From IMG/VR virus record IMGVR_UViG_3300035661_000092, positions 1 through 49,625 of that record: DNA of 49,625 bases. One strand, 5' to 3'. A model generated the notes under the pieces. It had not been told where the DNA came from. It ran no database searches and saw nothing but the letters and a program-made list of their open reading frames with translations. This document shows, piece after piece, positions 1 through 49,625 of this stretch (the stretch's first letter is position 1; each line of letters begins with the position of its first letter). Both the position numbers and the translations under genes were made by a program. This DNA is from a virus.

Positions 1-90
1 TGGACAATTACCTGCAACCCAACCATTTGAGACTCGAATTTTTCTTGTGCCTAATAAATGAAATAATTGGATAATATGTTGAGTATCCAT
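1..90 (-). CDS. DNA primase, N-terminal fragment (runs off the window)
   Basis: Thirty codons starting at the ATG at 90-88 are visible before the window edge. The fragment ends in W-V-A-G-N-C-P, which resembles the start of the CHC2-type zinc-binding domain of phage and bacterial primases (W-x-x-G-x-CP followed by H and more Cys). The start overlaps the stop of the upstream gene (TAATG), so translation is probably coupled. Position directly downstream of a DnaB-like helicase operon supports a primase role at the replication fork. The zinc ligands beyond the first Cys and the TOPRIM domain lie outside the window, so the family call rests on a short motif plus context. Confidence 0.5.
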   Translation of the reverse strand, partial: MDTQHIIQLFHLLGTRKIRVSNGWVAGNCP

Positions 91-431
91 TAGTCATATG
101 AAAGTTCCTCTTGGGCTTTTCCACAAACATATGCATATAGAATAATCGAATACATAATTGAATCAGTAATCTTTTCTTTCCACGTTTCTAAAGAATGATG
201 ATGTGGTGGTTTGTGTTCTAAATCTCGACACATATCAAGTATTGATACTTCATGTTTACTACGCAACGACATTAAATACATAGGTAACGACATACCTAAC
301 ATGTTACTGCCTTCAATGAAATTATGAAACCTATCATTATTTCGAGCATACTCTCCACCCTTTAACGTGTTCTTGGCAAGTATTTCATCAATAATTTCGT
401 TCAAATAAACTTGGAATGTTCTTTCGTTCAT
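90..431 (-). CDS. DUF1599/Nmad1-like phage protein (nucleotide-metabolism associated)
   Basis: 113 aa from the ATG at 431, chosen because AAAGGAGAT sits just upstream; a longer reading to 473 lacks a site. The pattern is D-R-F-H-N-F near residue 35, K-H-x-x-S-I-L-D-M near 60, then W-x-E-K-I-x-D and a hydrophobic helix. This matches, from memory, a widespread phage family related to DUF1599 (nucleotide modification associated domain 1) and all-alpha MazG-like pyrophosphohydrolases. A role in nucleotide pool or base modification would fit the dCMP deaminase encoded at 4179. Catalytic residues cannot be confirmed by eye. It lies between the helicase operon genes and the primase start, with 13 nt to the upstream gene. 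Confidence 0.5.
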   Translation of the reverse strand: MNERTFQVYLNEIIDEILAKNTLKGGEYARNNDRFHNFIEGSNMLGMSLPMYLMSLRSKHEVSILDMCRDLEHKPPHHHSLETWKEKITDSIMYSIILYAYVCGKAQEELSYD

Positions 432-444
432 GTTGTAATCTCCT

Positions 445-765
445 TTAGATTGATAAATTTGAATCTGTATCATTAAGTTTAAATCGTAAAACTGCTGTTA
501 ATTCAGGTGCATCTTTCCAATGAGCTTTACCTTGAATGTATCTAAAATCAGGTAATGGTTTTCTATCTAAAAATTTTTGAACTTTATCATCTAATGGATG
601 TGTTTTATCTGCCATGGCTCTACAAACCGTATCCAAAATTGTATGAAGACTCTGTTTTTCTAAAGGTTCTAAAGATTGCATAACCCAATAAAATTTTAAC
701 ATATTAGCAACAAATCTTTTTAATTTATTCTTGAAACGAGTATCAAATGTTAGTTCTCTTTTCAT
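445..765 (-). CDS. small replication-operon protein of unknown function
   Basis: 106 aa, basic N-terminus (M-K-R-E-L) and mostly helical by appearance; no recognised motif. Its ATG overlaps the TGA of the helicase gene (ATGA), so the two are translationally coupled. The position, directly after a DnaB-like helicase and before a primase, is where phages often carry a helicase loader or a small accessory replication factor. That is inference from context only. No cysteines are arranged for metal binding and no transmembrane segment is seen. Confidence 0.6.
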   Translation of the reverse strand: MKRELTFDTRFKNKLKRFVANMLKFYWVMQSLEPLEKQSLHTILDTVCRAMADKTHPLDDKVQKFLDRKPLPDFRYIQGKAHWKDAPELTAVLRFKLNDTDSNLSI

Positions 766-1976
766 AATGTAATCGTATCCTGCATATCGAAAGAGGTATT
801 GTTTAGTTCATTTGGTTCCACTTCTTGAAAATTCATTGTTTGCCAATCCCAATGTATGAAGATATTCTCAAGCTTTGAATCTCTGGATGCTAACATTAAA
901 ATTTCTCTACGGTCTAATATATCAAGTTCTCTAATACCAAATACAACAGATGCTATCTGCCCAATTGCATCTGATAATGCAATTTGGTCTATCTTTAGAT
1001 TTTTTGTTGTACTTCTATTCATCTGATATGAGCATACAATTGGAATATGATTATGCATAGCAAGCTGTTTAATTTCTTGTATCACATTTAAGACTTGTTC
1101 CCACATACTCTTAAAGCCTGTTTTACTTTTTAATAGATATGCACCATCAATGAATATAATATCTGGTTGTTTTACTTTAATAAATTGATTTAATGTTAGT
1201 AAATTCTGGTCTAATCTGCCTTCTATTACAATAAGATTTTGTTTAATTTTATCAATTTCTAATAGTAATTTCTTTTCCATATCATTTGTTAAAATAGTAT
1301 TATACAATGAGTAGGCCATTGGTAATAAGCATGCTGATATGCGTTGTAAAATATGTGGTATCATCATTTCCATTGATACTATTAAGACTTTCTTATTTAT
1401 TAGAAGACTGGAAATAGCACTATATATCATTAAGATAGTCTTACCAAGTTTAGGCCTACCACAGAATACATATACTTCACCAGGTGCATAGCCACCAAAT
1501 GTCTTATCAAATGTTGGCCAACCTGTTGGTAATCCTAATTGCCCTAACTTCAAATGCTGTTCTTTTATTCTTTCAAGATGTTTTCTAAATACTTCAACTA
1601 ATTGGTCTTGAGTAGCTATATCCGTAGAAGTATCTTGTAATTGTGCACTTAATAAATTAGTAATAGACTCGAGGAGTTCACCAGGTTGTTCTGAAGACAT
1701 ACTTGTAATACGTTGTATTGTATTTAATAAATGCTTTTGATAACGAAGATTGACCTGGTCAACCCAATACTCGAGAGGATGTTCCTGATATAATGGGATT
1801 AAATCATTAAGGAAAGAAACAGGAGGGAGCTGTTGATATTTTACAAGATAATCCCCAATGTGAGTATAAGCATCTAATTCAGCTGGGTCTAATAAATAGA
1901 CCATCCGAATTCGATTAAACTCTTCAATATCTTGGTCGAATAAAATACGCTTGAGATATTCCAAGCCTGCTAACAT
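762..1976 (-). CDS. DnaB-like replicative helicase
   Basis: 404 aa from ATG 1976, preceded by GAAAGGAAT at the right spacing. The N-terminal ~140 residues are helical, as in DnaB NTDs. The RecA-like ATPase core shows Walker A GRPKLGKT near residues 173-180 preceded by the typical L-P-T-G-W-P-T-F-D, Walker B IIFIDG near 273-278, and the DnaB H3/H4 pattern S-Y-Q-M-N-R near 316-321 followed by A-L-S-D-A-I-G-Q-I-A. It should unwind DNA as a hexameric 5'-3' helicase and work with the primase that begins at 90. It is the first gene of a minus-strand operon with its own promoter at 2006-2034. Shorter than bacterial DnaB (about 450-470 aa), as usual in phages. Confidence 0.85.
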   Translation of the reverse strand: MLAGLEYLKRILFDQDIEEFNRIRMVYLLDPAELDAYTHIGDYLVKYQQLPPVSFLNDLIPLYQEHPLEYWVDQVNLRYQKHLLNTIQRITSMSSEQPGELLESITNLLSAQLQDTSTDIATQDQLVEVFRKHLERIKEQHLKLGQLGLPTGWPTFDKTFGGYAPGEVYVFCGRPKLGKTILMIYSAISSLLINKKVLIVSMEMMIPHILQRISACLLPMAYSLYNTILTNDMEKKLLLEIDKIKQNLIVIEGRLDQNLLTLNQFIKVKQPDIIFIDGAYLLKSKTGFKSMWEQVLNVIQEIKQLAMHNHIPIVCSYQMNRSTTKNLKIDQIALSDAIGQIASVVFGIRELDILDRREILMLASRDSKLENIFIHWDWQTMNFQEVEPNELNNTSFDMQDTITL

Positions 1977-2005
1977 AAAAATTCCTTTCTTCAAAGTTCT
2001 ACATT

Positions 2006-2034
2006 ATTTTACCATCTTCTCAATTCAAATTCAA
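2006..2034 (-). promoter_or_regulatory. sigma-70-type promoter of the helicase operon
   Basis: On the minus strand, -35 TTGAAT (2034-2029) and -10 TAAAAT (2011-2006) are separated by exactly 17 bp. The predicted start near 1999 lies about 23 nt before the helicase ATG, leaving room for its GAAAGGAAT ribosome site. Confidence 0.65.
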
Positions 2035-2157
2035 GATTATTTTTTACATGCAGAAATTGGTTGAAGACATAGTCACAAAATCAAATTTAAGGCCTCTAAT
2101 CGCCACCAGGTTAAGTCCTGAATAAAAAAGAATACTATCATACCCTTTTTTCTGCTG

Positions 2158-2171
2158 CTCGTAGCTACGAG
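2158..2171. other. 14-bp perfect palindrome across a stop codon
   Basis: CTCGTAGCTACGAG contains the TAG stop of the minus-strand gene ending at 2165. It could form a hairpin at the 3' end of that mRNA, but no T-tract follows on either strand, so a classical terminator is unlikely. It may be an operator or a processing site. Confidence 0.35.
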
Positions 2172-2770
2172 GCATTTAAGGCCATTTCTGGCCAAACCAG
2201 CTCATCCACGAACTCCCGATGTATATAACCATAAGTTTGCATTTGTTTGGCTAAAAAAGTCTGCACCTTTAACGGAGCTAACCTAATTTGGCGAGTGGAT
2301 AATTCAATGTAATTTTTCTCGGTAGTAGGACGATAGACGACACGTGCATATATTGAATCTAAAATATATTCTTGCAAAGAATATTGAATATGATTATTGA
2401 AAACAGACTCTAATTGGGTCAATACAGGATGCGGGTAGAAAAAAAATGGGGTTATATGTTCTCGATTAAGTTTTGAGAAAGATGCCAAATCATCATGTAA
2501 GTAATCAACTAATAATTCAAAATTTCTATCTACATAATTTACAACTTTCAAAAAATCAGACTGTGCTGGTTTTAAATATGTAGCGGCATTTTTAAGGATA
2601 CCTTTTTCCGCATAGGAACAACGGTAACCATGATTTACGAAAAACCAACGGTCAGCTGTAAAAATCCCTTTTTGGTGTTTCTCTTTTAATCCTGTTAATA
2701 TTTGCTCCATATCCATAGAAAATTTCCCCATTCTGTAAAATATATGCTTTTGAAAATCATTATCATTCAT
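2165..2770 (-). CDS. phage protein of unknown function, own transcription unit
   Basis: 201 aa from ATG 2770, chosen because AGGAAAAGAGAA precedes it and a promoter lies just upstream; the reading frame extends 39 codons further but without a ribosome site and into the promoter. It is rich in aromatic residues (F-F-F-Y-P-H-P near the middle) and has a basic, aliphatic C-terminal third. No catalytic motif, metal site or membrane segment is recognised. It lies first on the minus side of the divergent regulatory hub, transcribed away from the winged-helix gene at 3343. An early regulatory or host-takeover role is a guess from position. Confidence 0.6.
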   Translation of the reverse strand: MNDNDFQKHIFYRMGKFSMDMEQILTGLKEKHQKGIFTADRWFFVNHGYRCSYAEKGILKNAATYLKPAQSDFLKVVNYVDRNFELLVDYLHDDLASFSKLNREHITPFFFYPHPVLTQLESVFNNHIQYSLQEYILDSIYARVVYRPTTEKNYIELSTRQIRLAPLKVQTFLAKQMQTYGYIHREFVDELVWPEMALNAS

Positions 2771-2804
2771 CTTGGATTCTCTTTTCCTGAAAATATCAGA
2801 TTTA

Positions 2805-2833
2805 ATTTTAACAAAATTTTGAGTTCTATGCAA
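2805..2833 (-). promoter_or_regulatory. sigma-70-type promoter for the gene at 2165-2770
   Basis: Minus strand: -35 TTGCAT (2833-2828), 17-bp spacer, -10 TAAAAT (2810-2805). The predicted start near 2798 gives a leader of about 28 nt. Confidence 0.6.
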
Positions 2834-2894
2834 TAGGATTTTAAAAATCCAAACGGTTTGGGAAATGAGATGTAGATTTGACTGCACGAATGTT

Positions 2895-2921
2895 ATAGAC
2901 TCTGCCGAAGGCAGAGGCTAT
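2895..2921. other. 27-nt hairpin (UUCG-type on the minus strand)
   Basis: CTCTGCC and GGCAGAG (2900-2906 and 2910-2916) flank GAA, and flanking ATAG/CTAT extends the stem with one mismatch. Read on the minus strand the loop becomes C-UUCG-G, a very stable tetraloop. No T-tract follows on either strand. It lies about 60 bp upstream of the minus-strand promoter in the divergent region, so it could be an operator, a replication-origin element or a terminator remnant. Confidence 0.4.
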
Positions 2922-3063
2922 GACACAGAGTGCTGGGTCTGGCTTTTGGTCAAATTCAGGATGAAATGTAGAATATGCAGAAAATCCTATATTACATGCC
3001 ATCAGGTATTTTTCAAATTATGTCATTTCATGACCTATTGGAATTTGAAATCTGGCATTTCGA

Positions 3064-3127
3064 TAGTCTTTTTTTATTTTTCTTATTTATTTATATTTAT
3101 ATTTATATAAATATATACATATATTGC
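3064..3127. other. extremely AT-rich tract in the divergent regulatory region
   Basis: About 60 bp of nearly uninterrupted A/T, including runs of TTTATAT-type repeats. It sits between two divergent promoters, beside a hairpin and a twin repeat and next to the replication operon. That is the typical setting of a DNA-unwinding element or replication origin, but no iterons or DnaA boxes are visible. Short readings across this tract on the plus strand look random and low-complexity, so no gene is called here. Confidence 0.3.
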
Positions 3128-3138
3128 AAAAATTGTGC

Positions 3139-3174
3139 CTGGAAATTCGTTTCCTACCTACTGGAAATTCGTTT
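3139..3174. repeat. twin direct repeat, probable operator pair
   Basis: CTGGAAATTCGTTT occurs at 3139-3152 and 3161-3174, offset by 22 bp (two helical turns). The first copy is part of a dyad GGAAA-TTCG-TTTCC. The pair lies about 110 bp upstream of the promoter at 3287. The regular spacing suggests cooperative binding of a dimeric regulator; if transcribed, each copy could also form a UUCG-loop hairpin. Confidence 0.45.
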
Positions 3175-3286
3175 ACCAACTTTATACTTAAAGGCCATAA
3201 ATGTCATGGTAAAGTTTGGACATGATTGTCGTATAAAATTATACATTTTTATTCTAATTGTAATATAAATTTTTATTAAATGAGTC

Positions 3287-3315
3287 TTGGCAGACTGTAT
3301 TTTTTGTGGTAAAAT
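3287..3315 (+). promoter_or_regulatory. sigma-70-type promoter of the winged-helix/deaminase unit
   Basis: -35 TTGGCA (3287-3292), 17-bp spacer, -10 TAAAAT (3310-3315). It is followed by ribosome site AAGGGGATT at 3331-3339 and the ATG at 3343. Confidence 0.65.
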
Positions 3316-3342
3316 AGTGTCAAATTCAATAAGGGGATTGCC

Positions 3343-4167
3343 ATGAAAAAAAATCTTATACATTTGATTGATTATTATCATTTGGCACCATCACTTAAAT
3401 GGTCTGATTTGGTCATATTGCATGCGTTATATCTTTGTGGGGAGGAATGTTTAAAGAGGGCATTTATTCATGAACATGTTATTATTATACATCGTCTTTT
3501 GCATCCTCAAGAGAATGTTAATTTTGATACAATGCGTAAAGCAATAGATGCTTTGATACATAAGGATTACATTATTCAAGATGGGGATTATATCTCATTT
3601 AATATGGATTTACTTACATTGAAAGAGCAAACAATTTGTAATCGAACCAATTATTTGTTAACAACATTTTTAGATGTAAAAGATTTAATGTTATTAGATT
3701 TTATTACATATTGGTATTTTCAAGCTAATAAATCTGAATATCATGCTATGAAATGGGATGATTTCGTAAGAATTTCACATGATAAATTTACAGAACAATT
3801 CCAAATGACATTTAAGCAGATAAATAATCGTTTGAAAAAATTATGTGAATTAAAATTTTTGAATATGAAAAAGATTGCCATTAACAAGGTTAAACCGGTT
3901 GCTTTATATAAGCCTGAATTACAATATCAGGCATGGGTTGATTTGAATAACGATATAGTCGCAGTTTCTTATAAGGATGAGATTACCCAGCATGTATTTT
4001 TGAATTGTGATTTCGAGTATCCTAAACACAGTATAAGCCCACAGGAACAGTTATCATATGAAGAAGGGTGTGGGTATATACAAGAAGATTTGTTGGGTAA
4101 GATGTGTATATGTTATTTATGGTCACATGGTCATATTAAGCGTAATAGTGAAAACGTTTTCATTTGA
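3343..4167 (+). CDS. probable winged-helix DNA-binding protein
   Basis: 274 aa. The first ~90 residues and the stretch around 120-190 each look like helix-helix-helix-wing modules ([33 protein letters not shown] near 145), as in phage replication initiators or transcription factors of the DnaD/RepA type. No nuclease or ATPase motif is seen. It is first in its unit and lies opposite the replication operon, so it could control early transcription or initiate replication; neither is proven. Its last codons are formed by a LacI/CcpA-like palindrome (4149-4162), which therefore encodes residues E-N-V-F. Confidence 0.6.
4149..4162. promoter_or_regulatory. LacI/CcpA-like palindromic operator, site 1
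   Basis: TGAAAACGTTTTCA, a perfect 14-bp dyad matching the cre consensus (TGWNANCGNTNWCA). It overlaps the end of the upstream gene and lies 16 bp before the dCMP deaminase start. This is one of several identical or near-identical copies in the window. Confidence 0.55.
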
Positions 4168-4178
4168 AGGGAGCTGTT

Positions 4179-4664
4179 ATGAATCGACCAGAATGGGATG
4201 AGTATTTCATGGCAATTGCTTATTTGGTATCTACTCGTTCAACCTGTATGCGAAGAGCGGTTGGGGCGGTGTTGGTTAAAGACAATCGTATTCTATGTAC
4301 AGGTTACAATGGAGCACCTTCAGGGCTGCGTCATTGTATGGAGATAGGTTGTCTGCGTGATAAATTAAAAATACCATCAGGTGAGCGCCATGAATTATGC
4401 CGAGGTCTTCATGCCGAACAGAATACATTAGTTCAGGCTGCCAGGCATGGCATAGTCGTAGCTGATTCCATCCTTTACTGCACCACATTCCCTTGCGTAA
4501 TCTGCGCCAAAATGCTTATCAATGCAGGTGTTAAAGCTATCTTTTACAGTCAGGGATATGCAGATAATTTGACGCAGGATATGTTAAAGGAAGCTGGTGT
4601 TGCAATAACATTTAAAGATTGTGCCCAGAATGCAAATTATATTGTATCAGTATCTTGTGATTGA
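4179..4664 (+). CDS. deoxycytidylate (dCMP) deaminase
   Basis: 161 aa from ATG 4179, which follows GAAGGGAG; an upstream TTG reading has no site. Converts dCMP to dUMP, feeding dTTP synthesis during phage replication. The zinc/catalytic signature is complete: H78-A-E80 and P-C106-V-I-C109, with the ComEB-type N-terminus (W-D-E-Y-F-M) and the Y-N-G-A-P-S-G substrate loop near 43-49. Length is normal for ComEB-like dCMP deaminases (150-190 aa). It follows the winged-helix gene with 11 nt between them. A structured RNA gene with its own promoter lies immediately downstream. Confidence 0.92.
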
Positions 4665-4674
4665 TGGTTTTTGC

Positions 4675-4703
4675 TTGACTTATTTCAATAAGTAAGTTAT
4701 AAT
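4675..4703 (+). promoter_or_regulatory. near-consensus sigma-70 promoter of the small RNA
   Basis: -35 TTGACT (4675-4680), 17-bp spacer, perfect -10 TATAAT (4698-4703). The predicted start at 4709-4711 coincides with the first base of the 14-bp terminal stem of the RNA. No reading frame with a ribosome site follows on this strand. Confidence 0.75.
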
Positions 4704-4710
4704 AATAAAC

Positions 4711-4805
4711 ATAAGCAGCGTAAGTCTCCTCCTGATAGCCATTTTTACATGGCCACCCCCTTGAAAATCCCCTTTCTTGGTTCTCTAATAGCTTACGCTG
4801 CTTAT
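4711..4805 (+). ncRNA. candidate trans-acting anti-Shine-Dalgarno small RNA
   Basis: About 95 nt. The 5' end (4711-4724) and 3' end (4792-4805) form a perfect 14-bp stem, ATAAGCAGCGTAAG against its complement, followed by ATTTTAT. Inside is a small hairpin GCCAT-TTTTAC-ATGGC (4738-4753) and unpaired pyrimidine-rich arms: CTCCTCCTGAT (4726-4736), CCCCCTT (4756-4762) and AATCCCCTTTCTTGGT (4766-4781). The arms are complementary to extended phage ribosome sites: 14 nt to 12935-12948, 13 nt to 13292-13304, 13 nt to 8553-8565, 10 nt to 11645-11654 and 10 nt to 11200-11209. What is seen is the promoter, stem and complementarity; repression or timing of translation is inferred. An alternative is a bidirectional terminator between convergent genes, but the 67-nt loop and the aligned promoter argue against that. 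Confidence 0.6.
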
Positions 4806-4808
4806 ATT

Positions 4809-6173
4809 TTATGCCTGCCTAATTTGTTTCCCAAATTTATCCACTAATTCCTGTAATTCATCTTTTTTGATACTGCATAATGGTTTTATTTGTTGTGCTT
4901 GATTGATTATTATATCCTCGGTTAATGGAGTATTTTCATAAAACGTTTGCCTTAATGCTTGTTGGATACAATTTTCAATTTCAGCACCTGTAAAATCGGT
5001 CATATATTCATTGATTTTGTCCAAGTTAAAATGATGGTATTGTTCCGGTAAATGTATCTTTATAATTTGTAATCTATCTGATGGTGTTGGTGTATTTACA
5101 AACCATATCTCATCGAAGCGACCCTTCCGCAGTAGTTCAGGTGGTAATTGAGATATATTATTTGCTGTGCATGCAAAGAAGTTATTGTTATTTGCATCCT
5201 GTAAATATCCTAAAAACATTCCTAACAAACGATTTGTTACACCACTATCATTATTTGAGTTATGCCCTGCAAAAGCTTTCTCGATTTCATCACATAGAAT
5301 AACGGCTGGTGCAAGGTTGTCCATTGTTTGTAATGCCTGGTAAAAATACTGTTCAGATTCCCCAACCAAGCTATGTAATACGCTCTGAATATTAAACTGG
5401 TATAGTGGCAATTTTAACAACGTTGCTGCCATTTTTGCCACGAGGGTTTTGCCTGTTCCTGGGATACCTAATAAGAACATCCCTTTGACAGGTTTAAGTC
5501 CATATTTCATGGCAGCATCCAGATTTTGGTAAATCTTGGCTGTTTGGCATAACCATTGTTTAAGAGTATTCAAACCACCGACTTGTTCCATATCAATCGT
5601 GGCAGGAATATAAGTTAGTAATTGTTGATTATTAAAAATTTGATTTTTATAAGTATAAATTTTTTGTATATTCACGCTTTTGGTTTCAGGATTGATAGCG
5701 TGAGTTAAAGCGCCAATAATTTGAGAGGTGGTTAGATTTCGAGTGGCATCAATAAGTTTTGTTACATTTGTCGTATTGATAAACTGGCTTATGATGTCCT
5801 TGCGTTCTTGTTCAGTCAATGGTGGGAGTATAAGCTGTAATATGTATTGCTTATATTCCGTTGGGATGGGTTTTGTTCCCGCTATAATAACGGTTAAGCC
5901 TGTTTTTTGATACAAATTTTGAATGCGTTCTAAACTGACATTCACAATTGTATGATTCCAGCCTTTAATAAATACCACCTGTTGGGGTGGTGAGTATTGT
6001 CGTGGCTGTGTCCAGGCTTCGACAGTTGGCAATGCGGAAGCGGGGGTATATTTACAATTACGCAGGGTGGAAACTATGCTTTTGACATAAGTCTCCACCC
6101 TGTTCACCTCTTCTGTTTGGATATAAATAAGAGGTGTGCCTTTTACTATACATTCGTGAAGCTCATTCCACAT
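4809..6173 (-). CDS. Ycf46-like AAA+ ATPase
   Basis: 454 aa from ATG 6173, which overlaps the stop of the upstream gene (ATGTGGAATGA); an in-frame ATG at 6230 would overlap by 68 nt and has no ribosome site. The N-terminal half (P-L-I-Y-I-Q-T-E-E, later L-T-V-I-I-A-G-T-K-P-I-P) looks like the degenerate N-terminal domain of Ycf46-type proteins. The C-terminal half is a full AAA module: Walker A GIPGTGKT (236-243), Walker B ILCDEIE (292-298), sensor 1 A-C-T-A-N-N, and arginine finger R-K-G-R-F-D-E-I-W. Such ATPases remodel protein complexes; the substrate is unknown. The three or four small genes before it in the operon are candidate partners or adaptors. Confidence 0.8.
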   Translation of the reverse strand: MWNELHECIVKGTPLIYIQTEEVNRVETYVKSIVSTLRNCKYTPASALPTVEAWTQPRQYSPPQQVVFIKGWNHTIVNVSLERIQNLYQKTGLTVIIAGTKPIPTEYKQYILQLILPPLTEQERKDIISQFINTTNVTKLIDATRNLTTSQIIGALTHAINPETKSVNIQKIYTYKNQIFNNQQLLTYIPATIDMEQVGGLNTLKQWLCQTAKIYQNLDAAMKYGLKPVKGMFLLGIPGTGKTLVAKMAATLLKLPLYQFNIQSVLHSLVGESEQYFYQALQTMDNLAPAVILCDEIEKAFAGHNSNNDSGVTNRLLGMFLGYLQDANNNNFFACTANNISQLPPELLRKGRFDEIWFVNTPTPSDRLQIIKIHLPEQYHHFNLDKINEYMTDFTGAEIENCIQQALRQTFYENTPLTEDIIINQAQQIKPLCSIKKDELQELVDKFGKQIRQA

Positions 6174-6801
6174 CGAATTGCTCGACGGATTTTCTGATAG
6201 CTTGGGCTGTAGGGCTATCCTGCCCTGCATGGTGCATGATGAACTCTGAACAGATATAAGTCAATGCTACATTAGGGTTGCCTGTTACTGCCAAATCACG
6301 GGCAATTTGCAATGCCTCCTTGTAGATTTCATATTGTTCAGGGTTCAAGCTGAATTTGACATGTTCAGGGCTTTTATTTGCTTCTCGGTATTTTTCATGG
6401 ATTTTTGTTTGCACAGCTCTGAAAGGTAGCTCTTTAGCCTCCTCAATCATATCCAAGACTTCGGCCGCCTCTAAAGATACATTCAAAGCGAGTTTGGCTA
6501 TCTCATTGAATTTTGTCCATCCCATATCAATTAAAAGTTCAGGTTCCAGATTGTATTTTTCAATCACTTTCCCGATTTTAACTTTATATAGGAACATTTC
6601 ATAACTTATCGTGTTGGCAAATTCTGTTTTAACAAATTCTTTGAAGCTCTTGTAATTCAAAGATTGCCATTCTTTGCCTTTGTAGATTTCCCATGATGTA
6701 ATTGCTGTGTTAACCCAGCCATCACTTTCTTTGTGCATGGCTTGGAGGAATTGCTGCACTAATTTAGTAATTACCATTTGTTGTTGGTTGGCTTTGGCCA
6801 T
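6163..6801 (-). CDS. unknown helical protein in the AAA+ operon
   Basis: 212 aa with a strong ribosome site (AAGGAGG, 5 nt before the start region). Largely helical and charged. The N-terminal half has W-E-I-Y-K-G-K-E-W and S-Y-E-M-F-L-Y-K-V-K-I-G-K-V-I-E-K-Y, suggesting a helix-turn-helix-like fold; the C-terminal half (L-N-P-E-Q-Y-E-I-Y-K-E-A-L-Q-I-A onward) looks like a helical repeat. Its 3' end overlaps the AAA+ start, so the two are probably made together. It may be the DNA- or protein-targeting partner of the ATPase; no family is recognised with certainty. Confidence 0.65.
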   Translation of the reverse strand: MAKANQQQMVITKLVQQFLQAMHKESDGWVNTAITSWEIYKGKEWQSLNYKSFKEFVKTEFANTISYEMFLYKVKIGKVIEKYNLEPELLIDMGWTKFNEIAKLALNVSLEAAEVLDMIEEAKELPFRAVQTKIHEKYREANKSPEHVKFSLNPEQYEIYKEALQIARDLAVTGNPNVALTYICSEFIMHHAGQDSPTAQAIRKSVEQFDVE

Positions 6802-7027
6802 AATGCCTCCTTGTGTTATTTTTTGGTTTGCTGGTATGTTTGAGACAATCGGGCAATCTCATTACAAGATTACCTTGCATTTCCAAATATGTATTAAGTA
6901 AAAAACATTTTGGTCGCATATTGATAAAATTTAGAAACTTACAATTGGTTAAGTTTTTTTGTTTGTCATAATATTGGCATGTTCGTTTGCCAGAACACCA
7001 GTTAATAGTAATAGAATTGTTTACCAT
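6764..7027 (-). CDS. small cysteine-containing protein (possible zinc ribbon)
   Basis: 87 aa from ATG 7027, preceded by GAAAGGAG. It contains C-S-G-K-R-T-C near residues 9-15 and two further Cys near 28 and 40, a spacing that could bind zinc, followed by a basic, Asn-rich tail. The start overlaps the stop of the preceding gene by 7 nt and its end overlaps the following gene by 38 nt, so expression is tightly coupled. The long overlap at the 3' end is unusual; the tail could be under dual coding constraint. Function unknown. Confidence 0.5.
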   Translation of the reverse strand: MVNNSITINWCSGKRTCQYYDKQKNLTNCKFLNFINMRPKCFLLNTYLEMQGNLVMRLPDCLKHTSKPKNNTRRHYGQSQPTTNGNY

Positions 7028-7380
7028 ACGAGACGCTCCTTTCCTGTGATTTTTGGATAAAATACTTTTGCTGTTCCTTGTTGTTTTTGTTCCCATTCAA
7101 AACGTGGTGCCCAAATGGTGCTATTATGTTGGATTATTAAAAAGGCTGCCACGGAAAAACTTAAACGAAAATTATTTATAAATATAAAGATTTGGTGAGT
7201 ATTATGGGATAAAATTTCTTTAACGATTTCATCCCTGAAGTATAATACCTCATCATTTGCCAGATTATCCTGCAGCATCATGATTTCACGAATTCTGTCT
7301 GATGGATAAATGATATTATCTGATGGGTCGAATAATAATTCTAAAGGGACTTGTTGGTTAGATAGGAAATAGCACGTCAT
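7021..7380 (-). CDS. small protein with possible distant Csx20-like layout
   Basis: 119 aa. The order of segments resembles the two Csx20-like proteins at 11662 and 12117: start strand C-Y-F-L-S-N-Q, then N-I-I-Y-P-S-D-R-I (compare E-I-I-Y-A-P-D-E-I), a central helix, I-F-I-F-I-N-N-F then helix (compare L-L-L-I-D-G-D-I-V), then S-T-I-W-A-P-R-F-E-W (compare T-T-C-I-T-P-V-I-R-W). Identity is low, so homology is a suggestion. The start overlaps the stop of a 32-codon membrane-protein gene (ATGA). Part of the minus-strand AAA+ operon. If unrelated, it is simply an unknown alpha/beta protein. Confidence 0.6.
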   Translation of the reverse strand: MTCYFLSNQQVPLELLFDPSDNIIYPSDRIREIMMLQDNLANDEVLYFRDEIVKEILSHNTHQIFIFINNFRLSFSVAAFLIIQHNSTIWAPRFEWEQKQQGTAKVFYPKITGKERLVW

Positions 7381-7475
7381 AGTTGTCTCCGAAATGCCTT
7401 GAGAATTTGTTCGCTACATGCAAAAACAGCCATGAAACCAACCAATACAACACTAAACATGAATAGTTCTACCAT
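7377..7475 (-). CDS. 32-aa single-span membrane protein
   Basis: ATG at 7475 lies just behind a strong ribosome site (AAGGGGG, then ATAT). The peptide is a short acidic start (M-V-E-L), a ~17-residue hydrophobic helix (F-M-F-S-V-V-L-V-G-F-M-A-V-F-A-C) and a basic end (K-A-F-R-R-Q-L). Charge distribution predicts the C-terminus in the cytoplasm. Its TGA overlaps the next ATG. It sits immediately after a terminator hairpin, so it is the first gene reached by read-through. Confidence 0.55.
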   Translation of the reverse strand: MVELFMFSVVLVGFMAVFACSEQILKAFRRQL

Positions 7476-7487
7476 ATATCCCCCTTA

Positions 7488-7523
7488 TCAAAAAAATTCC
7501 CTGGGCAACAATGTTGCCCAGGG
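7488..7523 (-). terminator. strong intrinsic terminator or attenuator
   Basis: An 11-bp perfect stem (7499-7509 with 7513-7523, CCCTGGGCAAC against its complement, 3-nt loop) is followed on the minus strand by AATTTTTTT. It directly follows the gene ending at 7530. No promoter is visible between it and the downstream operon (7475-4809), so the downstream genes may depend on read-through or antitermination. Confidence 0.85.
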
Positions 7524-7529
7524 TTTGAT

Positions 7530-7892
7530 TTATTTCTTTACTTTTAAGTTAACTTTAATAATTTCCTTAAATTCTTTGGTGAGTGCTTGCAGGTCAATTT
7601 CAGACAGATACTTCTTGACCGCTGTTATTTGAACTTTACAGCATGCCAAGAAATGTTCTTTCCCGACCTTTTTGTAAACCGCTTCCGCATCCAGTATAGC
7701 CTGGTTTTCTTTAATGACCGAGGCAATATACTTATTACCTTCATAAATACCAAGCCCTTTTTCTCGTAGTTCTCCCTTGATTTGGTCAATCTCGGCTTCA
7801 AGGGCTTTTTGCTGTTGGACAAGGTCACCAAGTCTGTCAACCAGTGCTGTGACCGTTTGTGCCATTTCTTTGGTTTTTTGTTGTGTTTTCAT
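7530..7892 (-). CDS. phage protein with coiled-coil N-terminus, early unit
   Basis: 120 aa from ATG 7892, which follows GAAAGGGGGAT; an ATG 18 nt upstream lacks a site. Residues ~5-50 form a clear coiled coil (L-V-D-R-L-G-D-L-V-Q-Q-Q-K-A-L-E-A-E-I), followed by G-N-K-Y-I-A-S-V and a compact C-terminal domain with L-D-A-E-A-V and V-T/I-x-A-V-K-K-Y-L. Similar small proteins are common in phage early regions and are sometimes compared with Gam-like or DNA-end-binding proteins; that link is weak. It has its own near-consensus promoter and terminator, so it is a highly expressed monocistronic unit with possible read-through. Confidence 0.65.
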   Translation of the reverse strand: MKTQQKTKEMAQTVTALVDRLGDLVQQQKALEAEIDQIKGELREKGLGIYEGNKYIASVIKENQAILDAEAVYKKVGKEHFLACCKVQITAVKKYLSEIDLQALTKEFKEIIKVNLKVKK

Positions 7893-7925
7893 GGTAAATC
7901 CCCCTTTCATTTATTATTTGATACG

Positions 7926-7954
7926 ATTATAAGCCTTTTTTGGAAAAAAGTCAA
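7926..7954 (-). promoter_or_regulatory. near-consensus sigma-70 promoter, minus strand
   Basis: -35 TTGACT (7954-7949), 17-bp spacer, -10 TATAAT (7931-7926). It is back-to-back with the plus-strand promoter at 7969 and drives the gene starting at 7892. Confidence 0.75.
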
Positions 7955-7968
7955 GATTATTTTATATC

Positions 7969-7996
7969 TTGCCAAAATTCAAATTTGTATTATAAT
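7969..7996 (+). promoter_or_regulatory. sigma-70-type promoter of the TerS/clamp unit
   Basis: -35 TTGCCA (7969-7974), 16-bp spacer, -10 TATAAT (7991-7996). The predicted start near 8003 falls inside the 30-bp palindrome at 8001-8030, so a bound regulator would block initiation. Confidence 0.6.
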
Positions 7997-8000
7997 AAGA

Positions 8001-8030
8001 CCAAAAAATGAAAACGTTTTCATTTTTTGG
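8001..8030. promoter_or_regulatory. 30-bp perfect palindromic operator, site 2
   Basis: Core TGAAAACGTTTTCA at 8009-8022, extended by AAAAAA/TTTTTT-type arms to a 30-bp perfect dyad. It lies across the predicted transcription start and ends at the ribosome site of terS (GGAGG). As RNA it would form an AU-rich hairpin directly before the ribosome site. The core fits the cre/LacI-GalR consensus. Confidence 0.7.
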
Positions 8031-8041
8031 AGGAAAGAATT

Positions 8042-8533
8042 ATGGCTACTAAAGATATGTTGGCATCGTTGGATGATGTCTCTTCATTGGCTGAAGCCTT
8101 TGAAGAAGGCATGAAGGCCTTTCGAACATTGAAGTCTGCTAAAGAACGGGCTTTTGTGCATGAATTTGTACTCACACAGTCGCCGTTTAAAGCGGCGTGT
8201 AAGGTTGGCATCAGCCCCAAAATTGCCCATGCCTGGGGCTATAAAGTTTTGCAGAACGAGAACGTGCGCAAGGCAATCAAGTTCTTTCAAAAAGAACTGG
8301 AGTTCGAATACAACTTGCGCAAAGAATTTTTTATAATCACCTTGCGTCAAATTATTGACGACCCTGAAACCAAGCCTTCCGATAAGGTTAGCGCCTTGAA
8401 TTTACTGGCTAAATTATCAGGTCATTTAAGTGATACGTCCTCATCGGTGCAGCAATTAGTTATTCTGAAGCACCAAGGCTTGGATGAAACGATTGAAATA
8501 AAACCACAGCCTATTGACATGGATAAAGTTTAG
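8042..8533 (+). CDS. terminase small subunit (TerS)
   Basis: 163 aa from ATG 8042 after GGAGGAAAG. TerS binds the packaging site and directs TerL to phage DNA. Residues ~30-85 carry the typical L-K-x-A-K-E-R-A-F-V-H-E-F, A-A-C-K-V-G-I-S-P-K-I-A-H-A-W-G helix-turn-helix and V-L-Q-N-E-N-V-R-K-A-I of Terminase_2-like proteins. The C-terminal part has D-K-V-S-A-L-N-L-L-A-K-L-S-G-H, also typical. It is 10 kb upstream of terL, separated by replication, accessory and tRNA genes, which is unusual. It is the first gene after the 30-bp operator, implying tight control. Confidence 0.75.
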   Translation: MATKDMLASLDDVSSLAEAFEEGMKAFRTLKSAKERAFVHEFVLTQSPFKAACKVGISPKIAHAWGYKVLQNENVRKAIKFFQKELEFEYNLRKEFFIITLRQIIDDPETKPSDKVSALNLLAKLSGHLSDTSSSVQQLVILKHQGLDETIEIKPQPIDMDKV

Positions 8534-8571
8534 GGTTAGATATACAAAAAACACCAAGAAAGGGGGAAAGC

Positions 8572-8802
8572 ATGAAAAAGTCTAATCTTACAATGGCGTT
8601 TAGGGCGTATTGGTCTGATTTGGTTTGGTTGTATCAGACGGGTTCATCCTGTGAAGATTTTGTAAATCTCATGGATGAAGACCTCGAGTTACTATTCGAG
8701 GAAGCTGATAAACCGTATGAGCCGTGGCGGGAATTTGTGTCGTCATTTCAGCTCCCACCTAAAGAATTCTTTAATGTCACCAAAGATTATCTCACTTCAT
8801 AG
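8572..8802 (+). CDS. small acidic protein of unknown function
   Basis: 76 aa, preceded by AAGAAAGGGGG. Acidic and aromatic (W-S-D-L-V-W-L-Y; D-E-D-L-E-L-L-F-E-E-A-D). No family recognised. Its leader has a 13-nt match to the C-rich arm of the small RNA (8553-8565 with 4769-4781). It is the second gene of the TerS unit. Confidence 0.6.
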   Translation: MKKSNLTMAFRAYWSDLVWLYQTGSSCEDFVNLMDEDLELLFEEADKPYEPWREFVSSFQLPPKEFFNVTKDYLTS

Positions 8803-8810
8803 AGGGAAAA

Positions 8811-9041
8811 ATGCCAAAAACAATCTATTTAACAACCGATAGTGCAGATAATGGTATTAACATTACTTGGGTACCCTCGAGGCAAAGATTAAACATAAGC
8901 GGATGGTTTGATTCTTTTGTTGGTATCGAGGGTAAGTCTATGTTTTTAATCGATTTTTTTACAGAACTTGGTATTACTGAAAAAGATTGCATAAAGGCAT
9001 TTAAATCAAAAAATAAGATACAAAATATGAAAGGGGATTGA
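8811..9041 (+). CDS. small protein of unknown function
   Basis: 76 aa, ribosome site GAGGGA. The first half looks like a beta-sheet (I-Y-L-T-T-D; I-N-I-T-W-V-P-S-R-Q; L-N-I-S-G-W-F-D), the second half an amphipathic helix ending in Lys-rich residues. Eight bases separate it from the preceding gene. No function can be assigned. Confidence 0.6.
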   Translation: MPKTIYLTTDSADNGINITWVPSRQRLNISGWFDSFVGIEGKSMFLIDFFTELGITEKDCIKAFKSKNKIQNMKGD

Positions 9042-9044
9042 ATT

Positions 9045-9161
9045 ATGGAATTTATCTTTTTGCTTATTATTTCGTTTTTATGTTTTATAGTATGTTTTAC
9101 ATTGATATGTTTATTTGATGAATTTATTACACCATTTATTTATAAATTATTTAGGAGATAA
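9045..9161 (+). CDS. 38-aa membrane protein
   Basis: ATG 9045 with ribosome site AAAGGGGATT. The peptide is almost entirely a hydrophobic helix (F-I-F-L-L-I-I-S-F-L-C-F-I-V-C-F) with three Cys, followed by a short polar end K-L-F-R-R. Its last codons contain the AGGAG ribosome site for the clamp gene at 9166, so they are translationally linked. Small phage membrane peptides of this type often act on host membranes or exclusion, but this is not shown here. Confidence 0.5.
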   Translation: MEFIFLLIISFLCFIVCFTLICLFDEFITPFIYKLFRR

Positions 9162-9165
9162 AACC

Positions 9166-10302
9166 ATGATAGAATTTACATGCAAAGTAAGTGACTTACT
9201 GGAAAAATTAGAATCCTTGTCAAAAGCCAAGTTATTGACACCTAAATGTTATTATGATGTGAATTGTCGTATCCTAAAGACACAATGTGAGCTATGTGTA
9301 AATGTTAAAGCTCATAATAATAATCATTATAAGTATAGTGATTATTATGCTTATATTGATGTTGAAAACTGTGCAGGTCAAGGAATGTTTGGGATTCCAC
9401 ACGCCTTTGATTTATTGCCTGCATTTAGGACACTTGATAAGAATGATGTTGTTACGTTTAAGTATGATAAAGATACTCTTAAGATTATGTGCAAGGATGA
9501 TATACTTTATAATGATTGGTCATCCGAGCCAGATGATAGTTATATAAATATATTAAATACATTTGAATTTGATGATGTTGTTTATTTATCATTCGATTTC
9601 TTTGATGTTATCAAAAATTTATTGAAAGTTATTCCACCGAATAAAGGGTGGAAAGATACACATTTTAATAGTGTAGTCTTGAATAGTCATCCTTTACAAT
9701 CCAATAGTTTAGTGATTTTACGCACTGATAGTATGCGTTTAATGTATTATGATTTTGAGATGGAGACTGCGTGGCCTTTTGGTCGTATTGTGGTGCCACG
9801 AGATGCAATAGCTTGGTTAACAAAACTAAAAAAGAAAAGAAGTGACCAAATCATAGTTAAGCAGCATGGTGATTATATATCTTTTGAATATGATACATAT
9901 CGTATGATTTGTGGTATTACCAAAGAGTTTCCGTCTGCGGTTCATGATTTTATTAAATTGGGTGTTGATTATTTTTCAGGGTTTGCTACTAAAGCTTTAT
10001 TGCAAGATATTCAGTATGCAACGATGGGTAATGGTGATAGACCAGTAACTATTAAAGCTAAACAACAACAAGCTGAAATTGTAAGTGATGATAACTTACG
10101 CAAGAGAAGAATGAATTGCGCAATTGACTCTGATAAAGAATTAGACTTAACTGTATATGCGTCTCAATTAACTTCCTTGTTGAATGTATGTGGGAGTCAA
10201 GTATATATTTATCAATTATCTGGGCTTACTAATATATATCGAATTACTTCCCCAGATAAGAATTTTAATTATATTATTAGAGGTTTTGATACACAAAAAT
10301 AA
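9166..10302 (+). CDS. DNA polymerase sliding clamp (beta subunit-like)
   Basis: 378 aa from ATG 9166 (TTAGGAGAT precedes it); an upstream in-frame ATG lies inside the previous gene. Three-domain clamp length is normal (360-380 aa). Recognisable DnaN-like stretches: F-N-S-V-V-L-N followed by L-R-T-D-S-M-R-L (DnaN has a comparable 'ATDG.RL' segment), P-F-G-R-I-V-V-P-R-D-A-I near 205-216, and the C-terminal I-Y-R-I-T-S-P-D followed by Y-I-I-R-G-F. It should form a ring around DNA and tether the polymerase. No polymerase gene is in this window, so it is probably left of position 1 or host-supplied. Confidence 0.7.
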   Translation: MIEFTCKVSDLLEKLESLSKAKLLTPKCYYDVNCRILKTQCELCVNVKAHNNNHYKYSDYYAYIDVENCAGQGMFGIPHAFDLLPAFRTLDKNDVVTFKYDKDTLKIMCKDDILYNDWSSEPDDSYINILNTFEFDDVVYLSFDFFDVIKNLLKVIPPNKGWKDTHFNSVVLNSHPLQSNSLVILRTDSMRLMYYDFEMETAWPFGRIVVPRDAIAWLTKLKKKRSDQIIVKQHGDYISFEYDTYRMICGITKEFPSAVHDFIKLGVDYFSGFATKALLQDIQYATMGNGDRPVTIKAKQQQAEIVSDDNLRKRRMNCAIDSDKELDLTVYASQLTSLLNVCGSQVYIYQLSGLTNIYRITSPDKNFNYIIRGFDTQK

Positions 10303-10324
10303 ACGGAGGATTGTATTCAAGTCA

Positions 10325-11194
10325 ATGAAGATTGGGCTTTATGACCATGAGAATAACGGTTATCCGAATTTAGCTTTAATGAAACTGTCTGCATGGCATA
10401 AAGCCCATGGTGATACAGTGGAATGGTTTAATCCGATTATGGGGGGTTATGATAGAATTTATACGTCAAAAATTTTTACATGGACACCATCAAATCTATA
10501 TTTGCCACCAGAAATAACAGTATATGGTGGCACAGGATTTGATATTACCAAAACATTAGATGATGAAGTTGAAAACATGGTGCCTGATTATAGCCTTTAT
10601 AATTGTGATAAATCTTATGGTTTTTTGACACGAGGTTGTATTAGGTCGTGTCCTTGGTGTTTTGTTCCAAGGAAAGAAGGCAAGATAAGAGCTCATCACG
10701 ATATAGAGGATTTTGCGAGGCATAAAGAAGTTGTTTTGATGGATAATAATGTATTGGCTCATCCTCATGGGATAGCCCAGATTGAGAAGATAGCCAAATT
10801 GGGATTAAAAGTAGATTTTAACCAAGGGCTTGATGCACGGTTGATTGATGATGGTATCGCACGTTTGCTTGGTAAGGTTAAATGGTCACCATATATACGT
10901 TTAGCTTGTGATTCTCTTTCAATGATGGAGTCAGTTCGGAAAGCTGTTGAATTATTACGATGGCATAATGTTACACCATCCAAGTATTTTTGCTATGTTC
11001 TTGTTAAGGATATTGATGATGCTTTGGAAAGGGTGCGGTTTTTGAAAGGCATATATGTTAATCCATTTTGCCAACCATATAGAGATATGGAAGGCAATGA
11101 GCCGACACAAGAGCAAAAACATTTTGCCCGATGGTGTAACCATAAAGCAATATATAATACTGTTCCATGGGAAGATTATAAAGCACAGAAATAA
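10325..11194 (+). CDS. radical SAM enzyme of unknown substrate
   Basis: 289 aa from ATG 10325; the GGAGGA ribosome site is about 15 nt upstream, a little far. It contains the [4Fe-4S]/SAM signature C105-I-R-S-C109-P-W-C112 in F-L-T-R-G-C. An N-terminal ~90-residue Rossmann-like part (Y-P-N-L-A-L-M-K-L-S-A-W-H-K) resembles a degenerate B12-binding domain. Downstream F-N-Q-G-L-D-A-R-L and the C-terminal F-A-R-W-C-N are features of a radical-SAM family found in phages and bacteria with no fixed function. It sits between the clamp and the Csx20-like genes; DNA, tRNA or nucleotide modification is possible but not shown. Confidence 0.8.
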   Translation: MKIGLYDHENNGYPNLALMKLSAWHKAHGDTVEWFNPIMGGYDRIYTSKIFTWTPSNLYLPPEITVYGGTGFDITKTLDDEVENMVPDYSLYNCDKSYGFLTRGCIRSCPWCFVPRKEGKIRAHHDIEDFARHKEVVLMDNNVLAHPHGIAQIEKIAKLGLKVDFNQGLDARLIDDGIARLLGKVKWSPYIRLACDSLSMMESVRKAVELLRWHNVTPSKYFCYVLVKDIDDALERVRFLKGIYVNPFCQPYRDMEGNEPTQEQKHFARWCNHKAIYNTVPWEDYKAQK

Positions 11195-11214
11195 ATTAAC
11201 AGGAGGAGAAAATT

Positions 11215-11448
11215 ATGGCTATATCAGAACAGGAAAAGCTTTTGTTGGTAGATTTTTTTCAAAAAAAATTTAATGTTCTTGATGAATTTTTTGAAAATTT
11301 ACGTGCGTGTTTGGGGCGTGTAAAGTCAACTGATGACCCCAACGACATTCTATCTGAAATCTACTTATTGGTATGGGATTGTAAAATTGACCTCTTTGAT
11401 GTGAATAATTGGTATAATCAAGAGTTAAAGAAGATAAAGGGGGGATGA
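11215..11448 (+). CDS. small protein, paralogue of the next gene
   Basis: 77 aa, ribosome site AGGAGGAGA. Acidic helical protein with F-Q-K-K-F-N-V-L-D-E-F-F near the start. The same pattern (K-K-F-x-x-x-D-x-F-F) recurs at the same place in the next protein, suggesting duplication. Its ribosome site pairs over 10 nt with the CTCCTCC arm of the small RNA. Unknown function; encoded directly before the Csx20-like pair. Confidence 0.6.
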   Translation: MAISEQEKLLLVDFFQKKFNVLDEFFENLRACLGRVKSTDDPNDILSEIYLLVWDCKIDLFDVNNWYNQELKKIKGG

Positions 11449-11450
11449 TT

Positions 11451-11657
11451 ATGGAGAAGTCATTTGATGAAACCTTATTAGACCTAAAGAAGAAATTTAC
11501 AATCGTAGATTGCTTTTTTATTCAGTTAGATGAATTGTTTTTGTTTTATAAATGGGGTGATGATACTCAACTCTATTCGTTAGATTTCTTGGAAGATTTT
11601 ATAGATGTAATAGACGCCTGTTGGATAAATGGCCCTTGTATTGAATCAGGAGGATAG
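11451..11657 (+). CDS. small acidic protein, paralogue of the previous gene
   Basis: 68 aa from ATG 11451; an ATG 6 nt upstream sits against the AAGGGGGG ribosome site without spacing. Contains L-K-K-K-F-T-I-V-D-C-F-F, matching the previous protein, then a strongly acidic helical C-terminus. It overlaps the region of the previous stop closely and ends 4 nt before the next start. Function unknown. Confidence 0.55.
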   Translation: MEKSFDETLLDLKKKFTIVDCFFIQLDELFLFYKWGDDTQLYSLDFLEDFIDVIDACWINGPCIESGG

Positions 11658-11661
11658 AATT

Positions 11662-12069
11662 ATGGTAAGGTTGTTTGTATTAACACAAAACAAGATAACG
11701 GATGTGCAGATTAAGGATGTTCGAGAATATCTCAACGTGGATGATGAAATAATCTATGCACCAGATGAGATATTAAAGAGATGGGTTTCAATTCCACCAG
11801 AGATTTGTAGTTGGGATTTATTAGATTACATTAACACAATCTTTGATTGGTTAGAGAGTGTATCACCCAAGCCCTACGATTTATTACTTATAGATGGTGA
11901 TATTGTAGCAACGTGTTATATTGTTAATTGGATGTATAAACATAAAAAGACTACATGTATTACTCCAGTAATACGTTGGAGTACGATTGCAGAGATGCAA
12001 CCAGATGGGAGTATTATCAAAAAAGAGATGCCACAATACGTTAGGTTTAGGAAGTTTTTTGCATGCTAA
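11662..12069 (+). CDS. Csx20-like protein A (putative ring nuclease family)
   Basis: 135 aa from ATG 11662, ribosome site AGGAGGATAG. It has the same length and layout as the next protein. N-terminal strand L-F-V-L-T-Q-N-K-I-T, Y-A-P-D-E-I-L-K-R-W-V-S-I-P-P-E near 32-47, F-D-W-L-E-S-V near 61-67, the L-I-D-G-D-I-V-A-T strand-turn-helix near 76-84, and C-terminal Q-P-D-G-S-I then Y-V-R-F-R-K-F-F. This matches the Csx20 family, which is linked to type III CRISPR loci and predicted to cleave cyclic tetra-adenylate. It is more diverged than its neighbour: D-G-D-I-V-A-T-C replaces the usual Q-G-D-F-G-A-T-Y. Its leader pairs over 10 nt with the small RNA. A phage copy would plausibly act as an anti-CRISPR; this is inference. 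Confidence 0.55.
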   Translation: MVRLFVLTQNKITDVQIKDVREYLNVDDEIIYAPDEILKRWVSIPPEICSWDLLDYINTIFDWLESVSPKPYDLLLIDGDIVATCYIVNWMYKHKKTTCITPVIRWSTIAEMQPDGSIIKKEMPQYVRFRKFFAC

Positions 12070-12116
12070 AACTCATGTGTTAATATCAAATCCAAATCCA
12101 TACGGAGGAAACAACA

Positions 12117-12524
12117 ATGGCTAAAACAATGATTGTTCTGATGAACCACAAGCTCACGGCGGAGCAACAGGATGATGCTCATGAAACTCTTGGTGTCACT
12201 GATTTTCTTTATCCACCGAAAGAGTTTTTAGACATCTGGGCTAATATTCCAGCAGATGCAAATATGTGGAATATTCAGGCCCATTTGGTGCCGGTCTATG
12301 AATGGCTTGAGTCGGTTATTCAGCCCCATAGTATCATCTTGGTTCAGGGTGAAATGGTGGCTACTTACCAGTTTGTTAATGCTGTTAGGCAGACGTTTGC
12401 CATGCAGGACGTGCGCTGTGTAGCGGCGACAAGTTGTCGTGCATCGGTAGAGGAAGAGCTACCGGATGGCACTATCCAGAAAAAGTCTATCTTTAGACAT
12501 GTAAGGTTTAGAGCTTATTATTAA
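12117..12524 (+). CDS. Csx20-like protein B (putative ring nuclease family)
   Basis: 135 aa, ribosome site CGGAGGAA. Closest to the family pattern as I know it: V-L-M-N-H-K-L-T-A-E-Q-Q-D-D-A then L-G-V near the start, P-P-K-E-F-L-D-I-W-A-N-I-P near 33-45, Y-E-W-L-E-S-V near 62-68, L-V-Q-G-E-M-V-A-T-Y near 76-85, L-P-D-G-T-I near 114-119, and the hallmark end F-R-H-V-R-F-R-A-Y. Csx20 proteins accompany type III CRISPR systems and are predicted or reported ring nucleases acting on cyclic oligoadenylate. Here there is no CRISPR locus, so a viral counter-defence role is the natural reading. It follows copy A after 47 nt and precedes a tRNA-Leu. Confidence 0.65.
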   Translation: MAKTMIVLMNHKLTAEQQDDAHETLGVTDFLYPPKEFLDIWANIPADANMWNIQAHLVPVYEWLESVIQPHSIILVQGEMVATYQFVNAVRQTFAMQDVRCVAATSCRASVEEELPDGTIQKKSIFRHVRFRAYY

Positions 12525-12539
12525 CCTTACATGACTTAT

Positions 12540-12582
12540 AGCGGCGTGCTGATGGTAATATCGGCCGCCGCTTATATGTTTT
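12540..12582 (+). terminator. GC-rich hairpin between csx20-like B and tRNA-Leu
   Basis: AGCGGCG (12540-12546) pairs with CGCCGCT (12566-12572), continued by GCTGAT/ATCGGC inside with one bulged base, making a ~13-bp stem. TATATGTTTTT follows. It may be a weak terminator or a processing hairpin releasing the tRNA precursor. Confidence 0.45.
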
Positions 12583-12589
12583 TGATTAC

Positions 12590-12673
12590 GCCCAAATGGT
12601 GGAATTGGCAGACACAAGAGACTTAAAATCTCTCGGCGGCAACGCCTTGACGGTTCGAGTCCGTCTTTGGGCA
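12590..12673 (+). tRNA. tRNA-Leu (anticodon UAA)
   Basis: 84 nt, class II. Acceptor GCCCAAA (12590-12596) pairs with TTTGGGC (12666-12672), discriminator A. D-arm G-G-C-A-G-A-C; anticodon stem AGAGA/TCTCT around loop CTTAAAA with anticodon TAA; long variable arm CGGCGGCAACGCC; T-arm GACGG-TTCGAGT-CCGTC. CCA is not encoded. It reads UUA, by inspection the dominant Leu codon in the virion genes. It lies at the end of the TerS-Csx20 unit. Confidence 0.95.
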
Positions 12674-12709
12674 ATAAGCTTTTCACCATATATTTTTTTA
12701 TGCTTATGT

Positions 12710-12763
12710 TTGGCTCACCTAATAATCTTTGGCTAAACTAAAAATGAAAACGTTTTCATTTTT
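12710..12763 (+). promoter_or_regulatory. weak promoter with LacI/CcpA-like palindrome, site 3
   Basis: Possible -35 TTGGCT (12710-12715), 18-bp spacer, weak -10 TAAACT (12734-12739). A 24-bp perfect palindrome follows at 12740-12763 with core TGAAAACGTTTTCA (12745-12758) lying on the predicted start, the same geometry as site 2. The palindrome is clear; the promoter is tentative. Confidence 0.5.
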
Positions 12764-12774
12764 TGAGGCAATTG

Positions 12775-12805
12775 GCACACATTGTAGTAATAGCACACAT
12801 TGTAG
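12775..12805. repeat. tandem activator-like repeats, module 1
   Basis: GCACACATTGTAG at 12775-12787 and again at 12793-12805. The core ACA-CAT-TGT is a small dyad. The pair lies about 83 bp upstream of the -35 at 12889. Equivalent pairs occur at 14358 and 15304. Confidence 0.6.
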
Positions 12806-12888
12806 GCTTATTATTTTTTTGGGCTATCTTTTCAGGGTTTAAGTTTATATGTAGAATTTTATCTATCATATCTTGTATTTGATAGAGG

Positions 12889-12916
12889 TTGCATTGTGTG
12901 CTTTTTTTGCTATATT
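12889..12916 (+). promoter_or_regulatory. accessory-cassette promoter P1
   Basis: -35 TTGCAT (12889-12894), 16-bp spacer, -10 TATATT (12911-12916), followed by GGAATT. It belongs to a family with P2 and P3, which share the 16-bp spacer and the upstream repeat pair. It drives the genes at 12955-14264. Confidence 0.55.
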
Positions 12917-12954
12917 GGAATTAACAAAAATAAACAAGAAAGGGGATTAAGAAC

Positions 12955-13293
12955 ATGAAACACAAGTTAGCCACGTTATCAAAATCTGATTTTATCGAGG
13001 TGATGAGTAAGTCTTCACACTGTTCGCTTTCTTACAACGGGTTGGAGATTTTATACAATTATCTCACAGCTATTCAAAAGGATTTGGGTCAAGCGATAGA
13101 GTTTCACCCTGTGGTTTTGAGTTGTGATTTTATCGAGCGCACAGTGTATGATATCATTGAGTTAAATGATATTACCCTTGATGTGGATTCTACGGATGAA
13201 GAAACGCTCGAGATAGCATTGAATCAACTGGCAAAATTCACTATTATTTTGGGTGTGACTGATAAAGGCACGATAGTTTATAAGGATTATTAA
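12955..13293 (+). CDS. small accessory protein, alpha family (DUF7222-like)
   Basis: 112 aa; ribosome site AAGAAAGGGGATT, complementary over 14 nt to the small RNA. Pattern: S-D-F-I-E-V-M, S-L-S-Y-N-G-L-E-I-L-Y-N-Y-L, I-E-F-H-P-V-V-L-S-C-D-F-I-E-R-T, and C-terminal I-L-G-V-T-D-K-G-T-I-V-Y. This recalls a family of small proteins common in Firmicutes mobile elements (F-S-Y-E-G-L-E-A-L-F-x-Y-L, I-E-F-D-x-I-x-x-x-C-x-F; I believe DUF7222). Their role is not established to my knowledge. The closest relative in the window is the gene at 17127. Confidence 0.65.
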   Translation: MKHKLATLSKSDFIEVMSKSSHCSLSYNGLEILYNYLTAIQKDLGQAIEFHPVVLSCDFIERTVYDIIELNDITLDVDSTDEETLEIALNQLAKFTIILGVTDKGTIVYKDY

Positions 13294-13310
13294 GAAAGGG
13301 GATTAAGAAC

Positions 13311-13592
13311 ATGACATACAAGTTAACCACAAAGTTAGAAGAGCGGGCTAAAATAGACACAATTTTACGGGCTTCCAATCTACATTATGAGTTTGTGGGT
13401 GATTGGGTACATGACTGTTTTTATTATAGTGTTTATTTGTTCGACATATACGTCCATTGTGAGGACGTAGAAAAGTGGTGTAAGTATTTAAGAAAACATT
13501 ACTTAAAACATATAACGACGGATGTGGATGTGTTATCGTCTGGTGGGTGTTTGTTGGCTGTTGAAGGCTTACTTACATTTAAGCCGAAATAA
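13311..13592 (+). CDS. small accessory protein, beta family
   Basis: 93 aa; ribosome site AAGAAAGGGGATT, a 13-nt match to the small RNA. Aromatic and Tyr-rich: L-H-Y-E-F-V-G-D-W, Y-Y-S-V-Y-L, then W-C-K-Y-L-R-K-H-Y. The proteins at 13614 and 14549 share the layout L-x-Y-x-x-x-x-x-W, Y-Y-x-x-x-Y, W-x-x-x-x-K. Probably a small alpha/beta fold. Function unknown; located in the first accessory cassette. Confidence 0.6.
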   Translation: MTYKLTTKLEERAKIDTILRASNLHYEFVGDWVHDCFYYSVYLFDIYVHCEDVEKWCKYLRKHYLKHITTDVDVLSSGGCLLAVEGLLTFKPK

Positions 13593-13613
13593 AAATGAAA
13601 GGGGATTACGAAC

Positions 13614-13889
13614 ATGAAAATGACAAACTTCGAAAAGGTCGAGTGTTATCTCAATGGATTAAATCTGCCATATAGTCTTATCAAGGCTTGGAAACGTGAT
13701 GAGACTTATTCTTTTTTGTTTCTTATCCATGCAAAACATTATATCTACTGGCATTATTATTTGTATGAGCGTTTACGTGATGGATATGAAGCATTTTTGC
13801 AAGTATTGCCAGATAAGTTAGGCGGGAATTATATCGTACTCAAAGTCACGGGTTTCAAGTTTTACCGTGACTGGGAGCCGTTAAATTAA
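13614..13889 (+). CDS. small accessory protein, beta family
   Basis: 91 aa; ribosome site GAAAGGGGATT. L-N-L-P-Y-S-L-I-K-A-W at residues ~17-27 and a Tyr/His/Trp-rich middle (H-Y-I-Y-W-H-Y-Y-L) align with the layout of the genes at 13311 and 14549. The C-terminus V-T-G-F-K-F-Y resembles the L-T-L-K-D-F-F end of the 14549 protein. Function unknown. Confidence 0.6.
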   Translation: MKMTNFEKVECYLNGLNLPYSLIKAWKRDETYSFLFLIHAKHYIYWHYYLYERLRDGYEAFLQVLPDKLGGNYIVLKVTGFKFYRDWEPLN

Positions 13890-13916
13890 AATCTAAATAA
13901 GAAAGGATAAAAAATT

Positions 13917-14264
13917 ATGTTAAAAACAATTAGCTGTGATGATTTTATTCAGGAAATGCGGTGGTATGTTGACCCCGAGGTTTTATCAGATGAGGCCCTC
14001 GAGGTTATCTTTGAGCATGTCAATGAATTTTTGGGGCCTGGCATTGAATTGACTGAATCTGTTAAGGATTACATTGTGGACACCTACCGTGAGACCTCGA
14101 TTTGGGATTTGATGGAGCGCCTTGACTGGTTACTCGAGCGCCTGGACAATATAGAATGTATGTCATCCGCTATATTGGTAGTTTTGGCCACCGATGAGTT
14201 AATTCTTTCCGACTGGCGGTCATTTGTAGGTGAGACTTCCAAAGGCCTGGTCTATCTGAAATAG
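13917..14264 (+). CDS. small acidic accessory protein, alpha family (diverged)
   Basis: 115 aa, strongly acidic; ribosome site AAGAAAGGAT. C-D-D-F-I-Q-E-M near the start, S-D-E-A-L-E-V-I-F-E-H-V and the C-terminal G-E-T-S-K-G-L-V-Y match the alpha family (12955, 17127, 17484). The middle differs (W-D-L-M-E-R-L-D-W-L-L-E-R-L-D). High negative charge is typical of DNA-mimic anti-restriction proteins, but nothing here proves that. Last gene of cassette 1. Confidence 0.6.
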   Translation: MLKTISCDDFIQEMRWYVDPEVLSDEALEVIFEHVNEFLGPGIELTESVKDYIVDTYRETSIWDLMERLDWLLERLDNIECMSSAILVVLATDELILSDWRSFVGETSKGLVYLK

Positions 14265-14275
14265 TCAAATCAAAT

Positions 14276-14325
14276 ACATTATCATATCTCATTTTTGGGG
14301 GTGCTATAATCTTTATGGCGCCCCC
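14276..14325 (+). other. cassette-end element 1: ACATTATCAT plus GC-rich hairpin
   Basis: ACATTATCAT (14276-14285) is followed by a hairpin GGGGGTGC (14297-14304) with GCGCCCCC (14318-14325), which includes one G-U pair. No T-tract follows, so it may stabilise the mRNA end or be a weak terminator. The same word plus a hairpin recurs at 15219-15269 and, with a true terminator, at 18243-18349. Confidence 0.45.
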
Positions 14326-14357
14326 TAAACAATTCTTATTTCACAAAAAATAACTTT

Positions 14358-14382
14358 GCACACATTGTATGACACATTGTAG
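14358..14382. repeat. tandem activator-like repeats, module 2
   Basis: GCACACATTGTA at 14358-14369 and GACACATTGTAG at 14371-14382, 88 bp upstream of the P2 -35. They share the core ACACATTGTA with modules 1 and 3, but with a 13-bp period instead of 18 or 12. Confidence 0.6.
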
Positions 14383-14430
14383 GCATCCTATCTTATTATA
14401 TCTTTTTGTGTGTTGGTGGGTGGTATTTTT

Positions 14431-14498
14431 GGGCTTTTTAACCTCGAGGTTTAAGCACACATGGCGGGGCTTGTAAAGAGAATGAAATATGTTATCCT
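14431..14498 (+). promoter_or_regulatory. accessory-cassette promoter P2 with conserved upstream block
   Basis: The block GGGCTTTTTAACCTCGAGGT (14431-14450) is repeated almost exactly in module 3. -35 TTGTAA (14471-14476), 16-bp spacer, extended -10 TGTTATCCT with hexamer 14493-14498. The predicted leader has ATTGCCACAAGGCGAAAT, identical in P3. It drives the genes at 14549 and 14836. Confidence 0.65.
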
Positions 14499-14548
14499 GG
14501 AATTGCCACAAGGCGAAATACAATATCATAAGAAAGGGGATAACAAAA

Positions 14549-14830
14549 ATGCTGGTAAATAGTTCAACAAACTATCGGCTATCAAGGTTATACTCAATTT
14601 TAGAGTTATCTGACCTTGTTTACGAGTTTGCATGGGATGGGCGTTCTGATAACGATTATTATCTTGATTATTATATCTGGTATAACGATATAGACGCCTG
14701 GTTTAGCCATTTCAAAAAATTTTATATTACTGACAATTTAAATGTCTATGTTGATATTGAAGTATTGGATGGTCATGATTGTACCATGACCTTAACCTTA
14801 AAAGACTTTTTCAAAAATGAAAGGGGTTAA
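14549..14830 (+). CDS. small accessory protein, beta family
   Basis: 93 aa from ATG 14549 after AAGAAAGGGGATAA; the upstream frame extends into the promoter and has no other site. S-D-L-V-Y-E-F-A-W-D and D-Y-Y-L-D-Y-Y-I-W-Y-N-D-I-D-A-W-F-S-H-F-K-K-F-Y match the 13311 protein (L-H-Y-E-F; V-E-K-W-C-K-Y). Very acidic and aromatic. First gene of cassette 2. The leader is complementary over 12 nt to the small RNA. Function unknown. Confidence 0.6.
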   Translation: MLVNSSTNYRLSRLYSILELSDLVYEFAWDGRSDNDYYLDYYIWYNDIDAWFSHFKKFYITDNLNVYVDIEVLDGHDCTMTLTLKDFFKNERG

Positions 14831-14835
14831 AAAAA

Positions 14836-15114
14836 ATGAAAGATATTAAAGAAATTTTTCCACCAAAAAAATTTTGGCGTATTTTATCTAATGGTTATTG
14901 GTTTTTGAGAAATAGCGCTATGGCTTTTCTCGTTCAGAACATTGAAAGGCATAAGAAATGCAAAAAACATTATGATATTACTTTGATTACTAATCCTAAT
15001 GATAAAATCGTTTGGGTGCGCTTTTTGGAAACATACAAGCTGGATTTTACATGGCTTGATAGTACTGAGCCTGATATACAGTTTTTAAAAATTACTAAAG
15101 TTAAACTGTTATAA
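14836..15114 (+). CDS. small basic accessory protein
   Basis: 92 aa; the ribosome site AAGGGGTT lies inside the end of the previous gene. Basic N-terminal half with P-P-K-K-F-W-R-I-L-S-N-G-Y-W-F-L and H-K-K-C-K-K-H-Y, then beta-like C-terminal segments. It might be a distant member of the beta family, but the match is weak. It is the only clearly basic protein of this cassette. Function unknown. Confidence 0.55.
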   Translation: MKDIKEIFPPKKFWRILSNGYWFLRNSAMAFLVQNIERHKKCKKHYDITLITNPNDKIVWVRFLETYKLDFTWLDSTEPDIQFLKITKVKLL

Positions 15115-15148
15115 TATGGCATTTTTGTTCCTGGTAAATTCATGTCAT

Positions 15149-15199
15149 GAGATAAAACAGGCTATCATTGCCGAGTCTTTACATAGTCTGTTTTATCTC
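15149..15199. other. 17-bp stem-loop after cassette 2
   Basis: GAGATAAAACAGGCTAT (15149-15165) pairs with 15183-15199 through 17 bp including one G-U pair; the loop is 17 nt. No T-tract on either strand, so not a classical terminator. It lies in a 377-bp stretch without a supported gene (15115-15491). Confidence 0.5.
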
Positions 15200-15218
15200 A
15201 AAAAATAACTCATTTAAA

Positions 15219-15269
15219 ACATTATCATGCCTGGGGTTGTTATAGGCATATCCTTTATAACAGTCCCCA
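15219..15269 (+). other. cassette-end element 2: ACATTATCAT plus hairpin
   Basis: ACATTATCAT at 15219-15228, then a hairpin TGGGG-TTGTTATA (15232-15244) with TATAACA and CCCCA (15256-15269) and a 2-nt bulge. It repeats the organisation at 14276-14325. Confidence 0.45.
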
Positions 15270-15303
15270 TAAAAATTTTATTGTTTTCAAAAAACTTAAT
15301 CGG

Positions 15304-15328
15304 GCGCACATTGTAGCACACATTGTAT
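15304..15328. repeat. tandem activator-like repeats, module 3
   Basis: GCGCACATTGTAG (15304-15316, one mismatch) and GCACACATTGTAT (15316-15328), 90 bp upstream of the P3 -35. The segment between them and P3 (about 15331-15400) is visibly more GC-rich than its surroundings. Confidence 0.6.
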
Positions 15329-15367
15329 ATATCCTATCCTCCCGCCTGCGCTGTTCCCGGCGCTTTC

Positions 15368-15446
15368 GGGCTTTTTGACCTCGAGGATAAGGGCCCGGCA
15401 TAAACGAATATCACAGGGTTGCAGTTGCAATGAGATATGATATTCT
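15368..15446 (+). promoter_or_regulatory. accessory-cassette promoter P3 with conserved upstream block
   Basis: GGGCTTTTTGACCTCGAGG (15368-15386) matches the block of P2. -35 TTGCAG (15419-15424), 16-bp spacer, extended -10 TGATATTCT with hexamer 15441-15446, followed by ATTGCCACAAGGCGAAAT as in P2. It drives the genes from 15492. Confidence 0.65.
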
Positions 15447-15491
15447 GATATTGCCACAAGGCGAAATTAAATAAGAAAGGGAGATAAGACA

Positions 15492-15836
15492 ATGATTATC
15501 ACAGAGTTTGAGGTCGAAGGGCTTGGCGCCCGGAACGGGAATTTTTGTATAGGGTCAACGTTAATTTACAAGGGTCTGCAAAAAGACCCTTGGTTTCACC
15601 ATTTTGTTGTAAGTGGGGCGCCTAAATTTTTATTTTATTTTACTGAAGATTGTATAATTTCAACAAGCGATGGCATCATACGTCGTTATGGTGAAATTGA
15701 CCTCTTAAGGCTTCCGTTTCAAAAATCCTGTTTATTTTTTGAGCAGGACCGGGACAACCCGGAAGTATTTTACAGAGGGTATATGTCATGCCATGGTGTC
15801 AAATGGCATACATATAGTTATGAGTGGGATATTTAA
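15492..15836 (+). CDS. small accessory protein, mostly beta
   Basis: 114 aa; ribosome site AAGAAAGGGAGAT. Alternating hydrophobic stretches (F-L-F-Y-F-T-E-D-C-I-I-S-T, G-I-I-R-R-Y-G-E-I-D-L-L-R-L-P) suggest a beta-sandwich or barrel. No family recognised. First gene of the third cassette, which is less AT-rich than the surrounding genes and may have a different source. Confidence 0.55.
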   Translation: MIITEFEVEGLGARNGNFCIGSTLIYKGLQKDPWFHHFVVSGAPKFLFYFTEDCIISTSDGIIRRYGEIDLLRLPFQKSCLFFEQDRDNPEVFYRGYMSCHGVKWHTYSYEWDI

Positions 15837-15863
15837 CTTTAAACAAGATAGGGGGCTAAAAAA

Positions 15864-16232
15864 ATGGATGAATTCAACTGGACTTATTACAGGAATGTGG
15901 ACGGGAAAGTGGTCAAAGTATTTTTCCCATTTGAAAATGTGGTAAGTAATGTCGGGGGCATTTTTAGAGGCAGCCGTGTAATTCCCACCATTGCATTTGA
16001 CGAGGACTGCAGTAAAGCGGTCCTTATATGTAATGGCAGTGATTTACTGTTTCTCACCACAAAATGGTGGGAAATCGTAGAGGGAGATGTCACCATTTAT
16101 CACGTTGAGGGAATGGCAGTACTGCAGTCCTCTCAACCCTTTATACTCCGGCCCATAAACTGGCCTGAAAAGGAAGGATGGAGTTTTAGAATAGCCTCCC
16201 GTGAGGGAGATACAGGCTGGCGTAAAATCTAA
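15864..16232 (+). CDS. small accessory protein, mostly beta
   Basis: 122 aa; ribosome site GGGGG 8-12 nt upstream. Beta-rich with many Trp/Phe (W-T-Y-Y-R-N-V-D-G-K-V-V-K-V-F-F-P-F; K-W-W-E-I-V). Comparable in style to the proteins at 15492 and 16317 and may be a third paralogue group, but identity is too low to be sure. A strong terminator starts at its stop codon. Confidence 0.55.
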   Translation: MDEFNWTYYRNVDGKVVKVFFPFENVVSNVGGIFRGSRVIPTIAFDEDCSKAVLICNGSDLLFLTTKWWEIVEGDVTIYHVEGMAVLQSSQPFILRPINWPEKEGWSFRIASREGDTGWRKI

Positions 16233-16276
16233 ACCCTAAAGGGTATGATTAAAATTCATACCCTTTAGGGTTTTTT
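16232..16276 (+). terminator. strong intrinsic terminator
   Basis: A 17-bp perfect stem (16232-16248 with 16256-16272, AACCCTAAAGGGTATGA) is followed by a run of six T. The next gene starts 41 bp later without a visible promoter, so partial read-through is likely. Confidence 0.9.
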
Positions 16277-16316
16277 GTTGTAAAAAATTTCAAAAATCCA
16301 AGAAAGGGATAAAATT

Positions 16317-16694
16317 ATGATTAAATATAGCAATTTAATAATTTACGGGCTGGCTAAAAAAGACTTGCCGGCCAAGGGCTATGTTCTGCATTTCGGCCAA
16401 AAAGGCGCTAAACATCTTTATCAATTCTATTCCGAGGATAGGCCATTCACTTTTTTAACAAGAGGAATTGAGCATCTTACACAATTCCTCCCGGACCCTC
16501 CCGAAAATCAATACGTCTGCATTAGAAAGGGTTTTATTCAACCCGTTTCTCAATGCGAAATCATTTCATATGCACATTACTTTTATGGCAAACAACAACA
16601 AAATGTTACCGTGTTTGCTATGAAAGCCGATGGCGTTTTTGCGCAAGATGGTAAATTTTTTACGATTAAAAATAACAGAATAATAAAAAAATGA
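16317..16694 (+). CDS. small basic accessory protein
   Basis: 125 aa; ribosome site AAGAAAGGGAT, an 11-nt match to the small RNA including upstream bases. Basic, beta-rich, ending in K-N-N-R-I-I-K-K. No recognised motif. First gene after an internal terminator, so its expression probably depends on read-through or on an unseen promoter. Confidence 0.55.
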   Translation: MIKYSNLIIYGLAKKDLPAKGYVLHFGQKGAKHLYQFYSEDRPFTFLTRGIEHLTQFLPDPPENQYVCIRKGFIQPVSQCEIISYAHYFYGKQQQNVTVFAMKADGVFAQDGKFFTIKNNRIIKK

Positions 16695-16707
16695 AAGGAA
16701 TAAAAAA

Positions 16708-17130
16708 ATGACTAATAAAGAATTGGATGGAGCGCTAAAATTAAATGACTTATTATTTGAAAGTGGATTGCCTTATTTAATAAGTTCAGTGACATGTCAA
16801 GTAAATAAAAAATTTTGTTCCTGTTCTTTTTTCGGAAAGCTCACTGATTTTTCAGAGTGGAGAGAATTTTTAAAATATAACAGTAATTTTACGCACTGGA
16901 ATTTTTCACCTATGGATATCAATTTCCCATGGATTGTGTCGTTTTATGTAGAATTTAATTTACAGGATAAAAAAATGATTATAGAAACGGGCCCGGAAGG
17001 ACAATGGATTATTTCTACAATAGTGGACGGTCATTTAATGTCTAAACAGTTTTTCGGGTATTCAAAAAAAGAGGCTGTAAAATTATTCAATCAATATATT
17101 AAAAATGAAAGGGAGGAATTAAAGAAATGA
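16708..17130 (+). CDS. small accessory protein
   Basis: 140 aa; ribosome site GAAAGGAAT. N-terminal helix (L-D-G-A-L-K-L-N-D-L-L-F-E-S-G-L-P-Y) is similar in position to the beta family (L-L-x-x-S-x-L-x-Y), followed by W-R-E-F-L-K-Y and a longer C-terminal part ending in a Lys/Glu helix. It may be an extended beta-family member. Its stop overlaps the next start (ATGA). Confidence 0.55.
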   Translation: MTNKELDGALKLNDLLFESGLPYLISSVTCQVNKKFCSCSFFGKLTDFSEWREFLKYNSNFTHWNFSPMDINFPWIVSFYVEFNLQDKKMIIETGPEGQWIISTIVDGHLMSKQFFGYSKKEAVKLFNQYIKNEREELKK

Positions 17131-17456
17131 AATACACATTATCAAAATTTGATTTTATAGACGGAATGCAGAGTGAACCTAACAATCCATTTTCCTATAA
17201 TGGATTGGAAATCATTTGGGATTTTTTGAATGAGTATGAACAAGACGCCTCCGAAGAAATTGAATTTGACCCTGTATCCTTTAGGTGCGATTTTTGTGAG
17301 CAAACAGTTAAAGAAATTATTTATGATTATAAACTTGTTGTTGACAATAAGTTAACAGACGTTGAACAACAAGATTTTGTATTAGATTATTTACATCAAA
17401 AAACAACTATCCTGGGCGTTACACAAGAGGGTACGATTGTATTTCAAAACTTCTAA
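17127..17456 (+). CDS. small acidic accessory protein, alpha family (DUF7222-like)
   Basis: 109 aa; ribosome site AAAGGGAGGA. The clearest relative of the 12955 protein: S-K-F-D-F-I-D-G-M, F-S-Y-N-G-L-E-I-I-W-D-F-L, I-E-F-D-P-V-S-F-R-C-D-F-C-E-Q-T-V, and I-L-G-V-T-Q-E-G-T-I-V-F. These fit the DUF7222-like pattern better than any other protein in the window. Two copies 4 kb apart plus diverged relatives indicate repeated duplication. Function unknown. Confidence 0.65.
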   Translation: MKYTLSKFDFIDGMQSEPNNPFSYNGLEIIWDFLNEYEQDASEEIEFDPVSFRCDFCEQTVKEIIYDYKLVVDNKLTDVEQQDFVLDYLHQKTTILGVTQEGTIVFQNF

Positions 17457-17483
17457 TAAATAAAAAAGAAAGGATATTGACCT

Positions 17484-17726
17484 ATGTTAACTCATTTAAC
17501 ATTTCACAAGTTTGCGCATGACTTGCGCTCAGTTTTTTCGCCTAATGCGGCGTTAATTTTATGGGATTATTTCGACCAACAGGAAATGATTCAAAGGGAA
17601 CCGATATTTTATGACCCTTGGGCCATAATAAATACTTATCGTGAAATCCCATTGAATGCAGTCACGAATGAACAAGTTATAGGCATAACAGCTAAAGGAA
17701 CTGCAGTTGTCATGGAAAGAAATTAG
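17484..17726 (+). CDS. short alpha-family accessory protein
   Basis: 80 aa; ribosome site AAGAAAGGAT. H-K-F-A-H-D-L near the start, A-A-L-I-L-W-D-Y-F in the middle and V-I-G-I-T-A-K-G-T-A-V-V at the end align with the alpha family, but the central C-D-F-x-E-x-T segment is replaced by a shorter I-F-Y-D-P-W-A-I-I-N-T-Y. It is about 30 residues shorter than its relatives, suggesting an internal deletion. Confidence 0.55.
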   Translation: MLTHLTFHKFAHDLRSVFSPNAALILWDYFDQQEMIQREPIFYDPWAIINTYREIPLNAVTNEQVIGITAKGTAVVMERN

Positions 17727-17766
17727 ATATTGTTTTTCAAAACTTTTAATGAAAGGAAATAAAAAA

Positions 17767-18231
17767 ATGAAAACATTTTTTAATTCAAAAGGGCTTATCG
17801 TGTTAGGGTTTAATGACAATTCGGGCCGGACAATTGTACCGCACGGAAAGCTTGAAGTATGTCAATATTCTTATGGAAAAAAGTTTTATAAACTTACACC
17901 ACACACAGACAAGGGATATTGGATTGACATTATTCATGATTACGTCGAACCGATTTGCGGCTGTAAAGTGGTGGAGGAGAGGTCGCCATCTTGCAGTGGT
18001 GATAGCCCCATATCTTTAATCGCCCTGGATGACCTTGCGCTCATTCGGATATATAGAAACGCCGAGGGCTCATATTGGATTTTTAAAGATGGTAATTATT
18101 ACAGCATCGCAAAAGAGTGGCTATTATATAACGCCTTAATTCCTGGAGTGGCGGAACGTGATATCGTAGAAGGGCCGAATCAAATATCAGGCACAATTCA
18201 AGATATTCTCATGAATCTTATTAAGGATTAA
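17767..18231 (+). CDS. accessory protein of unknown function
   Basis: 154 aa from ATG 17767 after GAAAGGAAAT; the upstream frame overlaps the previous gene without a site. Beta-rich N-terminal half with four Cys around C-G-C-K and S-C-S-G, W-I-F-K-D-G-N-Y-Y in the second half, and a helical end. The Cys cluster could bind a metal or be fortuitous. Last sizeable gene of the accessory locus. Confidence 0.55.
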   Translation: MKTFFNSKGLIVLGFNDNSGRTIVPHGKLEVCQYSYGKKFYKLTPHTDKGYWIDIIHDYVEPICGCKVVEERSPSCSGDSPISLIALDDLALIRIYRNAEGSYWIFKDGNYYSIAKEWLLYNALIPGVAERDIVEGPNQISGTIQDILMNLIKD

Positions 18232-18235
18232 CGCC

Positions 18236-18301
18236 ATGGAATACATTATCATTTTATGGGCCTGGTGCGTTTTTGTGATGTATTACGTTTCACATAAGTA
18301 A
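18236..18301 (+). CDS. possible 21-aa membrane peptide
   Basis: ATG 18236 with AAGGAT 12-7 nt before it. The peptide is one hydrophobic stretch (I-I-I-L-W-A-W-C-V-F-V-M-Y-Y-V) ending in S-H-K. Caution: it contains the ACATTATCAT word (18243-18252) that marks the ends of the other cassettes in noncoding DNA, so the reading frame may be accidental. Confidence 0.3.
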   Translation: MEYIIILWAWCVFVMYYVSHK

Positions 18302-18309
18302 TTCTTAAC

Positions 18310-18349
18310 AGACCTCGATTTCATTCCCTGGAGTCGAGGTCTTTTTTTA
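18310..18349 (+). terminator. strong intrinsic terminator closing the accessory locus
   Basis: AGACCTCGA (18310-18318) pairs with TCGAGGTCT (18334-18342), followed by a run of seven T and further T-rich sequence. It separates the accessory locus from the late virion genes. Confidence 0.9.
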
Positions 18350-18626
18350 TTTTATTTCTTATCAGTAATAGTTATCATTATCAATTTTTTTTCTTATAAG
18401 GTACTTTATCAATTATAGTTATTATTATTATTATTAAATTTTTCGTATCGTACCTTACTTATAATCTTTGGCCACCCTACGGCCTATCGGACACAAGGCC
18501 TATGGTATATTGGACACATAGTGGCCGAACTGTGTGAGGCTTTTATACCTCTTTAGAAAAATAGAAAAGGAAAATTGAAAAAAATTTATATAGAATATCT
18601 TTCAAAAAATAAAAAATGATATATAG
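18350..18626. other. intergenic region before the packaging genes, no gene seen
   Basis: It holds a (TTA)n-like run near 18415-18440, an inverted pair AAGGTAC/GTACCTT (about 18397 and 18453) and a TATAAT near 18460 without a convincing -35. A GGCC-rich block follows with two related words, GGACACAAGGCC and GGACACATAGTGGCC (about 18489-18528), then an AT-rich stretch. It may contain the late promoter or a packaging signal, but neither is recognisable with confidence. Confidence 0.3.
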
Positions 18627-18670
18627 TAGTAACGTTTTCATGGGGCTCAAAAAAAATGAAAACGTTTTAA
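18627..18670. promoter_or_regulatory. paired degenerate LacI/CcpA-like operators, site 4
   Basis: TGAAAACGTTTTAA (18657-18670, one mismatch) and a weaker copy TAGTAACGTTTTCA (18627-18640), centred 30 bp apart. Together AACGTTTTCAT and ATGAAAACGTT also form an 11-bp inverted repeat. They lie just before the first packaging gene. Confidence 0.5.
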
Positions 18671-18690
18671 TTTTATGTTGAGGTTGTTTT

Positions 18691-18879
18691 ATGAGTATTG
18701 ATGAGTTATTATGTTTATTTAGGCGTATTTTAATTGAGCATATTGATAGTAGTATTGCATTGAATGATGTAGCATTACATCATGGTTATGATTTTAATGA
18801 TTTATTGAAGAGAGTGCAGCGTTTAGCTACTGGTGGTCATCCTGTAGCTATTGAATTGTTAGAGGTGTTTAATGAGTAA
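18691..18879 (+). CDS. small protein upstream of terL
   Basis: 62 aa, ribosome site TTGAGG. Helical, with L-C-L-F-R-R-I-L-I-E-H-I and H-G-Y-D-F-N-D-L-L-K-R-V-Q-R-L, which could be a small helix-turn-helix. Its end overlaps the terL start by 8 nt. A packaging-related or second TerS-like role is possible from position, but TerS is already encoded at 8042. Confidence 0.55.
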   Translation: MSIDELLCLFRRILIEHIDSSIALNDVALHHGYDFNDLLKRVQRLATGGHPVAIELLEVFNE

Positions 18880-20326
18880 GCCGCAGGTTATTAGTTTTAG
18901 TTTTGATGATGCTCCAACTCTAAAAGCATTCATGTTAGATAAGCATCGTATTAAAGCTGTTATGGGGCCTGTGGGCTCGGGTAAGAGCTCGGCGTGTGTA
19001 ATGCATTTATTACGAACTGCACAGCAGCAGGCTGTCATCCCTGGGACTAATGTTAGGCGCACGAGGTATGTTATTGTGCGTAATACAGTGAAGGAGTTGA
19101 AGGATACTACAAAGAAGACTATTGATGAGTGGATTACACCTCTTAAGCCTATATGGCGTGAGAATGAGCAGAGGTATATGTTGAAATTTGGTTTAGAGGA
19201 TGGGACAATAGTTGATACGGAGTGGTTATTACGTGCTTTGGATAGGCCAGAGCAGTTGAAAGACCTTTTGTCATTGGAAGTTAGTGGCGCTTGGTTGAAT
19301 GAAGGTCGTGAGATACCGAAAGAGGTATTTGTATTATTAGATTCTCGTATCAATAGGTATCCTCGTAAATTGAAAGAGTATAACTTTGAATGTAGTTACC
19401 CATATATTATAATTGATACTAACCCTCCTGATGTTGATGGTTGGTTTTATAAGTATTTTGAGGAGCTTATCAACACCACACCTGAATTACAGAATAAATC
19501 TATTATTTTTAAGCAGCCATCTGGTTTAAGTCCTGAAGCGGAGAATATATCAAATTTACCCACAGGGTATTACCAGAATTTGGTATTAGGTAATGACCCC
19601 GACTGGGTGAAGATTTATGTGCATGGTGAGTATGGTTACACACGGGATGGTAAGCCAGTATTTAGTTTATTTACACCATCTATACATATATCAAAAGAGC
19701 CTCTTATTCCAATTCGTGGCATACCATTAACTATTGGAATGGATTTTGGGTTATATGTTGCTGCTGTTATTACACAGGTGTTGCCTAATGGAACATTTAG
19801 GGTATATGATGAGCTTGTTTCAGAGGATGCAACGGATGTTGATACGTTTGTTGTTGAGCGGTTATTGCCATTATTACAAACGAAGTATATGAATTGGCCT
19901 TATACAGTTATTGGTGACCCTGCTGGTAATGCAAGGTCACAGTTAAATGTTACCAGAACATGTTTTACTACACTGCGTTCAAGAGGTATTAAGGCATTTG
20001 CCGCTTATACCAATGCCATTGGTGCAAGATTGCAGGCTGTTAATAATTATTTGACCAGGTTTATTAAAGGTGAGCCTGCATTTTTAATTGATAATGAGTG
20101 TAAATACTTAATTCGTGGCTTGACAAGTAAGTATTGTTTTCGTAGATTACGTTTAGTAGGCGACCGTTATTCAGATGTTCCTGATAAGAATATGTATAGC
20201 CATATAGCTGATGCATTGACATATGCGTGTTTAGGCTATACAGCAAGGCAAATTAACAATGAAGATAATACCTTTACCCATACAGGTATTAACCAGTATG
20301 GCTTAAGAGCACAGGGGTGGTTTTAA
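18872..20326 (+). CDS. terL: terminase large subunit (TerL)
   Basis: 484 aa. ATPase and nuclease of the DNA packaging motor. Walker A GPVGSGKS (32-39), an adenine/coupling region A-L-D-R-P-E-Q-L-K-D-L (122-132), acidic Walker B-like segment V-S-G-A-W-L-N-E (137-144). The nuclease domain has I-G-M-D-F-G (about 284), V-I-G-D-P-A-G-N-A (about 350) and H-I-A-D-A-L-T-Y-A near the C-terminus, the three acidic clusters of RNase H-like terminase nucleases. Length is normal for podovirus/P22-like TerL. Its stop overlaps the portal start (TAATG). Confidence 0.9.
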   Translation: MSKPQVISFSFDDAPTLKAFMLDKHRIKAVMGPVGSGKSSACVMHLLRTAQQQAVIPGTNVRRTRYVIVRNTVKELKDTTKKTIDEWITPLKPIWRENEQRYMLKFGLEDGTIVDTEWLLRALDRPEQLKDLLSLEVSGAWLNEGREIPKEVFVLLDSRINRYPRKLKEYNFECSYPYIIIDTNPPDVDGWFYKYFEELINTTPELQNKSIIFKQPSGLSPEAENISNLPTGYYQNLVLGNDPDWVKIYVHGEYGYTRDGKPVFSLFTPSIHISKEPLIPIRGIPLTIGMDFGLYVAAVITQVLPNGTFRVYDELVSEDATDVDTFVVERLLPLLQTKYMNWPYTVIGDPAGNARSQLNVTRTCFTTLRSRGIKAFAAYTNAIGARLQAVNNYLTRFIKGEPAFLIDNECKYLIRGLTSKYCFRRLRLVGDRYSDVPDKNMYSHIADALTYACLGYTARQINNEDNTFTHTGINQYGLRAQGWF

Positions 20327-22383
20327 TGGATGATTTTAATTCAGTTTTAAATAATTATGAATCACTAAATAACAATAATCCTGATGATGCAGCATTAAAA
20401 AATAATGAATTAAATAATTTAACACCATTAGTTGAGAAAGTTATGTCTGATTTGAATCGGGCAGTGACTGCGAAATACCCGATTATGAATAGGATTATTG
20501 CTGCGTTATATTCAATGCAGAATGAATATACACCTGAAAAATTAAGAGAGATTAGAACTGATGCTGGTGGTTCAGAGTTATTTATTCCGTTGATTAACAT
20601 GAAGGTTCGTGCAGGTAAGGCGTGGTTATCAGACATATATGCTGATGAGGATACGTTATTTGAATTAAAACCAACTCCGATACCTGATGTGCCTGACCAA
20701 ATTGAGCAGCAGTTACAGCAACAGTTGATGCAAACTTTGCAGCCATTACTTCAGAGTGGTGCTACAATAGACCCACAAACACAGCAAGTTATTCAAGAAC
20801 AAACCAAAGATGATTTAATGAATATGGTAAAAGACCGAGCTGATAAATTAGCACAAAAAATGCAGCAGCAAATTTATGACCAGTTTATACAGGGTGGGTT
20901 TTACAAAGCGTTTTCATCTGTGTTATATGATTTAGTATTATTTCCTGCTGGTATTTTGAAAGGGCCTGTGTTACGCCGTGAGCAGGTCTTTATGAAAAAT
21001 TCCAAGGAACCTACCTCCACGATTATACCTACATACAATCGAGTTAATCCTATTGACCTTTACCCATCACCAACATCCACTGATATTGATAGTGATTATA
21101 TTGTTGAGATTTTACATTTAGCACCTGCTGATTTATACAATTTAATTGGTGTTGAGGGATTCAATGAAGATGCTATTAGGAGTGTTTTATCTCGTTATAC
21201 AGGTGGGTATTTAGCAGTAACAGTTGGTGGGGTGGATAGTGCTGTTCAAGAATTGCGACAGCAATTTGAAGGTAAAAATTATTTCCAAGGTGATGTTATT
21301 GATGTTATTGAGTATTGGGGCACAATAAGAGGTTCAGTTTTACAAGAAGAAGGTATTGCCGATACATTAGGTGTGCCTATTGATGATGTTGGTTATTATA
21401 ATATGTGTATTTGGGTAGCTGATAGCACCGTCATTAAAGCGATGTTAAATCCTGACCCTCTGGGACATAAACCATATACTAAAACATCATTTGTTGAAAT
21501 ACCAGATAGTTTTTGGGGGTTATCAATAGCTGATATTCTAAAACCACTACAAGAGGCGTTAAACGCCCTTGCTCGTAGTGCTATTAACAATTCGATTATA
21601 TCATCAGGGCCTATTATTGAACGGAATGTTGACCGTATCAATGTATCAGAACAGAAACAAGTTTTTCCATTTATGATGATAGACGCACATGAGTCAGCTA
21701 TGAATAGTGCTCCTGCTGTGCGTATGTATAATGTTCCACCTACCGTGCAACAGTTAATAGAAATGATGCAAACGATTTATAAGTTTGCAGAAGATTTATC
21801 AGGTATTCCATCTTATGAGTCTGGAACTTTAACACAGGCTTCATTAGGTAGAACAGCATCTGGATTATCAATGTTACATACTAATGCATCACGTGGTATT
21901 AAAGATGTGGTGAATAATATTGATACAAATTTAATTGAACCAATAGTAAAGAAACAATATTACTTTAATTTACAATATTTAACTGATATAGCTGATGTGC
22001 CTGATTACGAGATTAATGCTCAAGGCGTATCTATTTTGGATGAGAAGGCCTCGCAAGTACAGCGTGCATTGGAATTCTTACAGATTACATCTAATCCTAT
22101 GGATACACAATTACTTGGTGTTGAGGGCAGACGTTACTTATTGGAGCAGATTTCAGATAATTTAGGTTTAGATACTGATAAGATATTTGCATCAAGCCCA
22201 GAACTACAGCAATTCTTACAGCAATTACAACAGCAGCAAGGTCAAGCGCCAGTTCCAAACCAAGGTCAGCAACCGCAAGGACAAGTTCCATTTACAAATC
22301 AAGGCAATGGTAATCCAGTTATTGACAAAGCGCAGGATTTAGGGCAGAATGTTAATCAATTTAGTTCCGAAAATGGGAGATAA
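20326..22383 (+). CDS. portal protein
   Basis: 685 aa from ATG 20326 after AGGGGTGG; an upstream start lies inside terL. Dodecameric ring at the capsid vertex through which DNA is pumped. Size and position after TerL fit large podovirus (P22-like) portals. Visible features: W-L-S-D-I-Y near 100, a Gln-rich helical insert (about 125-190), D-L-Y-P-S-P-T near 245 as in many portals, S-G-I-P-S-Y-E-S-G-T near 500, and a long Gln/Pro-rich C-terminal tail that could form the barrel or a disordered end. Confidence 0.85.
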   Translation: MDDFNSVLNNYESLNNNNPDDAALKNNELNNLTPLVEKVMSDLNRAVTAKYPIMNRIIAALYSMQNEYTPEKLREIRTDAGGSELFIPLINMKVRAGKAWLSDIYADEDTLFELKPTPIPDVPDQIEQQLQQQLMQTLQPLLQSGATIDPQTQQVIQEQTKDDLMNMVKDRADKLAQKMQQQIYDQFIQGGFYKAFSSVLYDLVLFPAGILKGPVLRREQVFMKNSKEPTSTIIPTYNRVNPIDLYPSPTSTDIDSDYIVEILHLAPADLYNLIGVEGFNEDAIRSVLSRYTGGYLAVTVGGVDSAVQELRQQFEGKNYFQGDVIDVIEYWGTIRGSVLQEEGIADTLGVPIDDVGYYNMCIWVADSTVIKAMLNPDPLGHKPYTKTSFVEIPDSFWGLSIADILKPLQEALNALARSAINNSIISSGPIIERNVDRINVSEQKQVFPFMMIDAHESAMNSAPAVRMYNVPPTVQQLIEMMQTIYKFAEDLSGIPSYESGTLTQASLGRTASGLSMLHTNASRGIKDVVNNIDTNLIEPIVKKQYYFNLQYLTDIADVPDYEINAQGVSILDEKASQVQRALEFLQITSNPMDTQLLGVEGRRYLLEQISDNLGLDTDKIFASSPELQQFLQQLQQQQGQAPVPNQGQQPQGQVPFTNQGNGNPVIDKAQDLGQNVNQFSSENGR

Positions 22384-22385
22384 CG

Positions 22386-22613
22386 ATGTCATCAAAGATA
22401 ACAACTAATGAAGATTTACAAAGGGTGCTACATAGTTTGCCAATTGAGCATAAAGAAAGGTTAGTTAATACATTACAAGAGTTAATATCATCACAAGTTA
22501 ACTTATTATTAGGTGCCTCTGAAATAGGCACTGTAAGGTTTTTACAGGGCTATACAGCGGCAATCGTTGAAATCGTTGGTATTTTGCGTAATAAACTTAC
22601 TTTTGGAGGGTAA
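22386..22613 (+). CDS. small helical protein after the portal
   Basis: 75 aa, two to three amphipathic helices (L-Q-R-V-L-H-S-L-P-I-E-H-K-E-R-L-V-N-T-L). It starts 3 nt after the portal stop, with GGGAGATAACG as ribosome site. Probably a small virion or assembly factor; no family recognised. Confidence 0.6.
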   Translation: MSSKITTNEDLQRVLHSLPIEHKERLVNTLQELISSQVNLLLGASEIGTVRFLQGYTAAIVEIVGILRNKLTFGG

Positions 22614-22618
22614 TAACC

Positions 22619-22804
22619 ATGGCTAAAGATAAAAAATGGCTTTCAAAGTTGGCACCTACATTGAAAAAAGGAGCTTTTACACAGCAGTGTGGTGGTAAAG
22701 TTACTGATGAATGTATTCAGCAAGGGTTAAATAGTCCTAATCCTACTACCAAAAAGAGAGCTGCATTAGCTAAAACGTTTAGAAAAATGGCTAAAAAGAA
22801 ATAG
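22619..22804 (+). CDS. small basic phage protein
   Basis: 61 aa, strongly Lys-rich, with K-K-G-A-F-T-Q-Q-C and T-K-K-R-A-A-L-A-K-T-F-R-K-M. The pattern 'K-G-A ... T-K-K-R-A-x-L-A-K-T' is common in small proteins encoded near portals in many phages, and they are usually left unnamed. A DNA- or capsid-associated role is plausible from charge. Ribosome site TGGAGGGT. Confidence 0.6.
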   Translation: MAKDKKWLSKLAPTLKKGAFTQQCGGKVTDECIQQGLNSPNPTTKKRAALAKTFRKMAKKK

Positions 22805-22815
22805 GAGGTGGGTAA

Positions 22816-23049
22816 ATGGCGGCACCTCCATGTTTAGATGAGTCAGAAGTTAGGAATTTAATTAATGAAATATTATCCCAAAATGCTGTTTTTAAGCAAT
22901 ATTGTGATGAACGACATAAAGAAGTTGCTAAACTTTCTCAACTTCTTGAAAAATTAGAAAGTAAAATTAACCAGTTTTATACTATTTTAATTATGACATT
23001 AACATCAGTAGTTATAAATTTAGCACTGCTAATATTTCAGAAGGTGTAA
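22816..23049 (+). CDS. XhlA-like coiled-coil membrane protein
   Basis: 77 aa; ribosome site TAGGAGGTG. Residues ~25-55 form a coiled coil (K-E-V-A-K-L-S-Q-L-L-E-K-L-E-S-K-I) and residues ~58-75 a transmembrane helix ending in F-Q-K-V. This is the arrangement of haemolysin XhlA-type proteins that assist holin-mediated lysis. It is not next to the endolysin (26760), so it may instead be a membrane-associated virion factor. Confidence 0.5.
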   Translation: MAAPPCLDESEVRNLINEILSQNAVFKQYCDERHKEVAKLSQLLEKLESKINQFYTILIMTLTSVVINLALLIFQKV

Positions 23050-23051
23050 CT

Positions 23052-23255
23052 ATGCAGATTGAATTTTCTATTTGTCATAATGAAGGTTGTGAATTAAAAC
23101 AGCGTTGTATTAGGAATATATCACATCATCTTGAGCATAAAGATAATGTTATTTCTAATTTTATGGCGAGTCCTCAGCAAGGGTTTTGTTATTATTTTTT
23201 ACCATTAGAGGCTTTTGCTATGCAGAAAGAAATTGACCCAACGTTTAAGGGTTAG
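23052..23255 (+). CDS. small cysteine-rich protein, possible zinc finger
   Basis: 67 aa with C-H-N-E-G-C-E-L-K-Q-R-C-I-R near the start and F-C-Y-Y-F near residue 48. The C-x4-C-x5-C plus a later Cys is a pattern seen in small phage proteins (C-x-C-x-x-R-N). Zinc binding is likely but unproven. It sits between the portal block and the appendage genes. Confidence 0.55.
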   Translation: MQIEFSICHNEGCELKQRCIRNISHHLEHKDNVISNFMASPQQGFCYYFLPLEAFAMQKEIDPTFKG

Positions 23256-23264
23256 GTGAATGAT

Positions 23265-23594
23265 ATGGATGTTAAATTATTTCGTGGTGATACCTGGTTG
23301 CGCACATGGGTCTTGAAAGATGCAACCGAAGCACCAATAAATTTAACAGGGGCGTCAGCTCGGTTGTATTTACGAGATAGTCAACAAACACTTGTGTTAC
23401 AGGCAACGAGTGCAAATAATTTATTGACTATAACACCACTTGAAGGTCGTATTGATTTACAGGTGCCTTATAGTCAGATGAATTTACCTGTTGGAAAATA
23501 TAAATATGATTTAGAAGTTACTCATGCTAATGGTGTGCGTAAAACATATGAGCAAAATATGCTACAAATTCTTGAAGATGTAACACATGATTAA
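23265..23594 (+). CDS. appendage/fibre-associated beta-sandwich protein
   Basis: 109 aa from ATG 23265 (AGGTGA lies 7 nt upstream); a GTG at 23256 overlaps the ribosome site. Pattern: F-R-G-D-T-W, P-I-N-L-T-G-A-S-A-R-L-Y-L-R, G-K-Y-K-Y-D-L-E-V-T and G-V-R-K-T-Y, typical of small beta-sandwich phage proteins related to BppU-type N-terminal domains. Probably a structural adaptor for the fibres encoded next. Confidence 0.6.
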   Translation: MDVKLFRGDTWLRTWVLKDATEAPINLTGASARLYLRDSQQTLVLQATSANNLLTITPLEGRIDLQVPYSQMNLPVGKYKYDLEVTHANGVRKTYEQNMLQILEDVTHD

Positions 23595-23596
23595 CT

Positions 23597-23815
23597 ATGA
23601 GTGATGAAATAATTATTTATACAAGTGATAACACAAATGTTTGTATCGTAGAGCAACCTGTTGTTCTATCCGATAATGTATTACCAGGTCCTCCAGGACC
23701 TTCGGGACCTCCTGGTATTGGTAGTATAAGTAAAGATACTGATAATACAATTACACTAGGTTCTGATAATGGTATTTATTGTTCAGCCGTGTTAAATGGC
23801 ACAATTCATTGGTAG
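23597..23815 (+). CDS. short collagen-like protein
   Basis: 72 aa with four Gly-X-Y triplets, G-P-P-G-P-S-G-P-P-G-I-G, in the middle. Such short collagen-like segments trimerise phage fibre components. The rest is beta-like. It is encoded between the beta-sandwich protein and the fibre genes. Ribosome site is weak; translation may be coupled to the preceding gene, 2 nt away. Confidence 0.65.
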   Translation: MSDEIIIYTSDNTNVCIVEQPVVLSDNVLPGPPGPSGPPGIGSISKDTDNTITLGSDNGIYCSAVLNGTIHW

Positions 23816-23824
23816 GAGATTATT

Positions 23825-24391
23825 ATGGCAGTTATTAAAATTCACAAAGTTACAGCGTTACCAGCCACATTAGACGGTCATGCAGTTTATTTAGTAGCGC
23901 CTGCGGCCAAGCCCAATTATGTTGAGATGTATGTTACGAATGCTGATGCAACAGTTACCAAACGTGTTATTACCAGTGATGACGTTCAGGCAATGATTGA
24001 TGCTTCTATATCTGCGGCTGGGGGTGGTGTTATAATTGTTAACACTATTTCCGATAGAGATGCCTTGACGAAGCATAATGGGATGTATGTTCTTGTGCTT
24101 GATGCCACAGGAGATAATACTGTTTCATCTGGTTCAGCTTCTTATGTATGGCGTGATGCTAATTCGAGCTGGATTAAACTGACTGAATATGAGTCATTAG
24201 ACTTACAGTTAACATGGGACAAGATAACTGGTAAGCCATCGTCAACCCCTGCCCAGCTTGATACTGCGGTTACTAATAGTCATACTCACAGTAATATGAC
24301 ACAATTGAGTAAGATTGATGAGGACGCAAATGGGAATTTAATTTATGGTGGTAATCCACCCAGGGCAAGACTGGAGACAGCGGGGTGGTAA
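23825..24391 (+). CDS. fibre/appendage protein
   Basis: 188 aa; ribosome site TAGGAG. The N-terminal segment I-K-I-H-K-V-T-A-L-P-A-T-L-D-G-H-A-V-Y-L-V is shared with the next gene (F-A-K-V-V-S-N-L-P ... T-V-Y-L-V), suggesting a common attachment domain. The C-terminal part contains S-H-T-H-S-N-M, D-A-N-G-N-L-I-Y-G-G, a pattern of phage tail-fibre ends (H-x-H metal-binding motifs occur in trimeric fibres). Likely virion surface protein. Confidence 0.65.
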   Translation: MAVIKIHKVTALPATLDGHAVYLVAPAAKPNYVEMYVTNADATVTKRVITSDDVQAMIDASISAAGGGVIIVNTISDRDALTKHNGMYVLVLDATGDNTVSSGSASYVWRDANSSWIKLTEYESLDLQLTWDKITGKPSSTPAQLDTAVTNSHTHSNMTQLSKIDEDANGNLIYGGNPPRARLETAGW

Positions 24392-24961
24392 ATGGGAGTT
24401 ATTAGCTTTGCAAAGGTAGTATCAAATCTTCCAAATCCTATAGTGGCTGATACCGTTTATTTGGTGCGGAATGGGTCTGGGTTTGATTTATATGTTACAG
24501 ATACTACGGGTTCCATTGCTTACACCACTAATACTGTATCGAAAGCTGGTGATACCATGACAGGCCCGCTGGTGCTTTCAGATAACGCAACAACAGCATT
24601 GCAAGCGGTGCCAAAACAACAGCTTGATGCAGCGATAGCAGGTGTTAATATCTTTTCGATAAATGCCCAGACAGGAACTACCTATACCCTGGCGCTTACA
24701 GATACCTCGAAGCTGATAACTCTTAACAATGCTTCCGCCATTACGGTTACAGTGCCAGCAAATTCCTCCGTTGCATTTTCTATCGGGACACAAATCAACT
24801 GTATCCAAACAGGCGCTGGGAAGGTTACATTTAGCCCAGCATCAGGTGTAACTATCAACTCCAAAGCAGGGAATAAGAGCATCTCGGCACAATGGGTTGG
24901 GGTTTCACTTATCAAAACTGATACTGATGTGTGGGTATTATTAGGAGACTTGACGAGTTAG
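24392..24961 (+). CDS. fibre/appendage protein with beta-rich tip
   Basis: 189 aa. N-terminal ~35 residues resemble the previous protein. It then has the phage fibre repeat G-D-T-M-T-G-P-L-V-L (about 53-62) and K-Q-Q-L-D-A-A-I, followed by a Thr/Ser/Asn-rich beta domain (T-V-P-A-N-S-S-V-A-F-S-I-G-T; G-V-T-I-N-S) as in the distal domains of many tail fibres. The start ATG directly follows the previous stop. Confidence 0.7.
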   Translation: MGVISFAKVVSNLPNPIVADTVYLVRNGSGFDLYVTDTTGSIAYTTNTVSKAGDTMTGPLVLSDNATTALQAVPKQQLDAAIAGVNIFSINAQTGTTYTLALTDTSKLITLNNASAITVTVPANSSVAFSIGTQINCIQTGAGKVTFSPASGVTINSKAGNKSISAQWVGVSLIKTDTDVWVLLGDLTS

Positions 24962-25998
24962 TGTTTACACCAGGTATTATACAATATAGTATTTCAGTAA
25001 GTGCACATTACCAAATTGCCATTGTGCATGCTACGAGCCCTTATATTTCGGCATACTCTTGGTCTTCGGCTGGATTTGGCACTAAGTTTGCCAATCCTGC
25101 TAAATTACCACCTAATACTGGCCGTGGTGTAGTATTCTCACCTAATGGTAATGCTGTCGCTCTTGCACATTCTACCAGCCCTTATATTTCAGCATATCCG
25201 TGGTCATCATCTGGATTTGGTACTAAGTTTACAAGTCCTGCTACCTTACCTGCTGGTACTGGATATGGAGTAGCATTCTCCCATGATGGAACTGTGGTTG
25301 CCGTTGCACATGCTAATAGCCCTTATGTTTCGGCATATCCGTGGTCTGCATCATCTGGATTTGGTACTAAGTTTACCAATCCTTCCACAGTACCTGCTGG
25401 TACTGGAGATGGTGTAGCATTTTCTCCTGATGGCACTACTATTGCTGTTGCACATGCTACTACGCCTTTTGTTTCGGCATACTCTTGGTCATCGTCTGGA
25501 TTTGGTACCAAGTTTGCAAATCCTTCCACAGTACCTACAAGTACTGGCAATGGTATAGTGTTTTCGCCTGATGGTACTGCGGTTGTTGTTGCGCATTCTG
25601 GAAGTCCTTATGTTGCAGCATATTCTTGGTCGTCATCTGGTTTCGGTACCAAGTTTTCCAATCCTAACACATTACCTTCTGGTACTGGTGATGGTGTAGC
25701 ATTTTTCCCTGATGGTACTGCTATTTCCATTGCGCATGTTAACAGCCCTTATGTTTCAGTATATCATTGGTCATCGTCTGGTTTCGGCACCCTATTTAAC
25801 GACCCTACCACATTACCTGCTGGGGATGGATATGGAGTAGCATTTTCGCCTGCTGGTACGGAGATTGCCATTGCACATACTAATAGCCCTTATGTTTCGG
25901 CATATCAATGGTCATCGTCTGGATTTGGTACCAAGTTTGCCGACCCTGCTACATTACCTGCTGGTAATGGCAATGGTGTAGCATTTACTTCAAATTAA
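24961..25998 (+). CDS. seven-bladed beta-propeller virion protein
   Basis: 345 aa read from GTG 24961, which overlaps the previous TAG (TAGTG) and has AGGAGA upstream; a GTG at 24931 has no site. The protein is seven tandem repeats of about 47 residues with consensus A-H-x-x-S-P-Y-V-S-A-Y-x-W-S-S-S-G-F, G-T-K-F-x-x-P, L-P-A-G-T-G, G-V-A-F-S-P-D-G-T. The WD40-like repeat number fits one closed propeller. Similar repeats occur in phage appendage proteins and host-surface binders. Repeats are 70-80% alike by eye, so recent expansion or gene conversion is likely. Confidence 0.75.
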   Translation: MFTPGIIQYSISVSAHYQIAIVHATSPYISAYSWSSAGFGTKFANPAKLPPNTGRGVVFSPNGNAVALAHSTSPYISAYPWSSSGFGTKFTSPATLPAGTGYGVAFSHDGTVVAVAHANSPYVSAYPWSASSGFGTKFTNPSTVPAGTGDGVAFSPDGTTIAVAHATTPFVSAYSWSSSGFGTKFANPSTVPTSTGNGIVFSPDGTAVVVAHSGSPYVAAYSWSSSGFGTKFSNPNTLPSGTGDGVAFFPDGTAISIAHVNSPYVSVYHWSSSGFGTLFNDPTTLPAGDGYGVAFSPAGTEIAIAHTNSPYVSAYQWSSSGFGTKFADPATLPAGNGNGVAFTSN

Positions 25999-26013
25999 AA
26001 GGAGATATAAATT

Positions 26014-26319
26014 ATGCTTTACACACAATTACCCGCTAATTACAAGTATGATGTTATCGCAGATGCTATTTATGCCCGTGAGATTGAATACTTCCACTAT
26101 GATTTTGACCGTATTAACTTTGAGAATATGCTTGAAAGTTTACCAGATGGGTCAGATAAAGATGATATAAAGTCACGACTATCTATTACTATTGAACAGA
26201 TGCAGAAGGTTGAGTTAATAATAAAGGCCTTGAAGGCACAAATAGATGATACCGAAGCATACAATGCAGCTGTTGAACGCATGACTGCGAAACGACTTGC
26301 TGCAAGTAATACCGAATAG
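26014..26319 (+). CDS. small protein after the propeller, possible chaperone
   Basis: 101 aa; ribosome site AGGAGAT. N-terminus L-Y-T-Q-L-P-A-N-Y-K, acidic middle, then a ~40-residue amphipathic helix (I-E-Q-M-Q-K-V-E-L-I-I-K-A-L-K-A-Q-I). Small helical proteins encoded after fibre genes often act as assembly chaperones; this fits but is inferred from position. Confidence 0.6.
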   Translation: MLYTQLPANYKYDVIADAIYAREIEYFHYDFDRINFENMLESLPDGSDKDDIKSRLSITIEQMQKVELIIKALKAQIDDTEAYNAAVERMTAKRLAASNTE

Positions 26320-26354
26320 GTGGTGAAATTAAAATAACTAAAAACGGAGGTATT

Positions 26355-26759
26355 ATGATGAAAAAATTTTGTGTATTTTTGCTATTATTAGGATTGTTGA
26401 TTTACCAGAAGGCTGATGCATTTCTTATTGGCTCGTGCCCTGTTGATGGTAAGACATTAACTGGGTCATTTAATGGTATGACTTATCAGACATCATCTAT
26501 TGATTGTGATGATTATGGTGTATGTAAGACAATGTTGATGTGGACTACTGATAATTTATCTTACCAGATTTCTAACTTGACTTTTAATTGTTCTGGTTCA
26601 TCTTTTCTTATTGATACTGTTAGGTGTTTTTTTAATGCTAATACTTATAATTTAACTTGTGTTTTGGCTAATGATAATGATATGATGAATTTTACAGCAA
26701 ATGGTCAGACCTATTCATATCCAAAAACTACTCCTATGGTGTTATTTATGGTGCGTTGA
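26355..26759 (+). CDS. secreted disulfide-rich protein
   Basis: 134 aa; ribosome site CGGAGG, with two adjacent ATG codons (26355, 26358). A classical signal peptide (M-M-K-K then F-L-L-L-L-G-L-L-I-Y) ends in A-D-A, a signal peptidase I site. The mature part has six Cys, suggesting three disulfides, and is Ser/Thr/Asn-rich. It is encoded just before the endolysin and holin. It could act in superinfection exclusion, lysis regulation or envelope interaction. No family recognised. Disulfides suggest an oxidising compartment. Confidence 0.65.
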   Translation: MMKKFCVFLLLLGLLIYQKADAFLIGSCPVDGKTLTGSFNGMTYQTSSIDCDDYGVCKTMLMWTTDNLSYQISNLTFNCSGSSFLIDTVRCFFNANTYNLTCVLANDNDMMNFTANGQTYSYPKTTPMVLFMVR

Positions 26760-27245
26760 ATGCAAAACAAAGACTATTTACTTAAAATTGTTGATGAAAT
26801 AGCGGCTAAATACAATTTAGATTCAGCATTAGTTAAAGCTATAATAGAAGTTGAAAGTGGTTGGGATGAAACATCCTTTCGCTTTGAAAAGAGTCTATAT
26901 GACAAATACATACAGAAATCTGACTCATTCAAAGTTGTTCCACCCGAAACTATTGATACTACTTTAGTTTTATTATCATCATCGATGGGATTGATGCAAA
27001 TGTTAGGGTCAACTGCAAGGAGTATAGGTTTTAACCAACGGCTTTCAGCTTTATTTAATCCTGAAGTTAATATTGATGTTGGATGTAGATATTTAGCAAT
27101 GTTGTGGAAGAATTATTCTAATAAGTATGGCGTTAAAGGTGTAATTTCAGCTTATAATGCTGGTAAGCCATTACTAAACAATGATGGTACTTTTGTTAAT
27201 GCTGATTATGTAAATAAAGTTAGTGCAATTATGCCTTGGTATTAA
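26760..27245 (+). CDS. endolysin, lytic transglycosylase (SLT/goose-lysozyme type)
   Basis: 161 aa starting right after the previous stop. Cleaves the peptidoglycan glycan chain at the end of infection. SLT motifs are complete: catalytic Glu32 in A-I-I-E-V-E-S-G-W, S-M-G-L-M-Q-M near 76-82, N-I-D-V-G-C-R-Y-L-A near 104, and A-Y-N-A-G near 142. No signal peptide, so export needs the holin encoded at 27263. Alternatively it could be carried in the virion, but its place in a lysis cassette favours endolysin. Confidence 0.85.
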   Translation: MQNKDYLLKIVDEIAAKYNLDSALVKAIIEVESGWDETSFRFEKSLYDKYIQKSDSFKVVPPETIDTTLVLLSSSMGLMQMLGSTARSIGFNQRLSALFNPEVNIDVGCRYLAMLWKNYSNKYGVKGVISAYNAGKPLLNNDGTFVNADYVNKVSAIMPWY

Positions 27246-27262
27246 TGGTTGGAGGTAATTTT

Positions 27263-27514
27263 ATGAATTTTTTAGATTGGTGGCAAGTTATTTATAAAGG
27301 TTATGAATTATCTAATGCCACTGCTTGGAAACATATTCAGAATGCTATTAACGTTGTGGCAGGGATTTTGTTTTTTGTTGTTCAGAATTACCAATTACCT
27401 ATTGATAAGGATATGGTTAATTTATTAGCTGGTGGAATTGTGGCTGTTGTTAACATTATTTTAACGATTGCCACAAGTAAAAGAATTGGATTACCAACAG
27501 GAGGTGATACATGA
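27263..27514 (+). CDS. holin
   Basis: 83 aa from ATG 27263 after TGGAGG; a longer frame overlaps the endolysin. Two predicted transmembrane helices: about 28-43 (V-V-A-G-I-L-F-F-V-V) and 53-72 (L-L-A-G-G-I-V-A-V-V-N-I-I-L-T-I), with a short charged C-terminus. This is a class II-like holin arrangement next to the endolysin. Its stop overlaps the next start (ATGA). Confidence 0.75.
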   Translation: MNFLDWWQVIYKGYELSNATAWKHIQNAINVVAGILFFVVQNYQLPIDKDMVNLLAGGIVAVVNIILTIATSKRIGLPTGGDT

Positions 27515-27783
27515 ATATTTCAACTATAATTCAGCAGAATGCTTTGATTGGGTTAGCTAAATGGATTACAGCACCAGAAGCTTGGGACAATGTTAAACAA
27601 GCTGTTGCAGCAATAAATGAAAATCCAAATTTATCTGGTGATGAGAAACGAGCTATTATTTTTACTAATTTGAAAGAAGCTGGTTGGAAATGGGCTAATT
27701 GGGCACTTAATTTAGTAATTGAGATTGCAGTTTCAATTATTAAAATGCAGGCCCAACAGCAATCATTAAATGGTGAACATTAA
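27511..27783 (+). CDS. lysis-cassette protein of unknown role
   Basis: 90 aa, coupled to the holin by a 4-nt overlap. Amphipathic, with a Trp-rich C-terminal helix (W-K-W-A-N-W-A-L-N-L-V-I-E-I-A-V-S-I-I-K) that could lie on or cross the membrane. Candidate antiholin, holin partner or spanin-like factor; no lipobox or signal peptide. Last gene before the capsid promoter. Confidence 0.55.
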   Translation: MNISTIIQQNALIGLAKWITAPEAWDNVKQAVAAINENPNLSGDEKRAIIFTNLKEAGWKWANWALNLVIEIAVSIIKMQAQQQSLNGEH

Positions 27784-27788
27784 TATAC

Positions 27789-27817
27789 TTGACATAAATT
27801 TTATTTTACTTTATATT
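27789..27817 (+). promoter_or_regulatory. strong sigma-70 promoter of the capsid genes
   Basis: Perfect -35 TTGACA (27789-27794), 17-bp spacer, -10 TATATT (27812-27817). The predicted start near 27824 is followed by ATAGGAGG and the ATG at 27850. Confidence 0.8.
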
Positions 27818-27849
27818 TTTTATAAATTTTCTTATAGGAGGTCATTAAA

Positions 27850-28269
27850 ATGGCTATCGTTAATGCAACTAAAGGTTCTGGTCTTCCGTATCGTGGTGCA
27901 CAGAAAGTATTTGTTATTGATGCACTGGTTGATTTTGATGCGCTTAATGTTGCTTCTGGTGATACAGTTGAGGCATTGAATGTTGGGACAGGTACTCGTG
28001 TATTAGGCACCGAGGTTGAAATTGTGAAAGCATCTGATGCTGCTACGAGTGCTGCCGCAACACTTGGTGATACAGAGAATGCTACGGGATTTATAAACAC
28101 TGTTGATTTAAAGGGCGCAGTTGGTAGTGTAACTACTACTCCTGGTTCTTATGGTTATGCTCGTAGATATACTGCAAACGATACTATAAACATTGTTCCA
28201 ACATATACTGGTGCAGTTACTATTAAGGGTGCAGTAAAAGTTAGAGCTATTTGTGCTTATATGGGTTAA
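27850..28269 (+). CDS. probable capsid decoration or head protein
   Basis: 139 aa; ribosome site AGGAGG. Ala/Thr/Val-rich with beta character: V-F-V-I-D-A-L-V-D-F, T-R-V-L-G-T-E-V-E-I-V, L-G-D-T-E-N-A-T-G-F. This pattern occurs in small head proteins encoded upstream of scaffold and capsid genes in podoviruses. First gene behind the strongest promoter of the window, consistent with a high-copy structural protein. Confidence 0.6.
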   Translation: MAIVNATKGSGLPYRGAQKVFVIDALVDFDALNVASGDTVEALNVGTGTRVLGTEVEIVKASDAATSAAATLGDTENATGFINTVDLKGAVGSVTTTPGSYGYARRYTANDTINIVPTYTGAVTIKGAVKVRAICAYMG

Positions 28270-28281
28270 TAAGGAGCTTTT

Positions 28282-29226
28282 ATGACAGAAGTAATAGATA
28301 AAATTAGAACAGAGACGGATGCGTTGGCAAAAGAATTTTTTGGTGATGGAACCACACCGCCTGTTCAGTCAAATGATAATCAACTTACAACAGTTGATGA
28401 CCAGACTGGAGTAACACCAGCGGTATCTTCTGTATCCGACGATGAGACTCAACAGACTATTGAGCCATCTCAAGATACTACGGAAAATTGGGAAACCAAA
28501 TATAAAACATTACAGGGAAAGTATAATGCAGAAGTTCCTCGGCTTAATCAGGAAGTTAAAGGTTTAAGAGATGAGTCTGCAAAATTAAAGGCAAAAGTTG
28601 AACTGTTTGAACAGTTAGTGGCTCAACAGGTTGCTCAACAGCCAGTTCAGAAACAGGACACTGAAGAGCTTGAGCCAGAAATTAAACAGCTTCAAGAGGA
28701 TTTTCCAGAAATATACAAAGCTGTAATGAAAGTAGTTGAGAAACATGGAGTCTCTAAACAAGACTTACAGAATGTAAACCAGCAAGTGCAGAATGCACAG
28801 ATGTCATCGTTTTATAGTAGGTTAGCACAAAAAGTTCCTGATTGGGAAACATTGAATACTGATAAGGACTTTCTAACTTGGCTACAGGAGCCAGCTGATT
28901 TTACTAATAAAACGAAGCAGCAGTTGTTGCAGGACGCTGCATATGCTGGGAATGTTGATTTAGTGGCTAAATTCTTTTTAACATACAAAAATCAAAATTC
29001 TACGTCAGCAGCAGATGAGTCTAAATTTTCTAATATGGTAGCTCCTCCTAAAGGTAGGTCACCTACAGCGGTTACAAGTAATTCAGCTTCTAAACCGATA
29101 TTTACGGCACAGCAGGTTGAACAATTTTACCGTGATAAGAGTTTAGGTCGCCTTTCAAAGGAAAAAGCTAATCAAATGGAAGAGGCTATTCTGGCTGCTG
29201 CGAAGGATAAACGAATTAAATTTTAG
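28282..29226 (+). CDS. scaffolding protein
   Basis: 314 aa directly upstream of the major capsid gene. Acidic and Gln-rich with a disordered N-terminus, a coiled coil near residues 70-115 (L-Q-G-K-Y-N-A-E-V-P-R-L-N-Q-E-V), and a basic C-terminal helix (A-K-D-K-R-I-K-F), the usual capsid-binding end of scaffolds. It should guide procapsid assembly and leave before DNA filling. Ribosome site AAGGAG. Confidence 0.75.
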   Translation: MTEVIDKIRTETDALAKEFFGDGTTPPVQSNDNQLTTVDDQTGVTPAVSSVSDDETQQTIEPSQDTTENWETKYKTLQGKYNAEVPRLNQEVKGLRDESAKLKAKVELFEQLVAQQVAQQPVQKQDTEELEPEIKQLQEDFPEIYKAVMKVVEKHGVSKQDLQNVNQQVQNAQMSSFYSRLAQKVPDWETLNTDKDFLTWLQEPADFTNKTKQQLLQDAAYAGNVDLVAKFFLTYKNQNSTSAADESKFSNMVAPPKGRSPTAVTSNSASKPIFTAQQVEQFYRDKSLGRLSKEKANQMEEAILAAAKDKRIKF

Positions 29227-29237
29227 GAGGTTTTATT

Positions 29238-30158
29238 ATGTCTATTGCAAGAGCAGCAGGCTATCCTGATTATACATTTGATGATGCGTCGAAATATATT
29301 CCTTTGATATTTGCGGGCAAGACTCTTGAAAAGTTCTATGCTAAAACTATTGCTACGCAGATTTCTGTAACGGATTATTTTGGTGACCTTAAGAATGTTG
29401 GTGACCGTGTTATAATTCGTACTGTTCCCAATATTACCATTCGTGATTACCAGAAAGGAGCACAGATTCAGTTAGAATATCCAGAGTCTCCTGCTGTTGA
29501 ATTATCAATCAATCGTGCAAAGTATTATAATTTTGCAATTGATGATATTGATATTAAACAGATGGATATGAATTGGATGTCTAAATTCAGTGATGATGCA
29601 GCCCATCAGTTAAAGATTGTGTATGATACTGAATTTTTCCAGACTATTTATACACAGGCTGATGCTAATAACCAGGGTGTAACGGCTGGTAAAATAAGTC
29701 ATAACCTAAATTTAGGTGCCACTGGAGCACCTGTAGTTATTGGTTCTACTAATAATGCTGCGATTGATGTTATTGTTCGTTGTTGGCAGGCTCTCGATGA
29801 GCAGGATGTTCCAGAAACTGATAGGTTTATGGTAGTTCCGCCTGCTATTATGGCTAAATTTATGACTTCTGACCTTCGCATGGCGCATGAAATGGGTGAT
29901 AATAAATCTATTGTTCGCACTATGGATGTTGGGTCAGTAGCCAATTTTAGCTTTTATACCTCGAATTTGTTAGCTAAAGACGCTAATGGTTACCATTGTG
30001 TGTTTGGTTCAAAGAAATCATTAGTGTATATTATGCAGCTAACAAAGAATGAGCTTTATAGGCCACAGCAGACCTTTGCTAATGCTATGAAGGGTTTGGC
30101 GGTTTATGATTTTGCTGTTTTATATCCAAAATTGTTTGGTCATTTGTATGCTATCTAA
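29238..30158 (+). CDS. major capsid protein (HK97 fold)
   Basis: 306 aa; ribosome site AGGAGG. Recognisable capsid features: N-terminal Y-P-D-Y-T-F-D-D-A, an E-loop-like region G-D-R-V-I-I-R-T-V-P-N-I-T-I-R-D-Y, the spine and A-domain with F-M-V-V-P-P-A-I-M-A-K, and the C-terminal D-F-A-V-L-Y-P-K-L-F-G. It follows the scaffold and is closed by a terminator hairpin, as common for the most abundant virion protein. Confidence 0.85.
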   Translation: MSIARAAGYPDYTFDDASKYIPLIFAGKTLEKFYAKTIATQISVTDYFGDLKNVGDRVIIRTVPNITIRDYQKGAQIQLEYPESPAVELSINRAKYYNFAIDDIDIKQMDMNWMSKFSDDAAHQLKIVYDTEFFQTIYTQADANNQGVTAGKISHNLNLGATGAPVVIGSTNNAAIDVIVRCWQALDEQDVPETDRFMVVPPAIMAKFMTSDLRMAHEMGDNKSIVRTMDVGSVANFSFYTSNLLAKDANGYHCVFGSKKSLVYIMQLTKNELYRPQQTFANAMKGLAVYDFAVLYPKLFGHLYAI

Positions 30159-30167
30159 ATGAATTAG

Positions 30168-30191
30168 GGGGGCACTTCGGTGCCCCCTTTT
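30168..30191 (+). terminator. UUCG-loop terminator after the capsid gene
   Basis: GGGGGCAC-TTCG-GTGCCCCC followed by TTTT. The T-tract is short and its end overlaps the next ribosome site, so it probably reduces rather than stops downstream expression. Confidence 0.8.
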
Positions 30192-30200
30192 GGAGGATTT

Positions 30201-30392
30201 ATGCGATATATTAAAAATACAGATACAGATGTTTTATTTGAAGCAACACCTATTTTGGAGAAAGAGGTAGAACGTCGTAGATTTACCAATTTAATTCTAA
30301 TTGATGACGATGAGATAGATTCTGCCGATGATACTACTGAAACAGATTCAGAGGATGTTACTACAAATAAAAAGCGTGGTAGGAAAGCATAA
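30201..30392 (+). CDS. small acidic head protein
   Basis: 63 aa from ATG 30201 after TGGAGGAT; an in-frame GTG at 30180 lies in the terminator. Very acidic middle (I-D-D-D-E-I-D-S-A-D-D) and a basic end K-K-R-G-R-K-A. Its stop abuts the adaptor gene start. It could be a small capsid-associated or DNA-contacting factor; no family known. Confidence 0.6.
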   Translation: MRYIKNTDTDVLFEATPILEKEVERRRFTNLILIDDDEIDSADDTTETDSEDVTTNKKRGRKA

Positions 30393-31037
30393 ATGACTTA
30401 CCAAGATATTATTGATGCAACCAGACGTAGATTAGATGACTTGGTTGACCCATTCTTATGGTCAGATGATGACTTAATAGATGCGTTAAATCAAGCATTA
30501 TCTTATTTAGTTACTAATGCCAGTTTATTGCATAGTGATAGAACTATGCCTGTTACGGCTGGTTCGTCTGTAATTACTGTTGATAATAGTATTTTTGGTA
30601 TTTTAAGTTGTAAATTTAATACATCTGTATTGCAAAAAGTTGATTATAGTTATTTAGTTAATCTATATTCAATAATTGAGATTCCTACGACTGATATTCC
30701 TCAATTATATCATTTTGATAATGTTTCAAAACAGATATTTTTCTACCCAATCCCCAAAATAGATGGTACATTATTTTTAAGAACGCAGGATACCATCTTT
30801 ATTACTGTAAGTAATCTTAATACTTCAATTGCATTTGAAGAAAGTTGGCAACCTTCATTAGTAGATGGTGTTTGTGCTTTTGCTTACCGTAAGGCTGATA
30901 CTGAAGTTTATGACCGTCAAGTAGCTGATAGTTATTTACAGCGGTTCAATCAATGGGTTGAATTCTTGAAACAAAAAGTGTTATTACAAACACAAAGTTA
31001 TATCCATACAACTGGGATACCACGAGGGTTATTGTGA
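30393..31037 (+). CDS. head-tail adaptor (podovirus gp4-like)
   Basis: 214 aa. N-terminus Y-Q-D-I-I-D-A-T-R-R-R-L-D-D, W-S-D-D-D-L-I-D-A-L-N-Q-A-L-S-Y-L and the later W-Q-P-S-L-V-D-G-V-C-A-F-A-Y with Y-L-Q-R-F-N are typical of podovirus adaptors that dock under the portal. Position after the capsid gene fits. Its stop overlaps the GTG start of the next gene. Confidence 0.7.
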   Translation: MTYQDIIDATRRRLDDLVDPFLWSDDDLIDALNQALSYLVTNASLLHSDRTMPVTAGSSVITVDNSIFGILSCKFNTSVLQKVDYSYLVNLYSIIEIPTTDIPQLYHFDNVSKQIFFYPIPKIDGTLFLRTQDTIFITVSNLNTSIAFEESWQPSLVDGVCAFAYRKADTEVYDRQVADSYLQRFNQWVEFLKQKVLLQTQSYIHTTGIPRGLL

Positions 31038-31918
31038 AACCTATAGTTTTTAATAAATTTGAAGGGTCACAAAAATTACAAGATAATTCTATTAGATTTT
31101 TATATAATTATTTAGTGACTCGTGATAGGCGTTTACACAAAGTTCCTAAATTTGACGTTTTTCAAGCATTTTATAAAGCACATTCGCTTTTTACTTTTGG
31201 TGATTATTTATTTTTTGTTGCCAGAGCCAATTCAACAGATAATGATTCTTTATTTTTATATAATTTAGGAACTAACCAACAACAAATGTTACGTTCTTTA
31301 TCCTCTAAAGATAAACCTGTTTTTTATACTATGTTAGATGAGGATACATTTTTGATAGGAAACACAGATTTCTTATCTATGTTTATTGAGGATACATTTA
31401 AGGATATTGATAGTGGATTACCACCGTGTGATAATTTAGTTATTTATCAGGCACGGTTAATGGGTAATCGTGGTAATATATTACTTTTTACGTTTCCGTT
31501 TAATTTCGACTTTGATGGCACAACAAATAGCATACCATTTGATGCTACTATTACAAATTTATATGTTTTGGCCACAGGTTTATTAGTCACCACAACGCAA
31601 GATATTTCTTTATTGAGTGATGAATTTCCGTTACCAAAACGCACAATTTTAGCACAAGAAGGTGTTTTGCCTAATACTATTAGTTCATTTTATTATAAAG
31701 ATACTGAATTTTTAGTTTGGGCAAGTCCAACTGGTTTGAGACTATATAATGGACAGCAAGTAATGCCTGTTAGTGATAATAAAATAGATTTTCAAGCATC
31801 TGGTAGAGGTGCTATATTTTCAGTACCAGAGCTTGATTTGACTGGTGTAGGCTTACAGCAAGTTGGTTTTGGTGACCAAATGGATGCTGTAATTATTCGA
31901 AATGGTAAATTGATTTAG
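31034..31918 (+). CDS. tail stabilisation/nozzle-type protein
   Basis: 294 aa, GTG start overlapping the previous stop (GTGA). Beta-rich with repeated segments (D-Y-L-F-F-V-A-R; D-S-L-F-L-Y-N-L-G; F-L-V-W-A-S-P-T-G-L-R-L-Y-N-G), suggesting a beta-propeller-like fold as in P22 gp10-type or other podovirus nozzle proteins. Encoded directly after the adaptor, the expected place for the next ring of the short tail. Confidence 0.55.
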   Translation: MKPIVFNKFEGSQKLQDNSIRFLYNYLVTRDRRLHKVPKFDVFQAFYKAHSLFTFGDYLFFVARANSTDNDSLFLYNLGTNQQQMLRSLSSKDKPVFYTMLDEDTFLIGNTDFLSMFIEDTFKDIDSGLPPCDNLVIYQARLMGNRGNILLFTFPFNFDFDGTTNSIPFDATITNLYVLATGLLVTTTQDISLLSDEFPLPKRTILAQEGVLPNTISSFYYKDTEFLVWASPTGLRLYNGQQVMPVSDNKIDFQASGRGAIFSVPELDLTGVGLQQVGFGDQMDAVIIRNGKLI

Positions 31919-31928
31919 GAGGTTTCAT

Positions 31929-32438
31929 ATGAGTAATATGAAATTACATGGTTTATGGGAAATACAGCACATTCGTGATGGAAGAGTGCTGCATAAAGAA
32001 TGTGGCGAAAACATAGTTCCTTATGAAGGTATGAACCGTATTTTAGATGCTTTGCGTGGTGGTGTTACTTTGTCGACTACTTGGTATGTATCGTTGTTTA
32101 AAGGTAATGTTACACCTGCTTTAACAGATACTGCTGCTTCGGCATTAAGTGCGACTGGTAGTTATGGTGAATGCCAGGATACTGATTTTTCACCAGCTAC
32201 TAACCGCACGCAAATTACATTTGGTTCCGCATCTAATGGGAGTATGACTTCTACCAATACTATGCAGTTTACAGCGATACAGAATTTGACTGTATATGGT
32301 GGTTTTGTTACTGATACTCAACCAAAAAATGATAAAACAGGTGTTTTGTTATCTGCTAAACGATTTGCTTCAGCTCGTGCTGTATTGGCAAATGATATTA
32401 TTCAGGTAACAGTAACTTACACTATGACATCCAGTTAA
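31929..32438 (+). CDS. virion/tail structural protein
   Basis: 169 aa; ribosome site AGGAGG. H-G-L-W-E-I-Q-H-I-R-D-G-R-V-L-H-K-E, G-M-N-R-I-L-D-A-L, T-W-Y-V-S-L-F-K-G and the C-terminal I-I-Q-V-T-V-T-Y are recurrent in a family of phage structural proteins usually annotated only as virion protein. Beta-rich. A terminator follows. Confidence 0.6.
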   Translation: MSNMKLHGLWEIQHIRDGRVLHKECGENIVPYEGMNRILDALRGGVTLSTTWYVSLFKGNVTPALTDTAASALSATGSYGECQDTDFSPATNRTQITFGSASNGSMTSTNTMQFTAIQNLTVYGGFVTDTQPKNDKTGVLLSAKRFASARAVLANDIIQVTVTYTMTSS

Positions 32439-32444
32439 AATCGG

Positions 32445-32466
32445 GGTGGCCGCAAGGCCACCTTTT
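32445..32466 (+). terminator. GNRA-loop terminator
   Basis: GGTGGCC-GCAA-GGCCACC followed by TTTT. The short T-tract and the immediate downstream ribosome site suggest attenuation before the tail-spike gene. Confidence 0.75.
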
Positions 32467-32477
32467 GAAGGTTTAGT

Positions 32478-34658
32478 ATGACTACATATTGTTTAGATTA
32501 TAAAAAAGGTAATGATAATAATGATGGATTAAGTTGGTCAACAGCTAAAAAGACATTATCAGCATTTAGTGGATTTAATCCAGGTGATATTATTAAATTT
32601 GCTAAAAGTCCAGCACCAGTTGCTATTGGTAATGCTACGTGGACAAATTTATCAAAAGCAGTTCAATTATCGACATTGCAAAATGCTATAATCGAGCCTT
32701 GTGAAACTGCATGGACAGCTGCAAATAGTTATGTAACATGCAGCACTACAACCACCCGTAAATCTGGTTCATATTCCAGCACAATTTCTCTTCAATATGC
32801 TTTTACAACTGGCAAAATTGCTTATAAATCATTAGCAAATTTAGATTTGAGTAGTTATTCGAGAATTTCATTCTGGTTATACTTATCAGGAACTATTACA
32901 ATAGACCAGGTATTTCAAATTAAATTATGTTCAGATAGTTCTGGGAATACACCAGTTAAAACATTCAATTTTCCACCATTACCAGCAATAGGTAGTTGGA
33001 TTCCAATTACTTTATCATCTAATGAGGGTGGTAATATCGGTTCTGGTATAAATTCTATTGCTCTATATGCTTTAGTTGACCCTAATACTCCTACAATTTA
33101 TTTAGATAATATTGTTGCTTGCACTGATATAGGACCACATTTGTGTGCATTGATTTCAAAAAATAATTTAGAGCAAGGTGGTGATGAACCATGGCTTGCT
33201 ATTCAATCAATTGATACTTCAAGTGGTATTGAAACTATTTATCTTGACCAACAGGTAAATTCTTATTCATATGAGGGTAGAGGTTATTATGGAGTTACCG
33301 AGACAGTTCCAACATATATTCGAGACCCAATACCCACAGATGTAACATCTACTAATACAACTATTATTCAGGCATTATCATATAGTGGGTCATCAAGTGG
33401 GTATATTGAATTACAAGGTGGCTATAACCCTTCAACCGACATACAAGATGGTGAGACAATCTTTAGTGGCCAGTGTGGTAATGGAATAGGATTAAACATT
33501 GATACTCAAAATTACATCAAAATAAACAGATTAAATTTTTCACGATATTACCATGGATTAATGTGTAAAGGTAATTACAATTACATTCAAAATCTTTGCA
33601 ATAGTAATAATAATACAGATTATGGAATATATATCTCTGGAAATAATATAATAATAGATTATATTGGTAATGTCTGTAATAATTATTCTCATGGATTGCA
33701 ATTAGATACGTGTAATTATGCAACTATAACAACAATTAAACATTGTAATAATAATAATACAGGTACAGGTTTATATATAAATAATTGTAATTATGCCCAA
33801 ATAAATGAAAATACCCAAGCTTGTAACAATAGTAATAATGGTATTTTTTTATCAGCATCTAAATATAATATATTTAATTTTATAAAAGAAATAAATTATA
33901 ATAATACTAATTTATCGATATCTGATGATAGTTCTTTTAATTTATTTAAGTCAATTCATAATATTAAAGCACCAAATGGACAAGCTACAATATCTTTATA
34001 TGGTCATCATAATATATTTTATAAAATTGATGAGATATCTGATTCTTATATAAATTTAATAGGTAAAGAGAATAAATTTTGGAATTTAATATTTAATAAT
34101 TCGAGTTATGCTTTTTATCTAAATTCTAATACTGGAACAAATTACTTTGCTAATGCGAAATTTAGTGGTATTACGTATTGGACATATAATAATTGGCCAA
34201 CTAATTATGAAGCATATATTTATATTCATAATTATCAACAGACCGCTAATAACCATTTAATTTTAATGTTGGATGGACAAATAAACTCAACGATAGTTAC
34301 CAGACATTCACCAACAGGGATTGCATGGGAATTAAAACCAACTGGTGTTAATCGAAATGAATATAGACCTGTTGAATTAGTTATTGGAAGATTTGCTATT
34401 GAAGCTAACCAACCCACTACAATATCAGCTTGGTTCAGACGCACAAATACAGCCATTACAGGTAAATTAGTATGTAAAGCAAGACAATTAGCTGGTATTA
34501 CAGATGATGTAATAGCAACTACAGCAGCTGTCTCAAATACATGGGAACAGTTAAGTATTACGGTTACACCAACGGAAACAGGAGTTATAGAAGTTGTGGC
34601 TCAAGCGTTTGGTGGCACCACATATTCTGTGTTTGTTGATGATGTGATGACGAGTTAA
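32478..34658 (+). CDS. tail spike / receptor-binding protein with beta-helix
   Basis: 726 aa; ribosome site GAAGGTT. N-terminus G-N-D-N-N-D-G-L-S-W-S-T-A, typical of pectate-lyase-like spikes. Residues ~50-215 form a lectin-like or carbohydrate-binding domain (W-I-P-I-T-L; I-Y-L-D-N-I). About residues 320-560 are Asn/Ile-rich short turns (N-Y-I-Q-N-L; N-N-I-I-I-D-Y-I-G-N), a right-handed beta-helix. The C-terminal ~110 residues are another beta-sandwich (T-T-I-S-A-W-F-R-R; W-E-Q-L-S-I-T-V-T-P). Likely binds and possibly cleaves host polysaccharide; catalytic residues cannot be assigned. Confidence 0.75.
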   Translation: MTTYCLDYKKGNDNNDGLSWSTAKKTLSAFSGFNPGDIIKFAKSPAPVAIGNATWTNLSKAVQLSTLQNAIIEPCETAWTAANSYVTCSTTTTRKSGSYSSTISLQYAFTTGKIAYKSLANLDLSSYSRISFWLYLSGTITIDQVFQIKLCSDSSGNTPVKTFNFPPLPAIGSWIPITLSSNEGGNIGSGINSIALYALVDPNTPTIYLDNIVACTDIGPHLCALISKNNLEQGGDEPWLAIQSIDTSSGIETIYLDQQVNSYSYEGRGYYGVTETVPTYIRDPIPTDVTSTNTTIIQALSYSGSSSGYIELQGGYNPSTDIQDGETIFSGQCGNGIGLNIDTQNYIKINRLNFSRYYHGLMCKGNYNYIQNLCNSNNNTDYGIYISGNNIIIDYIGNVCNNYSHGLQLDTCNYATITTIKHCNNNNTGTGLYINNCNYAQINENTQACNNSNNGIFLSASKYNIFNFIKEINYNNTNLSISDDSSFNLFKSIHNIKAPNGQATISLYGHHNIFYKIDEISDSYINLIGKENKFWNLIFNNSSYAFYLNSNTGTNYFANAKFSGITYWTYNNWPTNYEAYIYIHNYQQTANNHLILMLDGQINSTIVTRHSPTGIAWELKPTGVNRNEYRPVELVIGRFAIEANQPTTISAWFRRTNTAITGKLVCKARQLAGITDDVIATTAAVSNTWEQLSITVTPTETGVIEVVAQAFGGTTYSVFVDDVMTS

Positions 34659-34662
34659 ACTT

Positions 34663-36489
34663 ATGGGCTTAATTAATGCAAAAGACATAATTACATTAGA
34701 TTATGCGTATTTAGGTAAACCTTTTTGTGATACCACTGTAGGAGCTGGGTTAAGCCTTAATACTTTAGATTATGCCCATTTAGCTAAACCATTTAATGGT
34801 AATTATTCTGGAATTTTTGACGCTTTAGGTTATATTGTTTTTGGGGATGATATTACCTTTGCTCGATATATAAGTGATACTTTTTATGACTCTCCTGGTC
34901 TTAATGATACCACAATATTATCAAAGGTTAATATAGATACTTTACCAGATACTTTTGACACACAAGACGATTGTGCAACTTTGGTAAAATTTTTGAATGA
35001 ACTTACTCATGTTATTGATATTGATAAAATTTTAACTCCTTTATTTAAGTATTTTTTTACACTATCAGATATTTTGAGTATACAAGCAGATGTTGATGGT
35101 GTAATATTTTTTCCATTTTTATTGGATGGTGAATTATATTTTTTCGATTGGATTGTTCAAGGTGACCACGCTTTTACTGTATCACATGTATCTGATGATA
35201 TTACTCCAATTATTATTTATAATCTTGGCAGTAATGTTACATGGATTGATGATTCACGTATTGCACAATTATTTAATCATGATTTAACTGATAATCCCAA
35301 TTTTGTTCAAGATTTTATTTATACAATTCTTGAAACATTAGTTGATACAACTGATGTTGGAGATTTTGTAACAACCCTTCAACATATTCTGGATACTCTT
35401 GCAGATACATGTAATATCCAACAATCTATACAAGATAAAATTTCTTGGGCTATTACATCAGTATTAAACTTTACTGATTCAAGTTTTACTGGAAAAATTA
35501 TTTGGGGTTTAGCAGATAAATTACAACTAACTGATACATTTAATACAATCTATCAGTTTTATGAAAACGTTTTCATTTTTTTGCAGAATAATTTAGATAT
35601 AACAGGAAACAGATGGTTTGGGCATAATATTGATGATATTCTTCAAATTCAAAGCCAAATAGAACATTTTGGAAATGCAATTGAAGAATTAAAATCCGTT
35701 ATAGATGTAGCTGATACATGGGTTAAATTATTAGCTTTCCAATGTGCATTAAATGAACTTTGCAATCTATTAGAACAATTTTATTGGGTTCAACAGGTAA
35801 GTATTACTGATGAGTTCAATGCTAATGATAATGTATTTCAACAGTTAAGTTTTAAGCTGGAACAAGCAGAACAATTTATTTTAGCTGGTGAAGTAACTCT
35901 TGCACAACAAGCTTTATTAGTTACTCTACAAGAGTTAATACAAATTGTACCAGAGCTCAAATTAGACCTTCAACAGATTTATAATTTACTTGAAACACTT
36001 ATTGTTGATGATAGAGCTGATACCTTTATTGTGCCATATTTTGGTGCTGGGGTTTCAGTTAATGTTCCTGATACAACTACGACTGTTTTATTATATCATC
36101 CAACATTAGGTATGGGGTCGGCCAGTTATCCATATGTATCTTACACATTTAACAATACACATAAAATGTTATTTTCAGCTGGGTTAGGTGGAGTATATCA
36201 ACTAACCAAAGAAAAGACTAATGATACGGCTGGGTTAGTATTAGATATGGCATATTTATCTTCGCCAACAAAGAAATTTTTATATGATTTGTATGTTGAT
36301 GGAGAAATTACTAAACCATATCAAGTCAAAATTCAAACAGATATGCAGCAAACAACATATACTGGTCAATATAAAAGATTAAAAATTGGGAAAGGTTTAA
36401 CTGGCACAAAATTAAAATTTATTTTACAAGATATTGATGCTATCAATGAACTTGTATTTACTCCAATTGAAAGTAGGAGGAGTAAATGA
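34663..36489 (+). CDS. large virion protein with degenerate acidic repeats
   Basis: 608 aa. N-terminus has a duplicated L-D-Y-A-Y-L-G-K-P-F / L-D-Y-A-H-L-A-K-P-F. The middle consists of degenerate 35-45-residue units around D-T-x-x-x-x-D-x-L/F (L-A-D-T-C-N-I; L-T-D-T-F-N-T; I-D-V-A-D-T-W). The C-terminal part is beta-rich (M-Q-Q-T-T-Y-T-G-Q-Y). It has no enzyme motif and is probably a tail or fibre-base component. A LacI/CcpA-like palindrome lies inside the gene (35562-35575). The stop overlaps the next ATG. Confidence 0.6.
   Translation: MGLINAKDIITLDYAYLGKPFCDTTVGAGLSLNTLDYAHLAKPFNGNYSGIFDALGYIVFGDDITFARYISDTFYDSPGLNDTTILSKVNIDTLPDTFDTQDDCATLVKFLNELTHVIDIDKILTPLFKYFFTLSDILSIQADVDGVIFFPFLLDGELYFFDWIVQGDHAFTVSHVSDDITPIIIYNLGSNVTWIDDSRIAQLFNHDLTDNPNFVQDFIYTILETLVDTTDVGDFVTTLQHILDTLADTCNIQQSIQDKISWAITSVLNFTDSSFTGKIIWGLADKLQLTDTFNTIYQFYENVFIFLQNNLDITGNRWFGHNIDDILQIQSQIEHFGNAIEELKSVIDVADTWVKLLAFQCALNELCNLLEQFYWVQQVSITDEFNANDNVFQQLSFKLEQAEQFILAGEVTLAQQALLVTLQELIQIVPELKLDLQQIYNLLETLIVDDRADTFIVPYFGAGVSVNVPDTTTTVLLYHPTLGMGSASYPYVSYTFNNTHKMLFSAGLGGVYQLTKEKTNDTAGLVLDMAYLSSPTKKFLYDLYVDGEITKPYQVKIQTDMQQTTYTGQYKRLKIGKGLTGTKLKFILQDIDAINELVFTPIESRRSK
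35562..35575. promoter_or_regulatory. LacI/CcpA-like palindrome inside a coding region, site 5
   Basis: TGAAAACGTTTTCA, identical to sites 1-3 and 6, followed by TTTTTTT. It encodes E-N-V-F-I-F, the same residues as at the end of the 3343 gene. No promoter is evident here. It may be a roadblock site or a chance conservation. Confidence 0.35.
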
Positions 36490-38261
36490 TACCATTACCA
36501 TCAGTTCCAGACTTATTAGACCCTCAATATAGTATTGAGGATTTTCAACCATCATTTACAGAGGTATCTGCACTTACTATTCTTGCGCCTCAAATTCAAA
36601 TTCCAAACATTACACAAGAAACTTTACCAGATATTGATATAACTCCACCTAATTTTTCTATGGATACAATATTATCTTCTGCTAAAGATAAAGTTGAAGA
36701 ATTTGTAACACAATATATTTCAGCTTATTTAACAGATTTTTATAATAATAGGGTCATAAATCAATTAAATGCGTCTAAATATAAGGTTTTTATTGATAGT
36801 TTATTAAGTGATATTTTAGTGCAACTATCAAATTTAGGTATCTTACCAAATGTAACTATACCTACTATTGTTGACCCTGTGAGAGAGGCTATTACTAAAT
36901 GTATTTTAGATATAAATACAGTTGTTGATAAGAACATTATTGATAAAATTACTACTACTGATAAACTTGCTGCATTAGGTTTTAAAAAACAAACGGGACC
37001 TATGACAGAGGTCTTGGATAGAATTGATTATGATTCGTGGACGCAGCGAAATGCTATTGTTTTACAAACTAAAGCGCAGGTTATAAACCAAGTATTACAG
37101 TTAATATCAAACATGCTTGATAAGTTAATTTACGCTCAATATGATTATTATTCATATTCATATAGAAATTTAAGAGATGTTTATTTAGATGCAATTAGAC
37201 AAGTATTTTATTCATTTGGTTCTATAGCACAAGTTTGGAGTGAGAGTATATTTGACCCAATTTTTCAACGTATTATGTGGTATTCAGATGTTGCGATTAA
37301 TTTAGATAATATAAGGGTTGAAACTCAAGCGAATATTGCTGCTACTACATATCAAGCTCAAGTTAAAAAATATCAAAGTCAACTTGAATTAGAAGTTGCA
37401 TTTAATTCGGCATTAGTAAATTTGTATAATTTAAATTTAGCTAAAGCTAAAGCTTGGATTGAAGCTGAATTTAATGCTAATAAAATAAACATAGAAACAT
37501 TAAAAAATAGCATAGCCAGAGTAGAAATGGAACAACTTGAGCATAGTAAGCAAGCTACTTTAATAGACTTATTAACTACAAGACAAAAATTTGAAATTGA
37601 ACGTAAACGGTTACTTGCATTAAGATATTTACAATTACTTGCTGAAATCACTCATTACAAAAATACAATTGATATTTACCAAGCAAATGTTGAACGCATG
37701 TCTGCTGACATTGATAAATATAGTTTAGAGTATAAAAAATTCAAAGCCAAAGCATCATTGGCAGAAACACAAATTAACAATGTTAAATTACAATATGATT
37801 TACAATCACAGCAATTAAATGTTAACGAGAAATTATTATCTGCTCTTATTAAATTGGGTCAAAGTGATGTTCAATTATTTGATTCTGCTGATAGAATTTT
37901 CCAGAGACGAATACAAGCTTTTGAACAAGAATTACAAATTAAAGAACGAAACGCTAAAGCGACATTAGAGGACGAATTGGCAAATAATAGAATAACTAAT
38001 TTCCAACAATTATTTGATTATGATAGAGAACAAAGAAACCAATTAAGTCATCGTTATAATAGTGACAGAACAGATTATGCTCTTGATAAAGCCCACATTG
38101 AAAATGATAAAATAATGAATACAACAACAAATAAAACAAATGCTACTGCGGCAGCAATATTTGGTGTTGCGAGGTATCAACACATTGAAGAATTGATTAG
38201 AGCTTGTGCTATGGCACATGCAAAGGTAACCGCAACAATTTATGAAGCGGCTAAACCATAA
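36486..38261 (+). CDS. large coiled-coil virion protein 1
   Basis: 591 aa. The N-terminal ~60 residues are Pro-rich with I-P/L-P motifs (P-L-P-S-V-P-D-L-L-D-P); most of the rest (about 280-520) is a long coiled coil with heptads (Y-Q-A-Q-V-K-K-Y-Q-S-Q-L-E-L-E). The C-terminus is Ala-rich. No enzymatic motif. Layout matches the next protein, so the two are likely paralogues or partners in a tail or ejection device. Related long coiled coils are not standard in small podoviruses. Confidence 0.6.
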   Translation: MIPLPSVPDLLDPQYSIEDFQPSFTEVSALTILAPQIQIPNITQETLPDIDITPPNFSMDTILSSAKDKVEEFVTQYISAYLTDFYNNRVINQLNASKYKVFIDSLLSDILVQLSNLGILPNVTIPTIVDPVREAITKCILDINTVVDKNIIDKITTTDKLAALGFKKQTGPMTEVLDRIDYDSWTQRNAIVLQTKAQVINQVLQLISNMLDKLIYAQYDYYSYSYRNLRDVYLDAIRQVFYSFGSIAQVWSESIFDPIFQRIMWYSDVAINLDNIRVETQANIAATTYQAQVKKYQSQLELEVAFNSALVNLYNLNLAKAKAWIEAEFNANKINIETLKNSIARVEMEQLEHSKQATLIDLLTTRQKFEIERKRLLALRYLQLLAEITHYKNTIDIYQANVERMSADIDKYSLEYKKFKAKASLAETQINNVKLQYDLQSQQLNVNEKLLSALIKLGQSDVQLFDSADRIFQRRIQAFEQELQIKERNAKATLEDELANNRITNFQQLFDYDREQRNQLSHRYNSDRTDYALDKAHIENDKIMNTTTNKTNATAAAIFGVARYQHIEELIRACAMAHAKVTATIYEAAKP

Positions 38262-38276
38262 TTAAGGAGATTTGAT

Positions 38277-40391
38277 ATGGGTGCTGATTGTAATTACGGA
38301 GATTTATGGATTACCTTATCTGACCCAGCCTACCCTCAATCAGGTCAGGCTACACCACCTGTATCATTAACATTAGCAAATAGATTAGGGTTTTTATCAC
38401 AGCAGCAACAACAACAAAATAGTGGTATAGTAGGTTTTTTCCCGAATATAGCATTTGGTAATGGTAATGCTCCATCAAATCAATCTACCGATGGTCTATT
38501 ACCACCACCTGCATTAAATCAAATTCATGCACCAATGATTGAAATGCAATGGTTACAAAGTGGTTGCACAACTCTTAAGTTAACCCCATATAACCCTGAT
38601 TTTAGTTTTAGTGATATTGTTAATCAAGCACAATCTCAAATATCAATACCAGAATTAGGTAACATACAGTCTATAAATACAGATGTTGGTAACTTTGGAG
38701 AATTACCTAATTTAGATGTAAACTGGGCTTATCCAACTATTCAAATCCCTGCATTAAATTTAACAATACCAAACATACAGCCACAAGCACCATCCTTATT
38801 ATCCAGTGCGACTATACCAACAAATACTTTAGATAATTTTACTTTACCCAAGCCAGGTCAATTAACACCCATTACTATAACATTATTAAATATTGCTGAT
38901 TTATTATTACAGATACAACCGACTCAAATTACAACAAGTATTGGTGATGTTGCTAAATCTAAAATTGCTGAAATTGTTAATGATATTTTTACATATATTA
39001 ATGATTTTTTAACAAAATTAAACTTTACAATACAAGATTATAATTTTGAACTGTTAGCTAACGATGTTATTCAAAAATGTTTAAGTTTTATTCCAAACTG
39101 CCAAACCCCAATTCAAAATTTAACTTACTCATTAGTCAATACATTTATTCCAACCACAAATCGTGTATTAAAACAACAAATGCAAAGTGATAAACTTTTT
39201 ACAGCATTACAGAACTATTTAGATACATGGGTTGATGACCAACAGTTAATTGCACAATTTCAAAATAATATACAACGGTTGCGACAAGTTAACTTAAATA
39301 GAACTATAACATTAAACAATGTATCTGGGTTAGTCAGCCAGATATTACAACAGATTTTAGATACTAAATTACAACAAGATAATACTACTTTACAAAATAT
39401 CCTACATTTATTTACCTTAAAAGGGCAAATGGAAGGTTTTGTGACAATGGCTAAAGAAGTGCCTTTACAAGTCCAAGAATGGCGGGCTCGTATTGAATCT
39501 AATATAGATATGGTGTTAGCTTATAGCCAGCGTAAATCACAAGAGTATCAAATTTTATATGATAGAATTAAATCTGATGTAACAGCATATGAGCTGCAAA
39601 TTCAAAAATTGGTTAATACGAAATTAAGTGAACACATGGCAGCAGACCTTCAAAATCAACTTCAAATGAGTTTAGCTAAATTAGCTGAATTAGATAATAA
39701 ATTAGCAGCACAATATGTAAATCAAATCAATGAATTAAATAGTGGGTTATTTAATTTAGCACAAACATATTTTAATTTATATGAAAAACTCATTACTTGG
39801 GAAACTTTATCAGCATATAGATTAAGAGCTGAAGCTATGTATGCTAAAGAATTAGCCCGATATGAAGCGGCACAAGTTAATAATCAAATTGCTGAAGCTG
39901 AAAAAGAAGAATTACAAATTAAATTGCAGCAGTTATCAATGATTTATCAGATTTTAATGCAAGAACAGACGATATTACATAAACGATATAATGCAGAATA
40001 TATATTTTATAAAACACAATTAGATACAGCCCAAAAACTTTATGAAATAACACAACAACACATTTCACTTTTTCCAAGTATGGTTGAAGCAGCTAATAAA
40101 GAATTAAACGCTATAGCAGCAGAACACTTTGTTCGTGAAGCAACAAAAAGCATGACTATTTATATGAATTTGTATGAAAAATATCTAAACATTTTGACTG
40201 AAGAAACGACTTTAAGTATGGATGAAATTATAGAACAAACTATCGCTGAAGCACATAAACGTGCTACAATAATTGAGAATAAGGTTGAAATTAGTAAAGT
40301 TTCAGCCGCTGAAGATGGTGCAATAACAACAGGTAACATTACTGATATTTTAGCAGACGCTGAAATTGAAAGTCATATTAGATATGGATAA
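38277..40391 (+). CDS. large coiled-coil virion protein 2
   Basis: 704 aa; ribosome site AAGGAGAT. N-terminus G-A-D-C-N-Y-G-D-L-W-I-T-L-S-D-P, then a Pro/Gln-rich region with I-P motifs (I-Q-I-P-A-L-N-L-T-I-P-N-I-Q-P), then a long helical/coiled-coil body (about 350-680). Same order as the previous protein. It overlaps the next gene by 8 nt. A role in an extended tail or in DNA ejection is plausible; no family is recognised. Confidence 0.6.
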   Translation: MGADCNYGDLWITLSDPAYPQSGQATPPVSLTLANRLGFLSQQQQQQNSGIVGFFPNIAFGNGNAPSNQSTDGLLPPPALNQIHAPMIEMQWLQSGCTTLKLTPYNPDFSFSDIVNQAQSQISIPELGNIQSINTDVGNFGELPNLDVNWAYPTIQIPALNLTIPNIQPQAPSLLSSATIPTNTLDNFTLPKPGQLTPITITLLNIADLLLQIQPTQITTSIGDVAKSKIAEIVNDIFTYINDFLTKLNFTIQDYNFELLANDVIQKCLSFIPNCQTPIQNLTYSLVNTFIPTTNRVLKQQMQSDKLFTALQNYLDTWVDDQQLIAQFQNNIQRLRQVNLNRTITLNNVSGLVSQILQQILDTKLQQDNTTLQNILHLFTLKGQMEGFVTMAKEVPLQVQEWRARIESNIDMVLAYSQRKSQEYQILYDRIKSDVTAYELQIQKLVNTKLSEHMAADLQNQLQMSLAKLAELDNKLAAQYVNQINELNSGLFNLAQTYFNLYEKLITWETLSAYRLRAEAMYAKELARYEAAQVNNQIAEAEKEELQIKLQQLSMIYQILMQEQTILHKRYNAEYIFYKTQLDTAQKLYEITQQHISLFPSMVEAANKELNAIAAEHFVREATKSMTIYMNLYEKYLNILTEETTLSMDEIIEQTIAEAHKRATIIENKVEISKVSAAEDGAITTGNITDILADAEIESHIRYG

Positions 40392-41667
40392 ACATATTAA
40401 AGATTTAACTTCATTAGATTTTTTTCAATATCGGGTTGAGCATGACAGCCCTGAATTTTGGAAAATCTTTTTTTATATAGAAGAACTTACTGAAGATATT
40501 TGTGTAAATATGTATGTATATGAAATATATAATCTAACAAATGGTTTATTTGAGATTATAACAACAGATTACAGCGAAAGTTATTATACCCCTATTAAAG
40601 AACATGTTAACAAAGAGTTCTTATATGAATATAATTCTATATTAGATTATGGATACATGCAGATGAATGCATATAGTCCACATCAGACTCTTCCTGGTTA
40701 TTATGTTCCAACAGGTTTAGCTTTGGCATCAGCAAATGGATTTTTATATACATATAAAATTGATAAGCTACGAACAGATACCAAAGAGTTTCAATTTTCT
40801 ATTTTTCATGGTGAATTAGGAAATCAAATTCCTATTGTAGGTTATAATGGGGATAGAAAATTTGCTCGTCTGCTTTATCATAATCAACTGGTTGATATTC
40901 AACATAAATGGGATAATATTTGGGAAAATAAAGCATTTTTTTCAGGTCTTGAAGGAGCAGACCCACCCTCACCTCCACCAAAAGCTTCAAATAGTAAACC
41001 ATATCAAGCAGCATATGGTGGTTGGACTTTTAATGTAATAATTGGGATGGTATCAGGAGATTGTATATGTCCTGAATTACCAGTAACAGCACTACTTAAC
41101 CGAGATGATGTCTCTCCATGTTTTGCATTCTATGATACATATAGGCAGTATGATAATTTATATGTTAGTGCAATACAATATCAGATATTAAAAGTGTGTG
41201 GAGGGGGGCCTTTTGGTTCAACATTTTGTGCACCATATGATTGTTACATTGAATTAACACATGATATAGATGATTATTATTCAATATATGCTAAAAATAT
41301 ACCGTTTTCTCATCCTACCTTAAGTAATTTAATAAAACATCATGATGTTATATTTATGAGTGAAGGTTCTGAAACATCAAAAATATATTCTTCTTATTAT
41401 TGCAACTATTGGTTTATAGTTGCAGCAGGTTTTAATTATACAACAACTATTAAACATACATTATTTGATTATACAATTACAGAGAGTGGTTTTTCAAACG
41501 GTTTACGTTGTTATCCAGAGGCATCAAATGTTTTATCACCTGAAGCACAAGATTTATATTATAAATATCAACAACTTTACCGTTATCAACAGTTACGATA
41601 TACTTGTGTTCCAATAAGGTTTGAACAATCTGATTTACAAAATGGTCATATAGAATGGGTAATATAA
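40384..41667 (+). CDS. virion protein of unknown function
   Basis: 427 aa from ATG 40384, overlapping the previous stop by 8 nt; an upstream TTG in the same frame has no support. Tyr-rich, beta-type protein with a Cys-containing segment (V-C-G-G-G-P-F-G-S-T-F-C) and a Pro-rich loop (D-P-P-S-P-P-P). It and the next gene form a pair with a 13-nt overlap, suggesting a complex. No similarity recognised. Confidence 0.55.
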   Translation: MDKHIKDLTSLDFFQYRVEHDSPEFWKIFFYIEELTEDICVNMYVYEIYNLTNGLFEIITTDYSESYYTPIKEHVNKEFLYEYNSILDYGYMQMNAYSPHQTLPGYYVPTGLALASANGFLYTYKIDKLRTDTKEFQFSIFHGELGNQIPIVGYNGDRKFARLLYHNQLVDIQHKWDNIWENKAFFSGLEGADPPSPPPKASNSKPYQAAYGGWTFNVIIGMVSGDCICPELPVTALLNRDDVSPCFAFYDTYRQYDNLYVSAIQYQILKVCGGGPFGSTFCAPYDCYIELTHDIDDYYSIYAKNIPFSHPTLSNLIKHHDVIFMSEGSETSKIYSSYYCNYWFIVAAGFNYTTTIKHTLFDYTITESGFSNGLRCYPEASNVLSPEAQDLYYKYQQLYRYQQLRYTCVPIRFEQSDLQNGHIEWVI

Positions 41668-42407
41668 AAAGAGATTGGTTTACATGGGCACACCCAATTT
41701 TAATTGGTGGACAAGACCCTAAATCTGCCACATCATTTGCGGCCATGCGAGTTTTACAACCATTAATGGGTAATAATAGAGAGGATAGACAAAGTTCTAC
41801 CATTCCAATAGTGCCAGGATTAGGAGATATTCATCATGCTTCTTTACATCAAGAACAATTTGCCTGGTATATAAATAAAAGTGGTTGTAAAAAAGCGTTT
41901 GCATACACTTTAATAGCTCCCATACACTATATGCCAGGTGATTTTGTGCAAGATAATAACGAAAATTTAACAGGGTTTGCATTATATGTTGGTATTGGAG
42001 CACAAGTTAACTTATGTGATATATGGACATTTATTAGACAGAAATATAAACTATCTAAAGTTGACTTAATTGATAATGATAAAATACAAGATAGTATAAA
42101 AAATTTATTACAAAATGGACAATTACAAGATTATTATTTAATATATATGGTTTCATATGTAAAACCAGACCTGTTTGATTTGTATATTCCATCAGATTAT
42201 CAGCTTCAAATAGATACAGCAATATGGCAAAACTTTGTTTTACAAGCACATCAAAAATATCCATTAAAAAAATATATTGCAAAATATACAAACGATATAT
42301 ATACTAATTATTTGGATAATCCAGATTTTAAAATTGTGTTAGATAGTTTATCTCCAATATGTTTATCTCGTTTTAAGTTAAGAGTTTGGATGAGTAAAAT
42401 AAAATAA
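41655..42407 (+). CDS. virion protein of unknown function
   Basis: 250 aa, overlapping the previous gene by 13 nt. H-P-I-L-I-G-G-Q-D-P near the start, a Tyr-rich middle and a basic C-terminus (R-F-K-L-R-V-W-M-S-K-I-K). No motif identified. Context (between coiled-coil virion proteins and internal virion proteins) suggests a structural role. Confidence 0.55.
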   Translation: MGNIKRDWFTWAHPILIGGQDPKSATSFAAMRVLQPLMGNNREDRQSSTIPIVPGLGDIHHASLHQEQFAWYINKSGCKKAFAYTLIAPIHYMPGDFVQDNNENLTGFALYVGIGAQVNLCDIWTFIRQKYKLSKVDLIDNDKIQDSIKNLLQNGQLQDYYLIYMVSYVKPDLFDLYIPSDYQLQIDTAIWQNFVLQAHQKYPLKKYIAKYTNDIYTNYLDNPDFKIVLDSLSPICLSRFKLRVWMSKIK

Positions 42408-42412
42408 AATAA

Positions 42413-42456
42413 GTGGAGCTTCATAAAACATAATTAAATATATTTATGTGGCTCCG
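42413..42456 (+). other. intergenic stem-loop
   Basis: GGAGC (about 42415-42419) pairs with GCTCC (about 42450-42454), and CATAAA pairs with TTTATG inside, separated by 2-nt internal loops. No T-tract follows. It lies between the paired virion genes and the internal virion protein genes and may mark an mRNA processing point. Confidence 0.35.
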
Positions 42457-42476
42457 AGATAATGGAGGCAAAATAA

Positions 42477-43112
42477 ATGTATTGGTCAGATAGTGGTAAA
42501 TTTGAACCAAACCCAACATTAATGGCATTATTTCAACGGGCACATGAAGACAAAATGTCAGAATTAAGTGCCATTAGAGCGGCGCAAGAAGCGCAAGCAC
42601 AAGCTGGTTTACTAAATGCACAAAGTGCTGCTGCTTTAAGACCAAGCCAGTCAGTTGAAAATCTGGCTCGTGCTGACGCCTACCGAGCCCAAGCACAATA
42701 TGCTATACCAGCACAAGGTAGTGAGTCGTATGCTCGTGCAAATGTATGGCAAGCACAAGCAAATGAAGCAAACGCTAAAAATAATGCAGCTTTACAGCCA
42801 TATTATAAACAAATTAGTGATATTGCCGACCTGTGGAATAAGACACATGGCCAAAACCCTCCCAATGGAATTGGTCAACAAGTTACATTGGCAAATCCTC
42901 AACAGCCGACTGGGTCATTGTTCCCCTCATTTGATTTGTTCGATAACTATAAACTTCCATCTGCTGCAAATCTTCAGCAAAATCTATTTAATGAAGATAA
43001 CACATCTACTGTTAATAATGATAAACAGGCATTACCTTCAAATATAGGAATACCAGGAATTCAGAGAATAAACCAAAATAATGGTGTTCCTTTATATACT
43101 AATAATACCTAA
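42477..43112 (+). CDS. internal virion protein-like, Ala/Gln-rich
   Basis: 211 aa; ribosome site TGGAGG. Helical Ala/Gln-rich N-terminal half (A-A-Q-E-A-Q-A-Q-A-G-L-L-N-A-Q-S-A-A), then a disordered Asn/Pro/Gln-rich part. Similar low-complexity proteins in podoviruses are ejected with DNA. The frame continues after its TAA for 13 more sense codons (Q-I-A-L-P-E-Y-D-E-A-T-G-G) to a second TAA, which looks protein-like. Confidence 0.6.
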   Translation: MYWSDSGKFEPNPTLMALFQRAHEDKMSELSAIRAAQEAQAQAGLLNAQSAAALRPSQSVENLARADAYRAQAQYAIPAQGSESYARANVWQAQANEANAKNNAALQPYYKQISDIADLWNKTHGQNPPNGIGQQVTLANPQQPTGSLFPSFDLFDNYKLPSAANLQQNLFNEDNTSTVNNDKQALPSNIGIPGIQRINQNNGVPLYTNNT

Positions 43113-43156
43113 CAAATAGCTTTACCAGAATATGATGAAGCTACAGGAGGTTAAAA

Positions 43157-43810
43157 ATGGCAGGCACAACTGACTTACTTAAATGGCTAATTCCTATTGG
43201 AATTGGAGGTTCTTTAGCACGTTCATATATGGGTGGTAATAATACTACTCAAGCACTACCACAATCTACTGCATTACTACCACAACAAAATAATAGTTTC
43301 TATGAAGCTCAACAGGAAATACATCCTTATATAAAAAATCATCAAAATTTTATGGGTAAAGTTACTAATTATTTATCTAATTGGGTTAATCAAGAAAAAC
43401 CTAATTTATATGAATTCAATGCAGTTATGAACGCTATATCTCCGTTAATAGAACAATCAAAATATTTAGCTGATAGTGCTGTAAAAACAGCTCAATCACG
43501 GGCAGCTGAAAGAATACATATGTTCGATACTCTATATGGTGGGGATAATCAAACCCCAGGAGCGGCTAATGCCACAAATAGCGCTACGAGATTAAATCAA
43601 GCATACAACATTGTTTATGGAAATAAAGATATGGATGCTAATGCACTTACTTTAGCGCAACGTTTAGGATTAACACAACAAAATAATCCATCATCAGGAA
43701 CTAATAATACCCAGCAAGCATTACCAGGTGCCACAACACAATCAAATAATAATGATACAGATTATTTGAATAATGATTGGGACATTTACAAGGGTAATTT
43801 ATTACCATAA
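43157..43810 (+). CDS. internal virion protein-like
   Basis: 217 aa; ribosome site AGGAGG. A short hydrophobic segment near the N-terminus (L-L-K-W-L-I-P-I-G-I-G-G), then helical and Asn/Gln-rich low-complexity sequence. The word Q-A-L-P occurs three times between this and the previous protein. Probably part of the ejection apparatus with the polyvalent protein encoded next; function inferred from position. Confidence 0.55.
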   Translation: MAGTTDLLKWLIPIGIGGSLARSYMGGNNTTQALPQSTALLPQQNNSFYEAQQEIHPYIKNHQNFMGKVTNYLSNWVNQEKPNLYEFNAVMNAISPLIEQSKYLADSAVKTAQSRAAERIHMFDTLYGGDNQTPGAANATNSATRLNQAYNIVYGNKDMDANALTLAQRLGLTQQNNPSSGTNNTQQALPGATTQSNNNDTDYLNNDWDIYKGNLLP

Positions 43811-43850
43811 ACTGACTCTGAAGTAATATAAAATGCTTCCGAAGGAACAT

Positions 43851-43872
43851 AAAATGAAAACGTTTTCATTTT
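43851..43872. promoter_or_regulatory. LacI/CcpA-like palindrome before the polyvalent gene, site 6
   Basis: 22-bp perfect dyad with core TGAAAACGTTTTCA (43855-43868). A ribosome site GAAGGAAC upstream and the ATG at 43854 would open a ten-codon leader (M-K-T-F-S-F-F-E-V-L) whose TAA overlaps the ATG of the next gene (TAATG). Confidence 0.55.
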
Positions 43873-43885
43873 TTGAGGTGCTATA

Positions 43886-46800
43886 ATGGACGATTTACAG
43901 CAACGTATTCAATTATTTGAAAATACATTAAGACAACAAGGTTATAATGATGACCAAATAAATTCATATAAACAACAGTTTGGAATACCACAAGTTCAAC
44001 AGACTGCATTGCCTGTAGGCCAACAGTTACTACAAGCACCTTTTCATGCTGCCGAGAGTATGGCTCCTCAAACATTAAATTTAGTTGGCCAAGCCCTTGA
44101 TTATGTTCCTGATAGAATATTTGGGGCACAACCTGATAGTATATTCAGAGTTCTACAACAAGGAATGCAACATGTAGCACAAGATTGGCAGCAACGGGTT
44201 AATCAAAATTATGGAGGAAACCCTGAACAAATATACACAAATCCAATTGCTAAAATAGAGCATGGAGTTGTAAGTGCTTTACCAATTATGGCTGCTTCTG
44301 CTGCCGCTCCAGAAGTAACACTCCCAGCACTTTTTGCATCATCTGCTGAACAGGCACATCAAGAAATGCCTCCTAACCAATCGAATGGTCTATATCCTGA
44401 AGCATTTGGGTTAGTCAATACAGTAGCCCCTGGTATTCTTGGCAAAGTTACTCGTGGGGTATTAGCATCTAATGTTGTGCCTGATACATTAAAAGCAAAA
44501 TTGCTGGAAGCTGGTAAGGCTGCATTGGCTGATGCTGTTACTATGGGAGCACAAGGAGCTTTGAATAAAACTCTTGAAGGGGCATCAGGTATTAATCCAA
44601 ATGTTACTGCATCAGATATAGGCAAAGAAGGCCTTGAAAATGCTCTTGTTGGTGCTGTTCTTGGCGCAGGAACAGTAGGTGCTAAAACTCTAAAGGAAAG
44701 GTTGGCAAAGAATCAACAAAATGCAACTTCTGGAGCACAACTAACACCTGAAAAAGCAGCCAAATTACATGCACAATTTAGTCTTTTACATAATGAGAAT
44801 TACGATAACTTATCTCCTGAAAACCAACAATTAGTTCAACAAGCCTATACTAATTGGACAGATAATCCAGATGAAATAGCTCAAAATTTTGCTAAATATA
44901 AAGATATTATACCATTAGTTATGGACTTAAATAAAGTTTATAATAAAGATAATCAGCAAATACCTGATGTAATTAAAGAAGCAATGCCTTATACAATGCA
45001 CTCAGGTGATTTACCAAAAATAGATTTAACAAAACCTGGCAATAATCAATCACAAGAACCAATAATGAATGGTAACTTTGAAGTTTACCATAAAGATAAT
45101 TTTACACAATTACTTGATAGACCTAATAAGCTTGTCATGACTTTAGTCAAAGATAATGATGGTAAGGTTAAGACATATGTTTTACAGGATTTGACTGAAA
45201 TAGACCCAAAGACAGGCACATATCCAATTTTACATGAAACATCTGATGTGGCAGATATAAACAAGGTATATACAGATACCGTTAATGCTCGTCAACAGGA
45301 AGCAGTAAATCAAGCAGCACAGCCTGAACCTACTGAAACATCACAGGAAGCGCAGCCTGTTCCAGAAGCCCCTCCTGTTCAAGAAGCACAGTCTGAACCT
45401 GAAACATCACAGGAAGCGCATCCTGAACAAGTATCTGATTATCCGAATATTCCAAAATCTTATCATATGCCAATTGAAAAGGTTAGAGCTGGTCAATTGG
45501 AAGATACAATACATGATGGGTCTATTCCAGAGGGGTTTATACCAGTTAAAGTATTAGATAGAAATGAAAGTGGCACAGAAGTTTTTTATGACCCTCAAAC
45601 TCAAAAATATTTTCAAACAGAAGTTGAACCAGGACAACGTCGAGCTATTGTAGGTATTACAGATGAATCGCCAACCTTATCCTCCCAAGAATTTTCAGAA
45701 CCTCTACACGATACAGATATTATAAATCAAATTACTTCCACTATGTCTGGTGAAAAAATACCAGGATTACAACTTGTTGGACGAAATTTGAATCATGAGA
45801 GTAACAGTGGTATTTCTATTGATATATATAAAGACCCTAATAGTCCTGAACCAACATTTTTTGCAGTTCAAAATGTGCCAGGTAAGCCTTATGAAGTAAT
45901 TGGGTATGGTAAAACTGCCGAAGAAGTTTTAAGGAATACACAACCTATATTAGATAGATTAGAAGAAAATGCTAAACTAAGTTCTATGGCAGCTCCCACT
46001 CAACCTGAAGCTACAACATCAACTGAACCTGAAACTACACAACCAACGGAAACTCCATCAATAAAGACGCAACCAACAAATTTTGAAACAATAGAAGATA
46101 GGATTAATGCAACACCATATAAAGAATCAATTCCTGGAACACAATATGTTGCAAGAGCATATAGTGAAACAAATAAAGATTATTTTGTTGATATACGCAA
46201 AGATACAAAAACTAACCAATATTATGCTATTTTTAATCAACCAGGGAAGTCACAAGAAATAATTGGTCAAGATAAAAGTGCTACGGAATTACTAAAAAAA
46301 TTTAAGTATTATGCTGATAGACGGCTTGACGCTAAAGAGTCATATCAAAAATTACAAAATCCAACAGAACAAAATCTTCAGAGTAATAGAGTTCAAAATC
46401 CAACAGCTTCAGAAAAAAAAAGTCCAATTGAAGAAACTAATGTAGTAAATCAAAAATTACCTGAAACTCCACCAGAAATAAATACACATAATGTGGAAAA
46501 ACAATCAGTAGAAGAACCAAATAATGAAGCAAATTCAAATACTACAAATAGGAAAACTTTAAAAATAACACCAGAACAAAAACAGGCCATTGATAATATT
46601 ACTACAGTAGATAAGGAATCCACACCTATAGATGTTCAACAAAATCCAGAAGTAGGAAAAAATCCAGAGGTAGCATCAAGTGAATCTAAATTACAAGAAA
46701 AGCAAGGTACTGTTCCTGAACTTAAAAATACAAACGAACAAATACCCAATACATTTGTAGAAAACCCACACTTAACTCCAGGGGAGTTAATTACATATAA

Positions 46801-49625
46801 TAAATTAAAAGCAAATATTGTAAATCACAACTTATTTGAAACATTTAAAAATCAAACTACAGATAATGATATATCTACAATAGCTAAAGTTTTAGGGGAA
46901 ACTGATAATCTTAAAGCTAAAGAAGATGCTGTCAAAGAGGCCAGATATGAATCACCACAAGATTACCCCGCTAAACGTGATGAGTTACAGACATATAAAG
47001 AACAATTGAAGCAAAGATTTTTTGATGCTGTCACAAAAAACCAAACTATTCAACCACAAATTAAACCAACCATATCAAAAAAAGAATTAACACATCCAAC
47101 CGAACAAACTATTAGTCAGTTACAAGATGATTTAGCAACAGGTAAAATGACAGTGCCACAAGTATTAGATATGGTGCAAAAAGTACCTGAAGATATTAAA
47201 CCAGTTTTACAGGAACAAGCTAAACGAGATATTCAAAATGGTAATGTTGTTTATTATCAAAATTCAATATCACAAAAATTAACTAATTGGTTGCGTCAAA
47301 CATTAGGTGACCTAACTCCAGCTAAAATTGAATTTGTTAATTTTGATAACATATCTGACAAATTAAAATCTCTTGGATTTACAGATAAAGATATTTTAGA
47401 AGCCATTGGCAGACATGACCAAACCATACCTGCTGATTTAGCCTTAAAAGCCTATTTACAAAAAGTTCGAGGTGTTAATATAATTCTATCAAATTCAAAT
47501 GCTCCATTAATTTGGTTGCGTGCGGGTTTAAAAGACGCCGAAGCTAAACGCACAGCTTTGCATGAAGTTTTTGAAACATTAGTAAACAGTGGTTATTTTA
47601 CACCAAAAGAAATTACAACTCTAAAAAAGGCTTTTAGTAATGGTAAAGAACATTGGATGGAACAAGCTGCTGATGCCTTTGCTGATAAAATAATGGAACC
47701 TAATCAAACAGGTATATTTAAGAAAATTGCAAACTTCTTTGAAAGAGTAAATAACGCTATAAACGGATTAGGTTTTAATAATGCTGATGATATTTTTGAG
47801 GCTATACAAAAAAATAAAGATAGGTCTATTTTTGCAGATTTTAGAAAAGCTCAAAACGAATTTGAAACTAAACAACTTAAAGCACTTGGTTTTTCTGTTG
47901 ATAAAGATGATATAGTTCCTACACAATTTAGTATTATTAAACATGTTGTTGATTCTCTTAAAGGAGATAAACGTTTAAGCTCATTCGCCAGGATGTTTCT
48001 TAGTTCTCAATGGTTCAATCATCCTGTTATTAAATCATTGTTTAACATTTTTAAAACATCAGAGGAAAGAAGTAATTTACTCATAGCAGCATTCAAACAA
48101 TTTTATAGGGATATTGAAAATGTTAAAAACCCAATGTTTGCAAAGGCCGTCTGGGATAGTGATGCTCAAGGTAAATTATTAGATAACAATACATTAAAAA
48201 ATAAATATAAATTAACTAATGATGAAATTAACATTTATCACCAAACCAAACAATTTTTTGATAAAATGGCTACCGAATATTTCACTGCATTAAAAAATTC
48301 TGTGATTTATGCTTTGAGTAATACGCCTGAATATGCTAATTTATCTGATAATGCTCGGAAACATTTGGTTGAATGGATAGCTCAAAATAGTGATTCTTTA
48401 AGAGACAACCCTATTGTCATCCCAAAAGAATTTAATATAAAAGAAGATGAGACTGTTAATCAATTTATTGGGCATGCGTTAAGCAAAATTAAACCTTTTG
48501 ATGACCAAATTAATGCTTATACAGCAGCTGATAAATTTTATACCCCTCGTTTACGGCAACGTGGCGAATGGGCTATTAAAGTTTACCAAGGGGTTAATGA
48601 ACAATACCCTGATGGTACTACAAAATCATACTGGGCTGAATTACATAGAGAGCATACTCCTACTACAATCACACAAACAGGTGGTCATTATCAAGCCGCT
48701 AAAATAATGAAGAGGTTACAAACCCAATATAATGGGCGTATTGTTGATGAATTACCACGAAATGTTAAAGACAATGATATTGTTATTGTAAAAGCAAAAA
48801 ATCCAAATAATGTATCTTCATTATATGAAGGAACTACTAATACAGCTGTGCAACAGTATCTTGAGTATATGACTGAAAGACTAAAGCAAGAACATCCTGT
48901 TGATGAAAAGGCTATTGATAAACTAATATCAATGATTCAGAGTGATATACAAAATGATTTTATGAGTAGAGGTTTTGCAACATCTCGTTTCATTCAGCGC
49001 CAAGAAAATCTTGTAGAAGGATTTGAAAAAAATCTTCCAAAGGTTATTTCTACTTATTTACCAGCAATGTCAAATAGCATTGCAAGACTCACGGCCACAA
49101 GTCAATTACAAGCATATCTAAATAGTCCTGATGTTAGACATCAGTTACAAAATGATACACAACTTTTCAAATATTATAACGAATATACTGGAGCAATGTT
49201 AAAACCAGCCAGCGTACTTGATAAAGCAACTGCAACAATAAAGACATTTTTAACTGTGCGTATGTTAGGTATGAGTCTTAAAAGTGCTTTATCACAGTTA
49301 ACACAACCATTTACAGTAGGTCTGCCTGAAATTCTTGGTTTTATGAATGCTGAAGCGGATGCTTTGCGGCAATATAAACCAGAACGCACATCAGGTATGG
49401 ATTTTGTTAATGCCAATATAAAAGCATTAAGTGGACTATCACAAAGTTCTTGGTCACTTCTTAAAAATTTAATGCGATTAGATACAATAAATCCAGAAGA
49501 ACAAAACGCATTAGATAAAATTTTAGGCACCAGTGTAGCAGCAAATACTTTTGTTTCACAAATACGAAATGAAGCATCCATGATTTTGCCATCATATTTA
49601 CATAGTCTATTTACTTCTTTAATGG
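43886..49625 (+). CDS. giant polyvalent/internal virion protein (truncated by window end)
   Basis: At least 1,913 codons, open to the last base. N-terminal ~270 residues are helical with Ala/Gly-rich membrane-like stretches. Residues ~470-520 are a Pro/Glu/Gln repeat region. A ~75-residue domain is duplicated (about 627-700 and 749-820). Around 1213-1300 a metallopeptidase-like unit has H1226-E-V-F-E1230 and a downstream E1259-Q-A-A-D-A-F-A, followed by F-F-E-R-V-N-N-A-I-N-G-L-G-F, a signature of phage polyvalent proteins. Near 1795-1810, M-L-G-M-S-L-K-S-A-L-S-Q-L-T-Q-P matches the LPD-type region of the same group. Such proteins are ejected with phage DNA. Ribosome site GAGGTG. Confidence 0.75.
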   Translation, partial: MDDLQQRIQLFENTLRQQGYNDDQINSYKQQFGIPQVQQTALPVGQQLLQAPFHAAESMAPQTLNLVGQALDYVPDRIFGAQPDSIFRVLQQGMQHVAQDWQQRVNQNYGGNPEQIYTNPIAKIEHGVVSALPIMAASAAAPEVTLPALFASSAEQAHQEMPPNQSNGLYPEAFGLVNTVAPGILGKVTRGVLASNVVPDTLKAKLLEAGKAALADAVTMGAQGALNKTLEGASGINPNVTASDIGKEGLENALVGAVLGAGTVGAKTLKERLAKNQQNATSGAQLTPEKAAKLHAQFSLLHNENYDNLSPENQQLVQQAYTNWTDNPDEIAQNFAKYKDIIPLVMDLNKVYNKDNQQIPDVIKEAMPYTMHSGDLPKIDLTKPGNNQSQEPIMNGNFEVYHKDNFTQLLDRPNKLVMTLVKDNDGKVKTYVLQDLTEIDPKTGTYPILHETSDVADINKVYTDTVNARQQEAVNQAAQPEPTETSQEAQPVPEAPPVQEAQSEPETSQEAHPEQVSDYPNIPKSYHMPIEKVRAGQLEDTIHDGSIPEGFIPVKVLDRNESGTEVFYDPQTQKYFQTEVEPGQRRAIVGITDESPTLSSQEFSEPLHDTDIINQITSTMSGEKIPGLQLVGRNLNHESNSGISIDIYKDPNSPEPTFFAVQNVPGKPYEVIGYGKTAEEVLRNTQPILDRLEENAKLSSMAAPTQPEATTSTEPETTQPTETPSIKTQPTNFETIEDRINATPYKESIPGTQYVARAYSETNKDYFVDIRKDTKTNQYYAIFNQPGKSQEIIGQDKSATELLKKFKYYADRRLDAKESYQKLQNPTEQNLQSNRVQNPTASEKKSPIEETNVVNQKLPETPPEINTHNVEKQSVEEPNNEANSNTTNRKTLKITPEQKQAIDNITTVDKESTPIDVQQNPEVGKNPEVASSESKLQEKQGTVPELKNTNEQIPNTFVENPHLTPGELITYNKLKANIVNHNLFETFKNQTTDNDISTIAKVLGETDNLKAKEDAVKEARYESPQDYPAKRDELQTYKEQLKQRFFDAVTKNQTIQPQIKPTISKKELTHPTEQTISQLQDDLATGKMTVPQVLDMVQKVPEDIKPVLQEQAKRDIQNGNVVYYQNSISQKLTNWLRQTLGDLTPAKIEFVNFDNISDKLKSLGFTDKDILEAIGRHDQTIPADLALKAYLQKVRGVNIILSNSNAPLIWLRAGLKDAEAKRTALHEVFETLVNSGYFTPKEITTLKKAFSNGKEHWMEQAADAFADKIMEPNQTGIFKKIANFFERVNNAINGLGFNNADDIFEAIQKNKDRSIFADFRKAQNEFETKQLKALGFSVDKDDIVPTQFSIIKHVVDSLKGDKRLSSFARMFLSSQWFNHPVIKSLFNIFKTSEERSNLLIAAFKQFYRDIENVKNPMFAKAVWDSDAQGKLLDNNTLKNKYKLTNDEINIYHQTKQFFDKMATEYFTALKNSVIYALSNTPEYANLSDNARKHLVEWIAQNSDSLRDNPIVIPKEFNIKEDETVNQFIGHALSKIKPFDDQINAYTAADKFYTPRLRQRGEWAIKVYQGVNEQYPDGTTKSYWAELHREHTPTTITQTGGHYQAAKIMKRLQTQYNGRIVDELPRNVKDNDIVIVKAKNPNNVSSLYEGTTNTAVQQYLEYMTERLKQEHPVDEKAIDKLISMIQSDIQNDFMSRGFATSRFIQRQENLVEGFEKNLPKVISTYLPAMSNSIARLTATSQLQAYLNSPDVRHQLQNDTQLFKYYNEYTGAMLKPASVLDKATATIKTFLTVRMLGMSLKSALSQLTQPFTVGLPEILGFMNAEADALRQYKPERTSGMDFVNANIKALSGLSQSSWSLLKNLMRLDTINPEEQNALDKILGTSVAANTFVSQIRNEASMILPSYLHSLFTSLM

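Follow-up and report, generated by a model that had tools for sequence, protein, structure and literature searches.

RNAs that block ribosome-binding sites by antisense pairing are known from bacteria and phages. The LhrC sRNAs of Listeria, with five homologues, act on the target lapB through three redundant CU-rich sites, situated in loop A, in a single-stranded stretch and in the terminator loop, that bind a G-rich region 5′ of the start codon and hinder translation (PMC4132741). The csRNAs of streptococci, which are controlled by CiaR and mostly consist of two stem-loops, expose unpaired anti-Shine-Dalgarno (and anti-AUG) stretches that are predicted to block translation initiation (PMC3091779). 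Among mobile elements, the c4 RNA of phages P1 and P7 blocks the ribosome site of a phage mRNA, ant, through loop complementarity (PMC12197685), and SprD, a pathogenicity-island RNA of Staphylococcus aureus, covers the Shine-Dalgarno sequence and start codon of its target (PMC2880579). Examples of phage antisense RNAs described in one review are directed at single phage targets or at host RNAs (PMC12197685).

The phage element described here resembles LhrC in carrying several CU-rich sites on one putative RNA, the csRNAs in its anti-Shine-Dalgarno stretches, predicted to be unpaired, c4 in being phage-encoded with a complementary loop, and SprD in its prospective cover of Shine-Dalgarno sequences. 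Unlike LhrC, it is present in one copy, is closed by an end-to-end stem and shares long complementary stretches with several leaders of the phage itself; it is closed by a single stem where the csRNAs mostly have two stem-loops; it matches several leaders and no Rfam family, whereas c4 acts on ant mRNA; and SprD targets the bacterial sbi mRNA (PMC2880579), not the mRNAs of its own element. Because LhrC, the csRNAs and c4 work alike, the view in the preliminary description that no RNA of this design had been described is too strong. A literature search conducted largely outside subscription journals returned no description of a phage RNA directed against a class of leaders common to genes of the same phage. 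The mechanism proposed below thus belongs to a known kind, although its setting is new.

We regard the element as real and constrained, and as a credible small RNA from its sequence. Its best explanation, which we hold with modest confidence, is a trans-acting antisense RNA that would block ribosome sites in a group of phage genes and so would probably lower the translation of several accessory genes that the phage itself carries. The basis for this assessment comprises the sequence, its predicted fold, conservation in one relative, complementarity above controls and a preference for accessory genes, and from these we infer transcription, stability, binding, repression and timing.

Genomic Context of the Element

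The window, that is, the whole stretch of DNA analyzed, is an IMG/VR virus record of 49,625 bases. By DNA comparison, its positions 1–42983 match G002, a record of 63,183 bases, at 99.96% and its positions 42857–49625 at 99.45%, the two segments mapping to the two extremes of G002 and sharing 127 bases that match both times. G002 therefore appears to represent a whole phage genome, ~63 kb long and repeated at its ends, and a terminase and an SU10-like portal predicted from the sequence mark the virus as a tailed phage. The element occupies the gap between two convergent genes, listed here together with a tRNA gene located elsewhere:

dCMP deaminase gene, plus strand, ends at 4664: the 5′ neighbor of the element
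AAA ATPase gene, minus strand, ends at 4809 with its stop codon at 4809–4811: the convergent neighbor, its stop 3 bases from the stem
tRNA-Leu (TAA), plus strand, 12590–12673: phage-encoded, elsewhere in the window

In five related loci (L066–L070, of which L069 is G003), a tRNA-Leu gene rather than the element directly follows the deaminase gene, and this difference in tRNA position indicates that the region has been rearranged.

Promoter Sequence and Predicted Fold

A near-perfect promoter ahead of a 95-nt element with a perfect 14-bp stem had been reported, and both sequences are borne out. The parts are listed below with their state in a diverged relative (L006):

4675–4703, plus strand: promoter TTGACT-17-TATAAT (TTGACT 4675–4680, TATAAT 4698–4703), 11/12 consensus positions
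4711–4724, plus strand: closing stem, 5′ arm; no changes in L006
4725–4736, plus strand: arm A1 (UCUCCUCCUGAU), complementary to leaders of the CAGGAGGA type; no changes in L006
4738–4753, plus strand: inner 5-bp hairpin GCCAU/AUGGC of the predicted fold
4754–4762, plus strand: C-rich stretch A2, without a long leader match; holds the one-base indel of L006
4766–4782, plus strand: arm A3 (AAUCCCCUUUCUUGGUU), complementary to leaders of the AAGAAAGGGGATT type; no changes in L006 (4766–4781)
4792–4805, plus strand: closing stem, 3′ arm, followed by AUAUUUUAU; no changes in L006

The TATAAT hexamer lies 7 nt from the first stem base. The exact form TTGACT-17-TATAAT has two copies in the window (0.02 expected), at 4675–4703 (plus) and 7954–7926 (minus); the element promoter is thus identical in form to the leftward member of a divergent pair near 7.95 kb (7954, minus; 7969, plus) from which two gene blocks start, and these three are the 11/12 sites of the first 19 kb. 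Sites of this score number 9 in the whole window, against a mean of 3.7 and a maximum of 8 in 60 first-order random runs, and 9 in the 63-kb genome, some of them within genes, so the score by itself is weak and the argument depends on where the site lies relative to the stem, on its exact form and on its conservation. Such sites have a chance density of 0.325 per 2400 bases (both strands, local composition), which by post hoc arithmetic gives a chance of ~3e-4 for a site no more than 5 positions from the required place. L006 retains both hexamers intact, separated by a 16-nt spacer, and its stem begins after a further 8 nt. On the 3′ side of the element no terminator was recognized.

The element itself (4711–4805) is closed from end to end around a loop of 67 nt. 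Its predicted plus-strand fold has an energy of −31.3 kcal/mol (z −6.5), equaled by 0/200 shuffles. In the predicted ensemble A1 is unpaired at 81%, and A3 (4767–4782) at just 63% because the weak inner hairpin overlaps part of it. Rfam matches at gathering score in the window were confined to the tRNA, and a search of 4600–4900 at E values up to 10 gave a single chance match to another family (E 2.1).

Two plus-strand reading frames across the element were rejected as genes. One, of 32 aa from an ATG, is broken by the L006 indel; the other, of 28 aa from a TTG, persists in L006 with 3 residue differences from 3 base changes and is preceded by pyrimidine-rich sequence without a Shine-Dalgarno sequence. 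On the minus strand, 4711–4805 contains a Shine-Dalgarno-like run followed by an AUG-UAA start-stop, as well as a hydrophobic 20-aa ORF.

Conservation and Distribution

Relatives were sought in viral contigs with the AAA protein, the deaminase and the proteins encoded at 6163–6801 and 3343–4167, each separately. Two sequence variants of the element were found, that of the window, also present in L002/G001 and L003/G002, and that of L005/L006 (G004). They differ by 1 mismatch and 1 one-base indel, both of which fall outside the stems, the arms A1 and A3 and the hairpin. This amounts to 1 mismatch in 94 aligned sites, against 80 in 442 fourfold sites (18%) of five neighboring genes (P 1.5e-7), and the 49 bases 5′ of the element (4662–4710) differ from G004 by 11 mismatches and 18 gap columns. 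A check for covariation and homologues had been proposed, and its outcome is divided: stem and arms are kept in one diverged relative, and covariation is absent because the stems of the two variants are identical.

Pattern searches for the stem returned 3 stretches in viral contigs, every one the element, and 1 in genome contigs, a G+C-rich palindromic Chitinophaga repeat with an unrelated loop. A three-arm pattern found just the same 3 stretches, and among 64 stretches with a two-arm pattern a closing stem of at least 9 bp was present only in the 3 already known. DNA searches of 22 + 7 related records recovered the complete element only in G001, G002 and G004; in G003, a fragmentary record, homology beside the AAA gene extends only through the 3′ arm, and the remaining matches were of 14–19 nt. 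A covariance model (R1) run over 37 sources retrieved the copies already known, on the forward as well as the reverse strand, the next best match having E 0.1; perfect inverted repeats of at least 12 bp in the fetched relatives included no analogue recognizable by eye; and a phage collection search gave 6 records at coverage of 24% or less and E 0.2–0.6. On these searches, the element is narrowly distributed, or was recently gained or lost.

Complementarity to Phage Leaders

The leader complementarities named in the preliminary description were recovered where it had placed them, at lengths of 10–14 nt, and further runs were found:

12935–12948, plus strand, 14 nt: predicted target, leader of 12955–13293
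13292–13304, plus strand, 13 nt: predicted target, leader of 13311–13592
8553–8565, plus strand, 13 nt: predicted target, leader of 8572–8802
14530–14541, plus strand, 12 nt: predicted target, leader of 14549–14830
13597–13607, plus strand, 11 nt: predicted target, leader of 13614–13889
16298–16308, plus strand, 11 nt: predicted target, leader of 16317–16694
9029–9039, 11 nt: complementary run before a 38-aa ORF at 9045
11200–11209, plus strand, 10 nt: predicted A1 target, leader of 11215–11448
11645–11654, plus strand, 10 nt: predicted A1 target, leader of the weakly Csx20-like gene 11662–12069

With both strands counted, complementary runs that reach 11 nt number 12 outside the element: 7 are in Shine-Dalgarno leaders, with that at 9029–9039 among them, 1 overlaps the start codon of the gene at 27850, and another 4 are elsewhere. 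Long leader matches belong to A1 and A3, none to A2, and two arms match two classes of ribosome site, as had been claimed, A1 the CAGGAGGA-type and A3 the AAGAAAGGGGATT-type leaders.

For the controls, genes were called by a simple script with starts chosen by Shine-Dalgarno strength, and leaders were kept at an energy of −6 or better, leaving 59 in the window and 69 in the G002 genome once weaker starts had been dropped. Loop matches of at least 11 nt are found in 6/59 window leaders, a count reached by 0/2000 mononucleotide and 0/2000 dinucleotide shuffles, and matches of at least 9 nt in 10/59 (0/2000 and 3/2000, respectively); the 14-nt maximum was reached by 1/2000 and 3/2000. The reverse strand of the loop has no match of at least 9 nt among the 59 window leaders. 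Complementarity is hence above chance in the shuffled-control comparison that had been suggested. Among the 69 genome leaders, matches of at least 9 nt fall in 9/21 accessory leaders (8.5–17.8 kb) and 0/23 structural leaders (18.6–43.2 kb; Fisher 4e-4), or in 2/48 of all nonaccessory leaders, such P values being optimistic since the accessory leaders are partly paralogous and the matches hence not independent; 12/21 accessory leaders match at fewer than 9 nt.

Duplex energies, which permit G-U pairs and bulges, follow the same order, with means of −16.2 kcal/mol for the 21 accessory leaders (0/500 shuffles as good), −14.9 for structural leaders (10/500) and −13.8 for the remaining leaders (8/500), and the preference for accessory over structural leaders was reached by 9/500 shuffles. 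As structural and remaining leaders also beat most shuffles, the loop has, more weakly, an affinity for ribosome sites at large. Nested co-folding yields a gain of 0.2–6.0 kcal/mol for eight accessory leaders and 0–0.5 for four structural leaders, small values that reflect the inability of the model to treat loop pairing beneath a closed stem.

The inclusion of Csx20-like genes in the target set holds in part. A 10-nt match lies in the leader of 11662–12069 (plus), a gene whose similarity to NCBIfam NF040559 (E 4e-17) is below the curated cut-off; the adjacent 12117–12524 (plus), which scores above the cut-off (E 7.8e-30), has a leader match of only 6 nt. We take these neighboring genes to be possible phage ring nucleases directed against type III CRISPR. 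The stretch 12955–17767 (plus) is a run of small accessory genes, some with similar N-termini and most with GAAAGG leaders; its first gene matches phrog_9974.

The reach of the match beyond the Shine-Dalgarno core was assessed on leaders aligned on GAAAGG, with the flanks of the loop compared with 5000 random flanks, also with GAAAGGGG fixed. In the phage's own leaders (n = 20) the flanks add 57 bases, reached by 1/5000 random flanks and by 20/5000 with GAAAGGGG fixed; in leaders of four sister records (n = 23; G003, G005, G007 and G008) they add 84 bases (0/5000 and 1/5000). In four distant records (27 leaders) the extension is without excess (1839 and 758 of 5000), and 10/255 of their leaders reach 9 nt and 0/255 reach 11. 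The complementarity that had been claimed past the core is therefore present in the own and four sister records, not in the four distant ones; G014 and G022 are not independent, since they have long identical repeats in common. Leaders with at least 10 nt number 7/21 in G005 (with matches of 14, 14, 13, 13 and 11 nt), 3/15 in G007, 2/33 in G003 and 1/9 in G008, and leaders with at least 9 nt number 0/16 in G006, which aligns to 17.0–27.4 kb, chiefly structural genes, and 0/11 in G009, both of which were left out of the flank test. One leader of G003 has a 13-nt match, yet the element is absent beside the AAA gene of that fragmentary record.

Proposed Mechanism and Alternative Explanations

We propose that an RNA of ~95 nt would be made from the phage's own host-type promoter at 4675–4703, whose likeness to the promoter of the leftward block suggests synthesis by host RNA polymerase. 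The 14-bp stem would close the RNA and display the CU-rich arms in the loop, where A3 could pair with AAGAAAGGGGATT-type and A1 with CAGGAGGA-type accessory leaders (~8.5–17.8 kb). Since pairing with the arms would mask the Shine-Dalgarno sequence together with the flank 5′ of it, the 30S subunit would be excluded, and translation of accessory genes would be lowered or timed while the leaders of structural genes would mostly be spared. End-to-end closure may confer resistance to exonucleases, and the RNA could remain present and silence the accessory genes at a later stage. A further and more doubtful proposition, which we put forward tentatively, is that the accessory genes share an extended site as a kind of leader dialect (AAGAAAGGGGATT and close forms) by which the phage RNA turns the set down and spares the structural genes. 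If the proposal is true, the RNA would act in trans on many mRNAs of the phage that encodes it, and one RNA tuned to a shared extended site would offer simple post-transcriptional timing of a gene block; the leader and arm pairs make it directly testable.

Fold energy does not select the plus strand and may favor the minus strand, which folds even better (−40.9 kcal/mol, z −7.4) and has an inner hairpin of 9 pairs rather than 5, by virtue of G-U pairs. The working RNA could hence be the minus strand, as a structured 3′ terminus on the transcript of the AAA-ATPase operon: a stabilizer or end-of-transcript element between convergent operons whose exposed GA-rich, ribosome-site-like loops might decoy ribosomes, an RNA-binding protein or a plus-strand RNA, and the closeness of the AAA stop codon to the stem fits this role. 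We nevertheless consider it unlikely: the conserved promoter runs the opposite way and starts at the stem, the minus-strand site beside the element scores only 9/12 and is altered in L006, no terminator-like site was recognized beside the element on either strand, and the match of the plus-strand loop to extended accessory leaders would go unexplained. The minus strand also enters a type I toxin-antitoxin arrangement, in which the plus RNA would be the antitoxin of an mRNA for the 20-aa hydrophobic peptide MAIRRRLTLLMFIIITYLLK. That ORF is present, with its start overlapped by the plus RNA, but the L006 peptide diverges after residue 10 and continues beyond 30 residues, and a good minus-strand promoter was not found, which leaves this arrangement highly improbable.

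The general affinity noted above would suit an RNA with three C-rich arms that mimic the 3′ tail of 16S rRNA and contend with ribosomes, in host shut-off, for strong Shine-Dalgarno sequences of host and phage mRNAs, and a 16S-type core is indeed present in A1 and A3. Nonetheless, the loop contains 6 of the 5-mers of the consensus 16S tail, as many as in 378/3000 shuffles, accessory leaders are preferred among the phage leaders scored, and the match extends beyond the core in leaders of this phage and of its sister records, not in those of distant phages; the suggestion of a 16S anti-Shine-Dalgarno mimic thus finds no enrichment behind it, despite the weaker affinity for leaders at large, and seems to us improbable. 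It is rather less probable still that the element has no function as RNA and is a palindromic DNA element or remnant with an accidental likeness to inverted ribosome sites. Its narrow distribution in two variants and the G003 homology that stops at the 3′ arm are what such a remnant might leave, but both the loop and the stem are strongly constrained and the leader matches exceed those of shuffles.

Other Features of the Window

Several further features of the window were recorded. The product of 10325–11194 (plus) is a radical SAM domain protein of phages, matching phrog_9298 at E 1.1e-87, and 24931–25998 (plus) contains internal repeat units of ~141 bases, seen as offset self-similar matches, in a probable structural protein. 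A palindrome also recurs:

4149, 8009, 12745, 18657 (1 mismatch), 35562 and 43855, plus strand: palindrome TGAAAACGTTTTCA

These 6 matches compare with 0 expected in the window, and the majority lie immediately 5′ of a gene or gene block. The remainder of G002 holds 1 further copy, and look-alike palindromes occur in L056, L061 and L090. The palindrome, which we take to resemble cre, is a candidate operator or phage promoter element.
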